This document shows, in pieces, positions 1 through 64,000 of a stretch of 64,000 bases of DNA. The notes under the pieces are model-generated. The model ran no database searches. It was not told the origin of the DNA and saw only the letters and a program-made list of their open reading frames with translations. The stretch's first letter is position 1. The number at the start of each line of letters is the position of its first letter. This DNA comes from Amphiura filiformis. Its lineage: Eukaryota > Echinodermata > Ophiuroidea > Amphilepidida > Amphiuridae. A program made the position numbers and the translations under genes. The DNA is taken from assembly GCF_039555335.1 (NCBI RefSeq), contig NW_027305494.1, positions 1,302,001 through 1,366,000 of the forward strand, read 5' to 3'.

Positions 1-3000
1 AGCACCCTATGGAGAATAAGAGAGACGACTCCCCTGTGAGGGGACTTTTTACAATTTCTTTATTTTAAGTGCTACGACAGTGCAACCTACATTCAATTAA
101 AGCTTGTGACTTTGACTTTCACTTTTTACACATTTTCTGCCCAATTGGGCGACTTTTTACAATTTCTTTATTTTAAGTCCTCAGCAAATAAGGACTGTAA
201 GTTTGGGTACATGCGGGTATAGCCGTATTTGTGTACAAATATATAGCTTTCTAGTGCCATTCTGTGGTTTCATCTCCTCCTCCTCCTTCTCCTATCAAAC
301 ACATCATTCTGTCAAGGCTAGCGCTAAAACTACAAGGGCCCCAGGGCCCATATGTGGTATACTTATGGGCCCTACCCCGTAGAAGTGCCTTTTGCCCATC
401 TTGGCCCCAGAGGTCAAAGGTCACGGGCCCCAGGGGCCCAAATGTGAAAATACAAAGCACGCCATTTCTCATCAAATGAAGCAGCCTCAGGGCCCTGAGT
501 TGGTCCAGTGATAGCCCAAGGGGTACTCTATATTTACAAATATCCAAGCGCCCCATATGTTATATATTATGGGCCCCAGGGGCCCAAATGTTAAAATATG
601 GTGCAACAGATTGACAAGCCTAGCTCTAAAAGTACAAGATCACTGGGGCTCATATATGGCTTATGTATGGGCCCTAAGTTGTAGATGTGCCTTTTGCCCA
701 TTTTGGCCCCAGATTTACAAGGCTAGGGGCCACAGGGGCCCAAATGTTAAAACAAAGGGCCGGCCGTTTCTCAGCAAATAAAGTAGCTACAGGGTTCAGA
801 TTTGGTACACAGATAGGTCTTTAGTATCATATTGTCATATGTATATATAACCTCCATATGTCACATAGTATGGGCCCCAGGGCCCAAACGCTAAAACATA
901 GGGCCGGCCGTTACTCAGTGAATAAAGCAGCTACAATCATCCCAGCTTGAGTTTACTGATAGCACTTGAAAATTGAATATATGAATACAAAAGCCACCTA
1001 AGTCCATACTTTGGCCAAATTGAGTTAAGCATGGGAAATTGTTGCTATACATAGGCCTGTCATATGCATGAAAGAACAACTCAAATTCATTCTCTGTGTC
1101 TATTGGGCATGTGAAAAATAGCATGTATGAAAGAATCACCCAATTCCATGATTTGAGTCTTGTAACACATTGATTGAAATCCAGTATGTATAAAAGTCCA
1201 CTTGTAACACATTCATTGCTAGAGAATGACTTTTGAACAAAAATGGGTTTAATAAAGGAAAGTGTGTGGTTTATATTACATGGCAGAATGCTTATCAACA
1301 TTATACATACCAGTGTGCTTTATTTTGTATTATCTTACTAGTGGTAATCTCATTCTAACATTGTTGTCTTTGTATATGATTCAAAAAACCACCTAAGTCC
1401 AAAATTTAAAATGAACCCCACGAAGTCCCTGAAATGCTAATCGTCATACCTAATACAGGTTAATCCACTCATTTGCACGTAAAACTTACCATATTGACCA
1501 GGTAAATCTAACTGAAGGAATTAAAATGATACACGGGTTTTTCTCTCAAAATAACTTCGCATGGACTTAGGTGGCTTTTGTATTCATGTATTCAATTATA
1601 CTTCAACATATGTACATGAGCCCCATAAGTCAAATATTATTGGCCCCAGGGCCCCAAATGTTAAAACAAAAGGCCGGTCGTTTCTCATCAAATAAAAGCA
1701 GCTTCAGGGCTCAGAGTTTGTACACAGATTGCACCTGAGAATTATATTGTTATATGTACATATGAGCCCCATATGTCACATAATATGGGCCCCAGGGCCC
1801 CGAACGCTAAAATATAGGGCCGGCCATTACTCAGTAAATAAACCAGCTACAGTGCCCAGCTTGAGTCTACTGAGAGCACCTGAGAATTATACTTCAATAT
1901 ATGTTCATGAGCCTCATAAATCAAATACTATGGGCCCCAGGGCCCCAAATGTTAAACCAAAGGGCCGATTGTTTCTCATCAAATAAAGCAGCTTCAGGGC
2001 TCAGAGTTTGTACACAGATTGCACCTGAGAATTATATTGTTACTAACACCCACCCCATACACATAGGACTAAACAGATCCACAGAGATTAGTGTAATTAT
2101 AATATAGATGACATCACCGTTAAGGCTGTTCCAGTTAAATTACATACCCATTGGCTGTTCCATTTAATTTACATACTCCCTCTGAAATGGCCACAAAATA
2201 GGCTGTTCCATTTAATTTACATACTCCCTCTGAAATGGATGTTCTTTATTTTAAGTGGTACGAGAGTGCAACCTACATTAAAATAAAGCTTGTGAATTGG
2301 ACTTTCAATTTTTCCACATTTTTCACCCAATTGGGCTACTTTTTACAATTTCTTTATTTTAAGTGCTACGAGGGTGCAACCTACATTAAATTAAAGCTTG
2401 TGACTTGGGCTTTCACTTTTTACACATTTTCCGCCCAATTTGGCGACTTTGTACAATTTCTTCATTTTATGTCCTCAGCAAATAAGAACTATAAGTTTGT
2501 CTATACCGATAACATGCGGGTATAGCCGCATTCTCCTCCTCCTCCTCCTTCTCCTATCAAACACATCATTCTGTCAAGGCTAGCGCTAAAACTACAAGGG
2601 CCCCAGGGCCCAGGGGCAACAGATTGACAAGCCTAGCTCTAAAGCTACAAGGGCACTAGGGCTCATATGTTGCACATGTATAAGCCCTAAATTGTAGATG
2701 TGCCATTTGCCCATTTTGGCCCCAGATGTACAAGCCTAGAGGCCCCAGGGGCCCAAAGGTTAAAACAAAGGGCCGGCCGTTTCTCAGCAAATAAAGTAGC
2801 TACAGGGCTCAGATTTGGTACACAGATAGGTCTTCAGTATTATATTTTTATATGTATATATGAACCCCATATGTCACATAATATGGGCCCCTGGGCCCCA
2901 AACGCTAAAACATAGGGCCGGCCGTTACTCTGTAAATAAAGCAGCTTTAGGTCTCAGAGTTAGTACACATATTGCATCTTAAAATCACATTGTTATATGT

Positions 3001-3745
3001 ACATGTGAGCCCCATATATCACATTATATGGGCCCAGGGCCCCAAATCGCTAAAACATAGGGCCGGCCGTTACTCAGTAAATAAAGCAGCTACAGTGCCC
3101 AGCTTGAGTCTACTGATAGCACTAGAGAATTAAACTTCAACATATGTCCATGGACCTCATAAGTCAAATATTATGGGCCCCAGGGCCCCAAATGTTAAAA
3201 CAAAGGGCCGGCCGTTTCTCATCAAATAAAGCAGCTTCCGGGCTCAGAATTTGTACACAGTAGCACCTGAGAATTATATTGTTACTAACACCCCAATACC
3301 CCCCCTCCCCACACACGTAGGACTAAACAGACATATCCGTATTATAATTATTAATATAATAATTGGAAATACCAGCGTGAAGCCTTAAGGCTGTTCCAGT
3401 TAAATTACATACCCATTGGCTGTTCCATTTAATTTACATACTCCCTCTGAAATGGTCCCAAAATAGGCTGTTCCGTTTAATTTACATACTCCCTCTGAAA
3501 TTGCGGTTCCATTTAATTTACATACTCCCTCTGGAATAGTTTTCCCCTAATCATATTGTATAGCCTCACTGTGAATAAGAGAGACTGACAACGGCAATCT
3601 ATGGAGAGACAACTCTCCTGGGAGGGGACTTTTTACAAGTTCTTTATTTGCACGAGAGTGCAGCAAATAAGGACTGTAAGTTTGGGTACACCGATAACAT
3701 GCGGGTATAGCCGTATTTGTGTACAAATATATAGCCTTCTAGTTA
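1..3745. repeat. Composite tandem repeat, ~147-bp GGGCCC/GGCCGGCC units
   Basis: At least nine copies of a GC-rich motif (GGGCCGGCCGTT followed by CTCAGYAAATAAAGCAGC) start near 758, 901, 1670, 1817, 1964, 2772, 2914, 3060 and 3207. Within each cluster the spacing is 142-147 bp. Every unit also carries a 15-mer near-palindrome GGGCCCCAGGGGCCC or a decayed form, and an AATAAA. A second module, containing GCAACCTACATTAAA and GCTTGTGACTT, recurs near 60, 2240 and 2353. A third module of about 50 bp (GGCTGTTCCATTTAATTTAC) is tandem near 2126-2240 and 3387-3540. The ORFs across this block are out of register between copies, so I read it as non-coding. The unit length is close to one nucleosome core; that link is inference. 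Confidence 0.85.
974..1594. mobile_element. MITE with inverted ends inserted in the 147-bp repeat
   Basis: The ends are inverted copies: GAATACAAAAGCCACCTAAG near 983 and its reverse complement near 1567-1587. The element splits a repeat unit whose intact copies read GCACCTGAGAATTATACTTCAA. The left flank ends AATT and the right flank resumes AATTATACTTC, so AATT (or ATT) looks duplicated. An internal copy of the end motif lies near 1388. No transposase is encoded, so it is non-autonomous. Confidence 0.75.
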
Positions 3746-3832
3746 TTAATTCTATTTGAGCTTCTCACGAACTTTTCAAAGAATAAACTACTGCGTAAAA
3801 TGCATGAATTAAAAATCGCGCCAGATATCCGC

Positions 3833-4093
3833 CGTCGAAGTGATAATAATCGGATTATCTACCATAGCAATAGGGTAAATCAATTTTTGATTATATCGCG
3901 CTGCACTAGTACGTTCACGCGGTACCTCTGTATTGGACCATATCATGCTGATCACTCACACCTGTAAGATTAGTATCTTTTCAATCTATGATTGCAGACA
4001 TACGCAGGTGATTAGTGCAACCTGATTGTAGTGCAGCGCGATATATTCAAAAATTGTTTTCACAGTTAATCCGATTATTACATCACTTCGAGG
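3833..4093. mobile_element. Hairpin MITE just upstream of the EGF exon
   Basis: Inverted arms begin CGAAGTGATAATAATCGGAT at 3835 and end with its reverse complement near 4090. An inner pair (ATATCGCGCTGCACTA / TAGTGCAGCGCGATAT) sits near 3893 and 4025. It ends about 95 bp before the EGF exon acceptor, so it is intronic or 5'-flanking to the NACHT-LRR gene. No protein is encoded. Confidence 0.7.
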
Positions 4094-4186
4094 GCAAATA
4101 AAAGTGCAGATGGCTATAATTGGTCCTGACAAAAATAATTTGTTCGCGTGCATTAACATCTTATTATCTGACATATTTTTATATAG

Positions 4187-7100
4187 ATGAGTCCCGTGCA
4201 TGCAGTTCATCTCCGTGCTATCATCAGGGTACTTGTCGGGACGTTGACGGTGGTTATCAGTGTGTCTGTAGTGATGGATTCACCGGGAAACGTTGTGAAA
4301 TAAGTAAGTCATGCTAAGTAGGTCGTCCAACAGTTATTTTATCGAAAATTCCAATTTGTCGAATTCCATGTGGTTTTGTGGTTTTGTGATTTTCTCCAAA
4401 CCTGACTGTTGTTTCCCAATGTTTTGTTTACCAAGGAAAAGCGAAGGAAATAAAGCGAAAGAAAATTAAATATAATTGGCATTTTTAACGTGTTACTTTT
4501 GTTTTTCAGTAGTAGTACTCAAATGTTTCTGATATAGTCTGATATATTTATTTTCCTCAGCGGAGGACCCATTTGATGTACAGTCAATTCAGAACCACCT
4601 CCGCTCTTATTATGAAGACAAGCGAGGTAAGATCCCTATTTTTCCTGGCGTACCAGAGAGTTTTGCTGACATGCACGAGTTCTTCATCGATCTGGAGCTT
4701 GAAGAAGACAGGCGTGGACAAGTTGGCGAGACAGAGAGTCGACCATTAGATTCACACCGAGAACTTGTGACGCTTAAATCTACAAGTGGTCATCGTGCCA
4801 GACGTTTACTTGCAAGTGGTATAGCTGGAATTGGTAAGACGACATTGGTCTCAAAATTAGCTTTTGATTGGGCTACTGAGAAAGAGTATCTATCAAGCTA
4901 TGAGGTGTTATTTGCGTTGGATATCCGCTGGATGAAGCCTTCTATGGATCTCATAGATGTAATTCAAAATCAGCTTATAAGTAGACTTTCTAGACAGGGC
5001 ATGCTTAATTATCTTAGTTCAAACTCTTCCAAAGTAGTTTTCATTTTCGATGGTTATGACGAAGGCTCTCATTTGTTCCTACACGATGATTATAAAGACA
5101 TAAAGGAACTTTTTCAGAATAAATGGTTGCAAGAAAGCATAGTAATGATTACGACAAGGCCACATAAAGTTGCAGAGTTCATTAAACTGTTTGGCGTTTA
5201 TACTAGGATCAAATTAAGGGGTTTCTCGTCAGATAATATCGATAAATACGTCAACAAATTTCAGCAAAGTAATAATATGGCACCAGAAGATCAAGAAGCA
5301 CTAGATGAGTTTAAGAAATTTGTATCGACACAAGGTCATACAAGAGATTTATCTTCGGTACCAATTATGTTGTCGATGATTTGCCTTGTTTGGAAGAAAT
5401 CACGTGATATACCAGATCGAGTCACTCCTCTATATGAGAGTGCGTTAAGGTTTCTTGCAGAACATAAAGGCTATGATGTCTATGCTGACAGTGACAACTT
5501 TCGTAAAAAGGTGACTGATGTTGTCCTGGAATTGGGAAAGCCAGCGCTTAAACATTTGTTAGATCCAGAAGATGAATTGATATTCAACATTAACGAATTC
5601 AATGCTTCAATTCTTAAGCAAGCTTATCGCATAGGGTTGGTTTTTAAGGAGAGACACATTTTCGAAAGCTCACGTGAACATGTTTTGTTTATCCACAAAA
5701 CATTCCAAGAATATTGTGCAGCAGTATATTGGGTTTCTTTGCTAGAGACAGATCAAGAATTCTTTTATGACTATTTGAACAATATCAGTAAGAGAAATCC
5801 AAATCATTATGAGTATTTATTTAAATTTTCGTGTGGAGTGAGCAGCGATGCTGCTTTCAATATAATTTCTCGCTTAGTTTCATTATACCCACCACCATCA
5901 CAGCTTTTATTTTATCCTGTTGATGTATCACTTGACTTCCAACTTATCATTAACTTACTTTATGACGTACATAGCTGTGAATTTATCACGATTTTACAAC
6001 CAATGTTTTATCATGTTGATGAAATTGCCTTGCATATTTTTGCTTCACATAGCTTTTCAAGTTCAGAAGGACCAAGTAATAGAAAATATTGGTCTGCGTT
6101 AGATTATTTCCTATCATGTGTTCTACAGAACCAGGATGGATCTTGCGATACCATGCTTAGTAGTGTAACAAAAGCTTATTTGACGTTTGATAATAAGACG
6201 GTAGATTACTTGAACATTCTGACATGTATGTGGGGTTTACATGAGTTTCAATTAGAATACTACTGTTCGGCTGTAGAATTACAACTACTATATACACATC
6301 AATCAAATAAGTCATTACCACATTTAACACTGAAATCTCAACAGAGCGAACGGGGGATTGATAAAAGACCTATCACAAACTGTTTGATGTCTTTAACAAG
6401 TGTTATCCGTATTGTTTTTACTAAATGGGGATTCACAGAACAAATACCAATTCATGAGCTAATATTCAGCAATGTGAATTTTCAAGTTGATGACATAATC
6501 AATACTTTATTTACAGATACAAGACCAGTACTTAAACATCTCGAATTAAACAATAACAACCTCAATGGAAATGATGTTGAGAAACTGTTGAATACACTTC
6601 AGTATAGTGACTTACAAATAGTAGATATTCGTAAGAATATATTTACAGACGTAAAATACATGAAACCCTTTTTAGTAAGTCTCCAAACCTTGACGTTACA
6701 GAATGTACATTTGACTTCACACATCTGGAAAAGTCTGTTTAAGATTATCTACGAAGTTGAAGCGTACAATATAGCACATATGCGTAAAGCTAATTTTCAT
6801 GAATGTAGGCAGTATCTACAGTTGGAGCAATTTGATGTATCTCATAATAATATATCTAGAAACATGGATAACTTACTTGCTATTCTGGACTATATGCCAC
6901 GCTTAAGAGTATTAAAGCTACGTAATGCAAGTTTAGATGACCGGGATATTAAAGAGTTAAGTCTACAACTTAGAATGCGGAGCAAAAACTCGATGACTTG
7001 GACTTGTTCTAGACATCTAACATTACAAGAGCTTGATTTGTCCGAGAACGATCTATCCGGAGGATTTGATTGGTTAGTTGCAGCCCTCAATTGCATGCCG

Positions 7101-7985
7101 AACTTGCGTGTTTTAAAACTAGCGCGAACTAATATGAATGAAACTGATATGCTTATGTTTGAAGTTAATCTCTCAGGAAACTATTTTTCTGTGGCATTTC
7201 ATTGGCTTGCTAAAGCGTTTACATGGTTAATAGGTATGGTGTTATCATCGAATGGTCAAAACCAGTATTCTCGTTTTTGCAGGGTGAATTTGGTACTGGA
7301 AGAACTTGATCTCTCCGAAAATCATTTTTCTGGAGCGTTTAATAGACTTGCCATAGCGTTAAAGTGTATGCCATTTATGCGAGTTCTTAATATTGCAGAC
7401 GGGCGGGTTTTCCCCCGGTTTATTCGACAGGTGAAAACTGATGACGTGAAACAGATATGCTTGGGGTTTAGAAACGCTCCTATGTTAGAAGAGCTCGATC
7501 TAAGTTTTATTAACACTATTGATGGTGCAGCGGTAGAATTATCTGAAGCAATTTTAAACCACGACCATCTCCACGCATTACGCCTAGACAGTACTGAATT
7601 AGAGCGAGAATTCGTTCTGAGTTTTCATTTTGAATTGTGTACACGTTACCAAGATTATTATGTCCTCTTGTGTCTATACATAAAATCTCTACCAAAGTTT
7701 GTATTTTGTAGTAAATGTTCTTCTGTCGCAGGTACGGCGATTAATCACGACGAGAATGATTTTGATGATTCGATGGTGCGAAAAAATGACTTACCAAAAA
7801 CTGATAGACTAAAATTCTACACAGATATAGGGCCCATTACATATCTACTTGGAAGAAATGACGATAGATTCATATGTGATACAGAGGGAATTGATGAGTA
7901 CAGGAATTGCAAGGTTAAAGACGGCAACCAAAAAGCCACGACAATTTGTAGAAACTTGGCACGAGCATTAAATATCAAAATTTAA
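4187..7985 (+). CDS. EGF-NACHT-LRR protein (NLR-like receptor), 5' partial
   Basis: Two exons are visible. Exon 4187-4303 follows a TATAG acceptor and ends at GTAAGT. It encodes a canonical six-cysteine EGF-like module (CSSSPC, then C-x8-C-x-C, then GFTGKRC). Exon 4561-7985 follows a TTTTCCTCAG acceptor. Both junctions are phase 1, so joining keeps frame (split codon ACG, Thr). Counting from Met at 4671, the large exon has Walker [10 protein letters not shown] at 50-58, Walker [11 protein letters not shown] at 122-131 and TTRP at about 161-164. That is a NACHT NTPase (STAND family) as in NOD-like receptors. From about residue 600 there are ribonuclease-inhibitor-type leucine-rich repeats ([19 protein letters not shown]), with an internal duplication of about 90 residues at 7015-7130 versus 7285-7400. 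No DEATH, CARD or PYD domain and no membrane segment is seen. The first exon and start codon are not identified; they may lie upstream in or beyond the repeats. A start at Met 4671 is the fallback if the EGF exon is not joined. Known family role: cytosolic immune sensing or scaffold assembly. The EGF fusion is unexplained. Confidence 0.85.
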
Positions 7986-8373
7986 CAAACATTATAATTT
8001 CCTGCTACAAATTACTACAAGCCCTTTGGTTTTTGTAATATTTCAGGATTTCAAAGTGCGATTCGTGGGTATCTTATATAAGTGGCAAATCCAATGAGGT
8101 CCAAAATGTTCTTTTTGTTGAAAATATGTTTTGTTTTACCTTTGATTAAATGAAATTATTTTCCCTTCCGTTTTTGCCTTCAAAATTTATGTTTTGCAAA
8201 CCTTTGGACCTCACTGGAAATAAGCATGTAATATGGTTTTCATGAGTTATCCAGGTTTTTATCAACTTATTACTGGTTTTAAATGCAATTGAAAATTTTA
8301 CCATGTTTTTATAAAGATGTAAATTTTATTTATTTTGTAATTTTTGTATATTGTATGTTGTAGATATAAATCG

Positions 8374-8379
8374 AATAAA
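8374..8379 (+). promoter_or_regulatory. Candidate polyadenylation signal of the NACHT-LRR gene
   Basis: AATAAA lies 389 bp after the TAA stop at 7983-7985, in AT-rich sequence followed by CAATCAATC repeats. The interval between holds one weak inverted repeat (CCAATGAGGTCCAAA near 8090 and its complement near 8205) and no ORF. This is a plausible 3'-UTR end; no transcript evidence is available here. Confidence 0.5.
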
Positions 8380-8385
8380 ATCAAT

Positions 8386-8848
8386 CAATCAGTCAATCAA
8401 TAATGACAGATGTTATACGTTGTTATGTTTTAATTAATAATCCAGAGGTCTACATCAAATAATAATAATATAAATAACTAAAACGTTACCACTTTCACAA
8501 CTCCGATTTATCATTAACTGTTTTCGTTTAAAACAGAGGGAAACATAATGTGTATTTTGTGGTTGTTTTTCGAGTTCACTAACAAAGAACGTTTCATAAG
8601 AAGAAATGTGTAAATAGATCTTCTGTTGCAAAACAATGGCTAACGCTAAAATAAATTGTGAAATCAAAATACATCTAATATTTCCACTCGTATATCCACT
8701 CGTATATCTAATATTTCGTTCAAAGTTTGATAATTTTTTTTTATGATACGAAGGAACTTTAAATACATTTTAAATATTCACTCTTTGATATACCAAGTAC
8801 AAACATAGGGTAACCATTAATGCAGATATAGCTTTTAATAATATTTAT
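8386..8848. other. AT-rich spacer without a gene
   Basis: No supportable coding region or RNA gene. It includes a doubled CACTCGTATATC motif at 8686-8706 whose complement (TACGAGTGGATAT) reappears beside the foldback at 10531. The last 100 bp grade into degenerate 44-bp satellite units. Confidence 0.6.
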
Positions 8849-11800
8849 ATTAATGTATAGTTTTACCAGGACACGGGTTACATTGCAACATAGCATTAAT
8901 GTAGTTTTATTAGGACACGGGTTACATTGCAAGATGGCATTAATGTAGTTTTACAGGACACGGGTTACATTGTATGATAGCATTAATGTAGTTTTATTAG
9001 GACACGGGTTACATTGCAAGATGACATTAATGTAGTTTTACCAGCTAGGACACGGGTTACATCGCATATGTAGTTTTCCAGGACACGGGTTACATTGCAT
9101 GATGGCATTAATGTAGTTTTACCAGGACACGGGTTTCATTGCTAGATGGCATTAATGTAGTTTTACCAGGACACGGGTTACATTGCATGATAGCATTAAT
9201 TTAATTTTACCAGGACATAGGTTACATTGCAAGATGGCATTAATGTAGTTTTACCGGCCAGGACATGGGTTACATTGCAAGATAGCATTAATGTAGTTTT
9301 ACCAGGACACGGGTTACATTGCATGATAGCATTAATGTAGTTTTACCAGGACTCGGGTTACATTGCATGATAGCATTAATGTAGTTTTACCAGGACACGG
9401 GTTACATTGCAAGATAGCATTAATGTAGTTTTTCCAGGACTCGGGTTACATTGCATGATAGCATTAATGTTGTTTTACCAGGACACGGGTTACATTGCTA
9501 GATGGCATTAATGTAGTTTTACCAGGACACGGGTTACATTGCATGATAGCATTAATGTAGTTTTACCTGGACTCGGGTTACATTGCATGATAGTATTAAT
9601 GTAGTTTTACCAGGACACGGGTTACATTGTGTGATAGCATTAATGTTGTTTTACCAGGACACGGGTTACATTGCTAGATGGCATTAATGTAGTTTTACCG
9701 GGACACGGGTTACATTGCATGATAGCATTAATGTAGTTTTACCAGGACTCGGGTTACATTGCATGATAGTATTAATGTAGTTTTACCAGGACACGGGTTA
9801 CATTGCAAGATAGCATTAATGTAGTTTTACCAGGACTCGGGTTACATTGCATGATAGCATTAATGTTGTTTTACTAGGACACGGGTTACATTGCAAGATA
9901 GCATTAATGTAGTTTTACCAGGACACGGGTTACATTGCATGATAGCATTAATGTAGTTTTACCAGGACACGGGTTTATATTGGAAGATGGCAGTAATGTA
10001 GTTTTACCAGGACACGGGTTATATTGGAAGATAGCATTAATGTAGTTTTACCGGGACACGGGTTTATATTGGAAGATAGCATTAATGTAGCTTTACCAGG
10101 ACATGGGTTACATTGCATGATAGCATTAATGTAGTTTTACCAGGACACGGGTTACATTGCATGATGACATTAATGTATTTTTTACCAGGACTCGGGTTAC
10201 ATTGCAAGATAGCATTAATGTAGTTTTACCAGGACACGGGTTACATTGCAAGATGGCATTAATGTAGTTTTACCAGGACACGGGTTACATTACAAGATAG
10301 CATTAATGTAGTTTTACCTGGACACGGGTTACATTGTGTGATAGCATTAATGTAGTTTTACCAGGATACGGGTTACATTGCATGATAGCATTAATGTAGT
10401 ATTACCAGGACACGGGTTGCATTGCATGATGGCATTAATGTAGTTTTACCAGGACACGGGTTACATTGCAAGATAGCATTAATGTAGTTTTACCAGGACA
10501 CGGGTTACATTGCAAGATGGCATTAATGTGTACGAGTGGATATTCATACGTAGTGGTAGATAAAATGATTAAAGAGTTTAACTTCAACACTACACTATTT
10601 TTCGCTCACCTGGAACGTTTTCACTAGTTCGACTAGCGTCTTCAGCAGATGGTGATGCTCTGATGGTATCTTGTCTACGATCGGGATAACCTTCACTCAA
10701 TCATATGACGTCATCAGTGAAGGTTATCCCGATCGTAGACAAGATACCATCACAGCGTCACCATCTGCTGAAGACGCTAGTCGAACTAGTGAAAACGTTC
10801 CAGGTGAGCGAAAAATAGTGTAGAGTTGAAGTTAAACTCTTTAATCACGGCATTAATGTAGTTTTACCAGGACACGGGTTACATTACAAGATAGCATTAA
10901 TGTAGTTTTACCTGGACACGGGTTACATTGTGTGATAGCATTAATGTAGTTTTACCAGGATACGGGTTACATTGCATGATAGCATTAATGTAGTATTACC
11001 AGGACATGGGTTACATTGCAAGATGGCATTAATGTAGTTTTACCAGGACACGGGTTTCATTGCTAGATAGCATCAATGTAGTTTTACCAGGACCCGGGTT
11101 ATATTGCATGATAGCATTAATGTAGTTTTACCAGGACACGGGTTACATTGTAAGATAGCATCAATGTAGTTTTACCAGGACACGGATTACATTGCAAGAT
11201 AGCATTAATGTTGTTTTACCTGGACACGGGTTACATTGTAAGATGGCATTAATGTAGTTTTACAGGATCCGGGTTATATTGCAAGATGGCATTAATGTAG
11301 TTTTACCAGGATACGGGTTACATTGCAAGATAGCATCAATGTAGTTTTACAAGGACCCGGGTTATATTGCATGATAGCATCAATGTAGTTTTACCAGGAC
11401 ACGGATTACATTGCAAGATAGCATTAATGTTGTTTTACCTGGACACGGGTTACATTGTAAGATGGCATTAATGTAGTTTTACAGGATCCGGGTTATATTG
11501 CAAGATGACATTAATGTAGTTTTACCGGGAGACGGGTTACATTGCAAGATAGCATCAATGTAGTTTTACCAGGACCCGGGTTACATTACAAGATGGCATT
11601 AATGTAGTTTTACCTGGACACGGGTTACATTGTAAGATGGCATTAATGTAGTTTTACAGGATCCGGGTTATATTGCAAGATGACATTAATGTAGTTTTAC
11701 CAGGACACGGGTTACATTGCATGATGGCATTTATGTAGTTTTACCGGGAGACGGGTTACATTGCAAGATGACATTAATGTTGTTTTACCGGGAGACGGGT

Positions 11801-14136
11801 TACATTGCAAGATGACATTAATGTTGTTTTACCGGGAGACGGGTTACATTGCAAGATAGCATCAATGTAGTTTTACCAGGACACGGGTTACATTGCAAGA
11901 TAGCATCAATGTAGTTTTACCAGGACACGGGTTACATTACAAGATGACATCAATGTAGTTTTACCAGGACACGGGTTACATTGCAAGATGGCATTAATGT
12001 ACTTTTACCTGGACACGGGTTACATTGCATGATAGCATTAATGTAGTTTTACCAGGACACGGGTTACATTGCAAGATAGCATCAATGTAGTTTTACCAGG
12101 ACACGGGTTACATTACAAGATGACATCAATGTAGTTTTACCAGGACACGGGTTACATTGCAAGATGGCATTAATGTAGTTTTACCAGGACACGGGTTATA
12201 TTGCAAGATGGCATTAATGTAGTTTTACCAGGACACGGGTTACATTACAAGATGACATCAATGTAGTTTTACCAGGACACGGGTTACATTGCAAGATGGC
12301 ATTAATGTAGTTTTACCAGGACACGGGTTACATTACAAGATGACATCAATGTAGTTTTACCAGGACACGGGTTACATTGCATGATAGCATTAATGTAGTT
12401 TTACCAGGACACGGGTTACATTGCAAGATAGCATCAATGTAGTTTTACCAGGACACGGGTTACATTACAAGATAGCATCAATGAAGTTTTACCAGGACAC
12501 GGGTTACATTGCAAGATGGCATTAATGTAGTTTTACCAGGACACGGGTTACATTGCAAGATAGCATCAGTGTAGTTTTACCAGGGCACGGGTTACATTGT
12601 ATGATAGCATCAATGTAGTTTTACCAGGACACGGGTTACATTGCAAGATGGCATTAATGTAGTTTTACCAGGACACGAGTTACATTGCAAGATGACATTA
12701 ATGTAGTTTTACCAGGACACGGGTTACATTGCAAGATGGCATTAATGTAGTTTTACCAGGACACGGGTTACATTGCAAGATAGCATCAATGTAGTTTTAC
12801 CAGGGCACGGGTTACATTGTATGATAGCATCAATGTAGTTTTACCAGGACACGGGTTACATTGCAAGATGGCATTAATGTAGTTTTACCAGGACACGAGT
12901 TACATTGCAAGATGACATTAATGTAGTTTTACCAGGACACGGGTTACATTGCAAGATGGCATTAATGTAGTTTTACCAGGACACGGGTTACATTGCAAGA
13001 TGACATTAATGTAGTTTTACCAGGACATGGGTTACATTGTATGATGGCATTAATGTAGTTTTACCAGGACATGGGTTACATTGTATGATGGCATTAATGT
13101 AGTTTTACCAGGACATGGGTTACATTGTATGATGGCATTAATGTAGTTTTACCAGGACATGGGTTACATTGTATGATGGCATTAATGTAGTTTTACCAGG
13201 ACACGGGTTACATTGCAAGATGGCATTAATGTAGTTTTACCAGGACACGGGTTACATTGTATGATGGCATTAATGTAGTTTTACCAGGACACGGGTTACA
13301 TTGCAAGATGGCATTAATGTAGTTTTACCAGGACACGGGTTACATTGCAAGATGGCATTAATGTAGTTTTACCAGGACACGGGTTACATTGTAAGATGGC
13401 ATTAACGTAGTTTTACCAGGACACGGGTTACATTGCAAGATGGCATTAATGTAGTTTTACCAGGACACGGGTTACATTGCAAGATGGCATTAATGTAGTT
13501 TTACCAGGACACGGGTTACATTGTAAGATGGCATTAATGTAGTTTTACCAGGACACGGGTTACATTGCAAGATGGCATTAATGTAGTTTTACCAGGACAC
13601 GGGTTACATTGCAAGATGGCATTAATGTAGTTTTACCAGGACACGGGTTACATTGTAAGATGGCATTAATGTAGTTTTACCAGGACACGGGTTACATTGC
13701 AAGATGGCATTAATGTAGTTTTACCAGGACACGGGTTACATTGTAAGATGGCATTAATGTAGTTTTACCAGGACACGGGTTACATTGCAAGATGGCATTA
13801 ATGTAGTTTTACCGGGACACGGGTTACATTGCAAGATAGCATTAATGTAGTTTTACCAGGACACGGGTTACATTGCAAGATAGCATTAATGTAGTTTTAC
13901 CAGGACACGGGTTACATTGCAAGATAGCATTAATGTAGTTTTACCGGGACACGGGTTACATTGCAAGATAGCATTAATGTAGTTTTACAGGACACGGGTT
14001 ACATTGCAAGATGGCATTAATGTAGTCTTACCATGACACGGGTTACATTGCAAGATAGCATTAATGTAGTTTTACAGGACACGGGTTACATTGCAAGATA
14101 GCATTAATGTAGTTTCATCAGCATACAGGTAACATT
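8849..14136. repeat. 44-bp minisatellite array, >100 copies
   Basis: Consensus unit, in two pieces: AGGACACGGGTTACATTG then CAAGATGGCATTAATGTAGTTTTACC, 44 bp counted directly in the 13.2-13.8 kb segment. The span holds roughly 110-115 units apart from one foldback insertion. The core CGGGTTACATTG is nearly invariant. Variation is concentrated after it (CAAG/TAAG/CATG; GATGG/GATAG/GATGA; ATTAATG/ATCAATG). Higher-order structure is present: a five-unit block of 220 bp is repeated at 12.54-12.98 kb, and a three-unit (CA, CA, TA) pattern of 132 bp recurs at about 13.3-13.75 kb. Homogeneity is greatest at the right side. Because 44 is not a multiple of 3, it cannot encode a periodic peptide. One eroded unit survives at 14391-14444, beyond an inserted MITE. 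Confidence 0.97.
10566..10847. mobile_element. Foldback element, 132-bp arms, in the minisatellite
   Basis: The left arm 10566-10697 and right arm 10716-10847 are inverted copies with about three mismatches by eye. The loop 10698-10715 contains the palindrome TGACGTCA (CRE-like). The ends are TGATTAAAGAG and CTCTTTAATCA. The array stops at GGCATTAATGT before the insertion and resumes at GGCATTAATGT after it, so an 11-bp overlap is either a target duplication or a phase effect of the array. About 35 bp at 10531-10565 belong to neither array nor arms. No ORF is present, and the near-identical arms imply a young element or one kept identical by gene conversion. Confidence 0.9.
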
Positions 14137-14390
14137 GGGCTATTCCAGTTGAAACCTACACTACCCCTGTGGAAGATTTTGGAAATAGCTTTCACAGGGG
14201 GAGTATGTTTTTCAAATGTAATTGGTCAGGGTTAATCATTTTTAAAGCCTGTATTATGGCTTTACCAGTATCTTTCACAACAGGATTGAGTACTTCAAAT
14301 GGAAGTTACCCAACTGTATGTTTTATTTGAAACTTAAACTACCTCTGTGGATGACCACAGGGGTAGTGTGGATTTTAAATGGAATAGCCC
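14137..14390. mobile_element. MITE with GGGCTATTCC ends, inserted in a 44-bp unit
   Basis: The left end GGGCTATTCC is mirrored by the right end GGAATAGCCC. Inside, ACACTACCCCTGTGG is also inverted. The flanks are ACATT on the left and ATTGCAAGAT on the right, which together rebuild the satellite unit ACATTGCAAGAT with ATT duplicated. The same GGCTGTTCCA end motif occurs in the 2.1-2.24 and 3.39-3.54 kb repeats. Confidence 0.8.
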
Positions 14391-14444
14391 ATTGCAAGAT
14401 AGCGTTAATCTAGTTTTCCAAGACACGGGTAACATTGCAAGATA

Positions 14445-14690
14445 TAGACTAATCCAACGAGCTAAGTCATGGTCAGGAATTGGTCGGCCATTACCGAGTC
14501 CCCGCAGCACCAAACTGGTGTTGTGACTGCCCAATTGGGTGGATTAAAGCCGCTTAAAATTCGATGTTAGATTCTTTTGTGTTGTAAACTGTCATCGTTC
14601 TTTTGTCTACGTGTTACACGGGTGATAGAATGCAGTTTAAAATACCCTCCAAGGTCGCATCATTTCACATTTTAGGTGGGATGGAGCCAT
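14445..14690. other. Intergenic, nothing recognised
   Basis: Moderately GC-balanced sequence with no splice-consistent coding segment, RNA gene or repeat recognised. A short minus-strand ORF at 14334-14534 runs into the MITE and satellite and is not credible. Confidence 0.5.
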
Positions 14691-14890
14691 CGATAAACCA
14701 GGTTTTTCAAATCGATAAACCTGATTTCTTGATCAAAAAACCAGGTTTCTCGGCCCAGAAACCAAGTTGTTGAAAATACTTTGCTTCTCAAATCGAGAAA
14801 CTTGGTTTTTCGAATCGAGAAATCAAGCTTATCGATCGAAAAACTTGGTTTATCACCGAAAAAACAGGGTTCTCTATTTCATACGTGCCT
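14691..14890. repeat. Cluster of short palindromic ATCGA/AAACCAGGTTT motifs
   Basis: About eight alternating motifs of the type ATCGATAAACC, AACCAGGTTT, ATCGAGAAACTTGG and CGAAAAACTTGGTTT occur in 200 bp, on both strands, so the stretch can fold in many registers. No unit length is fixed. Function unknown. Confidence 0.6.
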
Positions 14891-15017
14891 TAGACAACTG
14901 GTATACCAAACAATCACAAACACCATCTAAAAATAAAACTCATACACACCGCAAATTCTTATTTCAATGAACAAGTTTAATAAACTTTTGAATAAAAGTA
15001 TGCATGAAAAAGTACAT

Positions 15018-15155
15018 TTCAATCTTTCCTACTCTCTAAATGTAAAAGAGTGAAAAAATGATCTCAAAAAAGAGTGAACTGTGTTTTGTAACTTTAAAAC
15101 CACTCTAAAAAGAGTGAAAACCACTCTAAAAGAGTGAATTTTAACTATTTCAAGG
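15018..15155. repeat. Left arm of CACTCTnnnAGAGTG hairpin repeat
   Basis: Multiple copies of ACTCTAAAAAGAGTG-type palindromes, with a TTTAAAACCACTC motif. The mirror arm is at 15605-15715. The two arms flank the retrotransposon remnant, so that element probably landed in the loop of a pre-existing inverted repeat. Confidence 0.6.
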
Positions 15156-15178
15156 GTTAAATGAAGGAACAACTCTAC

Positions 15179-15190
15179 AGATTTATTCAT

Positions 15191-15229
<39 letters not shown>

Positions 15230-15603
15230 TAACATTCGACGAAACGCCAGGCAAAACCCAATATTGACCATGTTGACAAACAATAAATTGAAGGGATGCC
15301 TATACATGAATAACATCAAAAACAAACAGAGAATAAATAAAAACACAAAGGTGCCAAAACATGCCAAACAGACAAAAGAAGCAAAAGGAAATAGCAGGGG
15401 AAATACACAAGGAGGCTAAAAGAGGTGGGATTGGACAGCCTGAAGGGAAGTGGACTTGACAATGGCTTCCGGTAAGTAATTCCAAAGCGAGGGAGCGTAT
15501 GGGTAGAATGATCGCTTAGAAAGAGTTTGGCGGCAAAAAGGGGGATCAACAGCGCAGGAATTTAGGTGACAAATGTGTTGTCCTTCGTTTAAATCCTTGA
15601 ACG
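15179..15603 (-). pseudogene. 5'-truncated non-LTR retrotransposon, RT C-terminus
   Basis: On the minus strand, 15600-15416 encodes a segment ending in SKRSFYPYAPSLWNYLPEAI. This resembles the region after the reverse-transcriptase domain in CR1/L2/jockey-type elements, where an R-x(n)-W-N-x-L-P motif is typical. The ORF stops at 15416-15418 and is followed, in element orientation, by about 180 bp of 3' sequence and a microsatellite tail (ATTT repeat on the plus strand, 15179-15230). Such tails are usual for CR1/L2 elements. Only the last tens of codons remain, so it is dead on arrival. Confidence in the clade is low; confidence in a non-LTR RT tail is moderate. Confidence 0.65.
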
Positions 15604-15604
15604 A

Positions 15605-15720
15605 GTTGAAATTCACTCTTTTAGAGTGTTTTTCACTCTTTTTGAGTGGTTTTAAAGTTAAAAAAAACCACATTTCACTCTTTTTTTGAGTGGTTTTATA
15701 AGTGAATCAGTCTTTTGGGG
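15605..15720. repeat. Right arm of CACTCTnnnAGAGTG hairpin repeat
   Basis: Contains CACTCTTTTAGAGTG and CACTCTTTTTGAGTGG copies in inverted orientation relative to 15018-15155. See the left arm. Confidence 0.6.
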
Positions 15721-16224
15721 AGTGAGTTTTAATGTGCCATGAAGGCCTCGATGGTAAATAACATCCAAGCGGAAAACACATTTATTCGTATAGGTCTGTT
15801 TTATTTTTTAAAACAAGATAGTTTTCAATTGAGCTGTGCTCTAATTATTTTTTAAAATCAAATTCGAATGGGTTTGTTACAACCAGATCATTATTATACA
15901 TGGAAAATTTCAAGTTGATCTGTCACGAGTGAATTCATACATTTCAAGTTTTGCTGGTCTTTATCACGGTACTGATTGTGTAAGCACGGTACACAAAATA
16001 ACTTACATGTATAATGTTTATGTTTGTAATATGACATGGAAATAAATTTGATTTGATTTGATTTTGATTTGGTACCGGTACATTCATGCTGAATTTTAAC
16101 CAAACTTTTTGAGCAATTTCTTTGATTGAAACTTTGTTTGCCTCCTAGGGTTTTGGATATAAATAGTATCATCCCTTACAGACATTACAGAGAATAAAAG
16201 GGCGTAGCTAGTTATTCTTTGAAA
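15721..16224. other. AT-rich spacer, no gene
   Basis: No supportable gene. A short TTTGATTTGATTTGATTTTG run lies near 16047-16067. The minus-strand ORF at 15894-16172 shows no domain, splice context or composition unlike its surroundings. Confidence 0.5.
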
Positions 16225-16594
16225 CCCAACAAACACAAAGTGTTAATGTTTTAAAAACGTTTTAAACAGATTACATTTTTGGGCTTTGGTTATAATAACA
16301 TTAAATGTTGGATTATAAAGGTCATGAAAATGTTTTGTGTGAAAGCATACTACAAAAATATTTTTTAAATGTTACTAGTAAAATATTTTTTGCAAACATT
16401 TGCCAAATATTTTGTCAACGCTTAAATAACACTATGTTAGAATATTTGCAGTCAGTTATCAAAAAATGTTTTTGAATGATATGAAAATGTTTTGTGCCCT
16501 TTATACCCTTTATATAACCCAACATTTAAATGTTTTCCGGCAACATTTTATAACCCTTTGCGAATGATGTCAAAATCGTTTTGTGTTTGCTGGG
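16225..16594. mobile_element. MITE of the CAGCAAACACAAAACG family
   Basis: Ends are CCCAACAAACACAAAG (16225) and GTTTTGTGTTTGCTGGG (ends 16594), an inverted pair. The interior holds several AACGTTTT/AAAACATTT motifs. The same family recurs at 26470-26741 and 29603-29870, and as right-hand halves throughout the 31-43 kb array. Non-coding. Confidence 0.8.
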
Positions 16595-16918
16595 AAATGA
16601 CATAACTATTGACAACGTAGTTACAAGCTGTTCCAATTAAAATTAAATATTTCCTTTCAATCTTATTTTGGTCTATAAGCTTGTTATTATAATGGTATAA
16701 TTAGCGGGATAATTAGCTCGAGACACTCTATCTGAAATGCATGTTTACATTTATTATTTGACATTTTCTTACTTGATAATCAAAGTCAACACAAAATGAT
16801 CAAAGTCGTTAAAGTATAGTAATATTTATATATATATATATATTAGATAATTCGTCATTGTTTGCCTGCGCTGTTTTGACAATGGTAAAGCATTCTTGCG
16901 GAGTCCATTATGCCATAT

Positions 16919-17166
16919 TGATGCGATCAAGCCAAATCAGTCGGAACTCAGAAATATTAATTTTGAGATATAGCCAAACAAAGGAAATTTTTACTTTTGT
17001 TTCCTGTTGTTTTGGAAACTCTTTAATTGCACATATCTTTGGAACGGGTTGTTCAATTTTAATGGGATTTTCTGCAAAATCCAGCTTTATAAATGCTTTT
17101 TACCATTCTTTAGGAAACTGAAAATGTATTATTGCCGAGTTCCGACTGATTTTGCTTGATCGCATC
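16919..17166. mobile_element. Hairpin MITE, TGATGCGATCAAGC ends
   Basis: Starts TGATGCGATCAAGCCAAATC and ends with GATTTTGCTTGATCGCATCA, inverted copies. Next to the arms are CAGTCGGAACTC and GAGTTCCGACTG. The ORF inside (16858-17121) has no recognisable domain. It ends 20 bp before the next element. Confidence 0.8.
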
Positions 17167-17190
17167 ACATATAAGGATACCATAACTTAA

Positions 17191-18039
17191 GGGTTCGGAA
17201 TCGGATAGCAACGTTTGCATAGTATTTTTTCTGGGACATGAGAGCACATCAGGCATATCTAATTGCATTCTGAATACGAGGGATTTCTTTCTGATATCAA
17301 ATAATTTAAATTTTGATTTTAAAATTCGCGATATAGGCCTAATACAAATTTCATGGCAAATTATTAAAAATTGATATTTAACAGTCCTCGTAGTAAACTG
17401 AAATGGCCTATGTACTTAAGGGGGTACTATACACCCCTCGATAAATTTGTGTCTATTTTTGCATTTTTCTCAAAAACTAATAACACAGTGGTAGCAAAAC
17501 TTATGTATATTATAGGGGCAAGGAATCCAATTACTATACTGGAATATCAGTGACCCACGACAAGCGGTTCGTGTTTTATGATAAGAAATATTAAAGGTAC
17601 CGCTAGGATGTACCTCATACCCTATATAGGATATGAGGTACATCCTAGCGGTACCTTTATATCATATATACTGAACCGCTTGTCACGAGTCACCGAAATT
17701 TCAGTGTAGTAATTGGAATCCTTGCCCCAATAATATACATAACTTTTGCTACCAGTGTGTTATTCTTTTTTGAGAAAAATGAAAAAATAGTCACAAATTT
17801 ATCGCAGGGGTGTAGTACCCTGTGGTAGTACCACCTTAAAGTGTACGGTCGCTGGGAGGAAACGCCGACGATCATTTAAAAATTTCGACCTTTCGTATTG
17901 AAGATGATACACATAATTAAAATAATCTAAATTATTTGATATCAGAAGGACATTCCTCGTATTCAGAATGTAATTCGATATGTCTCATGTGCTCTCATGT
18001 TCCAGAACAAATACTGTGCAAACGTTGTTATCCGATCCC
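17191..18039. mobile_element. TTAA-flanked MITE (family X), split by another MITE
   Basis: Ends GGGTTCGGAATCGGATAGCA and TGTTATCCGATCCC are inverted, followed inward by AGAGCACATCAG-type motifs. It is bounded by TTAA at 17187-17190 and 18040-18043. TTAA target duplication is the hallmark of piggyBac-type transposons; no transposase is present. A second MITE (17420-17835) sits in an internal TTAA. The relative at 55297-55942 has that internal site empty. Confidence 0.85.
17420..17835. mobile_element. TTAA-flanked MITE (family Y) nested in family X
   Basis: Ends GGGGGTACTATACACCCC and GGGGTGTAGTACC...CCACC are inverted, bounded by TTAA at 17416-17419 and 17836-17839. A strong central hairpin (GGTACCGCTAGGATGTACCT and its complement) lies at 17598-17660, with AAGCGG and GCAAGGAATCCAATTACTA arms outside it. 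Confidence 0.85.
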
Positions 18040-18043
18040 TTAA

Positions 18044-18780
18044 GGTGGTACTACACCCCGTGATAAATTTGTCACGACTTTTGCATTTTTCTCAAAAAAT
18101 AATAACACACTGGTAAGGCCGTATAAAATTAATGTTTTGGTTCTCGTCCAGAGGATTTTCATGAATTGATGAGGGAGGGAGGTGTTTTTTTTATTTTTTT
18201 TTTTCCAATGTAAAATTAGCATTGTCAGTAGTTTTCGGTCTTCTCCAACAGTGCTCGAGGAAACGATGAGGCCCTTTTTTTTTTTTTTTTCAAATGTGAG
18301 ATTCTGAGGGATAAACCCCCTAGAGTACCACAAAAAGACTTGGAAGTGAAGCTTGTTCTCTAATAAACTTATTTATATGTATGAAGATTTCATAAATCAT
18401 TCCAAAGTCTAAAAAATTGAAAAATCTAAAAAAAAAAAATCTGACAAATCCCAGAAATTGAGGAGGGAGGGACGAGAACCAAAATATTAATTTTACACGG
18501 CCTAACAAAAGTTATGTATATTGATTGGGGCAAGGAATCCAGTTACTACACTGGAATTTCAGTGACTCAAAACAAGCGGTATGTTATTTGTGATAAGAAA
18601 AGAGGTAGGCATACCGCTAGAATGTAGGCTACCTCATTTACATAACGACCCACTTGTCTTGAATCACTGAAATTTCAGTGAAGTAATTGGATTCCTTGCC
18701 CCTATAATATACATAACTTTTGTTACCAGTGTGTATAAGTACGTTATATTTTGAGAAAAATGCAAAATTAGTCACACAAG
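18044..18780. mobile_element. Family Y MITE, right end eroded, abutting family X
   Basis: Starts GGTGGTACTACACCCCGTGA directly after the TTAA (18040-18043) that ends the family X element, so two elements share one TTAA. It is interrupted by a TAA-flanked element at 18117-18502. It then continues with GCAAGGAATCCAGTTACTAC and the mirrored arm to about 18780, where the expected end is lost. Confidence 0.75.
18117..18502. mobile_element. TAA-flanked MITE with GGCCGTATAAAATTAAT ends
   Basis: The left end GGCCGTATAAAATTAATG, then TTTTGGTTCTCGTCC, is mirrored at the right (GGACGAGAACC...TACACGGCC). TAA is duplicated at 18114-18116 and 18503-18505. Removing the element restores CTGGTAACAAAAGTTATG, which matches the mirrored arm of the host element near 18715-18735. 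A 3-bp TTA/TAA duplication suits PIF/Harbinger-type MITEs. Contains long T runs. Confidence 0.85.
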
Positions 18781-19560
18781 TATTAATACTAAAGAAATTC
18801 AATATAGTATTTAGTATTGATTTATGACTGTAAACTTACGCAATAATAGGCCTACAGATATTGATGTTTATCCCGGAAGTAACACTGCTCCATACCGATG
18901 AATAAAATCCCCCGCAAACACAGAACCGGAGGGTTGTTTTCAAAATGTACACAACCACCCCAGCCCCGTCCATGTGGGGGGCCATCCGATATCCAACCAC
19001 CCCGCTCGCACCCGCAAAACAGGTGACTGCGCGGTCGTCATGGGCGGTTTTCAATCATCAGGCCGATGACAAAATGGCCGTAGGTTAAATAATTGGTTGA
19101 ATCCGAAGACTCGAAAGTGGGGTTGGGCCGCCGAGAAACTGCGATCCCAGGTACGGGACACTAAGAAGTGTACCCGTACCGAAGTAGACGTTACCTAATA
19201 GGCACAGCTATTGGAACTTGAGTCGATGTAGACGGTGAGAATGCCGCGATACGCCACCCGGCCATAGTAGCGATATTTCACAGCACCTCTGTGGTGACAC
19301 ACTGCAGAAAATGTGTGACGTGGACCTGGTGACAAGCCTTTTTATATCCGCAAGAATGCTTCCGTTGTCAAAATATCACAGGCAAACAATGACGAATAAT
19401 CTAAATATAGAAATTACTTACCTGTTGATTGTCACCAACGGACTTCGATCATTTGTGCTGACTTTGACATTATGATAATATATGTACCATCATAATTACA
19501 AGCTATTATACCAAAACAATATTTTAAAATAAATATTTAATTTTAATTGACATCTACGTG
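18781..19560. other. GC-richer island, no gene assigned
   Basis: The 18880-19370 part is clearly richer in G, C and CpG than its surroundings and shows no repeats recognised elsewhere in the window. It could be a first exon or CpG-island promoter, but no ORF of family character is seen. A perfect minus-strand donor (CAGGTAAGT, reverse complement of 19416-19424) stands alone nearby. I assign no gene. Confidence 0.35.
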
Positions 19561-19837
19561 ACAATGAGCTTGTTTAAACTAAAAAGGGGTTATCATCATC
19601 AAGGCTTGATGATGATGTTATAAACTGATGTGACTTTTTCAATTATGTACTGCTGTACATGGGTATATAAAATTATTTATATATTTTCATAGAGCCTATT
19701 ATCTGGTATTGATTTCCTATGAAACCACACTAGCACTAGGATCCATAACGTGCTCATCTATCAGGGCACAGTTCTTTAACCACAATACATTTGTACATTC
19801 ATTGAATGACCTTTGAAAATTTGGGCACAAAAACCCA

Positions 19838-20366
19838 TACTCTACTTAAAGAAAAGTGACCGGCCTAATATAATTTATTTGACTCGAATTCTTAAAAACT
19901 TAAACGTAATAACATGTCGTCCCTTTCAAACATTCGTGCAAAAAGAACACGTAAATGTTCCTTGTAAATATGATTCCCTATGGATTTACTGACATTTAAT
20001 ACAGCGTGATACTGGTAACCATACAGTGTTTTTATTAATGATAGTCATCATGATCATGTAATAAATTTATATCAAATGAGAGATCCTATTTTTCTCATTA
20101 ACATATTAGGAGTTCCAAATCGGTGTATTTCCGAAGATTTCATCAAAAAGCTGTTGAATGAGTCTAAAACGTGATATACCACATTCGAGGGCTATTATTA
20201 AATTCGATAGTTTTTTTGTTGATTTTTCCGGAAATTACCGATTTGGACCGCCTAATATCAATATGTTAAAGAGAAAAATATGAGCTTTCACCTGAATCAG
20301 CATGATGGGGTAAAGTGGGGGATGAGGCTGTCAATGAGGTTACCCACCTTTAAGTAGAGTTTTACA
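19838..20366. mobile_element. Hairpin element, probable old MITE
   Basis: Inverted ACTCTACTTAAAG (19841) and CTTTAAGTAGAGT (20351) frame an inner inverted pair: TTAACATATTAGGAGTTCCAAATCGG near 20098-20123, shown in pieces as TTAACATATTAGG plus TCCAAATCGG, and CCGATTTGGA near 20239. No ORF. Confidence 0.55.
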
Positions 20367-20667
20367 GATTCATGTATTATGTCTAGTGTGTTTTATGTAC
20401 GGCTTTCGGGTTAAACCACTAGCAGGATATATAATAGGACATCGATGACATTAATAAAGGTGCCAAAATCTGAACTTTGATGATGATTTTTACAATCCTC
20501 CGAATGAGCAAATCACTGAATGGGCCTTTAAGATGTCTTTCTTTACATGAAAAATGCATATATTCTGGCTTATTTATTGTAGGGGCTTTGGCAGTGACGG
20601 AAGTTCCGAATCAATATCCCTTTAACATGTTTAATTGCACAACGTTTACGTAAGCATGGTAAGACAC

Positions 20668-20749
20668 GATCTTGGTAGTCCTTCAAGGAGGACCACGCTC
20701 CATTTAGTACGATAGTCCACGCCGTCAGGCGTGGGTCCTTCTACATTAG
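20668..20749 (+). repeat. Small structured dispersed repeat, copy 1
   Basis: About 82 bp, beginning GATCTTGGTAGTCC and ending GTGGGTCCTTCTACATTAGA. It carries a perfect hairpin CCACGCC-GTCA-GGCGTGG at 20717-20734. A diverged inverted copy lies at 24052-24136 with one compensated pair in the stem. It could be a structured RNA, a SINE fragment or a MITE core; no Pol III box was recognised. Confidence 0.6.
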
Positions 20750-20796
20750 ACATATCCTTCCCGGAAAGTCGGGGGAAATGTCAAACTGATTAACCA

Positions 20797-20877
20797 CGCC
20801 TACTGATTAGCTACTAGTGATATTCAGCCAATCCGATTGACTGAATATCATCAATAGCTGTCAGTAGGTGTGGCTTG
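20797..20877. repeat. Short inverted repeat
   Basis: CCACGCCTACTGA..TGATATTCAGCCAATC is mirrored by GATTGACTGAATATCA...TCAGTAGGTGTGG with almost no loop. A stand-alone hairpin of about 80 bp. Confidence 0.7.
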
Positions 20878-21448
20878 CCTACCTGCTACCAGAACACTAG
20901 CTTCTAGCTTGGGATTGACACAAGTATTGCGTAACGAAATTGATTATTAATCCTCTTCAGTTGATATGTGTTAATGATATTATAATACTCGGTTTTCTTC
21001 TTACCCTCAGTTCACTGACCTGTAGGTTGCACACAATCAATTCCTTTTGTTTGTCATCACTACATTTAATATTGTCCTGGTTAACCACGATTCGTTACTA
21101 TTTTTGTATAGAGATTGTGCTTGAAATTAGTGATTGGCTACAAACAAAGGATTTGAACCGGTGTCCTTCACCGTAATCATGGGCCAGTGCAGTCCATTTA
21201 ATCAAATGTTGTAATCAACCTATTTGATCGTAGTGCATTTGTTATGTATGTGAGACGAACTGTCTCGGTAGATTGCACTCATGCTTTTGTTGAATGGATT
21301 TGAGTAGTCCGCCATATTTACGGTATATGATACATCATATGCACAACCTCTATTAACTGTGATAGTTGGCCTATTCGTTTAACATGTTTAAGAAAAATAT
21401 AGAATTGGAGGACACACGCTTCATAAAAACTTTGGGTTTCACTCATAA
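20878..21448. other. Intergenic, nothing recognised
   Basis: Ordinary AT-rich sequence. The ORF at 20940-21176 has no homologue-like motif and no splice context. No RNA gene or repeat recognised. Confidence 0.5.
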
Positions 21449-21483
21449 AAGAAAGAAAGAAAGAAAGAAAGAAGAAACAACGA

Positions 21484-21531
<48 letters not shown>

Positions 21532-21622
21532 AGGAAAGAAGGAAAGAAAGAAAGAAAGAAAAAAGGAAGGAAGGAAAGAAAGAAAGAAAGAAAAAAGGAA
21601 GGAAGGAAAGAAAGAAAGAACT
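21449..21622. repeat. (GAAA)n polypurine microsatellite
   Basis: Uninterrupted purine-only tract dominated by GAAA with AAGG and GAAG variants. The lysine-rich and phenylalanine-rich ORFs over it are artefacts of the repeat. Purine mirror-repeat tracts of this kind can form triplex DNA (general knowledge). Confidence 0.95.
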
Positions 21623-21659
21623 TGCTGAACTTATTATTTTCAAGAAAAGGAATTAACCT

Positions 21660-21900
21660 AATGTGTATTCATTAATTATTCGTTAATATATATATTTATT
21701 TCTATTCATCAGTATTGGTTTTATTATTCATTTATTTATTTTCTATTCATTTATTGATTTATATATTGCCATTTATCAGGCTTATGGTTGTTATTTATTT
21801 TATTCGAATTATTTGTTGATTTATTTATCCATTTATTTATAGAAAGAAAATATTTATTTATTTACATTAAATTTATATTATTTTATTAAATCATCAATTC
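21660..21900. repeat. TTTA/TATTT low-complexity tract
   Basis: Degenerate ATTTATTTATT-type sequence adjoining the GAAA microsatellite; no gene. Confidence 0.7.
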
Positions 21901-22368
21901 ATTTTTCGATTGATCAATTAAAAGTGGTGAATCCCATGCCCTCGGTTAAAACGAGAGGACCATGTTGTTTTTTAAAGAGTTGAGTGCTGAGTTGATATTA
22001 AAATAGTTTAAATCAAAACCCTAAATTCAAATAGTAATCACAGGCCCTTTCATGCCTTCGGGATTAAAGAAATATACTGTAATTTTTCCGTTCCTTTTTT
22101 CTTCACATGCATTTGAAATATCAACAGTACTTGCGAGTTGTATCGCCTCTTGTTTTATTTTACTCACTCTATTATTTCCAGTTAGGTGTTAAAGGCTTAA
22201 TGTACGATTTCCTTCAAATTTTAAATTTGTCATTATATATTCAAAATGCTGAAATAATACCAGTAATAGGCCCTAATTATCGGGAATGGTTTCTGTCCAT
22301 TTTGAGCGGAAATAACGAGGTAAACACTGCTTGTTATTTTGGCCGTTTAACACGCAGTTCTATAGGAG

Positions 22369-22408
22369 GACATAAAGTCATAATTCTTGAATTATGACTT
22401 TATGTCAA
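22369..22408. repeat. Near-perfect 40-bp palindrome
   Basis: GACATAAAGTCATAATTC is followed, with a 2-bp centre, by its reverse complement GAATTATGACTTTATGTC. No poly-T or coding context; unassigned. Confidence 0.75.
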
Positions 22409-22833
22409 ACTTTGCTCTGTTTACATACAAACACAACAAATTTGGCTGATTCCATTCAGGTGGAAGTTGTGACATGTGTATACATTACAAATATGCCAAA
22501 AAAATCAGGTTTGAAAAAAAAAAATAACCAAATTCATATTTATATAAGATCGTACATTATGACTTTCAGACTTTAATAAATCAAAGTTCAGTTCCAAATA
22601 AACGGTGTGTAGAATTAATGTTCTTTTAGCTTTTTTAATTGTATCACGGTTAGGCCTATCGACAAATGTGACAATTTTAAATAAAAAAGAAAACAAACCT
22701 AGAATCATATAAATGACTTTTTGTTAACACTGATTATGCCTACATTATCTCTGCACTGATATAGCAACAAAAAACTTTCATTTAATTCATACTAGCCCGA
22801 TTTACACTGGTCATGGAAATAGTAGATATCAAT

Positions 22834-23803
22834 GAGCGTGTTTATAGTGGTGTACGGCATTTATCCCAGAACAACGCCAAATATGGATTAAAAGACCTTT
22901 GACCTTGGATGTACAACAGCATGTTATGATCTAATGGGAAACTGTGCACATCAACAAACACCATTTCTATCAAAAGGCAACGTCTGATATAATTTGAAAC
23001 CACATAAATTACTAGAGTTGGTTCTTCTCTTGGATTTGGACCAAGCTTTAGAATATCGAATGTTGCGTTTTGAAATAAAACAAACCAGAAATTTATCACC
23101 CATTGTAAAAGATATGACACATGTACCGAATACATGTACATACATTGGCTGACCTTGTGGATTTCCTGGCCCAGCCATGCTATAACCACATAAGGAGATT
23201 ATACGATTAACCTAGTGCAGCTATTGTCATAGCAGGGTATTATTATGTAATACTCCTGATCCATATTTGGCGTTCTCTTGGACTGTTTATACGGTATCCT
23301 TATACGCATATGGGATTAGGATGGAATGTGACTTATCCGTTATCTCGGCTGTTTATAGTGGCAACCAATAGCGCTATTCTGAATCCGAGGTGGTTGAACT
23401 CTGCGTGTTCGAGGTCACCGCAATGCAATGTGGGAGGCACAAATATTTTCACAGTTTCAAATAGTTTGCCGTCGCAACGATACCGGCCTATTTTTTAACA
23501 TTTTTGCTACAGTACTGTACCATATTTGTAGGTGATGTGTTATTACGGTGATAAATTTGAGCTGGGAGAGTTATACAACCATGTTCCACTTCCCTGAATA
23601 ACGGTATCGTTAATCCCTGTCTGTTTATAGTGGCCGTATACGGAATAAATATACTGCAATATCCATCGATATCGAAGGATATCAGTTCCGTATAATATGT
23701 GCGGCAAATAGCGCTATTGGTCTGTTTATAGTGGCGACTAATACCGTATAAGATGTACTTATACTCTAAATACCGGATAATCTGGCTCACTATAAACACG
23801 CTC
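22834..23803. mobile_element. ~970-bp element with GAGCGTGTTTATAGTG ends
   Basis: GAGCGTGTTTATAGTG at 22834 is mirrored by CACTATAAACACGCTC ending at 23803. The right half repeats CTGTTTATAGTGGC at about 23348, 23620 and 23728. No target duplication is clear by eye and no transposase ORF is seen, so it is non-autonomous. Confidence 0.7.
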
Positions 23804-24051
23804 TACTATGCACTGGTAAGCGACCTCAAAAGTTTGTATTGCTTTTATTGCATTATCAAAATCAATCGATTGAGATACCAAGTACTAGAGATGACTTGAG
23901 AGTCCCAGTTATGTAATAGATGCGGTTGAATGATGGCCCGAATGGTGGGCGGGGCTATTTTCCATATTTGGATTCATGACGTAACTCATCGAGTGGTTTG
24001 GTTTTGGTCACTGTTTATTATAATGAGGGTGCACTGCTGGGGGTAGCGACC

Positions 24052-24136
24052 CAATGTGTAAGGACCAACGCCTGACGGCGTTGATTATGGTGCTAAATAT
24101 TCCGTTGGTCCTGTATGGACTAGATCTTGGTGGTGC
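24052..24136 (-). repeat. Small structured dispersed repeat, copy 2 (inverted)
   Basis: Reverse complement of the 20668-20749 repeat with scattered substitutions. Its hairpin CAACGCC-TGAC-GGCGTTG (24066-24083) keeps full pairing although one stem pair differs from copy 1 (C-G there, A-T here). Confidence 0.6.
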
Positions 24137-24302
24137 AATGATAGAATAATGTAAAGCACTGAAATGAATCATAGCTGTTTAAGGTACCGATGACCAGGTT
24201 GGAAAGCTACCCTATATTCGAGCTATTCTGTTCACACAAACTTGAATTGTATATTTAGCTTCTGATTTTTCTCGTGCTTCGCGCATCTGTACCATAATAC
24301 TT

Positions 24303-24908
24303 AGGGGTGGTGCAATTTTAATCACGTGTACCCCTGGGTGGTAACATATGGGGGGGGGTTGGCAGGCCGAAAAATGGGGAGCAAACCTTTTGGGCAGGTT
24401 GATGGGGGAGGGGGTGGACAAGGGATTTTTGGCATGTCAGAAAAGGGGGGGACAAAGGTTTTTGGCACGTCGAGGGAGGGGGGGGGCAAAGATTTTTTGA
24501 CACGGCCAGGGGGGACGATTTTGGCAGACCATTTTGAGAATTCATCACCCCTAGATCTATACACAGTATTGCACTTCCCCTTATCTGCGATTTACTATAC
24601 TTCAAAAAATTACCCCGCATGTCAAAATAGAAATATGCGACATTGTTCGTACGGGTTAACGGGACAATTAGTACTAGTAGTGAGTTCCTTGTTCAGCATG
24701 TTCAGGGGAATTTCAAGATATTTTTATTGCAATAATTATGTGTACCCCGGGGTGGTGAATTCTCAAAGTGGTCTGCCAAAAATCGCTTGATCCCCGGCCC
24801 TTTCGACCTGCCAAACTGCTTGCCCTCCCCCTTTGGCCTGCCAAAAAATCTTTGCCCCCTATAATTCAACACCCCGGGGGTACACTACACATAATGCACC
24901 ACCCCCGA
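24303..24908. mobile_element. G/C-run inverted-repeat element
   Basis: GGGGTGGTGCAATTTTAATC (24303) and its approximate mirror ATAATGCACCACCCCC (to 24908) bound a segment where poly-G blocks on the left (ACCCCTGGGTGG, TTGGCAGGCCG) reappear as complementary C blocks on the right (CACCCCGGGGGTAC, CGACCTGCCAAAC). The ORFs crossing it on both strands are composition artefacts. Confidence 0.6.
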
Positions 24909-25042
24909 CTCGTAACCTTTCGCACCGTCATCGTGGTTTGCACTAAAGTACTAACACGACATATTTTGCAAATCTTGGTAATTGTGCACTTGAAAACTAA
25001 CCAATAAAATTATTGGTCGTAAATGGCGTATTAAAGAATATA

Positions 25043-25284
25043 ACATTAGGAAACGAATTTGGAGAAAACCTTCTGTTAATAAAATACTATGCTGAGCCAC
25101 CAGCCTGGGAGGCTCACGCTCCAGTAATTTCAGATGATTGAGCTCAGTAATACATCAAAGAATGTCTTCCAATTCATTAAAACAAATAGATAATCAGCTT
25201 ATCGGATTAAAAGCTTAGAGGGAAGGTCTTGCTGCTCAGAGACTGTTTGTAATTATCAGAAGGTTTTCTCCAAATTCTCTAATG
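25043..25284. mobile_element. Hairpin MITE, CATTAG..GAATTTGGAGAAAACC ends
   Basis: GAATTTGGAGAAAACCTTCT (25055) and AGAAGGTTTTCTCCAAATTC (to 25277) are exact inverted copies, extended by CATTAG and CTAATG. Non-coding. Confidence 0.8.
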
Positions 25285-25970
25285 ATTATACTGTGAGGAA
25301 AAATCCACCCATTTATACAGCGTCACCTTAACGTGCATGCTGTAATTCACAATGAAAGGGCGTGAAAACACCGTCTAAAGAGTCCAAATGGTATGCATGT
25401 ATTAATACACCTTCAAATGATATACATCGGTATACTCTAGTATATAAATAAATATTAATAATATAAATATTTAATATTGCTCCATAGACAATGTGTTGTA
25501 ATATTCAAATTTCAGAATATTTTTGCTAAACTATTAAATTAATCTGCAAGAAAATTCTTGTACATGAACATTACATGTATGTAGCCAGAGGTTTCCAGTG
25601 TTATAAAAATCTCAACTTTTGTTGTTGTTTTTGTTGAGAAAAGTGGGGGTGGGGGGAATGATGCTGTAGATCACGAAATGCCCTTTTAATAAGTTATATT
25701 CATCTTTTCGTATGTATTAAATTTACTTCCTCATATTATTTCATTTCATTTTATTCATTTAGAAATAATAATGATCGATGCAATTGGCTTATTATAAAAT
25801 CATGAATAGTTTTGATTATATTACCTCTGTGAACAACTGCATGGAATATTCTAGAATGTAAAATGACGCGTGTCATCCACACAGACGTAAAAAAGTGACA
25901 TCTTTTCTTTCAATGGTATGTTGGCAATATACATCCAGTTCATTTACCGTGTCCAGTGTTTTTTGTATAT
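25285..25970. other. AT-rich spacer, no gene
   Basis: No ORF, RNA gene or repeat recognised, apart from a GTTGTTGTTTTTGTTG run and a GTGGGGGTGGGGGG stretch near 25620-25658. Confidence 0.5.
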
Positions 25971-26162
25971 AATTAATTTTTACTGCACTGCAAAGTTCAT
26001 GAAAACGTTATTGCTAAGGTTGACGTTCAGATGTGCAATAAGCATAATAATGACATAATGTAATCACCGTTATTATAATGTTAATAAAAAAAATCAACAT
26101 AAACATTCCCTGGAATAATTATGTCAGTAAAAATGAATTGTTTTTCTTCTTCCGCAGCGTTA

Positions 26163-26358
26163 GGGACCGTTCACAAACACTTGTAGGGGGGGGGGTGATG
26201 CAAAAAATATTTCACCGCGAAATTTTTTCGTAAAGCATATAAACTTTCCAGGAAAAATTGTGGTCATTTTTTTCAGGGCCCCCCTTAGGAGGGTCAAAAA
26301 TTTTCAGGGACCCCTTTTTGCCTCAGGCACCCCCTAACAAGTGTTTGTGAACGACCCC
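26163..26358. mobile_element. TTA-flanked MITE, GGGACCGTTCACAAACACTT ends
   Basis: Starts GGGACCGTTCACAAACACTT and ends ACAAGTGTTTGTGAACGACC(CC). TTA is duplicated at 26160-26162 and 26359-26361. Block R2 gives the empty site: CCGCAGCGTTAGGG near 29500. A relative sits at 56278-56549. Harbinger-type by target duplication; non-coding. Confidence 0.9.
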
Positions 26359-26469
26359 TTAAGGCAATAGGCTTATTTAATTCCGCGGGATTCCAGTTGG
26401 TATTGCTTTGTATCCTGCAATATATTTAGGCATTCAACAGAGGAACGTGGAAAATTATCAAAATATTTG

Positions 26470-26741
26470 CCCAGCAAACACAAAACGTTTAAATGTCGAG
26501 TTATATAAAGGGTATAAAGACGTGTTAACATGGTTAATAACATTCAAAAAACATTTTTGCAAACAGAAATGTTATTTATGTGTTTAAAAAATATGTTATT
26601 TATGTGTTGAAAAAATATTTTGCAAAAATATTTGCCCAAACTAGTTCACAGTAACGTTTTAAAAACGTTTTCATGACCTTTATATAACTCGACATGTAAA
26701 TGTTATTAAAACGTTTTAAGAACATGTTTGTGTTTGCTAGG
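26470..26741. mobile_element. CAGCAAACACAAAACG-family MITE in R1
   Basis: CCCAGCAAACACAAAACG at the left and TTTGTGTTTGCTAGG at the right, with AACGTTTT cores inside. The same position in R2 holds a near-full copy (29603-29870); later blocks keep right halves only. Confidence 0.8.
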
Positions 26742-26818
26742 TTGATACTTAAAAAATGTCCGTCTTTCGTTCTTGAACATAAATACAACTAACTGAAGTA
26801 AACACCATACGTGTGTTG

Positions 26819-26948
26819 GAAAGATCTAGAAATGAGTCATTGGCTGGTCATGATCATCGACCTTTTAAATAGCTGATGCAAACAATATCGGAAGCGTTAT
26901 AATACGTGTCAGAAAAATCTAGAAAACCTCAGCTGAAAGCTATATAAA
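26819..26948 (+). promoter_or_regulatory. Stress-type promoter block 1 (HSE-like x2, AP-1, TATA)
   Basis: HSE-like GAAagATCtaGAA at 26819-26831, where inverted GAA units at 5-bp spacing have one mismatch in the middle unit. TGAGTCA (AP-1) at 26833-26839. A second GAAaaATCtaGAA at 26912-26924. TATATAAA at 26941-26948. This order and spacing resemble heat-shock gene promoters; activity is inferred. Confidence 0.5.
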
Positions 26949-27673
26949 GACCAGCAGAATCCAACTTTGGTCACCGCTCTCGTTGGTCACCGCTCACGTC
27001 GTTCACACCGTCTTTTTTCCCAAAGCTTTCCCGTCGGTTTTCACACCGATGGACCGGGCTGGCAGTAACAAGGTCTATAATGATCATGTCTACTGTTAGT
27101 TCCACCACTCTTGTGCACGTTTACACTGCACCCTAACCCTGGTGCGCTGCCTGGTATAAGCTCTGATCGAGGCGAGCTTTCTAGCTAGCCAACCAGGTCG
27201 TGTAGCACTCCAGTCTTTTAGCATCTCTCCCTTTTTTGCCTCACCATTTTTTCGGCTCTCCTACTGAAGACTGTGAAATCACATACCGACGGCGCCATCA
27301 CTTGATTGGTTACTCCAGTTTTGTGCTAGCCGGTGATTGGTCAGAAGTTCGAGGGCCCCCACTTGGCACATGACTGATATGCAGTGAGATTAACTGTCGT
27401 TTTGAGCCTGTAATTTATTATCGGTTTGATTTGGTAGTTATTCTAGTTGAAAATCTCATATCGGTTGCGTGCCGCATGTGGAGGCCTATCGATAATTTCA
27501 TCACTGACCTACAAGGACTACTCCCGGGGACTACCGAAGACTTTGGTGCAACATGGATGGACACATGTCATTTTGAACGAGCCGTTTACTGGACCAGATG
27601 ATGCCTCTAGGATATGCTAAATTCTAAGAATGATACTTTAATAAGTTCTATGGACTCAAAACAAGACCAGACA

Positions 27674-27679
27674 AATAAA
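27674..27679 (+). promoter_or_regulatory. Candidate polyA signal of repeat transcript 1
   Basis: AATAAA about 730 bp after the TATA box of promoter block 1. The hexamer is kept at the same place in the other full units (for example 30777-30782 and 32321-32326). Confidence 0.4.
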
Positions 27680-29602
27680 TCATGGCTACAGTAACATAGT
27701 TTTTGAAGTGACCGAACTCACAGTTAGGTGCACGGTCTGGTTTTATGCCCGGGTTTATGTTTCCAGTGTGATGTTTTGGACAGATAGTTTGGTGGAAATA
27801 ACAGGCACTCCTTTAACTATAAGAGTAAGACCCTGGGGTGGGCATTTAAAACACCAGTTATCCGGCCATGCATTCCTACAGTCTGACAAAATGGAAAATC
27901 ACACTATTTAAGGGGCATACCCAGGAAAAAATAATCAGTCAATGTCTTTACATATCAGGCCAGTCAAAATATGATATCACCCACCATTAATTGAAATAGA
28001 ATCCATTTCACATGCTTCCATCTCCCAAACAAATATCGAAAATCGCCGAAAATCCAAGTGGTGGAACAGTGGCTAATTTGCATAAATCCAAAATGGCCGC
28101 TTATCCACGGTGTGAAATTTCAGAGCTGGTCAAATCTTGTTAAAAACAATACTAATGTATTCCTCTCGTCATAAGAAAAAGTATAGTTTAACATATCTGA
28201 CGATATTCAGTTCTTGAGTTATGCGAAAAGGTCAAATTCCAGGGGACAAAAATTGAAATATTATCTGATTTTAAAAGAAAAAAAAAATGGTCTCAAATTG
28301 CTCCGCTTGCAAACAACATTTCAATAAAAGAATAGCTTGACATATCTCAGATGGTTTGGTACCTTGGTAACATGGCCAAAAAGATCAAAATCCATTGAGC
28401 CCAACTGGGGGGTGTCTGAGGGGATGTGCCCCATCATATAAGTGAGAAACCTTTGCAAAATGATGATCTAATTGAAGCCATTTGGTAAACAATTTTGGCA
28501 ATATTATTGTTTAAAAGATTGGTTTGAAAAGGCCGAACATTTCTGAAACGACAGCACATATGCCCGGCACATATGAAGCCTTTCGTGGACAAGATTTCCC
28601 TATTATCATGATTTTATTATTGTAGGACGTTGGTGTGTTGAACTTTAAGTGGCGGGTGTCAAAACCACTTGTTTAGGCCCTTATCCACTACACAGGACGT
28701 GTGACACGTGTCTGAAAAAGTGAGAAACTTTTGCAAAATGAAGTCCTAATTGAAGCCATTTGGTGGGCCATTTGGGCACTATTATTGTGTAAAATGTTAG
28801 TTTGAAAACCCCAAAAATTCAATTTGCAACATTTTAAATGTGGTCCACTGGTCTACTGACACATGATTGCATGAGACTCACGATTAGTGATATTTTTCGA
28901 ATTACATGAACAAACAGGGGATTAACTGATAATATGATCCACAATATAAATATTGACCCAGGTCTTACGAGAAGTGTCACCCCGGTGGGGAAATATTTTT
29001 AAAATATATTCTTTACTTTCTCCTCTTTCATTTGACACCACTCGGGGGTCATATCTTATTGGAATTTCGAGATATGAAAAGGATCCAAAATAGGATTATT
29101 GACCTGGGTCTTATGAGGAATGTCATCCCCGGTGGGGGGAAAACAATTTTGATACATTCTTTACTTCTTTCTTGTTCATTTGACACCACTCAGGGTTCAT
29201 ACCTTCTTGGCATTTTGAGATATGAATTATGAAAAGGACTCAAAATATGAATACTGACCCAGGTTTTATGAGAAGTGTTACCCCTGGTGAGGAAATTATT
29301 ATTTAAAAAAAAATTATGCACAGTGCAGTGTGCATTTTTTATAATATTATTTATTTTTATTGCTCTGCAAATTCATGATAACGTTATAAAGGTTGGCGTT
29401 CATAATGTGATCACCGTTATTTAATTTCAATCAAAATATCTTATTGTAGGCCTATACCCTAGTTATGTGAGTAAAAAAAATAATTGTTTTTCTTCTTCCG
29501 CAGCGTTAGGGCTAGGCTATAGGCTTATTTAAGTTTATCCTGTAAAATATATTTAGGCATTTAATTTCACAGAGGAACGTGGAACATTAAACAAAATATT
29601 TG

Positions 29603-29870
29603 CCCAGCAAACACAAAACGTTTTGAATAAAAATGTCGGGTTATAGGGTATAAAGACGTTTTAATAACATTTAAAAAACATTTTTGCAATCTTGATGCAA
29701 AACATTCTAAAACAGAATGGTTTTTATGTGTTGAAAAAATATTTTGCAAAAATGTTTGCCCGAAATATTTTACAATAACGTTTTAAAAACGTTTTCATGA
29801 CATTTGTATTACCCGACATTTAAATGTTATTAAAACGTTTTAAGAACATTAATTTTTTGTTTTCTCTGGG
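29603..29870. mobile_element. CAGCAAACACAAAACG-family MITE in R2
   Basis: CCCAGCAAACACAAAACG at 29603; the right end has decayed to TTTTCTCTGGG. It sits at the same place as the R1 copy, so the insertion predates the duplication. Confidence 0.75.
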
Positions 29871-29946
29871 TTGATACTTAAAAATATATTTTTGTCTTGA
29901 ACGTGAAAATGGTTCAATTGTTGTACACATGCGATAATACGTGTTA

Positions 29947-30081
29947 GAAAGATCGAGAAATGAGTCATCGGCTGGTCATGATCATCGACCTTTACTCACA
30001 TAGATGATGCAAATAATATCGGAAGCGTTTGTTAATACGTGTCAGAAAAATCTAGAAAACCTCGGCTGAAAGCTATATAAA
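29947..30081 (+). promoter_or_regulatory. Stress-type promoter block 2
   Basis: GAAagATCgaGAA 29947-29959, TGAGTCA 29961-29967, GAAaaATCtaGAA 30045-30057, TATATAAA 30074-30081. Confidence 0.5.
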
Positions 30082-31213
30082 GACCAGCAGAAGCCAATTT
30101 TGGTTACACCGCTCTCGTCGTTCACACCGTCTTTTTTCCCAAAGCTTTCCCGTCGGTTTTCACACCGATGGACCGGGCTGGCAGTAACAAGGTCTATGAT
30201 CATGTCTACTGTTAGTTCCAACACTCTTGTGCACGTTCCTAGAACTGCACCATAACCCTGGTGCGCGGCCTGGTATAAGCTTTGATCGAGGCGAGCTTTC
30301 TAGCTAGCCAACCAGGTTGTGTAGCACTCCAGGCTTTAGCAACTCACCGTTTTTTGCCTCACCTTTTTTCCGGCTCTCCTACTGAAGACTGTGAAATCAC
30401 ATACCGACGGCGCCATCACTTGATTGGTTACTCCAGTTTTGTGCTAGCCGGTGATTGGTCAGAAGTTCGAGGGCCCCCACTTGGCACATGACTGATATGC
30501 AGTGAGATTAACTGTCGTTTTGAGCCTGTAATTTATTATCGGTTTGATTTGGTAGTTATTCTAGTTGAAAATCTCATATCTGTTTCGTGCCGCATGTGGA
30601 GGCCTATCGATAATTTCATCACTGACCTACAAGGACTACCGAAGACTTTGGTACACCATGGATGGACACGTCATTTTGACCGAGCAGTTTACTGGACCAG
30701 ATGATGCCTCTAGGATATGCTAAATTCTAAGAATGATACTTTAATAAGTTCTATGGACTCAAAACAAGACCAGACTAATAAATCAAGGCTACAGTAACAT
30801 AGTTTTTGAACTGACTGAACCTACAGCTAGATGCACGGTCTGGTTTTATGTTTCCAGTGTGATGTTTTGGACAGAGAGTTTGGTGGAAATAACAGGCACT
30901 CCCTTTAACTATAAGAGTAAGACCCTGGGGTGGGCATTTAAACACCAGCTATCCGGCCATGCTTTCCTACAGTCTGACAAAATGGGAAATCACACTATTT
31001 AGGGGGCATACCCCCGGAAAAAATAATCAGTAAATGTCTTTACATATCAGGCCAGTCAAACTATGATATCACCCACCACTAATTGAAATAGAATCCATTT
31101 CACATGCGTCCATCTCCCAAAAACCATATCAAAAGTCACCGAAAATCCAAGTAGTGAAACAGTGGCTAATTTATGTGTATACCCACACACATAGTCAGTC
31201 AGTCAGTCACAAC

Positions 31214-31223
31214 ATTTCCCTAT

Positions 31224-31306
<83 letters not shown>

Positions 31307-31308
31307 TT
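31214..31308. repeat. (TTTA)n microsatellite in R2
   Basis: About 24 TTTA units. Shorter tracts stand at the same place in R3 (35745-35788) and R4 (40245-40288), so this one expanded or the others contracted after duplication. The Leu-Phe-Ile-Tyr ORFs over it are artefacts. Confidence 0.95.
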
Positions 31309-31504
31309 TGTTGAAAAATATTTTGCAAAATGTTTGCCCAAAATATATTACAATAACGTTTTAAAACGTTTTCATGACCTTTATATAACTCGACATTTAA
31401 ATGTTATTAAAACGTTTTGAATAAAGGTTTTAAGAACATTTTTGTGTTTGCTGGGTTGACACTAAAAAATGTCTGTCTTCCTTTCTTGAACCATACGTAT
31501 GTTA

Positions 31505-31628
31505 GAAAGATCTAGAAATGAGTCATCAGTTGGTCATGATCATCGAGCTGATGCAACTAATATCGGAAGCGTTATAGGCTAATACGTGTCAGAAAAATCT
31601 AGAAAACCTCAGCTAAAAGCTATATAAA
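31505..31628 (+). promoter_or_regulatory. Stress-type promoter block 3
   Basis: GAAagATCtaGAA 31505-31517, TGAGTCA 31519-31525, GAAaaATCtaGAA 31592-31604, TATATAAA 31621-31628. AATAAA follows at 32321-32326. Confidence 0.5.
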
Positions 31629-32386
31629 GACAAGCAGAAGCCAACTGTGGTTACACCGCTCCCGTCGTTCACACCGTCTTTTTTCCCAAAGCTTTCCAGT
31701 CGGTTTTCACACCGATGGACCGGGCTGGCAGTAACAAGGTCTATGATCATGTCTACTGTTAGTTCCACAACTCTTGTGCACGTTCCTAGGACTGCACCAT
31801 AACCCTGGTGCGCGGCCTGGTATAAGCTTTGATCGAGGCGAGCTTTCTAGCTAGCCGACCAGGTCGTGTAGCACTCCAGGCTTTTAGCAACTCACCCTTT
31901 TTTGCCTCACCCTTTTTCGGCTCTCCTACTGAAGACTGTGAAATCACATACCGACGGCGCCATCACTTGATTGGTTACTCCAGTTTTGTGCTAGCCGGTG
32001 ATTGGTCAGAAGTTCGAGGGCCCCCACTTGACACATGACTGATATGCATTGAGATTAACTGTCGTTTTGAGCCTGTAATTTATTATCGGTTTGATTTGGT
32101 AGTTATTCTAGTTGAAAATCTCATATCTGTTGAGTGCCGCATGTGGAGGCCTATCGATAATTTCATCACTGACCTACAAGGACTACCGAAGACTTTGGTG
32201 CACCATGGATGGACCCGTCATTTTGCGAGCAGTTTACTGGACCAGATGATGCCTCTGGATATGCTAAATTCTAAGACTGATACTTTAATAAGTTCTATGG
32301 ACTCAAAACAAGACCAGACTAATAAATCAAGGCTACAGTAATATATTTTTTGAACTGACTGAACTCACAGCCCGGACTCACAGATA

Positions 32387-32662
32387 CAATCCAGGAAAAA
32401 AATAGTTGGCACACTTGCACTAAACAATGGAAATGCGTGCCCTATCAAAATTGGAGAGGCGAGTGAAACATGCATGCAACATAGGGCCTATGTGAAGTAC
32501 AGACTCCCCCTATATATCTCACCCTTCCCCACTCCCCATCTTTCAATGTTGGAGGGTCTCACGGACCTGTTGACAACATGGCTTGGTCCAATATTGAATT
32601 GGGGGCAGGGGAGAGATATACCAAAAGACAGGCAAAGTGTGCCAACCTTTTTTCCTTGATAG
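32387..32662. mobile_element. TA-flanked MITE in subunit B of R2
   Basis: Ends CAATCCAGGAAAAAAATAG and (reverse strand) CTATCAAGGAAAAAAAGG, each followed by GTTGGCACACTT. TA flanks both sides. Subunits A lack it (empty site: ACAGCTAGATGCACGG). Orthologous copies lie in R3 (36879-37158) and R4 (41381-41658). Confidence 0.8.
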
Positions 32663-32863
32663 TAGGTGCACGGTCTGGTTTCCAGTGTGATGTTTTGGAC
32701 AGAGAGTTTGGTGGAAATAACAGGCACTCCCTTTAACTATAAGAGTAAGACCCTGGGGTGGGCATTTAAACACCAGCTATCCGGCCATGCTTTCCTACAG
32801 TCTGACAAAATGGAAAATCACACTATTTAGGGGGCATACCCCCGGAAAAAATGATCAGTAAAT

Positions 32864-33292
32864 GTGACGTGTCATGTCAAAAGGAGACACTTTTGGGGAA
32901 GGTTAGCAATTTTGAGGTTTTTACATATCTTAAATACGGAGATATTTTGCTCCATAACGCCGTTTTCCCCAATGAAATTGGACATTCCTAAGCAAAGATA
33001 TTGAGTTCGTAAGCTATGGTATTATAAAATTGGAAATGGAGATATCGGCCTTTAAATATTTTATTGACAATGTTGAGAGTAGGAATTACCTTGAAAATGT
33101 CTGAAAAAATACAAGATGCCAGTTATATTCCGGTCTGAAACTATCAGACAATAATTTTAACATTACTAACATCACAAATTCGCAACAAATCCAAATTGTG
33201 AAAAAATCAACCCCGCGCCCCGGGCAGATTTTTGGCTATTTCTCCATTTACGATCCTGCCCAAAAGTGTCTGATTTAGACATGACACATCAC
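32864..33292. mobile_element. MITE with GTGACGTGTCATGTC ends in subunit B of R2
   Basis: GTGACGTGTCATGTC at the left and GACATGACACATCAC at the right, followed inward by GACACTTTTGGG-type sequence. AAAT is duplicated at 32860-32863 and 33293-33296. The empty site CAGTAAATGTCTTTAC is present in subunits A (for example near 31033). Confidence 0.85.
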
Positions 33293-34488
33293 AAATGTCT
33301 TTACATATCAGGCCAGTCAAAATATGATATCACCCACCATTAATTGAAATAGAATCCATGTCACATGCGTCCATCTCCCAAAAACCATATCAAAAGTCAC
33401 CGAAAATCCAAGTAGTGGAACAGTGGCTAATTTGCATAAATCCAAAATGGCCGTTTATGCACGGGGTGAAATTTCAGAGCTGGTCAAATCTAGTTAAAAA
33501 CCATACCAATGTATTCCTCTCGTCATAAGAAAAAGTATAGTTTAACATATCTGACGATATACAGTTCTTGAGTTATGGAAAAAGGTCAAATGTTAAAATT
33601 TGGATTCCAGAGGAAAAAAAAAAAAAATTATTTGATTTTAATTTTTTTAAATGGTCTCAGATATTGCTCCGCTTGCAAACAACATTTCAATAAAAGAATA
33701 GCTTGACATATCTCAGGTGGTTTGTTACCGGATACCTTGGTAACATGGCCAAAAAGATCAAAATCCATTGAGCCCTATTGTTGACCTTGACCTAGCCATT
33801 TGGTGGACCATTTTAGCAATATTATTGTTTAAAAGTTTGGTTTGAAAAAACCGAACGTTTCTGAAACGACAGCCTTGTGTGATACGACCTAAAACCAGTG
33901 ATATTTTTCGTATTGCATGAACAAACAGGGGATAACTAATAATATGAAAAGGATCCACAATATAAATATTGACCCAGGTCTTACGAGAGGTGTCACCCCG
34001 GTGGGGAAATTATTATTTTTTTATTATATTCTTTACTTCTTTCTCTTTCATTTGACACCACTCGGGGGAATTATTATTTTATAATGCACAGTGCAGTGTG
34101 CATTATTTATATTATTAATTTTTATTGCTCTGCACAGTTCATGAAAACGTTATATTGCTAATGTTGACGTTCATAATGTGATCACCGTTATTTATAATTT
34201 TAGTCAAAATAATTATGTTATTGTAGGCCTACCCTGGAATAATTATGTGAATAAAAATTACTAGTAATTGTTTTAAAACAGAATGATATTTATGTGTTGA
34301 AAAAATATTTGCCAAAATGTGTGCCCAAAATATATTACAATAACGTTTTAAAACGTTTTCATGACCTTTACATAACTCGACATTTAATGTTATTAAAACG
34401 TTTTGAATAAAGGTTTTGAAAACGTTTTGTGTTTGCTGGGTTGATACTAAAAATGTCTGTCTTTCTTTCTTGAACCATAAGTATGTTA

Positions 34489-34620
34489 GAAAGATCTAGA
34501 AATGAGTCATCGGCTGGTCATGATCATCGACCTTTTACATAGCTGATGCAAACAATATCGGAAGCGTTATAATACGTGTCAGAAAAATCTAGAAAACCTC
34601 AGCTGAAAGCTATATATAAA
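34489..34620 (+). promoter_or_regulatory. Stress-type promoter block 4
   Basis: GAAagATCtaGAA 34489-34501, TGAGTCA 34503-34509, GAAaaATCtaGAA 34582-34594, TATATATAAA 34611-34620 (one extra TA compared with blocks 1-3, 5 and 7). Confidence 0.5.
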
Positions 34621-35747
34621 GACCAGCAGAATCCAACTTTGGTCACACCGCTCTCGTCGTCCACATCGTCTTTTTTCCAAAGCTTACCCGTCGGTTTTCA
34701 CACCGATGGACCCTCACCGGGCTGGCAGTAACAAGGTCTATACTGATCATGTTTACTGTTTGTTTCACTACTCTTGTGCATGTTCCTAACACTGCACCAT
34801 AACCCTGGTGCGCGGCCTGGCGCTTTGATCGAGGCCCGGTATCGAGGCGATCGGCGAGTTTTCTAGCTAGCCAACCAGGTCGTGTAGCACTCCTTTTTTC
34901 GGCTCTCCTACTGAAGACTGTGAAATCACATACCGACGGCGCCATCACTTTATTGGTTACTTCAGTTTTGTGCTAGCCGGTGATTGGTCAGAAGTTCGAG
35001 GGCCCCACTTGGCACATGGCTGATATGCAGTGAGATTAACTGTCGTTTTGAGCCTGTAATTTATTATCGGTTTGATTTGAAAGTTATTCTAGTTTAAAAT
35101 CTCATATCTGTTGCGTGCCGCCTGTGGAGGCCTATCGATAATTTCATCACTGACCTACAAGGACTACCGAAGACTTTGGTACACCATGGATGGACACGTC
35201 ATTTTGACCGAGCAGTTTACTGGACCAGATGATGCCTCTAGGATATGCTAAATTCTAAGAATGATACTTTAATAAGTTCTATGGACTCAAAACAAGACCA
35301 GACTAATAAATCAAGGCTACAGTAACATAGTTTTTGAACTGACTGAACCTACAGCTAGATGCACGGTCTGGTTTTATGTTTCCAGTGTGATGTTTTGGAC
35401 AGAGAGTTTGGTGGAAATAACAGGCACTCCCTTTAACTATAAGAGTAAGACCCTGGGGTGGGCATTTAAACACCAGCTATCCGGCCATGCTTTCCTACAG
35501 TCTGACAAAATGGAAAATCACACTATTTAGGGGCATACCCCGGAAAAATAATCAGTAAATGTCTTTACATATCGGGCCAGTCAAACTATGATATCACCCA
35601 CCACTAATTGAAATAGAATCCATTTCACATGCGTCCATCTCCCAAAAATCATATCAAACGTCACCGAAAATCCAAGTAGTGAAACAGTGGCTAATTTATG
35701 TGTATACCCACACACATAGTCAGTCAGTCAGTCACAACATTTCCTAT

Positions 35748-35786
<39 letters not shown>

Positions 35787-35984
35787 TTTGTTGAAAAAAT
35801 ATTTTGCAAAAATGTTTGCCCAAAATATATTACAATAACGTTTTAAAACGTTTTCATGACCTTTATATAACTCGACATTTAAATGTTATTAAAACGTTTT
35901 GAATAAAGGTTTTAAGAACATTTTGTGTTTGCTGGGTTGACACTAAAAATGTCTGTCTTCCTTTCTTGAACCATACGTATGTTA

Positions 35985-36122
35985 GAAAGATCTAGAAATG
36001 AGTCATCAGTTGGTCATGATCATCGACCTTTACTCACATAGCTGATGCAACTAATATCGGAAGCGTTATAGGCTAATACGTGCCAGAAAAATCTAGAAAA
36101 CGTCAGCTAAAAGCTATATAAA
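35985..36122 (+). promoter_or_regulatory. Stress-type promoter block 5
   Basis: GAAagATCtaGAA 35985-35997, TGAGTCA just after, GAAaaATCtaGAA 36086-36098, TATATAAA 36115-36122. Confidence 0.5.
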
Positions 36123-36878
36123 GACAAGCAGAAGCCAACTTTGGTTACACCGCTCCCGTCGTTCACACCGTCTTTTTTCCCAAAGCTTTCCAGTCGGTTT
36201 TCACACCGATGGACCGGGCTGGCAGTAATAAGGTCTATGATCATGTCTACTGTTAGTTCCACAACTCTTGTGCACGTTCCTAGGACTGCACCATAACCCT
36301 GGTGCGCGGCCTGGTATAAGCTTTGATCGAGGCGAGCTTTCTAGCTAGCCGACCAGGTCGTGTAGCACTCCAGGCTTTTAGCAACTCACCCTTTTTGCCT
36401 CACCCTTTTCGGCTCTCCTACTGAAGACTGTGAAATCACATACCGACGGCGCCATCACTTGATTGGTTACTCCAGTTTTGTGCTAGCCGGTGATTGGTCA
36501 GAAGTTCGAGGGCCCCCACTTGGCACATGACTGATATGCAGTGAGATTAACTGTCGTTTTGAGCCTGTAATTTATTATCGGTTTGATTTGGTAGTTATTC
36601 TAGTTGAAAATCTCATATCTGTTGAGTGCCGCATGTGGAGGCCTATCGATAATTTCATCACTGACCTACAAGGACTACCGAAGACTTTGGTGCACCATGG
36701 ATGGACCCGTCATTTTGCGAGCAGTTTACTGGACCAGATGATGCCTCTGGATATGCTAAATTCTAAGACTGATACTTTAATAAGTTCTATGGACTCAAAA
36801 CAAGACCAGACTAATAAATCAAGGCTACAGTAATATATTTTTTGAACTGACTGAACTCACAGCCCGGACTCACAGCTA

Positions 36879-37158
36879 CAATCCAGGAAAAAAATAGTTG
36901 GCACACTTGCACTAAACAATGGAAATGCGTGCCCTATCAAAATTGGAGAGGCGAGTGAAACATGCATGCAACATAGGGCCTATGTGAAGTACAGACTCCC
37001 CCTATATATCTCACCCTTCCCCACTCCCCATCTTTCAATGTTGGAGGGTCTCACGGACCTGTTGACAACATGGCTTGGTCCAATATTGAATTGGGGGAGC
37101 GGGGGCAGAGATATACCAAAAGACAGGCAAAGTGTGCCAACCTTTTTTTCCTTGATAG
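36879..37158. mobile_element. TA-flanked MITE in subunit B of R3
   Basis: Orthologous insertion to 32387-32662, with the same TA flanks and CAATCCAGG/CCTTGATAG ends. Confidence 0.8.
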
Positions 37159-37359
37159 TAGGTGCACGGTCTGGTTTCCAGTGTGATGTTTTGGACAGAG
37201 AGTTTGGTGGAAATAACAGGCACTCCCTTTAACTATAAGAGTAAGACCCTGGGGTGGGCATTTAAACACCAGCTATCCGGCCATGCTTTCCTACAGTCTG
37301 ACAAAATGGAAAATCACACTATTTAGGGGGCATGCCCCCGGAAAAAATGATCAGTAAAT

Positions 37360-37787
37360 GTGACGTGTCATGTCAAAAGGAGACACTTTTGGGGAAGGTT
37401 AGCAATTTTGAGGTTTTTACATATCTTAAATACGGAGATATTTTGCTCCATAACGCCGTTTTCCCCAATGAAATTGGACATTCCTAAGCAAAGATATTGA
37501 GTTCGTAAGCTATGGTATTATAAAATTGGAAATGGAGATATCGGCCTTTAAATATTTTATTGACAATGTTGAGAGTAGGAATTACCTTGAAAAATGTCTG
37601 AAAAAATACAAGATGCCAGTTATATTCCGGTCTGAAACTATCAGACAATAATTTTAACATTACTAACATCACAAATTCGCAACAAATCCAAATTGTGAAA
37701 AATCAACCCGCGCCCCGGGCAGATTTTTGGCTATTTCTCCATTTACGATCCTGCCCAAAAGTGTCTGATTTAGACATGACACATCAC
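37360..37787. mobile_element. GTGACGTGTCATGTC MITE in subunit B of R3
   Basis: Orthologous to 32864-33292, with AAAT on both sides. Confidence 0.85.
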
Positions 37788-38984
37788 AAATGTCTTTACA
37801 TATCAGGCCAGTCAAAATATGATATCACCCACCATTAATTGAAATAGAATCCATGTCACATGCGTCCATCTCCCAAAAACCATATCAAAAGTCACCGAAA
37901 ATCCAAGTAGTGGAACAGTGGCTAATTTGCATAAATCCAAAATGGCCGTTTATGCACGGGGTGAAATTTCAGAGCTGGTCAAATCTAGTTAAAAACCATA
38001 CCAATGTATTCCTCTCGTCATAAGAAAAAGTATAGTTTAACATATCTGACGATATACAGTTCTTGAGTTATGGAAAAAGGTCAAATGTTAAAATTTGGAT
38101 TCCTGGGGACAAAAATTGAAAAATTATTTGATTTTAATTTTTTTTAAATTGTCTCAGATATTGCTCCGCTTGCAAACAACATTTCAATAAAAGAATAGCT
38201 TGACATATCTCAGGTGGTTTGTTACCGGATAACTTAGTAACATGGCAAAAAAGATCAAAATCCATTGAGCAATATTGTTGACCTTGACCTAGCCATTTGG
38301 TGGACCATTTTAGCAATATTATTGTTTAAAAGTTTGGTTTGAAAAAACCGAACGTTTCTGAAACGACAGCCTTGTGTGATACGACCTAAAACCAGTGATA
38401 TTTTTCGTATTGCATGAACAAACAGGGGATAACTAATAATATGAAAAGGATCCACAATATAAATATTGACCCAGGTCTTACGAGAGGTGTCACCCCGGTG
38501 GGGAAATTATTATTTTTTTATTATATTCTTTACTTCTTTCTCTTTCATTTGACACCACTCGGGGGAATTATTATTTTATAATGCACAGTGCAGTGTGCAT
38601 TTTTATATTATTAATTTTATTGCTCTGCACAGTTCATGAAAACGTTATATTGCTAATGTTGACGTTCATAATGTGATCACCGTTATTTATAATTTTAGTC
38701 AAAATAATTATGTTATTGTAGGCCTACCCTGGAATAATTATGTGAATAAAAATTACTAGTAATTGTTTTAAAACAGAATGATATTTATGTGTTGAAAAAA
38801 TATTTGCCAAAAATGTGTGCCCAAAATATATTACAATAACGTTTTAAAACGTTTTCATGACCTTTACATAACTCGACATTTAATGTTATTAAAACGTTTT
38901 GAATAAAGGTTTTAAGAACATTTTGTGTTTGCTGGGTTGATACTAAAAATGTCTGTCTTTCTTTCTTGAACCATAAGTATGTTA

Positions 38985-39116
38985 GAAAGATCTAGAAATG
39001 AGTCATCGGCTGGTCATGATCATCGACCTTTTACATAGCTGATGCAAACAATATCGGAAGCGTTATAATACGTGTCAGAAAAATCTAGAAAACCTCAGCT
39101 GAAAGCTATATATAAA
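38985..39116 (+). promoter_or_regulatory. Stress-type promoter block 6
   Basis: GAAagATCtaGAA 38985-38997, TGAGTCA after it, GAAaaATCtaGAA 39078-39090, TATATATAAA 39107-39116. Confidence 0.5.
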
Positions 39117-40246
39117 GACCAGCAGAATCCAACTTTGGTCACACCGCTCTCGTCGTCCACATCGTCTTTTTCCAAAGCTTACCCGTCGGTTTTCACACCG
39201 ATGGACCCTCACCGGGCTGGCAGTAACAAGGTCTATACTGATCATGTTTACTGTTTGTTTCACTACTCTTGTGCATGTTCCTAACACTGCACCATAACCC
39301 TGGTGCGCGGCCTGGCGCTTTGATCGAGGCCCGGGATCGAGGCGATCGGCGAGTTTTCTAGCTAGCCAACCAGGTCGTGTAGCACTCCTTTTTTCGGCTC
39401 TCCTACTGAAGACTGTGAAATCACATACCGACGGCGCCATCACTTGATTGGTTACTCCAGCTTTGTGCTAGCCGGTGATTGGTCAGAAGTTCGAGGGCCC
39501 CCACTTGGCACATGGCTGATATGCAGTGAGATTAACTGTCGTTTTGAGCCTGTAATTTATTATCGGTTTGATTTGAAAGTTATTCTAGTTTAAAATCTCA
39601 TATCTGTTGCGTGCCGCCTGTGGAGGCCTATCGATAATTTCATCACTGACCTACAAGGACTACCGAAGACTTTGGTACACCATGGATGGACACGTCATTT
39701 TGACCGAGCAGTTTACTGGACCAGATGATGCCTCTAGGATATGCTAAATTCTAAGAATGATACTTTAATAAGTTCTATGGACTCAAAACAAGACCAGACT
39801 AATAAATCAAGGCTACAGTAACATAGTTTTTGAACTGACTGAACCTACAGCTAGATGCACGGTCTGGTTTTATGTTTCCAGTGTGATGTTTTGGACAGAG
39901 AGTTTGGTGGAAATAACAGGCACTCCCTTTAACTATAAGAGTAAGACCCTGGGGTGGGCATTTAAACACCAGCTATCCGGCCATGCTTTCCTACAGTCTG
40001 ACAAAATGGAAAATCACACTATTTAGGGGGCATACCCCGGAAAAAATAATCAGTAAATGTCTTTACATATCAGGCCAGTCAAACTATGATATCACCCACC
40101 ACTAATTGAAATAGAATCCATTTCACATGCGTCCATCTCCCAAAAATCATATCAAACGTCACCGAAAATCCAAGTAGTGAAACAGTGGCTAATTTATGTG
40201 TATACCCACACACATAGTCAGTCAGTCAGTCACAACATTTCCCTAT

Positions 40247-40285
<39 letters not shown>

Positions 40286-40485
40286 TTTGTTGAAAAAATA
40301 TTTTGCAAAAATGTTTGCCCAAAATATATTACAATAACGTTTTAAAACGTTTTCATGACCTTTATATAACTCGACATTTAAATGTTATTAAAACGTTTTG
40401 AATAAAGGTTTTAAGAACATTTTTGTGTTTGCTGGGTTGACACTAAAAAATGTCTGTCTTCCTTTCTTGAACCATACGTATGTTA

Positions 40486-40623
40486 GAAAGATCTAGAAAT
40501 GAGTCATCAGTTGGTCATGATCATCGACCTTTACTCACATAGCTGATGCAACTAATATCGGAAGCGTTATAGGCTAATACGTGCCAGAAAAATCTAGAAA
40601 ACGTCAGCTAAAAGCTATATAAA
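40486..40623 (+). promoter_or_regulatory. Stress-type promoter block 7
   Basis: GAAagATCtaGAA 40486-40498, TGAGTCA after it, a second GAAaaATCtaGAA near 40587-40599, TATATAAA 40616-40623. Confidence 0.5.
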
Positions 40624-41380
40624 GACAAGCAGAAGCCAACTTTGGTTACACCGCTCCCGTCGTTCACACCGTCTTTTTTCCCAAAGCTTTCCAGTCGGTT
40701 TTCACACCGATGGACCGGGCTGGCAGTAACAAGGTCTATGCTCATGTCTACTGTTAGTTCCACAACTCTTGCACGTTCCTAGGACTGCACCATAACCCTG
40801 GTGCGCGGCCTGGTATAAGCTTTGATCGAGGCGAGCTTTCTAGCTAGCCGACCAGGTCGTGTAGCACTCCAGGCTTTTAGCAACTCCCCCTTGTTTGCCT
40901 CACCCTTTTTCGGCTCTCCTACTGAAGACTGTGAAATCACATACCGACGGCGCCATCACTTGATTGGTTACTCCAGTTTTGTGCTAGCCGGTGATTGGTC
41001 AGAAGTTCGAGGGCCCCCACTTGGCACATGACTGATATGCAGTGAGATTAACTGTCGTTTTGAGCCTGTAATTTATTATCGGTTTGATTTGGTAGTTATT
41101 CTAGTTGAAAATCTCATATCTGTTGAGTGCCGCATGTGGAGGCCTATCGATAATTTCATCACTGACCTACAAGGACTACCGAAGACTTTGGTGCACCATG
41201 GATGGACCCGTCATTTTGCGAGCAGTTTACTGGACCAGATGATGCCTCTGGATATGCTAAATTCTAAGACTGATACTTTAATAAGTTCTATGGACTCAAA
41301 ACAAGACCAGACTAATAAATCAAGGCTACAGTAATATATTTTTTTGAACTGACTGAACTCACAGCCCGGACTCACAGCTA

Positions 41381-41658
41381 CAATCCAGGAAAAAAATAGT
41401 TGGCACACTTGCACTAAACAATGGAAATGCGTGCCCTATCAAAATTGGAGAGGCGAGTGAAACATGCATGCAACATAGGGCCTATGTGAAGTACAGACTC
41501 CCCTATATATCTCACCTTCCCCACTCCCCATCTTTCAATGTTGGAGGGTCTCACGGACCTGTTGACAACATGGCTTGGTCCAATATTGAATTGGGGGAGC
41601 GGGGGCAGAGATATACCAAAAGACAGGCAAAGTGTGCCAACCTTTTTTTCCTTGATAG
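41381..41658. mobile_element. TA-flanked MITE in subunit B of R4
   Basis: Orthologous to 32387-32662. Confidence 0.8.
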
Positions 41659-41819
41659 TAGGTGCACGGTCTGGTTTCCAGTGTGATGTTTTGGACAGAG
41701 AGTTTGGTGGAAATAACAGGCACTCCCTTTAACTATCCGGCCATGCTTTCCTACAGTCTGACAAAATGGAAAATCACACTATTTAGGGGGCATACCCCCG
41801 GAAAAAATGATCAGTAAAT

Positions 41820-42247
41820 GTGACGTGTCATGTCAAAAGGAGACACTTTTGGGCAGGTTAGCAATTTTGAGGTTTTTACATATTTTAAATACGGAGATAT
41901 TTTGCTCCATAACGCCGTTTTCCCCAATGAAATTGGACATTCCTAAGCAAAGATATTGAGTTCGTAAGCTATGGTATTGTAAAATTGGAAATGGAGATAT
42001 CGGCCTTTAAAAATTTTATTGACAATGTTGAGAGTAGGAATTACCTTGAAAAATGTCTGAAAAAATACAAGATGCCAGTTATATTCCGGTCTGAAACTAT
42101 CAGACAATAATTTTAACATTACTAACATCACAAATTCGCAACAAATCCAAATTGTGAAAAAATCAACCCCGCGCCCGGGCAGATTTTTGGCTATTTCTCC
42201 ATTTACGATCCTGCCCAAAAGTGTCTGATTTAGACATGACACATCAC
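41820..42247. mobile_element. GTGACGTGTCATGTC MITE in subunit B of R4
   Basis: Orthologous to 32864-33292. Confidence 0.85.
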
Positions 42248-43074
42248 AAATGTCTTTACATATCAGGCCAGTCAAAATATGGTATCACCCACCATTAATT
42301 GAAATAGAATCCATGTCACATGCGTCCATCTCCCAAAAACCATATCAAAAGTCACCGAAAATCCAAGTAGTGGAACAGTGGCTAATTTGCATAAATCCAA
42401 AATGGCCGTTTATGCACGGGGTGAAATTTCAGAGCTGGTCAAATCTAGCATGTCTAGTTAAAAACCATACCAATGTATTCCTCTCGTCATAAGAAAAAGT
42501 ATAGTTTAACATATCTGACGATATACAGTTCTTGAGTTATGGAAAAAGGTCAAATGTTAAAATTTGGATTCCAGGGGACAAAAATTGAAAAATTATTTGA
42601 TTTTAATTTTTTTTTAAATGGTCTCAGATATTGCTCCGCTTGCAAACAACATTTCAATAAAAGAATAGCTTGACATATCTCAGGTGGTTTGTTACCGGAT
42701 ACCTTGGTAACATGGCCAAAAAGATCAAAATCCATTGAGCCCTATTGTTGACCTTGACCTAGCCATTTGGTGGACCATTTTAGCAATATTATTGTTTAAA
42801 AGTTTGGTTTGAAAAAAACCGAACGTTTCTGAAACGACAGCCTTGTGTGATACGACCTAAAACCAGTGATATTTTTCGTATTGCATGAACAAACAGGGGA
42901 TAACTAATAATATGAAAAGGATCCACAATATAAATATTGACCCAGGTCTTACGAGAGGTGTCACCCCGGTGGGGAAAATATTATTTTTTTATTATATTCT
43001 TTACTTCTTTCTCTTTCATTTGACACCACTCGGGGAATTATTATTTTATAATGCACAGTGCAGTGTGCATTTTT

Positions 43075-44275
43075 TATATTATTAATTTTTATTGCTCTGC
43101 ACAGTTCATGAAAACGTTATATTGCTAATGTTGACGTTCATAATGTGATCACCGTTATTTATAATTTTAGTCAAAATAATTATGTTATTGTAGGCCTACC
43201 CTGGAATAATTATGTGAATAAAAATTACTAGTAATTGTTTTAAAACAGAATGATATTTGTGTTGAAAAAATATTTGCCAAAAATGTGTGCCCAAAATATA
43301 TTACAATAACGTTTTAAAACGTTTTCATGACCTTTACATAACTCGACATTTAATGTTATTAAAACGTTTTGAATAAAGGTTTTAAGAACATTTTTGTGTT
43401 TGCTGGGTTGATACTAAAAAATGTCTGTCTTTCTTTCTTGAACCATAAGTATGTTAGAAAGATCTAGAAATGAGTCATCGGCTGGTCATGATCATCGACC
43501 TTTTACATAGCTGATGCAAACAATATCGGAAGCGTTATAATACGTGTCAGAAAAATCTAGAAAACCTCAGCTGAAAGCTATATATAAAGACCAGCAGAAT
43601 CCAACTTTGGTCACACCGCTCTCGTCGTCCACATCGTCTTTTTTCCAAAGCTTACCCGTCGGTTTTCACACCGATGGACCCTCACCGGGCTGGCAGTAAC
43701 AAGGTCTATACTGATCATGTTTACTGTTTGTTTCACTACTCTTGTGCATGTTCCTAACACTGCACCATAACCCTGGTGCGCGGCCTGGCGCTTTGATCGA
43801 GGCCCGGGATGGAGGCGATCGGCGAGTTGTCTAGCTAGCCAACCAGGTCGTGTAGCACTCCTTTTTTCGGCTCTCCTACTGAAGACTGTGAAATCACATA
43901 CCGACGGCGCCATCACTTGATTGGTTACTCCAGTTTTGTGCTAGCCGGTGATTGGTCAGAAGTTCGAGGGCCCCCACTTGGCACATGGCTGATATGCAGT
44001 GAGATTAACTGTCGTTTTGAGCCTGTAATTTATTATCGGTTTGATTTGAAAGTTATTCTAGTTTAAAATCTCATAGGCCTATCTGTTGCGTGCCGCCTGT
44101 GGAGGCCTATCGACAATTTCATCACTGACCTACAAGGACTACCGAAGACTTTGGTGCACCATGGATGGACCCGTCATTTTGAACGAGCAGTTTACTGGAT
44201 GGACCAGATGAGCTCAGATGATGCCTCTAGGATATGCTAAATTCTAAGAATGATACTTAAAAGTTCTATGGACTG
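43075..44275 (+). repeat. Tandem array block R5, truncated
   Basis: 5' module, MITE right half, promoter block 8 and most of the 0.7-kb segment. It breaks off at TTCTATGGACT, before the AATAAA, and passes into unrelated sequence. It carries a short duplication near 44200 (GGATGGACCAGATGAGCTCAG). Confidence 0.85.
43457..43588 (+). promoter_or_regulatory. Stress-type promoter block 8
   Basis: GAAagATCtaGAA 43457-43469, TGAGTCA after it, a second GAAaaATCtaGAA about 90 bp on, TATATATAAA at 43579-43588. The polyA hexamer found in other units is lost by truncation. Confidence 0.5.
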
Positions 44276-44394
44276 AAATGAAAAATTCACATTTTTTTTC
44301 AGGGCCCCACTTTCGAACCTAAAATTATTTCCAGCCCCTCCCCTTTTTGGCAATGAAAATTGTACGTCAACCCCATAGAAAATACAGTAAGCCA

Positions 44395-44906
44395 AAAAAT
44401 TAAGGTACCAGTTATGTTCACCCCTTGCATATCCTAAACAAAGACAGATATGTCATAATTGGAACCAGCAGCCAATATCTGCATCTTTTAGCTCGAATTT
44501 AAGACCTCGTTTGTTGAAATTGTTCAAGAAATAAAGACACGACGATCCAAAAATCCATGGAAGATTCCAATGTAAAAGTTGCAGTTTGCTACATTGCGTG
44601 CCCTATTGATTTGCACACAATGCGTTCACGAACAAGAGAACCAGCGCCGTGCTTCCATTGATTACCACGTTAAAATTAGCGTCGTGCTTTCATTGATTAG
44701 AACACGAAAGTGCAAGTTTTGATTTCGTTTCTTTATTAGGTTTTAGACCACCGTTTCTTTAATTTTCAACCAATTTCAACAAATGAGGTCTTAAATCAGA
44801 GCTAAAGAGTACAGGTATTGGCTGTTTGTTTTAATTTTGACACATTTTCTTTATATAGGATATACAGGGGTGAACACAACTGGTACCTTAATTTTTTGGC
44901 TTACTG
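44395..44906. mobile_element. Tc1/mariner-type MITE
   Basis: Ends CAGTAAGCCAAAAAATTAAG and CTTAATTTTTTGGCTTACTG are inverted, flanked by TA on both sides. CAGT termini plus a TA target fit Tc1/mariner. Next to the ends GTACCAGT and TGTTCACCCC are also mirrored. No transposase. Confidence 0.85.
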
Positions 44907-44909
44907 TAG

Positions 44910-45690
44910 TGTAAACTCATGTTCTACAGAAAAATTAAGCTGATTTTTTTTAAAGGCCCCAAAGGCGTAGTTCGGGGGGGGATAAATCAGGCCCAATATT
45001 TTGTCAGGTGGGATGGTCCATCATTGGTAGTTCACAGCATCTTACGAATGGTAGTGAGCTTTGGCAAAAATTGCATTGCTCAATTCATAGCGAGCGTGTA
45101 GAAGAATTAAAATATCACAGATAGGCCTATACTTTTATAGGTGCTGCGGTTCTTGAGTTACGTTGTGAAGAGGGCTGAAACAACAACACTTTTGTAAAAC
45201 GTACATAACTAATTAACAACAATAAATTAAGCAAGTTTGCAGAGTATACGATTTGTAGAATGAACTTTCGCAAAACATCAAGGTGTTAATTTTCAATACT
45301 ATATTGATCTAGATAATGAAACTCGATTTTTAGGTTGCTTCGACCAACAATACCTCGTGTAGCCTGTTACATAAAAAAATATTCAATTAATGATACAGAT
45401 TGTACAAAGTGTTTGGACATACTCAGTAACTAATAGATTTTGAAAACAAGATATGAAGATAAATATAAATTGGTGAAAAAATAAGGGGAGACCAGGCTGG
45501 GCCTCGCCTTAGCAAATTTGATAATATAGGCCTATCATGATAAGTGTGAGATCAATCGTGAATCGGTCAAACAAAGAAATAAATTATTTTGTGGTTTTAA
45601 ATATTACATTTGTATAAGTCATAAAATTTAGAATTAATGATCAGTATACCTGTAACCTACTCATGATGTGCCCGATGAAAGCTGATTTGC
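44910..45690. other. Intergenic, nothing recognised
   Basis: AT-rich. No coding, RNA or repeat feature recognised beyond a poly-G patch near 44976. ORF 44919-45101 has no recognisable features. Confidence 0.5.
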
Positions 45691-45692
45691 AG

Positions 45693-46241
45693 CAGGGTTC
45701 GGTTTTTGCCGGTAAAAACCTGTTTTTGCCGGCAAAGTGGCAACAATTGGCAATAAAACTGTTTTTGCCAGTTTTAAACCGGCAACAATGGCAAAAACTC
45801 ACATGTAGTCAGTCAAATATTAAAAAGTAACACAGACAGCTCATAAACAATAGGCCCTAAACTGATACCATAAGGTATTATGGTCTCAGGCCCTAACACC
45901 CCGGCCTAACACACAACTTTTGATTAATCATACAACACGGTATTTTTTGTCTCGTCAAGTCCTTAAAATGAAAAAGTTTTTAATTTGATATGCCACATTA
46001 CAATTAAATGCACTAGTGAGCAATGAAAACCCACTGTGTTTAATTTCTTACTTATAATTACCAAATCTGGCCTTGTTAGGCCTACACTCAGGAAATTATC
46101 TATTTTTGTAACTTAAATAATTTGTTTTGAGATGACTATTTGTCACTTTTTAATTTTTGCCATTTTTGCTGCCAAAAACTGTTTTTGCCAAGAGGTTAAA
46201 ACCGCGTTTTTTTCACCTGCGGCAAAAACCTGCGAACCCTG
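45693..46241. mobile_element. hAT-type MITE, CAGGGTTCG ends
   Basis: Starts CAGGGTTCGGTTTTTGCCGG and ends with GCGAACCCTG, with TTTTTGCC-rich arms. The flanking 8-mers ATTTGCAG (45685-45692) and AGTTGCAG (46242-46249) differ at one position, as an aged 8-bp duplication would. CAGGG ends and an 8-bp duplication are hAT characters. It ends about 150 bp upstream of the methyltransferase start codon and may supply promoter or 5'-UTR sequence. Confidence 0.8.
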
Positions 46242-46394
46242 AGTTGCAGTTTTTTTCTGCAACATCACCATGCGACATGTCCTATACAACTGGCATGGAG
46301 CTTGTCCTTTTTTAAGGACTCTTCTTGTTGAAGGCATGTACTGTTTTAAAGGTCAAAACCAGGTCAAAACGATGTAAACAAAAACGTACACAGA

Positions 46395-49300
46395 ATGGAC
46401 AGTAAGATGCCTCAAAATAACGCCGAATATGGTGGTGTTGAGTATTGGGATGATCGTTATGAATCAGAGGAGAGTTATGACTGGTTAGCGAGTGTCAAAT
46501 TTACTGATCTTATTATGCAATATCTGAAGACATCTCATCGAATTCTTATACTCGGTTAGTACATGGTTTAGTAAGCTTAGAATTACAACAAGTTACATAC
46601 TATTACTATAGCTAGGTATGAGAGGGAAACGTCAGTTAACACATTTGCTAGTCAGCCAAAATGGCCTAAACCGGCAATACAAATTTACATTGAAATTTAA
46701 AAGAACCGCTTGCTCAAGGAAACCTACGGCTACATAAATATGTTGTCTATTCTATACTTCACTTGACCCAAATATATTCATGATTTTTTTTGGTGATGAG
46801 AGACTCGCACATGGAATTTCAGAGGGATTTTGATAGCAGTTCCATTAAAAAAAGCTGCTATCGTCATAAGATCTAGAAACACCCCCGAAATGCTTTTTTT
46901 TGGGGAATTTTGCTAGCTGAATCTTTTTGATGAAAGTCAATCTTTGACTAGATGTAACTTTGCTACGGAAAGTGCTATGACAAAAAGGTTTTCAGTGTTG
47001 GCTTTCTTTACTCAAGGGCTTTAATTTGATATATAAAATGATGCAGTTTGATGGCAAATTTGAATTCACCTGGCATACCTACATTATAACATACTACATA
47101 GTAGATACATAAGGGACTCAATTATATTTCACCGTTGTTCATCACCGTTTAACAACGATGCATCTGCATCGTCTACTTCGTGAGGGCAGGTTAGCTGCCC
47201 TAGCGAACTAAACCCCGGGAGTAAACCCCGCAGATGCGCCGGATGCGAGTTCTTAAACGGTGATGAACAACGGTGATGAACAATGGTGAAACATGATTTG
47301 ATTGAATCCCTTTCAACAATGAAACAAGCTAAAGACCGTATAATTCAAAGGATTATTTCATGAGGAATGTCAATTAATCATTGCCACTCAGCCTTACAAA
47401 AAGATCGGCGGTGATTTCAGCAATAAAACTACAGAATAAAGTGGCATTGTTTAGCCGCCAGCTCTAAAAGATACAGAATTCAACTTGTAAGTGTGTAGGC
47501 ATGACGAATTTACGCGCTCACACATATTCGCGTAGACGCTATTGTATAAGTGTACGTGGATTCATCACGGATTAACAATGGTTGACTCCTGTACAAAGGT
47601 ACCGGTATAGGAAGAGTTGTTGAAAGACATAGTAGAACCGTCTCACCGGGGTGATATTAGTTTTATTGATAAACATTTGCAAAGGGACTACATAGTCAGA
47701 GGCAAGGTTCATATTGATCGGATAATAAGTATTTATTTAGACAATAATAGCTATTTTGAGGCAATTATGGGAAATTGGATGGTTTTGTTTTGGGCCGAGG
47801 TATTTTTCTGAGGGCGTGGTAAGTGCCGACAACAAGAGATACCAATCACAAAAGCGGGTTTGGTTTTGGGCCTCGGGAAATAAATACCTCGGCCCAAAAC
47901 AAAACACTCCAATTTCACACAATGACCTCAAAATAGATGGTACCGTACATAGTTATTATTGTCTAATTAGTGACCATGCAATAAGTGTGCGGTCAGGCAA
48001 TCAATTTCTTTTGATTGGATCACAGGCTTTGCGTATATACATGAGGTTATGAATACAGTAGTATTTACAAATGTATAAGTAATAGAGTTAGTACGTATTA
48101 TTGTGCTGGGATATTTGGTCAATACAATCTGTAAATAAGGGAGTGTTCAGAAATACTTTGGTGGGGGGGGCTGGAAAAATTTTTTTTTCATGTAGAAATT
48201 TTTTAACACCCCTCTTCAAAACCCAAAACTTTGACCCCCCCTCTTAATGGACCTAAAACTTTTTGACCCCCCTCATATAGGTTCAAAACTATTTTGACCT
48301 CCCCCATCATAATGTACCATTCTACTAATTCAATTCTACTACCATTCAAATGGCATTAATGATACTAAAATTTGTATTCAAGTGCAATGAAATTGGACCC
48401 ATGTCATTGATATAAAATATGTGGAATTTTGGAAATGTTTTAAAGTAGCACGCTAAAAGGGGATTAAATACGTGCGAAGCGCGCAAAATGTTGTACTTTG
48501 GGAGCTAAAATGGCCAAATTTGGTCAGAAACACACATACAGGCGTCAACAATGGGGGGATGATTGTATGGGCCACCCCCCCGCCTACATGTATGTTTACT
48601 GGGACTTTTTGTTGCGGCGCAGCGCGCAAAAACAAGACTATTTTAGCCCAAAATACAGGGCGTAGCCAGTTTTCTTGGTCGGGGGTGAATAAAATTTCGG
48701 GGCACAGACGAAAAAAGAAATTGCAGTTGCAAATACATATACCGGTTTTGTTTTTTAGAGAGACTGTACATGTATTTGAGCTTCCAAAAAGGCTTTATTG
48801 GGACAAAACGCGTGCAAAAATTGTGTATTTCGCCCATGATGGGATGAAAATGATGTTATTGTGACAATGTGCGCACACAGCGTGCAAACATTTTGTATTT
48901 TATTTTGGCCCATGATCGGGTTGAATTTATATGGAAAAGGGTCTCCTTGCTCCTTTTCTTTGCCCTCCAGATTTTCTCTTTCATTTTTTGTCAGAGGGCA
49001 CTTTTCTCTTTCATTTTTTGTCAGGGGCCCGTCCGCCCTGTCTACACTACTGCCGAAATGGTGTGTTTTGCTATTAAATTGATGGCCAGTTCGCGTGATC
49101 GCGAAGCGCAAAATTGTGCAATTTTACCCTATTTGGGCCCAAAACATGGTGCTTTTCGATGTGCTAAAAAAGTTGCACATGGCAATTGAATTATTGCTTT
49201 ATTTTTTCTTCTTTAAGGATTTTTAGGGGATGTCCCCCATGGAAAAAATTAAGGGGGGGGGGGGGACGTGTACCCCGGTTTTCTAAGCTTCCTCCGCCAA

Positions 49301-51592
49301 CATGATTTTTTATATCAGTGATAATAAATTAATAATTTGTACTACATGAAACATTATTGTAAACATTGTCAACACTAAAGAAGAGCAAAGATATTGCAGC
49401 TTTTAGTGATTTAAACAGCTTTACCAGAAAGAACTGACACAAAGCTCAAAATTAAGTTGTGACAATTTTTAACACTGGATCGAATGTACTTTTGTTCTGC
49501 TTTAATATGGGAACATTTGTGCGCACAGTGCGCGAAAATTTTTTACACCCCCCCTCTATGTGCCGAAAAACTTTTTAACCCCTCCTGTTCATACACCCAA
49601 AACTTTTTTAAATCCCCCTATTCAGAACTCATAAAATTTTATGACCCCTACATATTTTCCAGCCCCCCACCAGAGTATTTCTGAACACTCCCTAAATTTA
49701 AAAGTGTGCAAACAGAGGTCCTCAAAAGTAAAGGTAATTTGAAATTCAAATTGTAAATTGCTCCGATTGACTAAAAGTTGCGGAAATAACTGAGGATGGG
49801 AATAGAAATCAACAATTTGCACAAAACTTTTTGTGTACTTATTTTCGAGTTCCAAGTCAAATTTTTGAGTTTGAATTCAATTCAGGTATTGCTTTTACAG
49901 TAAAACCTCATTATAACGAAATCTGATACAAGAAAAACCCTGTTATAAAGAAGTATTTTTCCAGAACCAAGATACAAAATTCTTTTGTTATTTATTGTTT
50001 TTACAACCTTGATATAACGAAATTTGGATATAAAGAACTAATTTCTTTGTCCCTGACAACTTCGTTATAATGAGTTTCCACTGTATAATATTGGTGGTAA
50101 CAAAATTTAATACTTGTACTCAAAATTTTTATTTTATCCTAGGTTGTGGCAATAGCAAGATGGGTGAAGAGTTGTACAACAAAGGTTACGTACACATCAC
50201 AAATATAGACTACTCACAGGTGTGCATCAACAAAATGGTTGCCAAACATAAACACTGCCCTCACATGACATGGGAGTTTATGGACATGCGCAATTTGGAT
50301 TATGCAAATGAGATGTTTGATGTTGTGTTGGAAAAAGCTACCCTGGATGTCTTAATGGTGGAAGAAAAACACCCGCATAATTTATCACAGGAATGCTTGG
50401 ACAACATGGACAAAGTTCTATCAGAGGTATGAACCTTTTTCTCAGGCTGAGTTCACATGAGTATACTGTATATGGTATACAATAATTAAAAAATATGCTC
50501 ATTCGATCAGGCTGAGTTCACATAGTATACTCCTATGTAAACTCAGCCTGATCGAATGAGTGTATACTATAGCGAATACCGTATGCAATGCATTATATTC
50601 CTACATGTATGCGAACTCATCAGCCTAATGAAAGATAATATTGGATGAAAAGAAAAAGTACATTCATGAGAATCATTCATATTTTTTAGCAGTTTCTAGC
50701 TGTTTCAGGCTTTTAAAGTGGTACTTAGTGGCATATCTGCTATACTGTTTTAGTTACCCCAGCTACACGTGTATGCTGATATGCTCTCTATTCACCATCG
50801 AAGTGGTTACGTAATTATATTGGTTACCGGATCACACTATTTTGGTATGCCTTCGAGTGTCATATACTTTGTGTGGTGATTGTTTCGACCATGGTTCAAT
50901 ACTCAGGCGTGTGATTTAATTGACATGGTAACATTGCGGAACTTTGCTGGCAAATAAGGGTCGATCCTTCATGTAATTATTTTGTGTAATCTAATCCTAA
51001 CTCTAACCCTAATCCTAATCACAACCCTAATCCTAACCCTAAACTAACCCTAACCTTAACCCTAATTTCGTGTAAAATTACATGAAGGAATATAAGCCTT
51101 CTATGAAACATGTATAACACTGCCCAGTGGGGCATCACAGTTTTTAGATGAGTTCAGTTCTTGTTCTGAACTTACATCATTGTGAGATGAGTTGAAATTT
51201 CAAAAAGTGGCTATGAAGGAGACTACATTCCACTACCCCTGCATAGAAAATTCTTATAAAATTCATATTATTTCCTATTCATTTTGCAGGTTTCCAGAGT
51301 CTTATCTCCAGAAGGCATCTTCATCTCTTTCACATTTGCACAGCCTTACTTTAGAAAACCTCTGTATGCAAGGTCAAAGTTCAACTGGTCTGTAAATCAC
51401 AGGACATTTGGTGAAACGTTCCATTATTTTTTATACATCATGCAGAAAGGGCAAAGTTTGAGCCAAGAGGACTTGGCAAAAGAAAAATTGCGGACTAGTG
51501 AACCACAGGAGAATGACAATTTGCAACGTAACTTTGGTGATGTTAACGAACTACCTGAAGATGAAAACTATTTGCTAAATATTGATTTATGA
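46395..51592 (+). CDS. EEF1AKMT4: EEF1A lysine methyltransferase 4-like protein
   Basis: Three exons: 46395-46554, 50143-50426 and 51290-51592. They sit at GG|GTTAGT, CCTAG|G, GAG|GTATGA and TTTTGCAG|G borders, in phases 1 and 0, and encode 248 residues; the family member in humans is about 255. Exon 1 gives VEYWDDRYESEESYDW, the family's N-terminal signature. Exon 1/2 joins as LILGCGNSKM, the class I methyltransferase motif I that binds S-adenosylmethionine. Exon 2 continues with NIDYS (acidic motif II) and FDVVLEKATLD (motif IV, usually LEKGTLD; here Gly is Ala). Exon 3 starts VSRVLSPEGIFISFT and contains the FHYFLYIMQKG strand. Known family role: cytosolic methylation of elongation factor 1-alpha. 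The start is the upstream of two in-frame ATGs (46395, 46407). Intron 1 is 3.6 kb and holds four MITE or hairpin insertions; intron 2 holds two more. In vertebrates this gene adjoins and can be read through into ECE2; no ECE is seen here. Confidence 0.9.
47130..47292. mobile_element. Hairpin in intron 1 (TTCACCGTTGTTCATCACCG)
   Basis: TTCACCGTTGTTCATCACCG is mirrored by CGGTGATGAACAACGGTG, and an extra GATGAACAATGGTGAAA unit follows. The loop is CpG-rich. Small MITE in the methyltransferase intron. Confidence 0.65.
47765..47924. mobile_element. 160-bp hairpin MITE in intron 1
   Basis: TTGTTTTGGGCCGAGGTATTT (in pieces: TTGTTTTGGGCC, GAGGTATTT) at 47787 is mirrored by AAATACCTCGGCCCAAAACAA at about 47880-47902. 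Outer GAAATTGGA/TCCAATTTC arms lie beyond. ORFs crossing it on both strands are shadows of the palindrome. Confidence 0.75.
48139..49692. mobile_element. 1.55-kb TAA-flanked element in intron 1
   Basis: GGGAGTGTTCAGAAATACT at the left is mirrored by AGTATTTCTGAACACTCCC at the right; inside, GGGGGGGCTGGAAA is mirrored by TTTCCAGCCCCCC. TAA is duplicated at 48136-48138 and 49693-49695. The end layout parallels the GGGACCGTTCACAAACACTT family, so these are probably related Harbinger-type families. Interior ORFs (48472-48864, 48755-49111) look like low-complexity non-coding sequence and no transposase is evident. Confidence 0.85.
49898..50083. mobile_element. Mariner-type MITE, 60 bp before exon 2
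   Basis: CAGTAAAACCTCATTATAAC at the left, mirrored by GTTATAATGAGTTTCCACTG at the right, with flanking TA on both sides (49896-49897, 50084-50085). Internal TATAACGAA motifs are inverted. It sits just upstream of the exon 2 acceptor at 50141-50142, so it may touch the branch-point region. Confidence 0.85.
50440..50634. mobile_element. Nested hairpins in intron 2 (CAGGCTGAGTTCACAT)
   Basis: CAGGCTGAGTTCACAT occurs at about 50445 and again at 50510. The second copy is mirrored immediately by ATGTAAACTCAGCCTG, and the first by CGAACTCATCAGCCTAATG near 50612-50631. This looks like one MITE inside another of the same family. Confidence 0.65.
50967..51090. repeat. Hairpin with telomere-like CCCTAA core, intron 2
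   Basis: CCTTCATGTAATTATTTTGTG and its mirror CGTGTAAAATTACATGAAGG flank about 60 bp of imperfect CCTAACCCTAA repeats (50995-51064). Similar CCCTAA tracts occur at 58258-58333 and 61856-61940. It is best read as a MITE carrying an internal telomere-like minisatellite, not a true telomere scar, because the tract is bounded by inverted arms. Confidence 0.65.
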
Positions 51593-52175
51593 TAGTGGTT
51601 AGATCAGGGTTCAAAATATACGGGGGCCCAAAGGTGATGGAGATGTTCAGCCTTACGACATATGTGTATGGGAGTACCTAAGTGCATTTCAGTCTCAGAT
51701 ACTGAAATTGAAATTTTAGCTTTTATGATGTTTTATATACCGGTAGTGAAAGTAGTAAAACATTCATATTTTTTTTAAAGAAAATGGCTAATTTTATTTT
51801 TAAAATGGAGTCAAATCACTACTTAGCAGGATATGTGCAATTTTCTCTCTTTTCAGACAAATTTTCTGTTTAATTATGCTTACTTCAAACTACAGATTTG
51901 ATTTCCACATGCAAGCATAAGATCAGTTGCTTTGACTAGTGATTTGACCAACCAGATGCCTTAAATGTCATACAAACTCAGATTTTGGCAGGCATGAAAA
52001 CAAGGTAAACCAGAAAAACCAAATATCAAAAAAGTGAATTATTTTACTTTTTGCCCGGGGCACTAAACTTTAAAGGGACCAGAGAAAACATTTTTGAATA
52101 ACATTTTGTGCCAAAAATATTTTCAATTTAAAAAATGTTTGCATGACCTTCATATAGCATTGTGTATAGCCTGTC
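51593..52175. other. 3' flank of the methyltransferase gene, no further gene
   Basis: AT-rich 3'-UTR or intergenic sequence. No clear AATAAA is placed where it would decide the transcript end. No ORF. Confidence 0.45.
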
Positions 52176-52177
52176 AT

Positions 52178-52472
52178 TATAAGGGAATTTCGTGATCCAC
52201 AGCATCATCCCCTCACTTTCCTCAAAAAAAATTTCTTGCAGATTAATTCATTTCTAAGCAAAAATATCGTGAAATTTGAATTTTGTTCTGGTATTCCAGA
52301 ATGAAATTACAACACATTGTCAATGGAGCAGTGTAATACACATAATCATGCATATCACGTTAACACAAAATCGGAATCAACTGAAATTATGGGAATAAGT
52401 TTTTTTGTGGATATCTACTGACAAATTTCATAAAAAGAGAATGCTAGGATCACAAAATACTCCTTTAAATGA
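52178..52472. mobile_element. Hairpin MITE (AAGGGAATTTCGTGATCC ends)
   Basis: AAGGGAATTTCGTGATCC near 52181 is approximately mirrored by GGATCACAAAATACTCCTTT near 52448-52467. Imperfect arms suggest an older insertion. Confidence 0.55.
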
Positions 52473-52799
52473 ACAAAACCAAAACATGTTTATAACATTT
52501 TAAAAACATTGCCTTTGTTGGAATATAACAAAAGTTACACAGTGAAAGTTGTGTAATATATGGCCAATTGAAATGAAATACGATAATAATACAAAACTCT
52601 CTGTAGTTTCTGTTTGACTAGCACAATGTAGACTTGTATTATATTCGTATCATAATCAGATACCGTATTATACTGAGTCGCAAATTGTGCAATCTGTAGA
52701 AACACATTGCCAATAAAATAATTTTGTTCATAGCTAACCAAAGACTTGTACAAAGATTAGTATAGACTAAGGTACTGATATTATAATAATATGAACACT

Positions 52800-53013
52800 T
52801 AAAAAAAAGTAAGTTCCCCTTTCTATTTGGCATGATATCTGTAAAACTAATAATTCAATTAAAATGGGTCTTGGTAGTGGATCACATCACACTAACTGAG
52901 AATTAATTGTTGGTACAATGTTCTTGATGTGTGTGCCAAAATCAATTTCAATCAAAAAATTTGCTTTGAAGATATAATTCCAAATTGAAAGGGGAACTTA
53001 CCTTTTTTGAAGG
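52800..53013. mobile_element. Hairpin MITE upstream of the GPCR
   Basis: AAAAAAGTAAGTTCCCCTTT and its mirror AAAGGGGAACTTACCTTTTTT (first 20 shown as AAAGGGGAACTTACCTTTTT) border about 210 bp. It ends 217 bp before the GPCR start codon, so it may lie in the promoter or 5' UTR. Confidence 0.65.
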
Positions 53014-53229
53014 AAGAGCATGTAGAAACATTGTTTACATTTCAGTTTTGAAATGGTATTAATTTTCATTCGCAATGAAACAGAAATTCACCAACAAATT
53101 GCTTTCAAGTTTCGTATGAAGAAATTAACCTAGTACCTGATCTGATCTTAACACGAAAATGATGAAATCAATACCCAACCAAAGAAGTTGGTATTCAGGT
53201 AGCTATAATGAGAGTGTCATTTGAATACC

Positions 53230-54348
53230 ATGTACACCATGGAAACAGTCAATGCAACCACTAATGGCTCTATCAATTTTCCCATGAGTGTGAATTACTG
53301 GGAGCAAATTTTTACAGCCATCCTTACTTTGCTTATCTCCGTAACTGGTATCATTGGGAACACACTAATTATTTTAGCAGTGGCCTTCTGCCAGAAACTA
53401 CAAACCTCTACAAATGCTTTTGTGACAAGTTTAGCAGTGGCTGACTTGTTGACATCCATATTCCTGATCTGGTTTTCTGTTAGCATTCTTGGTCATAATG
53501 AATGGCCTATTCCTAATGCTATATGGTTGTGCGATATAACGGGGTTTACAATATACGCTTGTAGAGGTACGAGTCTGTACACTCTCGCAGCCATTGCAGT
53601 CAATCGTCTTATCCTGATCACCAAATCATACACGTATAGTAAGATATTCACTTCATGGAAGCTTGTCATGTTAATCGCAATTCCTTGGATCATACCATGG
53701 GTGGCTTTCATCATTCTCATACTGGCAGGAGTGGGTCAGTTTGGTTATGACATTGGTGACCTGTCGTGCTCTGCTATAGGGTCCGCCTACCTTCCTGATA
53801 TAATGGCAATTTGCATTGCAGCCATTGGATTCCCTGTTCCATTGTCCTTGGTGGTCTTCAGCTACACCGGGATATATCTGTACTTGAGGAGACACTTCCA
53901 TGCTAAGAAGAGTACTATACAGATTCCATCGTCTCACGGAACAGATGACACTGGATCCAATGCACTGGATCTTGACGCGAAGGACAAACAGCTGCAGGTA
54001 TCAACACCAGATTTATCCGACAACGCTAATATGAACCAAACCAAACGCTATAGACAAATATCCCGAGACCAAATCAAGATCACCAAGAATCTCTTCTTGA
54101 TAGTGTGCTCTGTATATGTCTGTTTTCTACCTTATTTCATATGTCTCTTGTTAATTCAGAAGTCTTATATACGTGTACATTTCTATGCTCGCATAGTAAC
54201 ATTTGCTAATAGTGCGATAAATTTTGCGATCCATACCAGTAAGCATCCAGATTTTAACATGGTGATAAGAAATATGGTGCGGGGCTCATATTCGAACATC
54301 CCTCAACCGTCTCGACTTTTAAGGTTTCTCTTGTCAAAGTGGAAGTAA
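53230..54348 (+). CDS. Orphan rhodopsin-class GPCR (melatonin-receptor/moody-like)
   Basis: Intronless, 372 residues from the first ATG at 53230. A second ATG at 53239 has the better context (ACACCATGG). Seven membrane segments are evident: TM1 about 28-54 with GN at 43-44, TM2 with LAVAD at 68-72, TM3 ending at NRL (125-127), TM4 with W153, TM5 about 190-218 with P204, TM6 about 286-309 with FLP, and TM7 about 319-336. Cys101 and Cys180 fit the conserved TM3-ECL2 disulfide. N-glycosylation sites are at N8 and N12. Departures from family A: DRY is NRL, CWxP is CFLP, and NPxxY is NFxxH followed by TSKHPDF. The NR- motif and the KHPDF tail recall the invertebrate melatonin-like/moody/Tre1 group; the ligand is unknown. 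The third intracellular loop is about 65 residues and Ser/Thr-rich. Single-exon structure suits a lineage-expanded or retrocopied receptor. Confidence 0.88.
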   Translation: MYTMETVNATTNGSINFPMSVNYWEQIFTAILTLLISVTGIIGNTLIILAVAFCQKLQTSTNAFVTSLAVADLLTSIFLIWFSVSILGHNEWPIPNAIWLCDITGFTIYACRGTSLYTLAAIAVNRLILITKSYTYSKIFTSWKLVMLIAIPWIIPWVAFIILILAGVGQFGYDIGDLSCSAIGSAYLPDIMAICIAAIGFPVPLSLVVFSYTGIYLYLRRHFHAKKSTIQIPSSHGTDDTGSNALDLDAKDKQLQVSTPDLSDNANMNQTKRYRQISRDQIKITKNLFLIVCSVYVCFLPYFICLLLIQKSYIRVHFYARIVTFANSAINFAIHTSKHPDFNMVIRNMVRGSYSNIPQPSRLLRFLLSKWK

Positions 54349-54878
54349 CAACTGAAACACCAAATTTGAACTTTATGTAATTTAGCATACCAAGCCAGGA
54401 CACCAAGGCTATATAAATCCATGTACAGTTAAGATTAAAAAAAAATGGAACAAACTAAACAGATGGATGAACTCTACAAACAAAACAATTTCATTACAAA
54501 GTCCCTTCCCCCACCACCATTGATATATCAATAGCCACTTTTCTAGGCCAATTTTGGGATATATGGATGGGTACTATTTCCACAATTTCTTGGGAAAATA
54601 GCAGAATTTTGCCTCATTGTAGCCAAAATTGTCAAAAATTCAAGAAAAGTTTTAAATCTCAGCCAATTTATATAGATAGTTCTACGTTCAGATATTCAGC
54701 AGTAGATCCCTATCCAAACCAAACTTTACCCCAGATACAAAGCTTATAACTTCTACCTGACTATGCGAAATGAAACTGAATGACTGTTGTTTTAAGATGC
54801 AAGATATGTATGGTCATCAGCATTTTTATTAGTACCCATCCTCCCTAATGAAACAAATTGCCTATTAAAGCCATATTA

Positions 54879-55292
54879 TAACATTTGCTGAGGATTTTAA
54901 ATTCTGGTTTTTACACGATTGTAATGTACTTTAGTCAATAAAGATGTTCTGCAAAATTAAATCAAGACTTTTGTGCTGTAGTTTTGTCAAAATCCAAGAT
55001 TTTGAATAAAACAATGGAACCGGCGTTTTATTATTACGATGGAAATATTAGTCGAACACGTATGCACAGTACGTACACAGCGTGTGGGATACACATACAC
55101 ACACCCCGAGGATCGTACCGTATTACAACCGCGGGAGTAACATGCATGGGCGCTAGTAGTAAATTCCAATTTTCTCTGCTTGACCTCACTTGTTCGGCTC
55201 AAAATTAAAAGGGGACATATCTGACAGTAAAAGCTAACATTTAATGGAAAATAAATACTAATCTACTTTTACAGAAATGTTATAATATGGCT
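54879..55292. mobile_element. TTAA-flanked MITE, AGCCATATTATAAC ends
   Basis: AGCCATATTATAACATTT at the left and AAATGTTATAATATGGCT at the right are exact inverted copies. TTAA is at 54875-54878 and 55293-55296. The right TTAA is also the left TTAA of the next element. Confidence 0.85.
54937..54942 (+). promoter_or_regulatory. Candidate polyA signal downstream of the GPCR
   Basis: AATAAA 589 bp after the stop, just inside the left part of the MITE at 54879-55292, so if used it would be MITE-supplied. Confidence 0.35.
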
Positions 55293-55296
55293 TTAA

Positions 55297-55942
55297 GGGA
55301 TGGGGTATGAAACGTTTGGACAGTATTTATTGTGGGACATTAGAGCACATCAGACATATCAATTGCATTCTGAATACGAAGAATGTCCTTCTGATATCAA
55401 ATAATTTTGATTTTTGAAATTGCAATGTAATACACATTTTATGGCAAATGATTAAAATTGATATTTTTGATATTTAACAGTACTCGGTAAACTTTATAAA
55501 TCTGATGATTTATACTTAAAGTGTATGTAAGTGGGATGAAAAGCCGACGATCAATTGAAAATGTTGACCTTTCAGTATTTTAGATATGGATTTTTTTCCC
55601 AAAACACCAAAAAAATTAGGTCTTTTTGGGAAAAAAATCCATATCTTCAATATGAAAGATCAAAATTTTCAATTGATCGTCGGCTTTTCCTCCCAGTTAC
55701 ATACACTTTAAGAATATATCATTAGATTTATATAATTTACTTCGAGGACTGTTATATATCAAAATGTGAAACATATCAAATATTTATAATTTGTCATAAA
55801 ATTTGTATTATATCGTGAATTTCAAAAAATGAAAATTATTTGATATCAGAAAGACATTCTTCGTATTCAGAATGCAATTCGATATGGCTGATGTGCCCCG
55901 TGTCCCACAAAAATACTGTCGAAACGCTTCATTCCAGATCCC
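55297..55942. mobile_element. TTAA-flanked MITE (family X), intact
   Basis: GGGATGGGGTATGAAACGTT is mirrored by AACGCTTCATTCCAGATCCC, with TTAA at 55293-55296 and 55943-55946. Nearly the whole element folds on itself: the central hairpin GCCGACGATCAATTGAAAAT/ATTTTCAATTGATCGTCGGC shares its inner arms GATATGGATTTTTTTCCCAA. It provides the empty-site reference for the element at 17191-18039. Confidence 0.85.
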
Positions 55943-55949
55943 TTAAGTA

Positions 55950-56277
55950 GGACTTCATCTATTATCTGTTGATTATGATTTATAGGTTAATAAATGCGTA
56001 TTACTTGTTGGGAGAGAAATTGGACAAAATAATGCACGCGCGCTGATGTTGATGCGTCTAATCCACGAGCCCCGATGCGTCTAATACACTGCGCGTAGTA
56101 CGCGGAGTGCAATTAGACACAATCAATGCATGGTTTGGATTTTTCTAACGCTTGCTCTGATTGGTTCTCGCTATCGAAGAGTGTATGAAATACCTATAAT
56201 CTCTTATGCTACTATTCCAAATCTCCTTTGTTCTAGCTGGATAGGTGCACATTATATTGGCTATGCAAAACAAATAA
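55950..56277. other. Intergenic, nothing recognised
   Basis: No gene. A weak inverted pair (GATGCGTCTAATCCACG / GATGCGTCTAATACACTGCG as direct copies) lies near 56050-56090. Confidence 0.45.
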
Positions 56278-56549
56278 GTGACCGTTCACAAACACTGGTT
56301 AGGGGGCCTGATGCAAAAGGGGCACTGAAAATTTTGATCCTCCTAGGGGGGGGGCATGAAAAAATGACCACAAATTTTACTGGGAAAATTGAGTTTATAT
56401 GCTTTTCTATGGGGTTGACCATAATTTTCATGTAAAAAAAGGGGGGGGGGCCTGACATTTTTGAGGTCTGTAAAGGGGGGGCCCCAAAAACATTTTTGTG
56501 ATGAAATTGTTTTGCATCAGCCCCCCAACAAGTGTTTGTGAACGGTCCC
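56278..56549. mobile_element. TAA-flanked MITE, GTGACCGTTCACAAACACT ends
   Basis: The left end GTGACCGTTCACAAACACTG is mirrored by AGTGTTTGTGAACGGTCCC. TAA is at 56275-56277 and 56550-56552. Same family as 26163-26358. ORFs across it on both strands are shadows. Confidence 0.9.
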
Positions 56550-56776
56550 TAACTGGTTCACATTAACTTCGCAAGTACCCTTCTTTAATTTGAAGGCACA
56601 TACATGGTAGCTGTAATCACATTATAACAGACGAATACAAACCAAAAGCAGATGGTTATCATGTATGGATGAATGGAGAAGATATATAAGTAAAATTTGT
56701 AGTAAAATAATTTTTTATCGATATTGAGTGGCCAATATAGATATTTTTAAAAATCGACGGTCCTTAGAAAGTGCTG

Positions 56777-57047
56777 CTACAGACTCTGAGTATTCCATGT
56801 AGAATATTTGATGTAACATTTCTATGTTATTTAATCTAGTCCCATTCTATTTCCAGTGATGTTTATGTTGTTACAAAAGTTTGATGACGTAAAATCGATA
56901 ATATGTTACATAAAATATCTGGTAGAATTATCTTACGTCATCAAACATTCGTTAGAACTTAAACATGCTGGAAATAGAATGGGAATATGTATAAATAACA
57001 TAGATAATGTTACATCAAATATTTTATGTCGAATAAAAAGTCTGTAG
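56777..57047. mobile_element. Hairpin MITE, CTACAGACT ends
   Basis: CTACAGACT...AATATTTGATGTAACATT is mirrored by AATGTTACATCAAATATT...AGTCTGTAG; CCCATTCTATTTCCAG and TTTGATGACGTAA are inner mirrored segments. Arms are around 110 bp with indels. Confidence 0.8.
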
Positions 57048-57182
57048 GGTCACTGAAGGTACAAGCTAGCGTAGACTGATGAGTTTCACTTTCTTGTATG
57101 AAATCTGTATTGAAACAGTTTTGATAATTAAATGTAGGTGACTCCATGCACATACCGTATCCCAGAAAGAAAGTGTAATACA

Positions 57183-57345
57183 GTTGAACCTCTTTAACAT
57201 GAAATCTATGGGGACACAGGTTTCAGTTTGTGTATTAAGATTTTGTATTATTATAGGTACTTTTAACTTACAAAAAGCAATGCCAGAAACTTCACTTTCA
57301 AAATCACTTTGCGTTATTAGGTTTTGTTGTGATGAGGTTCCACTG
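57183..57345. mobile_element. Mariner-type MITE in duplication copy 1
   Basis: CAGTTGAACCTCTTTAACAT and its mirror GATGAGGTTCCACTG, flanked by TA (57181-57182, 57346-57347). The orthologous copy is at 60798-60986. Confidence 0.75.
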
Positions 57346-57697
57346 TATTGCTTTAACAAAAGTGTACATTGTATGTCCATTGGACACACAGACTACAATC
57401 ATTATGAAAATGTTTAAAACTACAGTCTTTGTTAATGTTGCTTGTAAGTATTTTTAGTCCACTGTAAATATATGACTACTAGCAGTGACATACCGATCAA
57501 GGCGAACAAAAGGCGATCAAAACAGGGACAAAATTGACCACAATTTGTGCACAGCTTCCTTTAGGTTTGTCCCGGTAATTTCATTTTGGTAGCGGGTCTG
57601 TGGGATGATTTCGCAATTCCCCCCCAGACATTTTGCCTGGTATGCCACTGATAGTTGTAAAGCTATCAATATAAAGTAAAATAAATATTTAAAATGT

Positions 57698-57908
57698 TCA
57701 TCTGGACTTACTATTTAAGTTGGCTACAGTATCACGTTTCATCCCAGACGCATCTTCAGGCCTATAAATCAGTTGGGGCTAAAATGTTGACCTGTGACCC
57801 AGCTGGAGTGATGTCAGTAGACGCCAGCCCATTAGGCCTGAAGATGCGTCTTGTATGAGAAGACTCTGGAGAAGTGATACTGTAGCCAAATAAGTCCAGA
57901 TTAACAGT
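57698..57908. mobile_element. Hairpin MITE in duplication copy 1
   Basis: ATCTGGACTTACTATTTAAG..GGCTACAGTATCAC is mirrored by GTGATACTGTAGCC..AAGTCCAGAT; inside, CCCAGACGCATCTTCAGGCC and GGCCTGAAGATGCGTCT are mirrored. The orthologous copy is at about 61262-61492. Confidence 0.8.
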
Positions 57909-58257
57909 TTAAGTATTTTACTTTATCTATCTACACTGTACCTAGATGATTTAGAATATTCACGAATAATTATATAGTAAACAAGAAAACAAATCATGGC
58001 TATAACTTATTTTACAATATTTTCAAATTCTACCAAAACCAGCCATCCCTTGCCACCTCTGCTTGCTATGACACAAATTTTACCCAAAGGAGACTACACT
58101 AAACTGAAAAGTTCAGATGCAAACACCGATATCCATTTTTCTCAGTAAGTAATAACTGGTCAAATATAAAGCACATAATAAGAAAATATGTGCTATTTTT
58201 AATCATAGATTCAGTTTACTTGAAACTTTTGGAATAACCCTGCGAGAAAGTATATAT

Positions 58258-58333
58258 AACCCTAACCCACCCTAATTATAACCCTAACACTAATCCTAAC
58301 CCACCCTAATTATAATCATAACCTACCCTAAAA
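58258..58333. repeat. Telomere-like CCCTAA tract, copy 1
   Basis: Degenerate CCCTAACCCACCCTAATTATAA repeats of imperfect period; duplicated at 61856-61940. Confidence 0.7.
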
Positions 58334-58557
58334 TACAGGGTGTGCAGTACCAGAATTGTACCAAACTTTTAAAGTGGGGAATCAATTTACAGCATGAATT
58401 TTGCAGCAGATTTTGGTGGCCTGAGCCCCGAACTCAAACAATTTGAAAATGGCTTTTATCGTCTTTTGCATCTGAACTCTGAACAGAATTACACAATGTA
58501 GATACAATGAGTACAATACATACATGCACAAGCTCTAAAACATTTTACATTTATTGG

Positions 58558-58888
58558 TATAATCAAAGACAGAATTAAAAAGACTAGTTTAAGCGTCTGA
58601 CATATCATCTGTCAATTAAACTCTGGCACGGTTTGTTTACTAGTGTTGTGATGACTTGAGAATCTAAACGCGGCGGTAAAAAAGTGCAACTTATGTTCAC
58701 AATGCCTAGAAAGGTTGCTTTTTACCTTGTAAAGTACCGTAATTTTCTGTGATTCCCTTTTATCCGATCGACACCAGATGAATCAACCTTTTTTATGCTA
58801 TTAATTAACCAATCAAGGGTCATGGTGAGTTTGATTGACTGTGACATCAGATGCAAACTAGTCTTTTTAATTTTGTCTCGGATTATGA
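58558..58888. mobile_element. Hairpin MITE in duplication copy 1 (GACTAGTTT)
   Basis: AGACAGAATTAAAAAGACTAGTTT is mirrored by AAACTAGTCTTTTTAATTTTG (first 18 matching). The orthologous copy is at 62163-62517. Confidence 0.7.
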
Positions 58889-59340
58889 GAATATTTTTCC
58901 TTCAGGAATGTAAATTCAGTCCTCTTTTCTAGTGTTTGTTGCTCTGTAGTGTATGGACTTTTTTAGGGGCCTTGGGTTCCCAAACTGTGCTTCATAGCTG
59001 AGTAACTTTGCAATTGCATAAATAGAACTAATGATTGACATTAGGTCGCAAGGTATGGTACTCAAGAAATGGGGTATGGCCCAAAAAAGTTAAAATCAAA
59101 ACTTCTTATGACTCCTATTTGAGATATAATATACCTACATGTAGGCCTGTATATTGTTTCTATATATAGGTATAGGTGATCAGATTCTCATAGAATCAAT
59201 GTCGTAACACTACAACTGTTAGTTTCGGTATCGCCCTTTTTTCCTTTCTGCAATATTGTTACTTTTGATAGAAATATTTTTTGGATGCATCATCCCCTCT
59301 TCCATACCCCGGTTCCATACATGTTCTTGCATCAGCTAAT

Positions 59341-60237
59341 CTAGCACACCCAATGGGAATGGGACTCACATTCACATGCAATCTTTGTCATTCCTAGCTT
59401 CCGCTTGTCAAATGTGAACAATGGTTGGTCTAAACACCCCGCATATGTGCCAAATGTCTCTATCTCATCCACCCTCTCTGCAAAAGTAACAGTGGGCTCA
59501 TTGTTATCAAAGTTGCAAGCAAGCCGGATCACCTTAATGTCACGTACATCCCCTTCAACATATTTGGGTACATGGACAAAGTAGCAAATCCCTTTGTGAA
59601 CTAGCAAGTACTGTTTGTGGCTTCTCTCAGTAATGTATCTTACCGTTTCGTGGACGCTAACAGACACTTCAAACCATTTATTCTGCTCTGGTCTATAAAG
59701 TACAAATTGCTGAAGGAAACCTACGCACAATATGTCTCCACCAATCACTACAGCACTTTGTATGCTGAGATTCAGTTCATCTCCTGGTATACGCTCCCAA
59801 GTCTGATGGGATAAACTGTACCTCTGAATTATCTCCGTAGGTATTATTTCAAACTGCATGAATGCAATGGAGTATAAATAATCATCCAACTGAAGAAGAA
59901 TCGGAAGCGACTGGACGCTAGGCATCGGTGGGAGGACTATCCACTCATTCTTATCCCAATCATACTTGAAGAAGCTATTTTCAGATGCCCACTTGATATG
60001 TTCTTCATCTTCTTCTGGGTCTATTGTTGGAGGATTATCATTTGAACCAGCAACGTATAAATGGCCTGTATCCATAACAATTGCTTTAAAACCATGCACG
60101 TAATCTGGATCTTCTTGTGAATGATAAGGACATTTGTTGGGGATGTCGGCTAGTTGAGTAAGTTTGTAGCAGCCTGTATTGGTAGTGCATTCTATAAACA
60201 ATGTAGAATCCTTAACATCTTCTGTGGAAATTACAGC
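59341..60237 (-). CDS. Kelch-repeat protein, last exon
   Basis: The minus-strand exon starts after a GATTTTTCAG acceptor (phase 0) at 60237 and runs 298 codons to TAG at 59341-59343. The longer frame to 60282 reads through this intron border and has no ATG start. Kelch-type blades are recognisable: a hydrophobic strand plus GGxx (VVIGGDILCVG), aromatic/basic segments of the type FFKYDWDKNEWIVLPPMP, IQRYSLSHQTWERIPG and FVLYRPEQNKWFEV. This is the propeller end of a BTB-BACK-kelch (KLHL-like) protein, which typically recruits substrates to CUL3 ubiquitin ligases. The BTB and BACK exons would lie at higher coordinates, and none is seen before copy 2 begins at 60.7 kb, so they may be absent or the intron is interrupted by the duplication. 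The C-terminus is Cys/His-rich (CECESHSHWVC). Confidence 0.8.
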   Translation of the reverse strand, partial: AVISTEDVKDSTLFIECTTNTGCYKLTQLADIPNKCPYHSQEDPDYVHGFKAIVMDTGHLYVAGSNDNPPTIDPEEDEEHIKWASENSFFKYDWDKNEWIVLPPMPSVQSLPILLQLDDYLYSIAFMQFEIIPTEIIQRYSLSHQTWERIPGDELNLSIQSAVVIGGDILCVGFLQQFVLYRPEQNKWFEVSVSVHETVRYITERSHKQYLLVHKGICYFVHVPKYVEGDVRDIKVIRLACNFDNNEPTVTFAERVDEIETFGTYAGCLDQPLFTFDKRKLGMTKIACECESHSHWVC

Positions 60238-60797
60238 CTGAAAAATCAAAATGAATGGAGTTAGAGGGGAGTATATCCTCACCTAGTGGTGTTTGCATTC
60301 ACATATTGAGATAAATAAAGCTGACACATATGAGGAATGGTATGGGTTCTATAAGGAGATCCCAAGGCTTGTTAAAATAAGGCCTGAAATGGGTGCCATT
60401 TCTGCCCCATGCACGATTTTTCTCAGGTGGGAAAAATTACCCAAACTTTATTGGCCGTAACTCTTAGACTGATCTGACTGATGTAAATGAACTATTACAT
60501 GATTTCAAGAGTTACCTCTATTGTCTGATAAGAGTACATCACACTTGAAAACTTAATGTTTGTGATCTATAAAGTTTATATAAACAAATTTTATTCAGAT
60601 TTACTCCTGATCACTTCGATACAGTACTTATACAATGTATAACAGTCTTCAATTGTTGGTTTTGATATCATATCCTAGTTAGTAAAGGTACATAGAGTGT
60701 AGACTGATGAGTTTCACTATGAAATTTGTAGTGAAACAGTTTTGATAATTAAAGGTGGGTGGCCCCATGCACATATTCTATAAAGAAAGAAAATATA

Positions 60798-60986
60798 CAG
60801 TGGAACATCTTTAACATGAAATCTATGGGGCCACAGGTTACAGTTTGTGTTATCAAGATTTTATGTTATCAGGTACTTTAGCATACAAAAACAATGCCAG
60901 GGACTTCACTTTCACTTTCAACATCACTTTGTGTTACTGTATCAGGTTTTTTGTGTTAACAGATTTGGTTTAACGAGGTTCCACTG
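60798..60986. mobile_element. Mariner-type MITE in duplication copy 2
   Basis: CAGTGGAACATCTTTAAC and its mirror TTAACGAGGTTCCACTG, with TA flanks. Its right end is closer to the mariner consensus than in copy 1. Confidence 0.75.
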
Positions 60987-61261
60987 TATTGCTATAACAA
61001 AAGTGTAGATTTCATGTCCATATAAATTACACGGAGACTACAATCATTTTTAATATTTACGTACATGTTCAAAATAACATTCTTTGTTGCTTGTAAGTAT
61101 TTTTAGTACACTGTAAATGACTACTAGCAATGACATACTACTGATCAAGGTGCAGGAGATGGGGCAAGTTGGCCCCCTGAAAATACAGGGTCAAAATTGA
61201 CCACAATTTGTGTGCATCTTCCTTTTAGCAATTTAAATGAAGTAAAATAAATATTTAAAAT

Positions 61262-61492
61262 GTTTATCTGGATTTACTATTTAGCTACAGTATCACATTT
61301 CATCCCAGACGCATCTTCAGGCCTAAATGAGTTGGCGCTGAAATGTTGACCCGTGACCCAGTTGGAATGACGTCACAGGAGAGTTGTCACAGGACATTTA
61401 GATGCCAGCTCATTAGGCTTGAAGATGCGTCTTGGACGAGAAGTAAATACTGTAGCCAGCTTAAATAGTAAGTCCAGATGAACAGTTTAATA
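61262..61492. mobile_element. Hairpin MITE in duplication copy 2
   Basis: Orthologue of 57698-57908; it carries an extra GACGTCACAGGAGAGTTGTC segment in the loop. Confidence 0.75.
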
Positions 61493-61855
61493 TTTTACTT
61501 ATCTATCTATACCTGGATGATTCAGAATATTCACAAATAGTTATATATAGGAAAGAAGAAAACAAATCATGGCTATAACTTATTTTGAGTGGTCTGGTAA
61601 TTTTACAATATTTTCAAATTCTACCAAAAACAGCCATCTCTTGCCACCTCTGCATGACACAAATTTTACCCAAAGGAGACACTAAACTGAAGAATTCAGA
61701 TGCAAACACCGATATCCATTTTTTTCAGTAAGGCCAATTAATTTAACTGGTCAAATATAAAGAAAAAAATAAGAAAATATGTGCTATTTTTAATCATAGG
61801 TTCAGTTTACTTGGAACTTTTCGAATAATTCTGGAATACTCTGCACATAAGTATA

Positions 61856-61940
61856 ATCTTAACCCCAACCCACCCTTATTATAACCCTAATTCTAACCCA
61901 CCCTAATTATAATAACCCTAATCCTAACCTACTCTAAAAC
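61856..61940. repeat. Telomere-like CCCTAA tract, copy 2
   Basis: Orthologue of 58258-58333. Confidence 0.7.
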
Positions 61941-62162
61941 TCAGGGTGTGCTGTACTGTGTAAACCAGAATTGTACCAAACTTTTAAAGTGGGGTATTAA
62001 TTTACAGCATGCATAATCGGGCAGATTTTGGTGGCCTCAAACAGTTTGAAAATGGTTTTTATCATCTTTTGCATCTAAACTAGAATTTTCCTTAAGTTAC
62101 ACATTGAAGTACAATGAGTACAATATACATACAAGCTCTAAAACATTTCACATTTATTGGTA

Positions 62163-62517
62163 TAATCAAAGACAGAATTAAAAAAACTAGTTTGCATCAA
62201 TTAAACTCAGGCATGGTTTGTTTACAAGTGTTGTGATGACGTGAGAATTGAACGTGGCGGTAAAAATTGTGACTTACATTGTATGGTTAATTTTACACCT
62301 TCAAACCTTTCTTTCCTGTTGGCACCATGTCCACAATGCCAAGAAAGGTTGCTTTTTGCGTTGTAAAGTACAGTAATTTTCAGCCATTTTCTGTGATTCC
62401 TTTTTATCCAATCAACTCCATATGAATCAACCTTCTTTTTATGGTACCAATCAAGGGTCATGGAGAGTTTGATTAACGTCAGATGCATACTAGTCTTTTT
62501 TAATTTTGTCTCGGATT
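62163..62517. mobile_element. Hairpin MITE in duplication copy 2 (GACTAGTTT)
   Basis: Orthologue of 58558-58888, longer by a CATTTT.. segment in the loop. The ORF at 62222-62488 is a shadow. Confidence 0.65.
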
Positions 62518-62718
62518 GTAAGAATATTTTTCGCTTCAGGAATATCAGTTCTCTTTTCTAGTGTTTGTTGCTCTGCATGGACTTTTTGTCTCAAATACAA
62601 TTTTGCCAAGCATGACTTAAAAATATGCCTTTTCAAAGGGATAAAATCAAAAATGCAACAGTCAATGCACTAGGCCAGGGGTACACAAACTGTGTGTCAT
62701 AGGTGAGTAACTTTGTAT

Positions 62719-63170
62719 TTAGAGAATAAACGATAGGAATTTTTATTTTGACTATCCTCTACCGTGTGATAGACGACAGGCAGGTCCAATACTACGATAA
62801 AAAAAAAAGAGGATAGTCGAAATAAAAATTCCTATCGTTTATTCTCATTCTTAGTCAGTTAAATATTATTTCAATAACTGGAAACTATTTTTTTAAAGCA
62901 AAAATTAAGTTACCGTCATAAAAACTTTTTCTAAAATGAACAAAACTTGTTTACAACTTCACATCTTTTGTTGCGTGCACTGTTAGCGTGTGTGAGTATT
63001 CTGCACTGCGTCTACGCATACAACGCGATACATATGCGCACCTCTACGAGCGTGTTACGCGTTGTCAACACTCATGATGATGTGGGGTCGTCTACCGCCT
63101 GATAGACGACACTCAAAATCCAATCAGATTATGTGTCTACGTAGTAGACCACTCCCACTGACTAAGAATT
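62719..63170. mobile_element. Compound hairpin insertion specific to copy 2
   Basis: GAATAAACGATAGGAATTTT (62723) and its exact mirror AAAATTCCTATCGTTTATTC (to about 62845) enclose a short loop. Immediately after, ATTCTTAGTCAGT is mirrored by ACTGACTAAGAAT at 63158-63170, and GATAGACGAC occurs in both parts. The block has no counterpart in duplication copy 1, so it inserted after the duplication. Confidence 0.75.
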
Positions 63171-63816
63171 AATAATAATTACTATACAGTAGTTAACAGT
63201 TGACATTGGGCTTGGCCGATTGTTAAAAACAATTGATTTTGATTCTTTCTTTTTTTTAAAACCACCTATCAGTTGAAAACATTGCTTAAAAAATCTATTT
63301 GCTTAGAAAAACAATAGATTATTTTAAAAATAATTGAGTACCTGATTAAAAAAAGTAATTGATTAATGATTATTTTTGATTAATCTAAATATCGCTCAAG
63401 CCTGGTTGACATTAGGTCGCAAGGCATGGCACTCAAGAAATGGGGTATGGCCCAAAAAAGTTGGAGCCTCTCCGCTGCCATAATCAGAACTTCTTACGAC
63501 ATTAATTCTAAACCAATTACCAAATATAAATACCGGGTATAGTTTAGGTATGGCCCTATGGCCAGCATTGGATAGTGGCTTGGTGTTGCAAAATGCTACT
63601 CAATTTTATAAATTTACTATACAATTTTGGAACTGGATAACATTTTTATGTCATAGACTAATACACTGAAATGTGTGAAATATACAATGTACCTCGAGAT
63701 ATTGTGACAGCAGATTTTGTTATGCAAAAAAAACCGTTTCTTAATTCCAACATTGTGCCATTATTTTATTTTTTTCTGCGATATTGTTGCTTTTGATGGG
63801 AATATTTTTGGATGCA

Positions 63817-64000
63817 TCATCGCCTCTTCCACACATGTGTTCTTGCATCAGTTAACACATGCTTCCATTGGAAGTGGGATTTGCATTCACATGCAATCTT
63901 TGTCATTCCTAGCTTCCGCTTGTCAAATGTGAACAATTGTCGGGCTAAACACCTCACATATGTGCCAAATGTCTCCATCTCATCCACGATCTCTGCAAAA
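63817..64000 (-). CDS. Kelch-repeat paralogue, C-terminal fragment (window edge)
   Basis: The minus strand is open from the window end to TGA at 63817-63819. It aligns with the C-terminus of the 59341 gene (FAExVDExETFGTY then LFTFDKRKLGMTKIACEC). The old TAG is lost, so the frame continues about 12 residues (past SHFQWKHVLTD) to a new stop. Changes are mostly substitutions and the frame is intact over 60 codons, so it may be a working paralogue. The rest is outside the window. Confidence 0.75.
   Translation of the reverse strand, partial: FAEIVDEMETFGTYVRCLARQLFTFDKRKLGMTKIACECKSHFQWKHVLTDARTHVWKRR

Follow-up and report, generated by a model that had tools for sequence, protein, structure and literature searches.

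What can a tandem array of heat-shock-like promoters be for, when no long open reading frame (ORF) lies behind them? Such an array occupies the middle of a 64-kb stretch of DNA from Amphiura filiformis (here, the window), for which an earlier note, made from the sequence alone, proposed a family of roughly 0.7-kb polyadenylated stress-induced transcripts or, alternatively, solo LTRs or non-autonomous retroelements with a stress promoter. At the sequence level, each copy couples a TATA-box promoter, equipped with a pair of HSE-like sites and one AP-1 site, to a body of ~0.7 kb that is devoid of a long ORF. We regard the chances as about even that the units are tandemly duplicated Pol II genes whose product, under the control of HSF and AP-1, is a polyadenylated and largely noncoding RNA of ~0.7 kb, and we discuss below the evidence from sequence that bears on this reading and on its rivals.

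Organization of the array

The eight head-to-tail blocks are confirmed within the window at the positions originally given for them (Table 1). Outside the array, the window also holds a NACHT-LRR gene (4533-7985) and a GPCR (53212-54348). Self-BLAST and the TATA-to-TATA spacings in the alignment (3133, 1547, 2992, 1502, 2994, 1507 and 2965 bp) place a ~3-kb unit first, followed by a repeated ~4.5-kb pair (1.5 + 3.0 kb), and the repeated parts share ~96% identity over 10 kb in self-BLAST, as expected of a recent duplication. Homology extends beyond the promoter-transcript segment, both upstream and downstream (self-BLAST, 5′ flank alignment), and in the eighth copy ends at 44278, before the shared AATAAA (self-BLAST). 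A MITE-like element with inverted 12-bp arms (AGCAAACACAAA/TTTGTGTTTGCT) lies 5′ of U1, and pieces derived from it precede the other units in the alignment. Judged from these alignments, the array arose by segmental tandem duplication. Exact scans of viral contigs (20-mer) and genome contigs (35-mer), and a distant blastn search of 30000-30850 against phages, gave no match, which says little because animal genomes are few or absent in those collections.

Table 1. Features of the array, in positions of the window; transcripts are predicted.
Feature	Positions	Strand	Basis
Whole array, eight units: older U1, repeated ~4.5-kb pair, last truncated unit	25959..44278	+	self-BLAST, TATA spacings, 5′ flank homology
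MITE-like element 5′ of U1	26473..26738	.	inverted repeats, alignment
U1 promoter block (HSE-like, TGAGTCA, HSE-like, TATATAAA)	26819..26948	+	motif counts and positions
U2 promoter block	29947..30081	+	motif counts and positions
U3 promoter block	31505..31628	+	motif counts and positions
U4 promoter block	34489..34620	+	motif counts and positions
U5 promoter block	35985..36122	+	motif counts and positions
U6 promoter block	38985..39116	+	motif counts and positions
U7 promoter block	40486..40623	+	motif counts and positions
U8 promoter block	43457..43588	+	motif counts and positions
U1 predicted transcript, AATAAA +733	26969..27699	+	inferred, TATA/AATAAA positions
U2 predicted transcript, AATAAA +703	30102..30802	+	inferred
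U3 predicted transcript, AATAAA +700	31649..32345	+	inferred
U4 predicted transcript, AATAAA +692	34641..35329	+	inferred
U5 predicted transcript, AATAAA +698	36143..36837	+	inferred
U6 predicted transcript, AATAAA +692	39137..39825	+	inferred
U7 predicted transcript, AATAAA +698	40644..41338	+	inferred
U8 transcript region, homology ends before shared AATAAA	43609..44278	+	self-BLAST, motif positions
U1 first-ATG small ORF, 16 codons	27049..27099	+	first-ATG ORF comparison
U2 first-ATG small ORF, 15 codons	30168..30215	+	first-ATG ORF comparison
210-bp stretch without substitution, U1 vs U2	30371..30580	+	alignment; run P 0.0012

Promoter blocks

The fixed motif order that had been described is borne out in all eight blocks, which read GAAnnATCnnGAA, TGAGTCA, GAAnnATCnnGAA and TATATAAA, with TATATAAA starting at 26941, 30074, 31621, 34613, 36115, 39109, 40616 and 43581 and embedded in TATATATAAA in copies 4, 6 and 8. 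Relative to the TATA box, the first HSE-like site starts at -116 to -130 and the second at -29 or -31, so that every unit has putative HSE trimers (8/9) near its predicted transcription start, at about -120 and -29; TGAGTCA begins 1 nt past the end of the first. The HSE-like motif agrees with eight of the nine core bases of GAAnnTTCnnGAA, one base short of perfect. All 16 occurrences of GAAnnATCnnGAA in the window (0.6 expected) fall within the eight blocks but, because the copies are duplicates, the independent evidence amounts to one promoter with two sites.

Taken singly, 8/9 sites are ordinary: the window has 41, with 20 outside the array and ~19 expected per 64 kb. Its two 9/9 sites are both outside the array as well. 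The pairing, in contrast, is unusual (Poisson P 0.001-0.002 per 150 bp), two non-overlapping HSE-like sites occurring in none of 45,371 stretches of 150 bp outside the array. TGAGTCA is not enriched (9 against 6.9 expected, a count reached in 27 of 100 shuffles) and is notable for its fixed place only; TATATAAA is enriched in the window (29 against 9.0), partly because the MITE-like element upstream holds further copies. None of the 12 variable promoter columns falls inside the 33 motif columns (P 0.016), and the sole change within an HSE is in the spacer, a conservation that is partly circular because the motifs were picked for being common to the copies.

Predicted transcripts and coding potential

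In agreement with the ~0.7 kb first reported for the full units, AATAAA lies 692-733 bp downstream of the TATA box in seven of the eight, the last being truncated, with its next AATAAA at +949, within unrelated flank. With the start placed ~28 bp after the TATA box (U1), the transcripts predicted from these signals have a G+C content of 46%, against 28% in the 5′ flank and 37% in the 3′ tail. A T-run (T5-T6) stands at about +58 to +72 in all units, and a Pol III small RNA terminating there was considered; against it, similarity between copies runs on for hundreds of bases, and AATAAA lies further downstream.

Stop-to-stop ORFs of at least 120 aa number 11 in the window and two in the array, each of the two confined to one copy; the view that the array has no conserved ORF accordingly holds for long ORFs but fails for a small one of 15-27 codons, which begins at the first ATG and is open in all eight copies. 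Both indels in this small ORF are multiples of three, whereas in the rest of the transcript 2 of 20 are (P 0.026). One lineage (3/8 copies) lacks its stop and extends to 27 codons, the few changes present include an amino-acid change in U7, and a hairpin is predicted from the same bases. Pfam searches in six frames of 26941-34500 returned nothing above cut-off and one weak match, DUF5768 (E 0.026; 14.6 bits, cut-off 27.2). Six-frame scans of the flanks (22000-26940 and 44279-49260) revealed no hsp gene.

RNA families and folding

Rfam gave no match at gathering score across the whole window and, at E up to 1 in 29500-34000, only the chance-level JPX_1 (E 0.71) and mir-722 (E 0.77); ARAGORN, run with the bacterial code, found no tRNA. 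Telomerase RNA, suggested by CCCTAACCCT in U1, was rejected because seven of the eight copies read CCATAACCCT instead, and it too lacked an Rfam match. Folding z-scores range from -1.4 to -4.6 for the sense strand and from +0.45 to -1.1 for the antisense strand (-4.03 and 0.16 in U2), sense folding better in every unit by 1.9 to 4.6. Among 24 other stretches, 10 have a z of -3 or below on one or other strand, and five have a strand difference of at least 2 (largest 3.6), so that the folding of the units is not special. RNAalifold predicts 192 pairs, of which none has a compensatory change, 11 have a one-sided change and 12 are broken or gapped in one copy. No conserved structure is claimed.

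Divergence between copies

Three diverged copies, compared in three pairs, differ by substitutions of 3.4-4.5% over the predicted transcript, compared with 6.9-9.5% for the 3′ tail and 10.3-20.7% for the 5′ flank; the contrast between transcript and 5′ flank has P values of 1e-12, 4e-6 and 0.0013. The promoter (3.1-8.4%) is no more conserved than the transcript, and the 210 bp that follow the transcript are as conserved as the transcript itself (4.4% vs 3.4%, P 0.53). The lower divergence of the transcript than of the 5′ flank and 3′ tail would reflect either constraint or gene conversion with the unit at its centre. The 210-bp block that U1 and U2 share without substitution (Table 1) contains a pair of ATTGG (reverse CCAAT) boxes, spaced 31 bp apart and kept in all eight units, and 118 bp within it are also free of substitutions between U1 and U3 (P 0.017). 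As the longest run lies elsewhere in the other four of the six pairs (P 0.10, 0.22, 5e-5 and 0.023), this block may be due to chance, constraint or conversion. Across the 3′ end, U2 and U4 are identical over a run of 380 bp (P 5e-5), a pattern by which gene conversion can mimic constraint.

Discussion

What stands of the proposed stress-transcript family is its anatomy, namely paired HSE-like sites, TATA box, AP-1 site, AATAAA in seven of eight units and a predicted transcript less diverged than its flanks; transcription and its induction by stress stay predictions. Were the Pol II reading correct, stress would activate HSF and AP-1 and switch on all copies together, and their joint activation would yield a burst of polyadenylated, largely noncoding RNA, with higher copy number giving higher output, as at other stress loci that have been amplified. 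The product would be the RNA itself, or the act of translating the short first ORF, and selection or gene conversion would keep the transcript body alike between copies.

A rival account, which we find doubtful, is that a captured heat-shock promoter was amplified in tandem and its stress-inducible RNA is a by-product without a role, as for the alpha-beta repeats at the Drosophila hsp70 locus 87C. The tandem layout, the recent duplication, the want of a long ORF and the truncated last copy all suit it, but the copies diverge least over the transcript instead of evenly throughout, the first ORF is open in all copies, and the flanks scanned yielded no hsp gene. That first ORF, with its ATG kept in all eight copies and its in-frame indels, invites the thought of a micropeptide gene family, whose product would be the peptide of 15-27 aa with the remainder untranslated. 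This is unlikely: the ORF is very short, the predicted hairpin from the same bases may be what is kept, the stop is lost in one lineage, and changes are few, one of them altering the peptide.

The solo LTR or non-autonomous retroelement reading has in its favour that one repeated segment holds both TATA box and AATAAA, and that stress-responsive elements are known in transposons, such as the Helitrons of Caenorhabditis (PMC6927752). It is weakened to the point of being quite unlikely, because homology passes both ends of the promoter-transcript segment, through the MITE-like element and 5′ flank on one side and the 3′ tail on the other, as befits a tandem segmental duplication; moreover, no terminal TG..CA boundaries are seen in the alignment, six frames of 26941-34500 contain no retroelement Pfam domain, and 0.7 kb separates the TATA box from AATAAA. 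That the units are the first and last exons of a normal spliced protein-coding gene, or pseudogene copies of one, is very unlikely: nothing specific speaks for it, and against it stand the short distance from promoter to AATAAA in seven of eight units, the Pfam result, and indels that, outside the first ORF, are not multiples of three in 18 of 20 cases.

Among known systems, Drosophila hsr-omega resembles the array as predicted from sequence in its heat-shock-type promoter, its largely noncoding polyadenylated RNA and its short first ORF, reported as 23-27 aa in the first exon (PMC9865238), against 15-27 codons here. It is described as a single-copy gene (PMC9032817). That gene has a ~700-nt intron and 280-bp tandem repeats, whereas the array comprises eight putative tandem genes with no intron evident, and Tandem Repeats Finder detected no internal repeat array of this type in the predicted transcripts; with eight tandem units free of internal 280-bp repeats, homology to hsr-omega was set aside. 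Human satellite III consists of repeated DNA that contains HSEs and that Pol II transcribes under the control of HSF1 (PMC9032817), a likeness to the HSE-like repeats here. It is, unlike the array, a short-motif satellite in megabase arrays with RNAs of 2-5 kb or more; units of 1.5-3 kb in eight copies, each discrete and with its own promoter, and with a poly(A) signal in seven, do not make a satellite of this kind. The alpha-beta repeats at Drosophila 87C are tandem units with an hsp70-derived promoter that give noncoding RNA upon heat shock; the array differs in having no hsp70 gene in the scanned flanks and a transcript seemingly more conserved than its flanks. The Caenorhabditis Helitrons likewise carry HSEs on repeated DNA but are dispersed DNA transposons (PMC6927752), whereas the array is local and tandem, with its MITE-like element outside the promoter.

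We therefore raise, tentatively and as a possibility well short of even, that the putative Pol II genes belong to a novel animal stress RNA family, in which HSF and AP-1 would drive a folded, polyadenylated ~0.7-kb RNA with a tiny translated ORF, acting much as hsr-omega does but independent in origin and scaled by the number of tandem genes rather than by internal repeats. Searches of the open-licence literature by title and beginning of the abstract, a coarse guide, brought up no description of such an array in echinoderms or animals like them. Should stress indeed induce these RNAs, the locus would be a dedicated, amplified noncoding stress locus beyond flies and primates. It would consist of discrete gene units, amenable to counting, deletion and copy-by-copy comparison, and with these one could ask whether such RNAs act by their sequence, their structure, translation of the tiny ORF, or titration of HSF and RNA-binding proteins alone.

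Array architecture

The array is real and non-random: eight head-to-tail units (U1 to U8) form a repeated pair of 1.5 + 3.0 kb, with an older unit, U1, in front and a shortened one, U8, last. Self-comparison matches 29705-39787 to 34271-44278 at 95.9%, and successive TATA boxes lie 3133, 1547, 2992, 1502, 2994, 1507 and 2965 bp apart. Short units are joined via a TATT microsatellite inside a MITE-like element with inverted arms, which lies upstream of the promoter and is itself preceded by a 5′ flank common to U1, U2 and U4. A second inverted-repeat element, with 17-bp perfect arms (CGTTCACAAACACTTGT), is inserted in the U1 flank and missing from the corresponding U2 flank. Since the duplicated unit exceeds promoter plus predicted transcript on both sides, the solo LTRs proposed as an alternative in the earlier note fit poorly.

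Promoter blocks

All eight blocks share one orientation and the fixed order described earlier, namely a heat shock element (HSE)-like site GAAnnATCnnGAA, the AP-1 motif TGAGTCA one base after it, a second GAAnnATCnnGAA, and the TATA box TATATAAA. Measured from the TATA box, the HSE-like sites begin 116-130 bp (first) and 29 or 31 bp (second) upstream. AATAAA follows at 692-733 bp in seven of the eight copies, in keeping with the roughly 0.7 kb claimed for full units; homology in U8 stops at 44278, short of this signal.

The sixteen HSE-like sites are duplicates, and the question of chance is whether one promoter would hold two. Single sites matching 8/9 core bases are frequent: the window has 41, of which 20 lie outside the array, and ~19 are expected per 64 kb. 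Of 45,371 150-bp stretches taken outside the array, none contains two such sites that do not overlap (Poisson estimate for such a pair, 0.001-0.002). TGAGTCA occurs in the window at chance level. Among 119 gap-free columns of the promoter alignment 12 vary, none of them among the 33 motif columns (P 0.016; partly circular, as the motifs were chosen for being common to the copies), and the sole change within an HSE sits at a spacer base. A stress-type (HSF/AP-1) promoter is thus a plausible reading of the sequence.

Divergence between copies

Promoter and body group the units into four lineages (U1; U2; U3/5/7; U4/6/8), 94.7-96.4% identical to one another; values of the U2-U8 and U1-U7 type, 95.1-95.9%, lie inside that range. 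In the three pairs drawn from U1, U2 and U4, the 5′ flank shows 20.7, 15.8 and 10.3% substitutions, the MITE-derived part 11.1, 11.3 and 14.5%, the promoter 8.4, 3.1 and 6.9%, and the predicted transcript 3.4, 4.5 and 3.6%. The ~210 bp directly after the transcript stand at 4.4 and 5.9% (two pairs) and the tail beyond at 6.9-9.5% (U1 vs U2, U3, U7). The flank differs from the transcript in all three pairs (P 1e-12, 4e-6, 0.0013), whereas the adjoining ~210 bp do not (P 0.53). For the tail, P is 3e-5 in a comparison of mixed pairs (U1/U3 tail against U1/U2 transcript). Base composition is unlike between these regions (G+C 46% in the transcript, 37% in the tail, 28% in the 5′ flank), so mutation rates may differ. 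A divergence minimum over the transcript is what purifying selection would be expected to leave, and gene conversion would give the same; U2 and U4 share an identical run of 380 bp spanning the 3′ end (P 5e-5).

Coding potential and elements of the body

The absence of a conserved ORF, noted earlier, holds for ORFs of at least 120 aa, none of which is common to the copies, but not for the first-ATG frame, present in all eight with 15 codons in U2, U3, U5 and U7, 16 in U1, and 27 in U4, U6 and U8, which have lost the stop. Both indels in this frame (6 and 3) are multiples of three, against 2 of 20 in the rest of the transcript (P 0.026), which is suggestive, not more, of a kept ORF. Further short ORFs occur, for example near +640, kept in 7/8. 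Searched against Pfam in all six frames, 26941-34500 yielded nothing above cut-off and one weak match (DUF5768, E 0.026).

Sense RNA is predicted to fold better than antisense in 8/8 units, a contrast that background stretches weaken, and no compensatory changes supporting structure were found among the copies. Two ATTGG boxes (reverse CCAAT), exactly 31 bp apart in every body, may form a further promoter or enhancer element; the pair falls in a stretch identical between U1 and U2. U1 also carries a telomere-like decamer, CCCTAACCCT, within what looks by eye like a short hairpin; at the equivalent place 7/8 copies read CCATAACCCT.

Surrounding sequence

The window is animal DNA, judged by its genes; Pfam matched four of the five ORFs searched. 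At 17500 and 55500, in the two strong foldback regions, folding z lies between -18 and -20 whichever strand is taken.

Features of the array and its surroundings
Feature	Position	Strand	Remark
NACHT-LRR (NLR-type) gene	4533-7985		Pfam; large, single-exon
Tandem array, 44-bp unit (ATTAATGTAGTTTTACCAGGACACGGGTTACATTGCAAGATAGC)	8849-14137		~120 copies; higher-order period 132 bp
Foldback DNA	17448-18776		inverted copies 17448-17751 / 18503-18776 (self-comparison)
Array U1-U8	25959-44278	plus	
Second inverted-repeat element	26168-26353		U1
MITE-like element	26473-26738		U1
Stretch with telomere-like decamer	27100-27125		U1
Stretch with ATTGG pair	30371-30580		
Methyltransferase piece	50034-50432		Pfam
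Degenerate CTAACC repeats	50991-51066, 58257-58335, 61848-61937		telomere-like
Rhodopsin-type receptor	53212-54348		Pfam
Foldback DNA	about 55500-56170		
~1.9-kb direct copies	57056-58963, 60685-62587		diverged, 74-75% identity
Kelch protein	59341-60282	minus	Pfam

Relation to known stress RNAs and proposed role

Drosophila alpha-beta repeats are one comparison system. PMC9865238 describes hsr-omega RNAs as having in exon 1 a potentially translatable ORF of 23-27 aa, divergent in sequence with a conserved layout. The array resembles hsr-omega in its type of promoter and its small ORF but is organised differently, hsr-omega being a single-copy gene according to PMC9032817. The same paper presents SATIII as a short-motif satellite with HSF1-dependent transcription and RNAs of 2-5 kb or more, and PMC6927752 reports HSEs spread by Helitrons in Caenorhabditis. 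Homology of the array was shown to none of these four systems.

The units are probably stress-type genes for noncoding RNA, arranged in tandem as one family, with predicted transcripts; they are best read as Pol II genes working in parallel, although we infer every step beyond promoter anatomy. HSF would occupy the two HSE-like sites and AP-1 the TGAGTCA motif; the start would be fixed by the TATA box, and each intact copy would yield one ~0.7-kb polyadenylated RNA. Firing together, the eight promoters would give a large, fast output of an RNA that would serve as a noncoding stress RNA and whose tiny ORF is perhaps translated.
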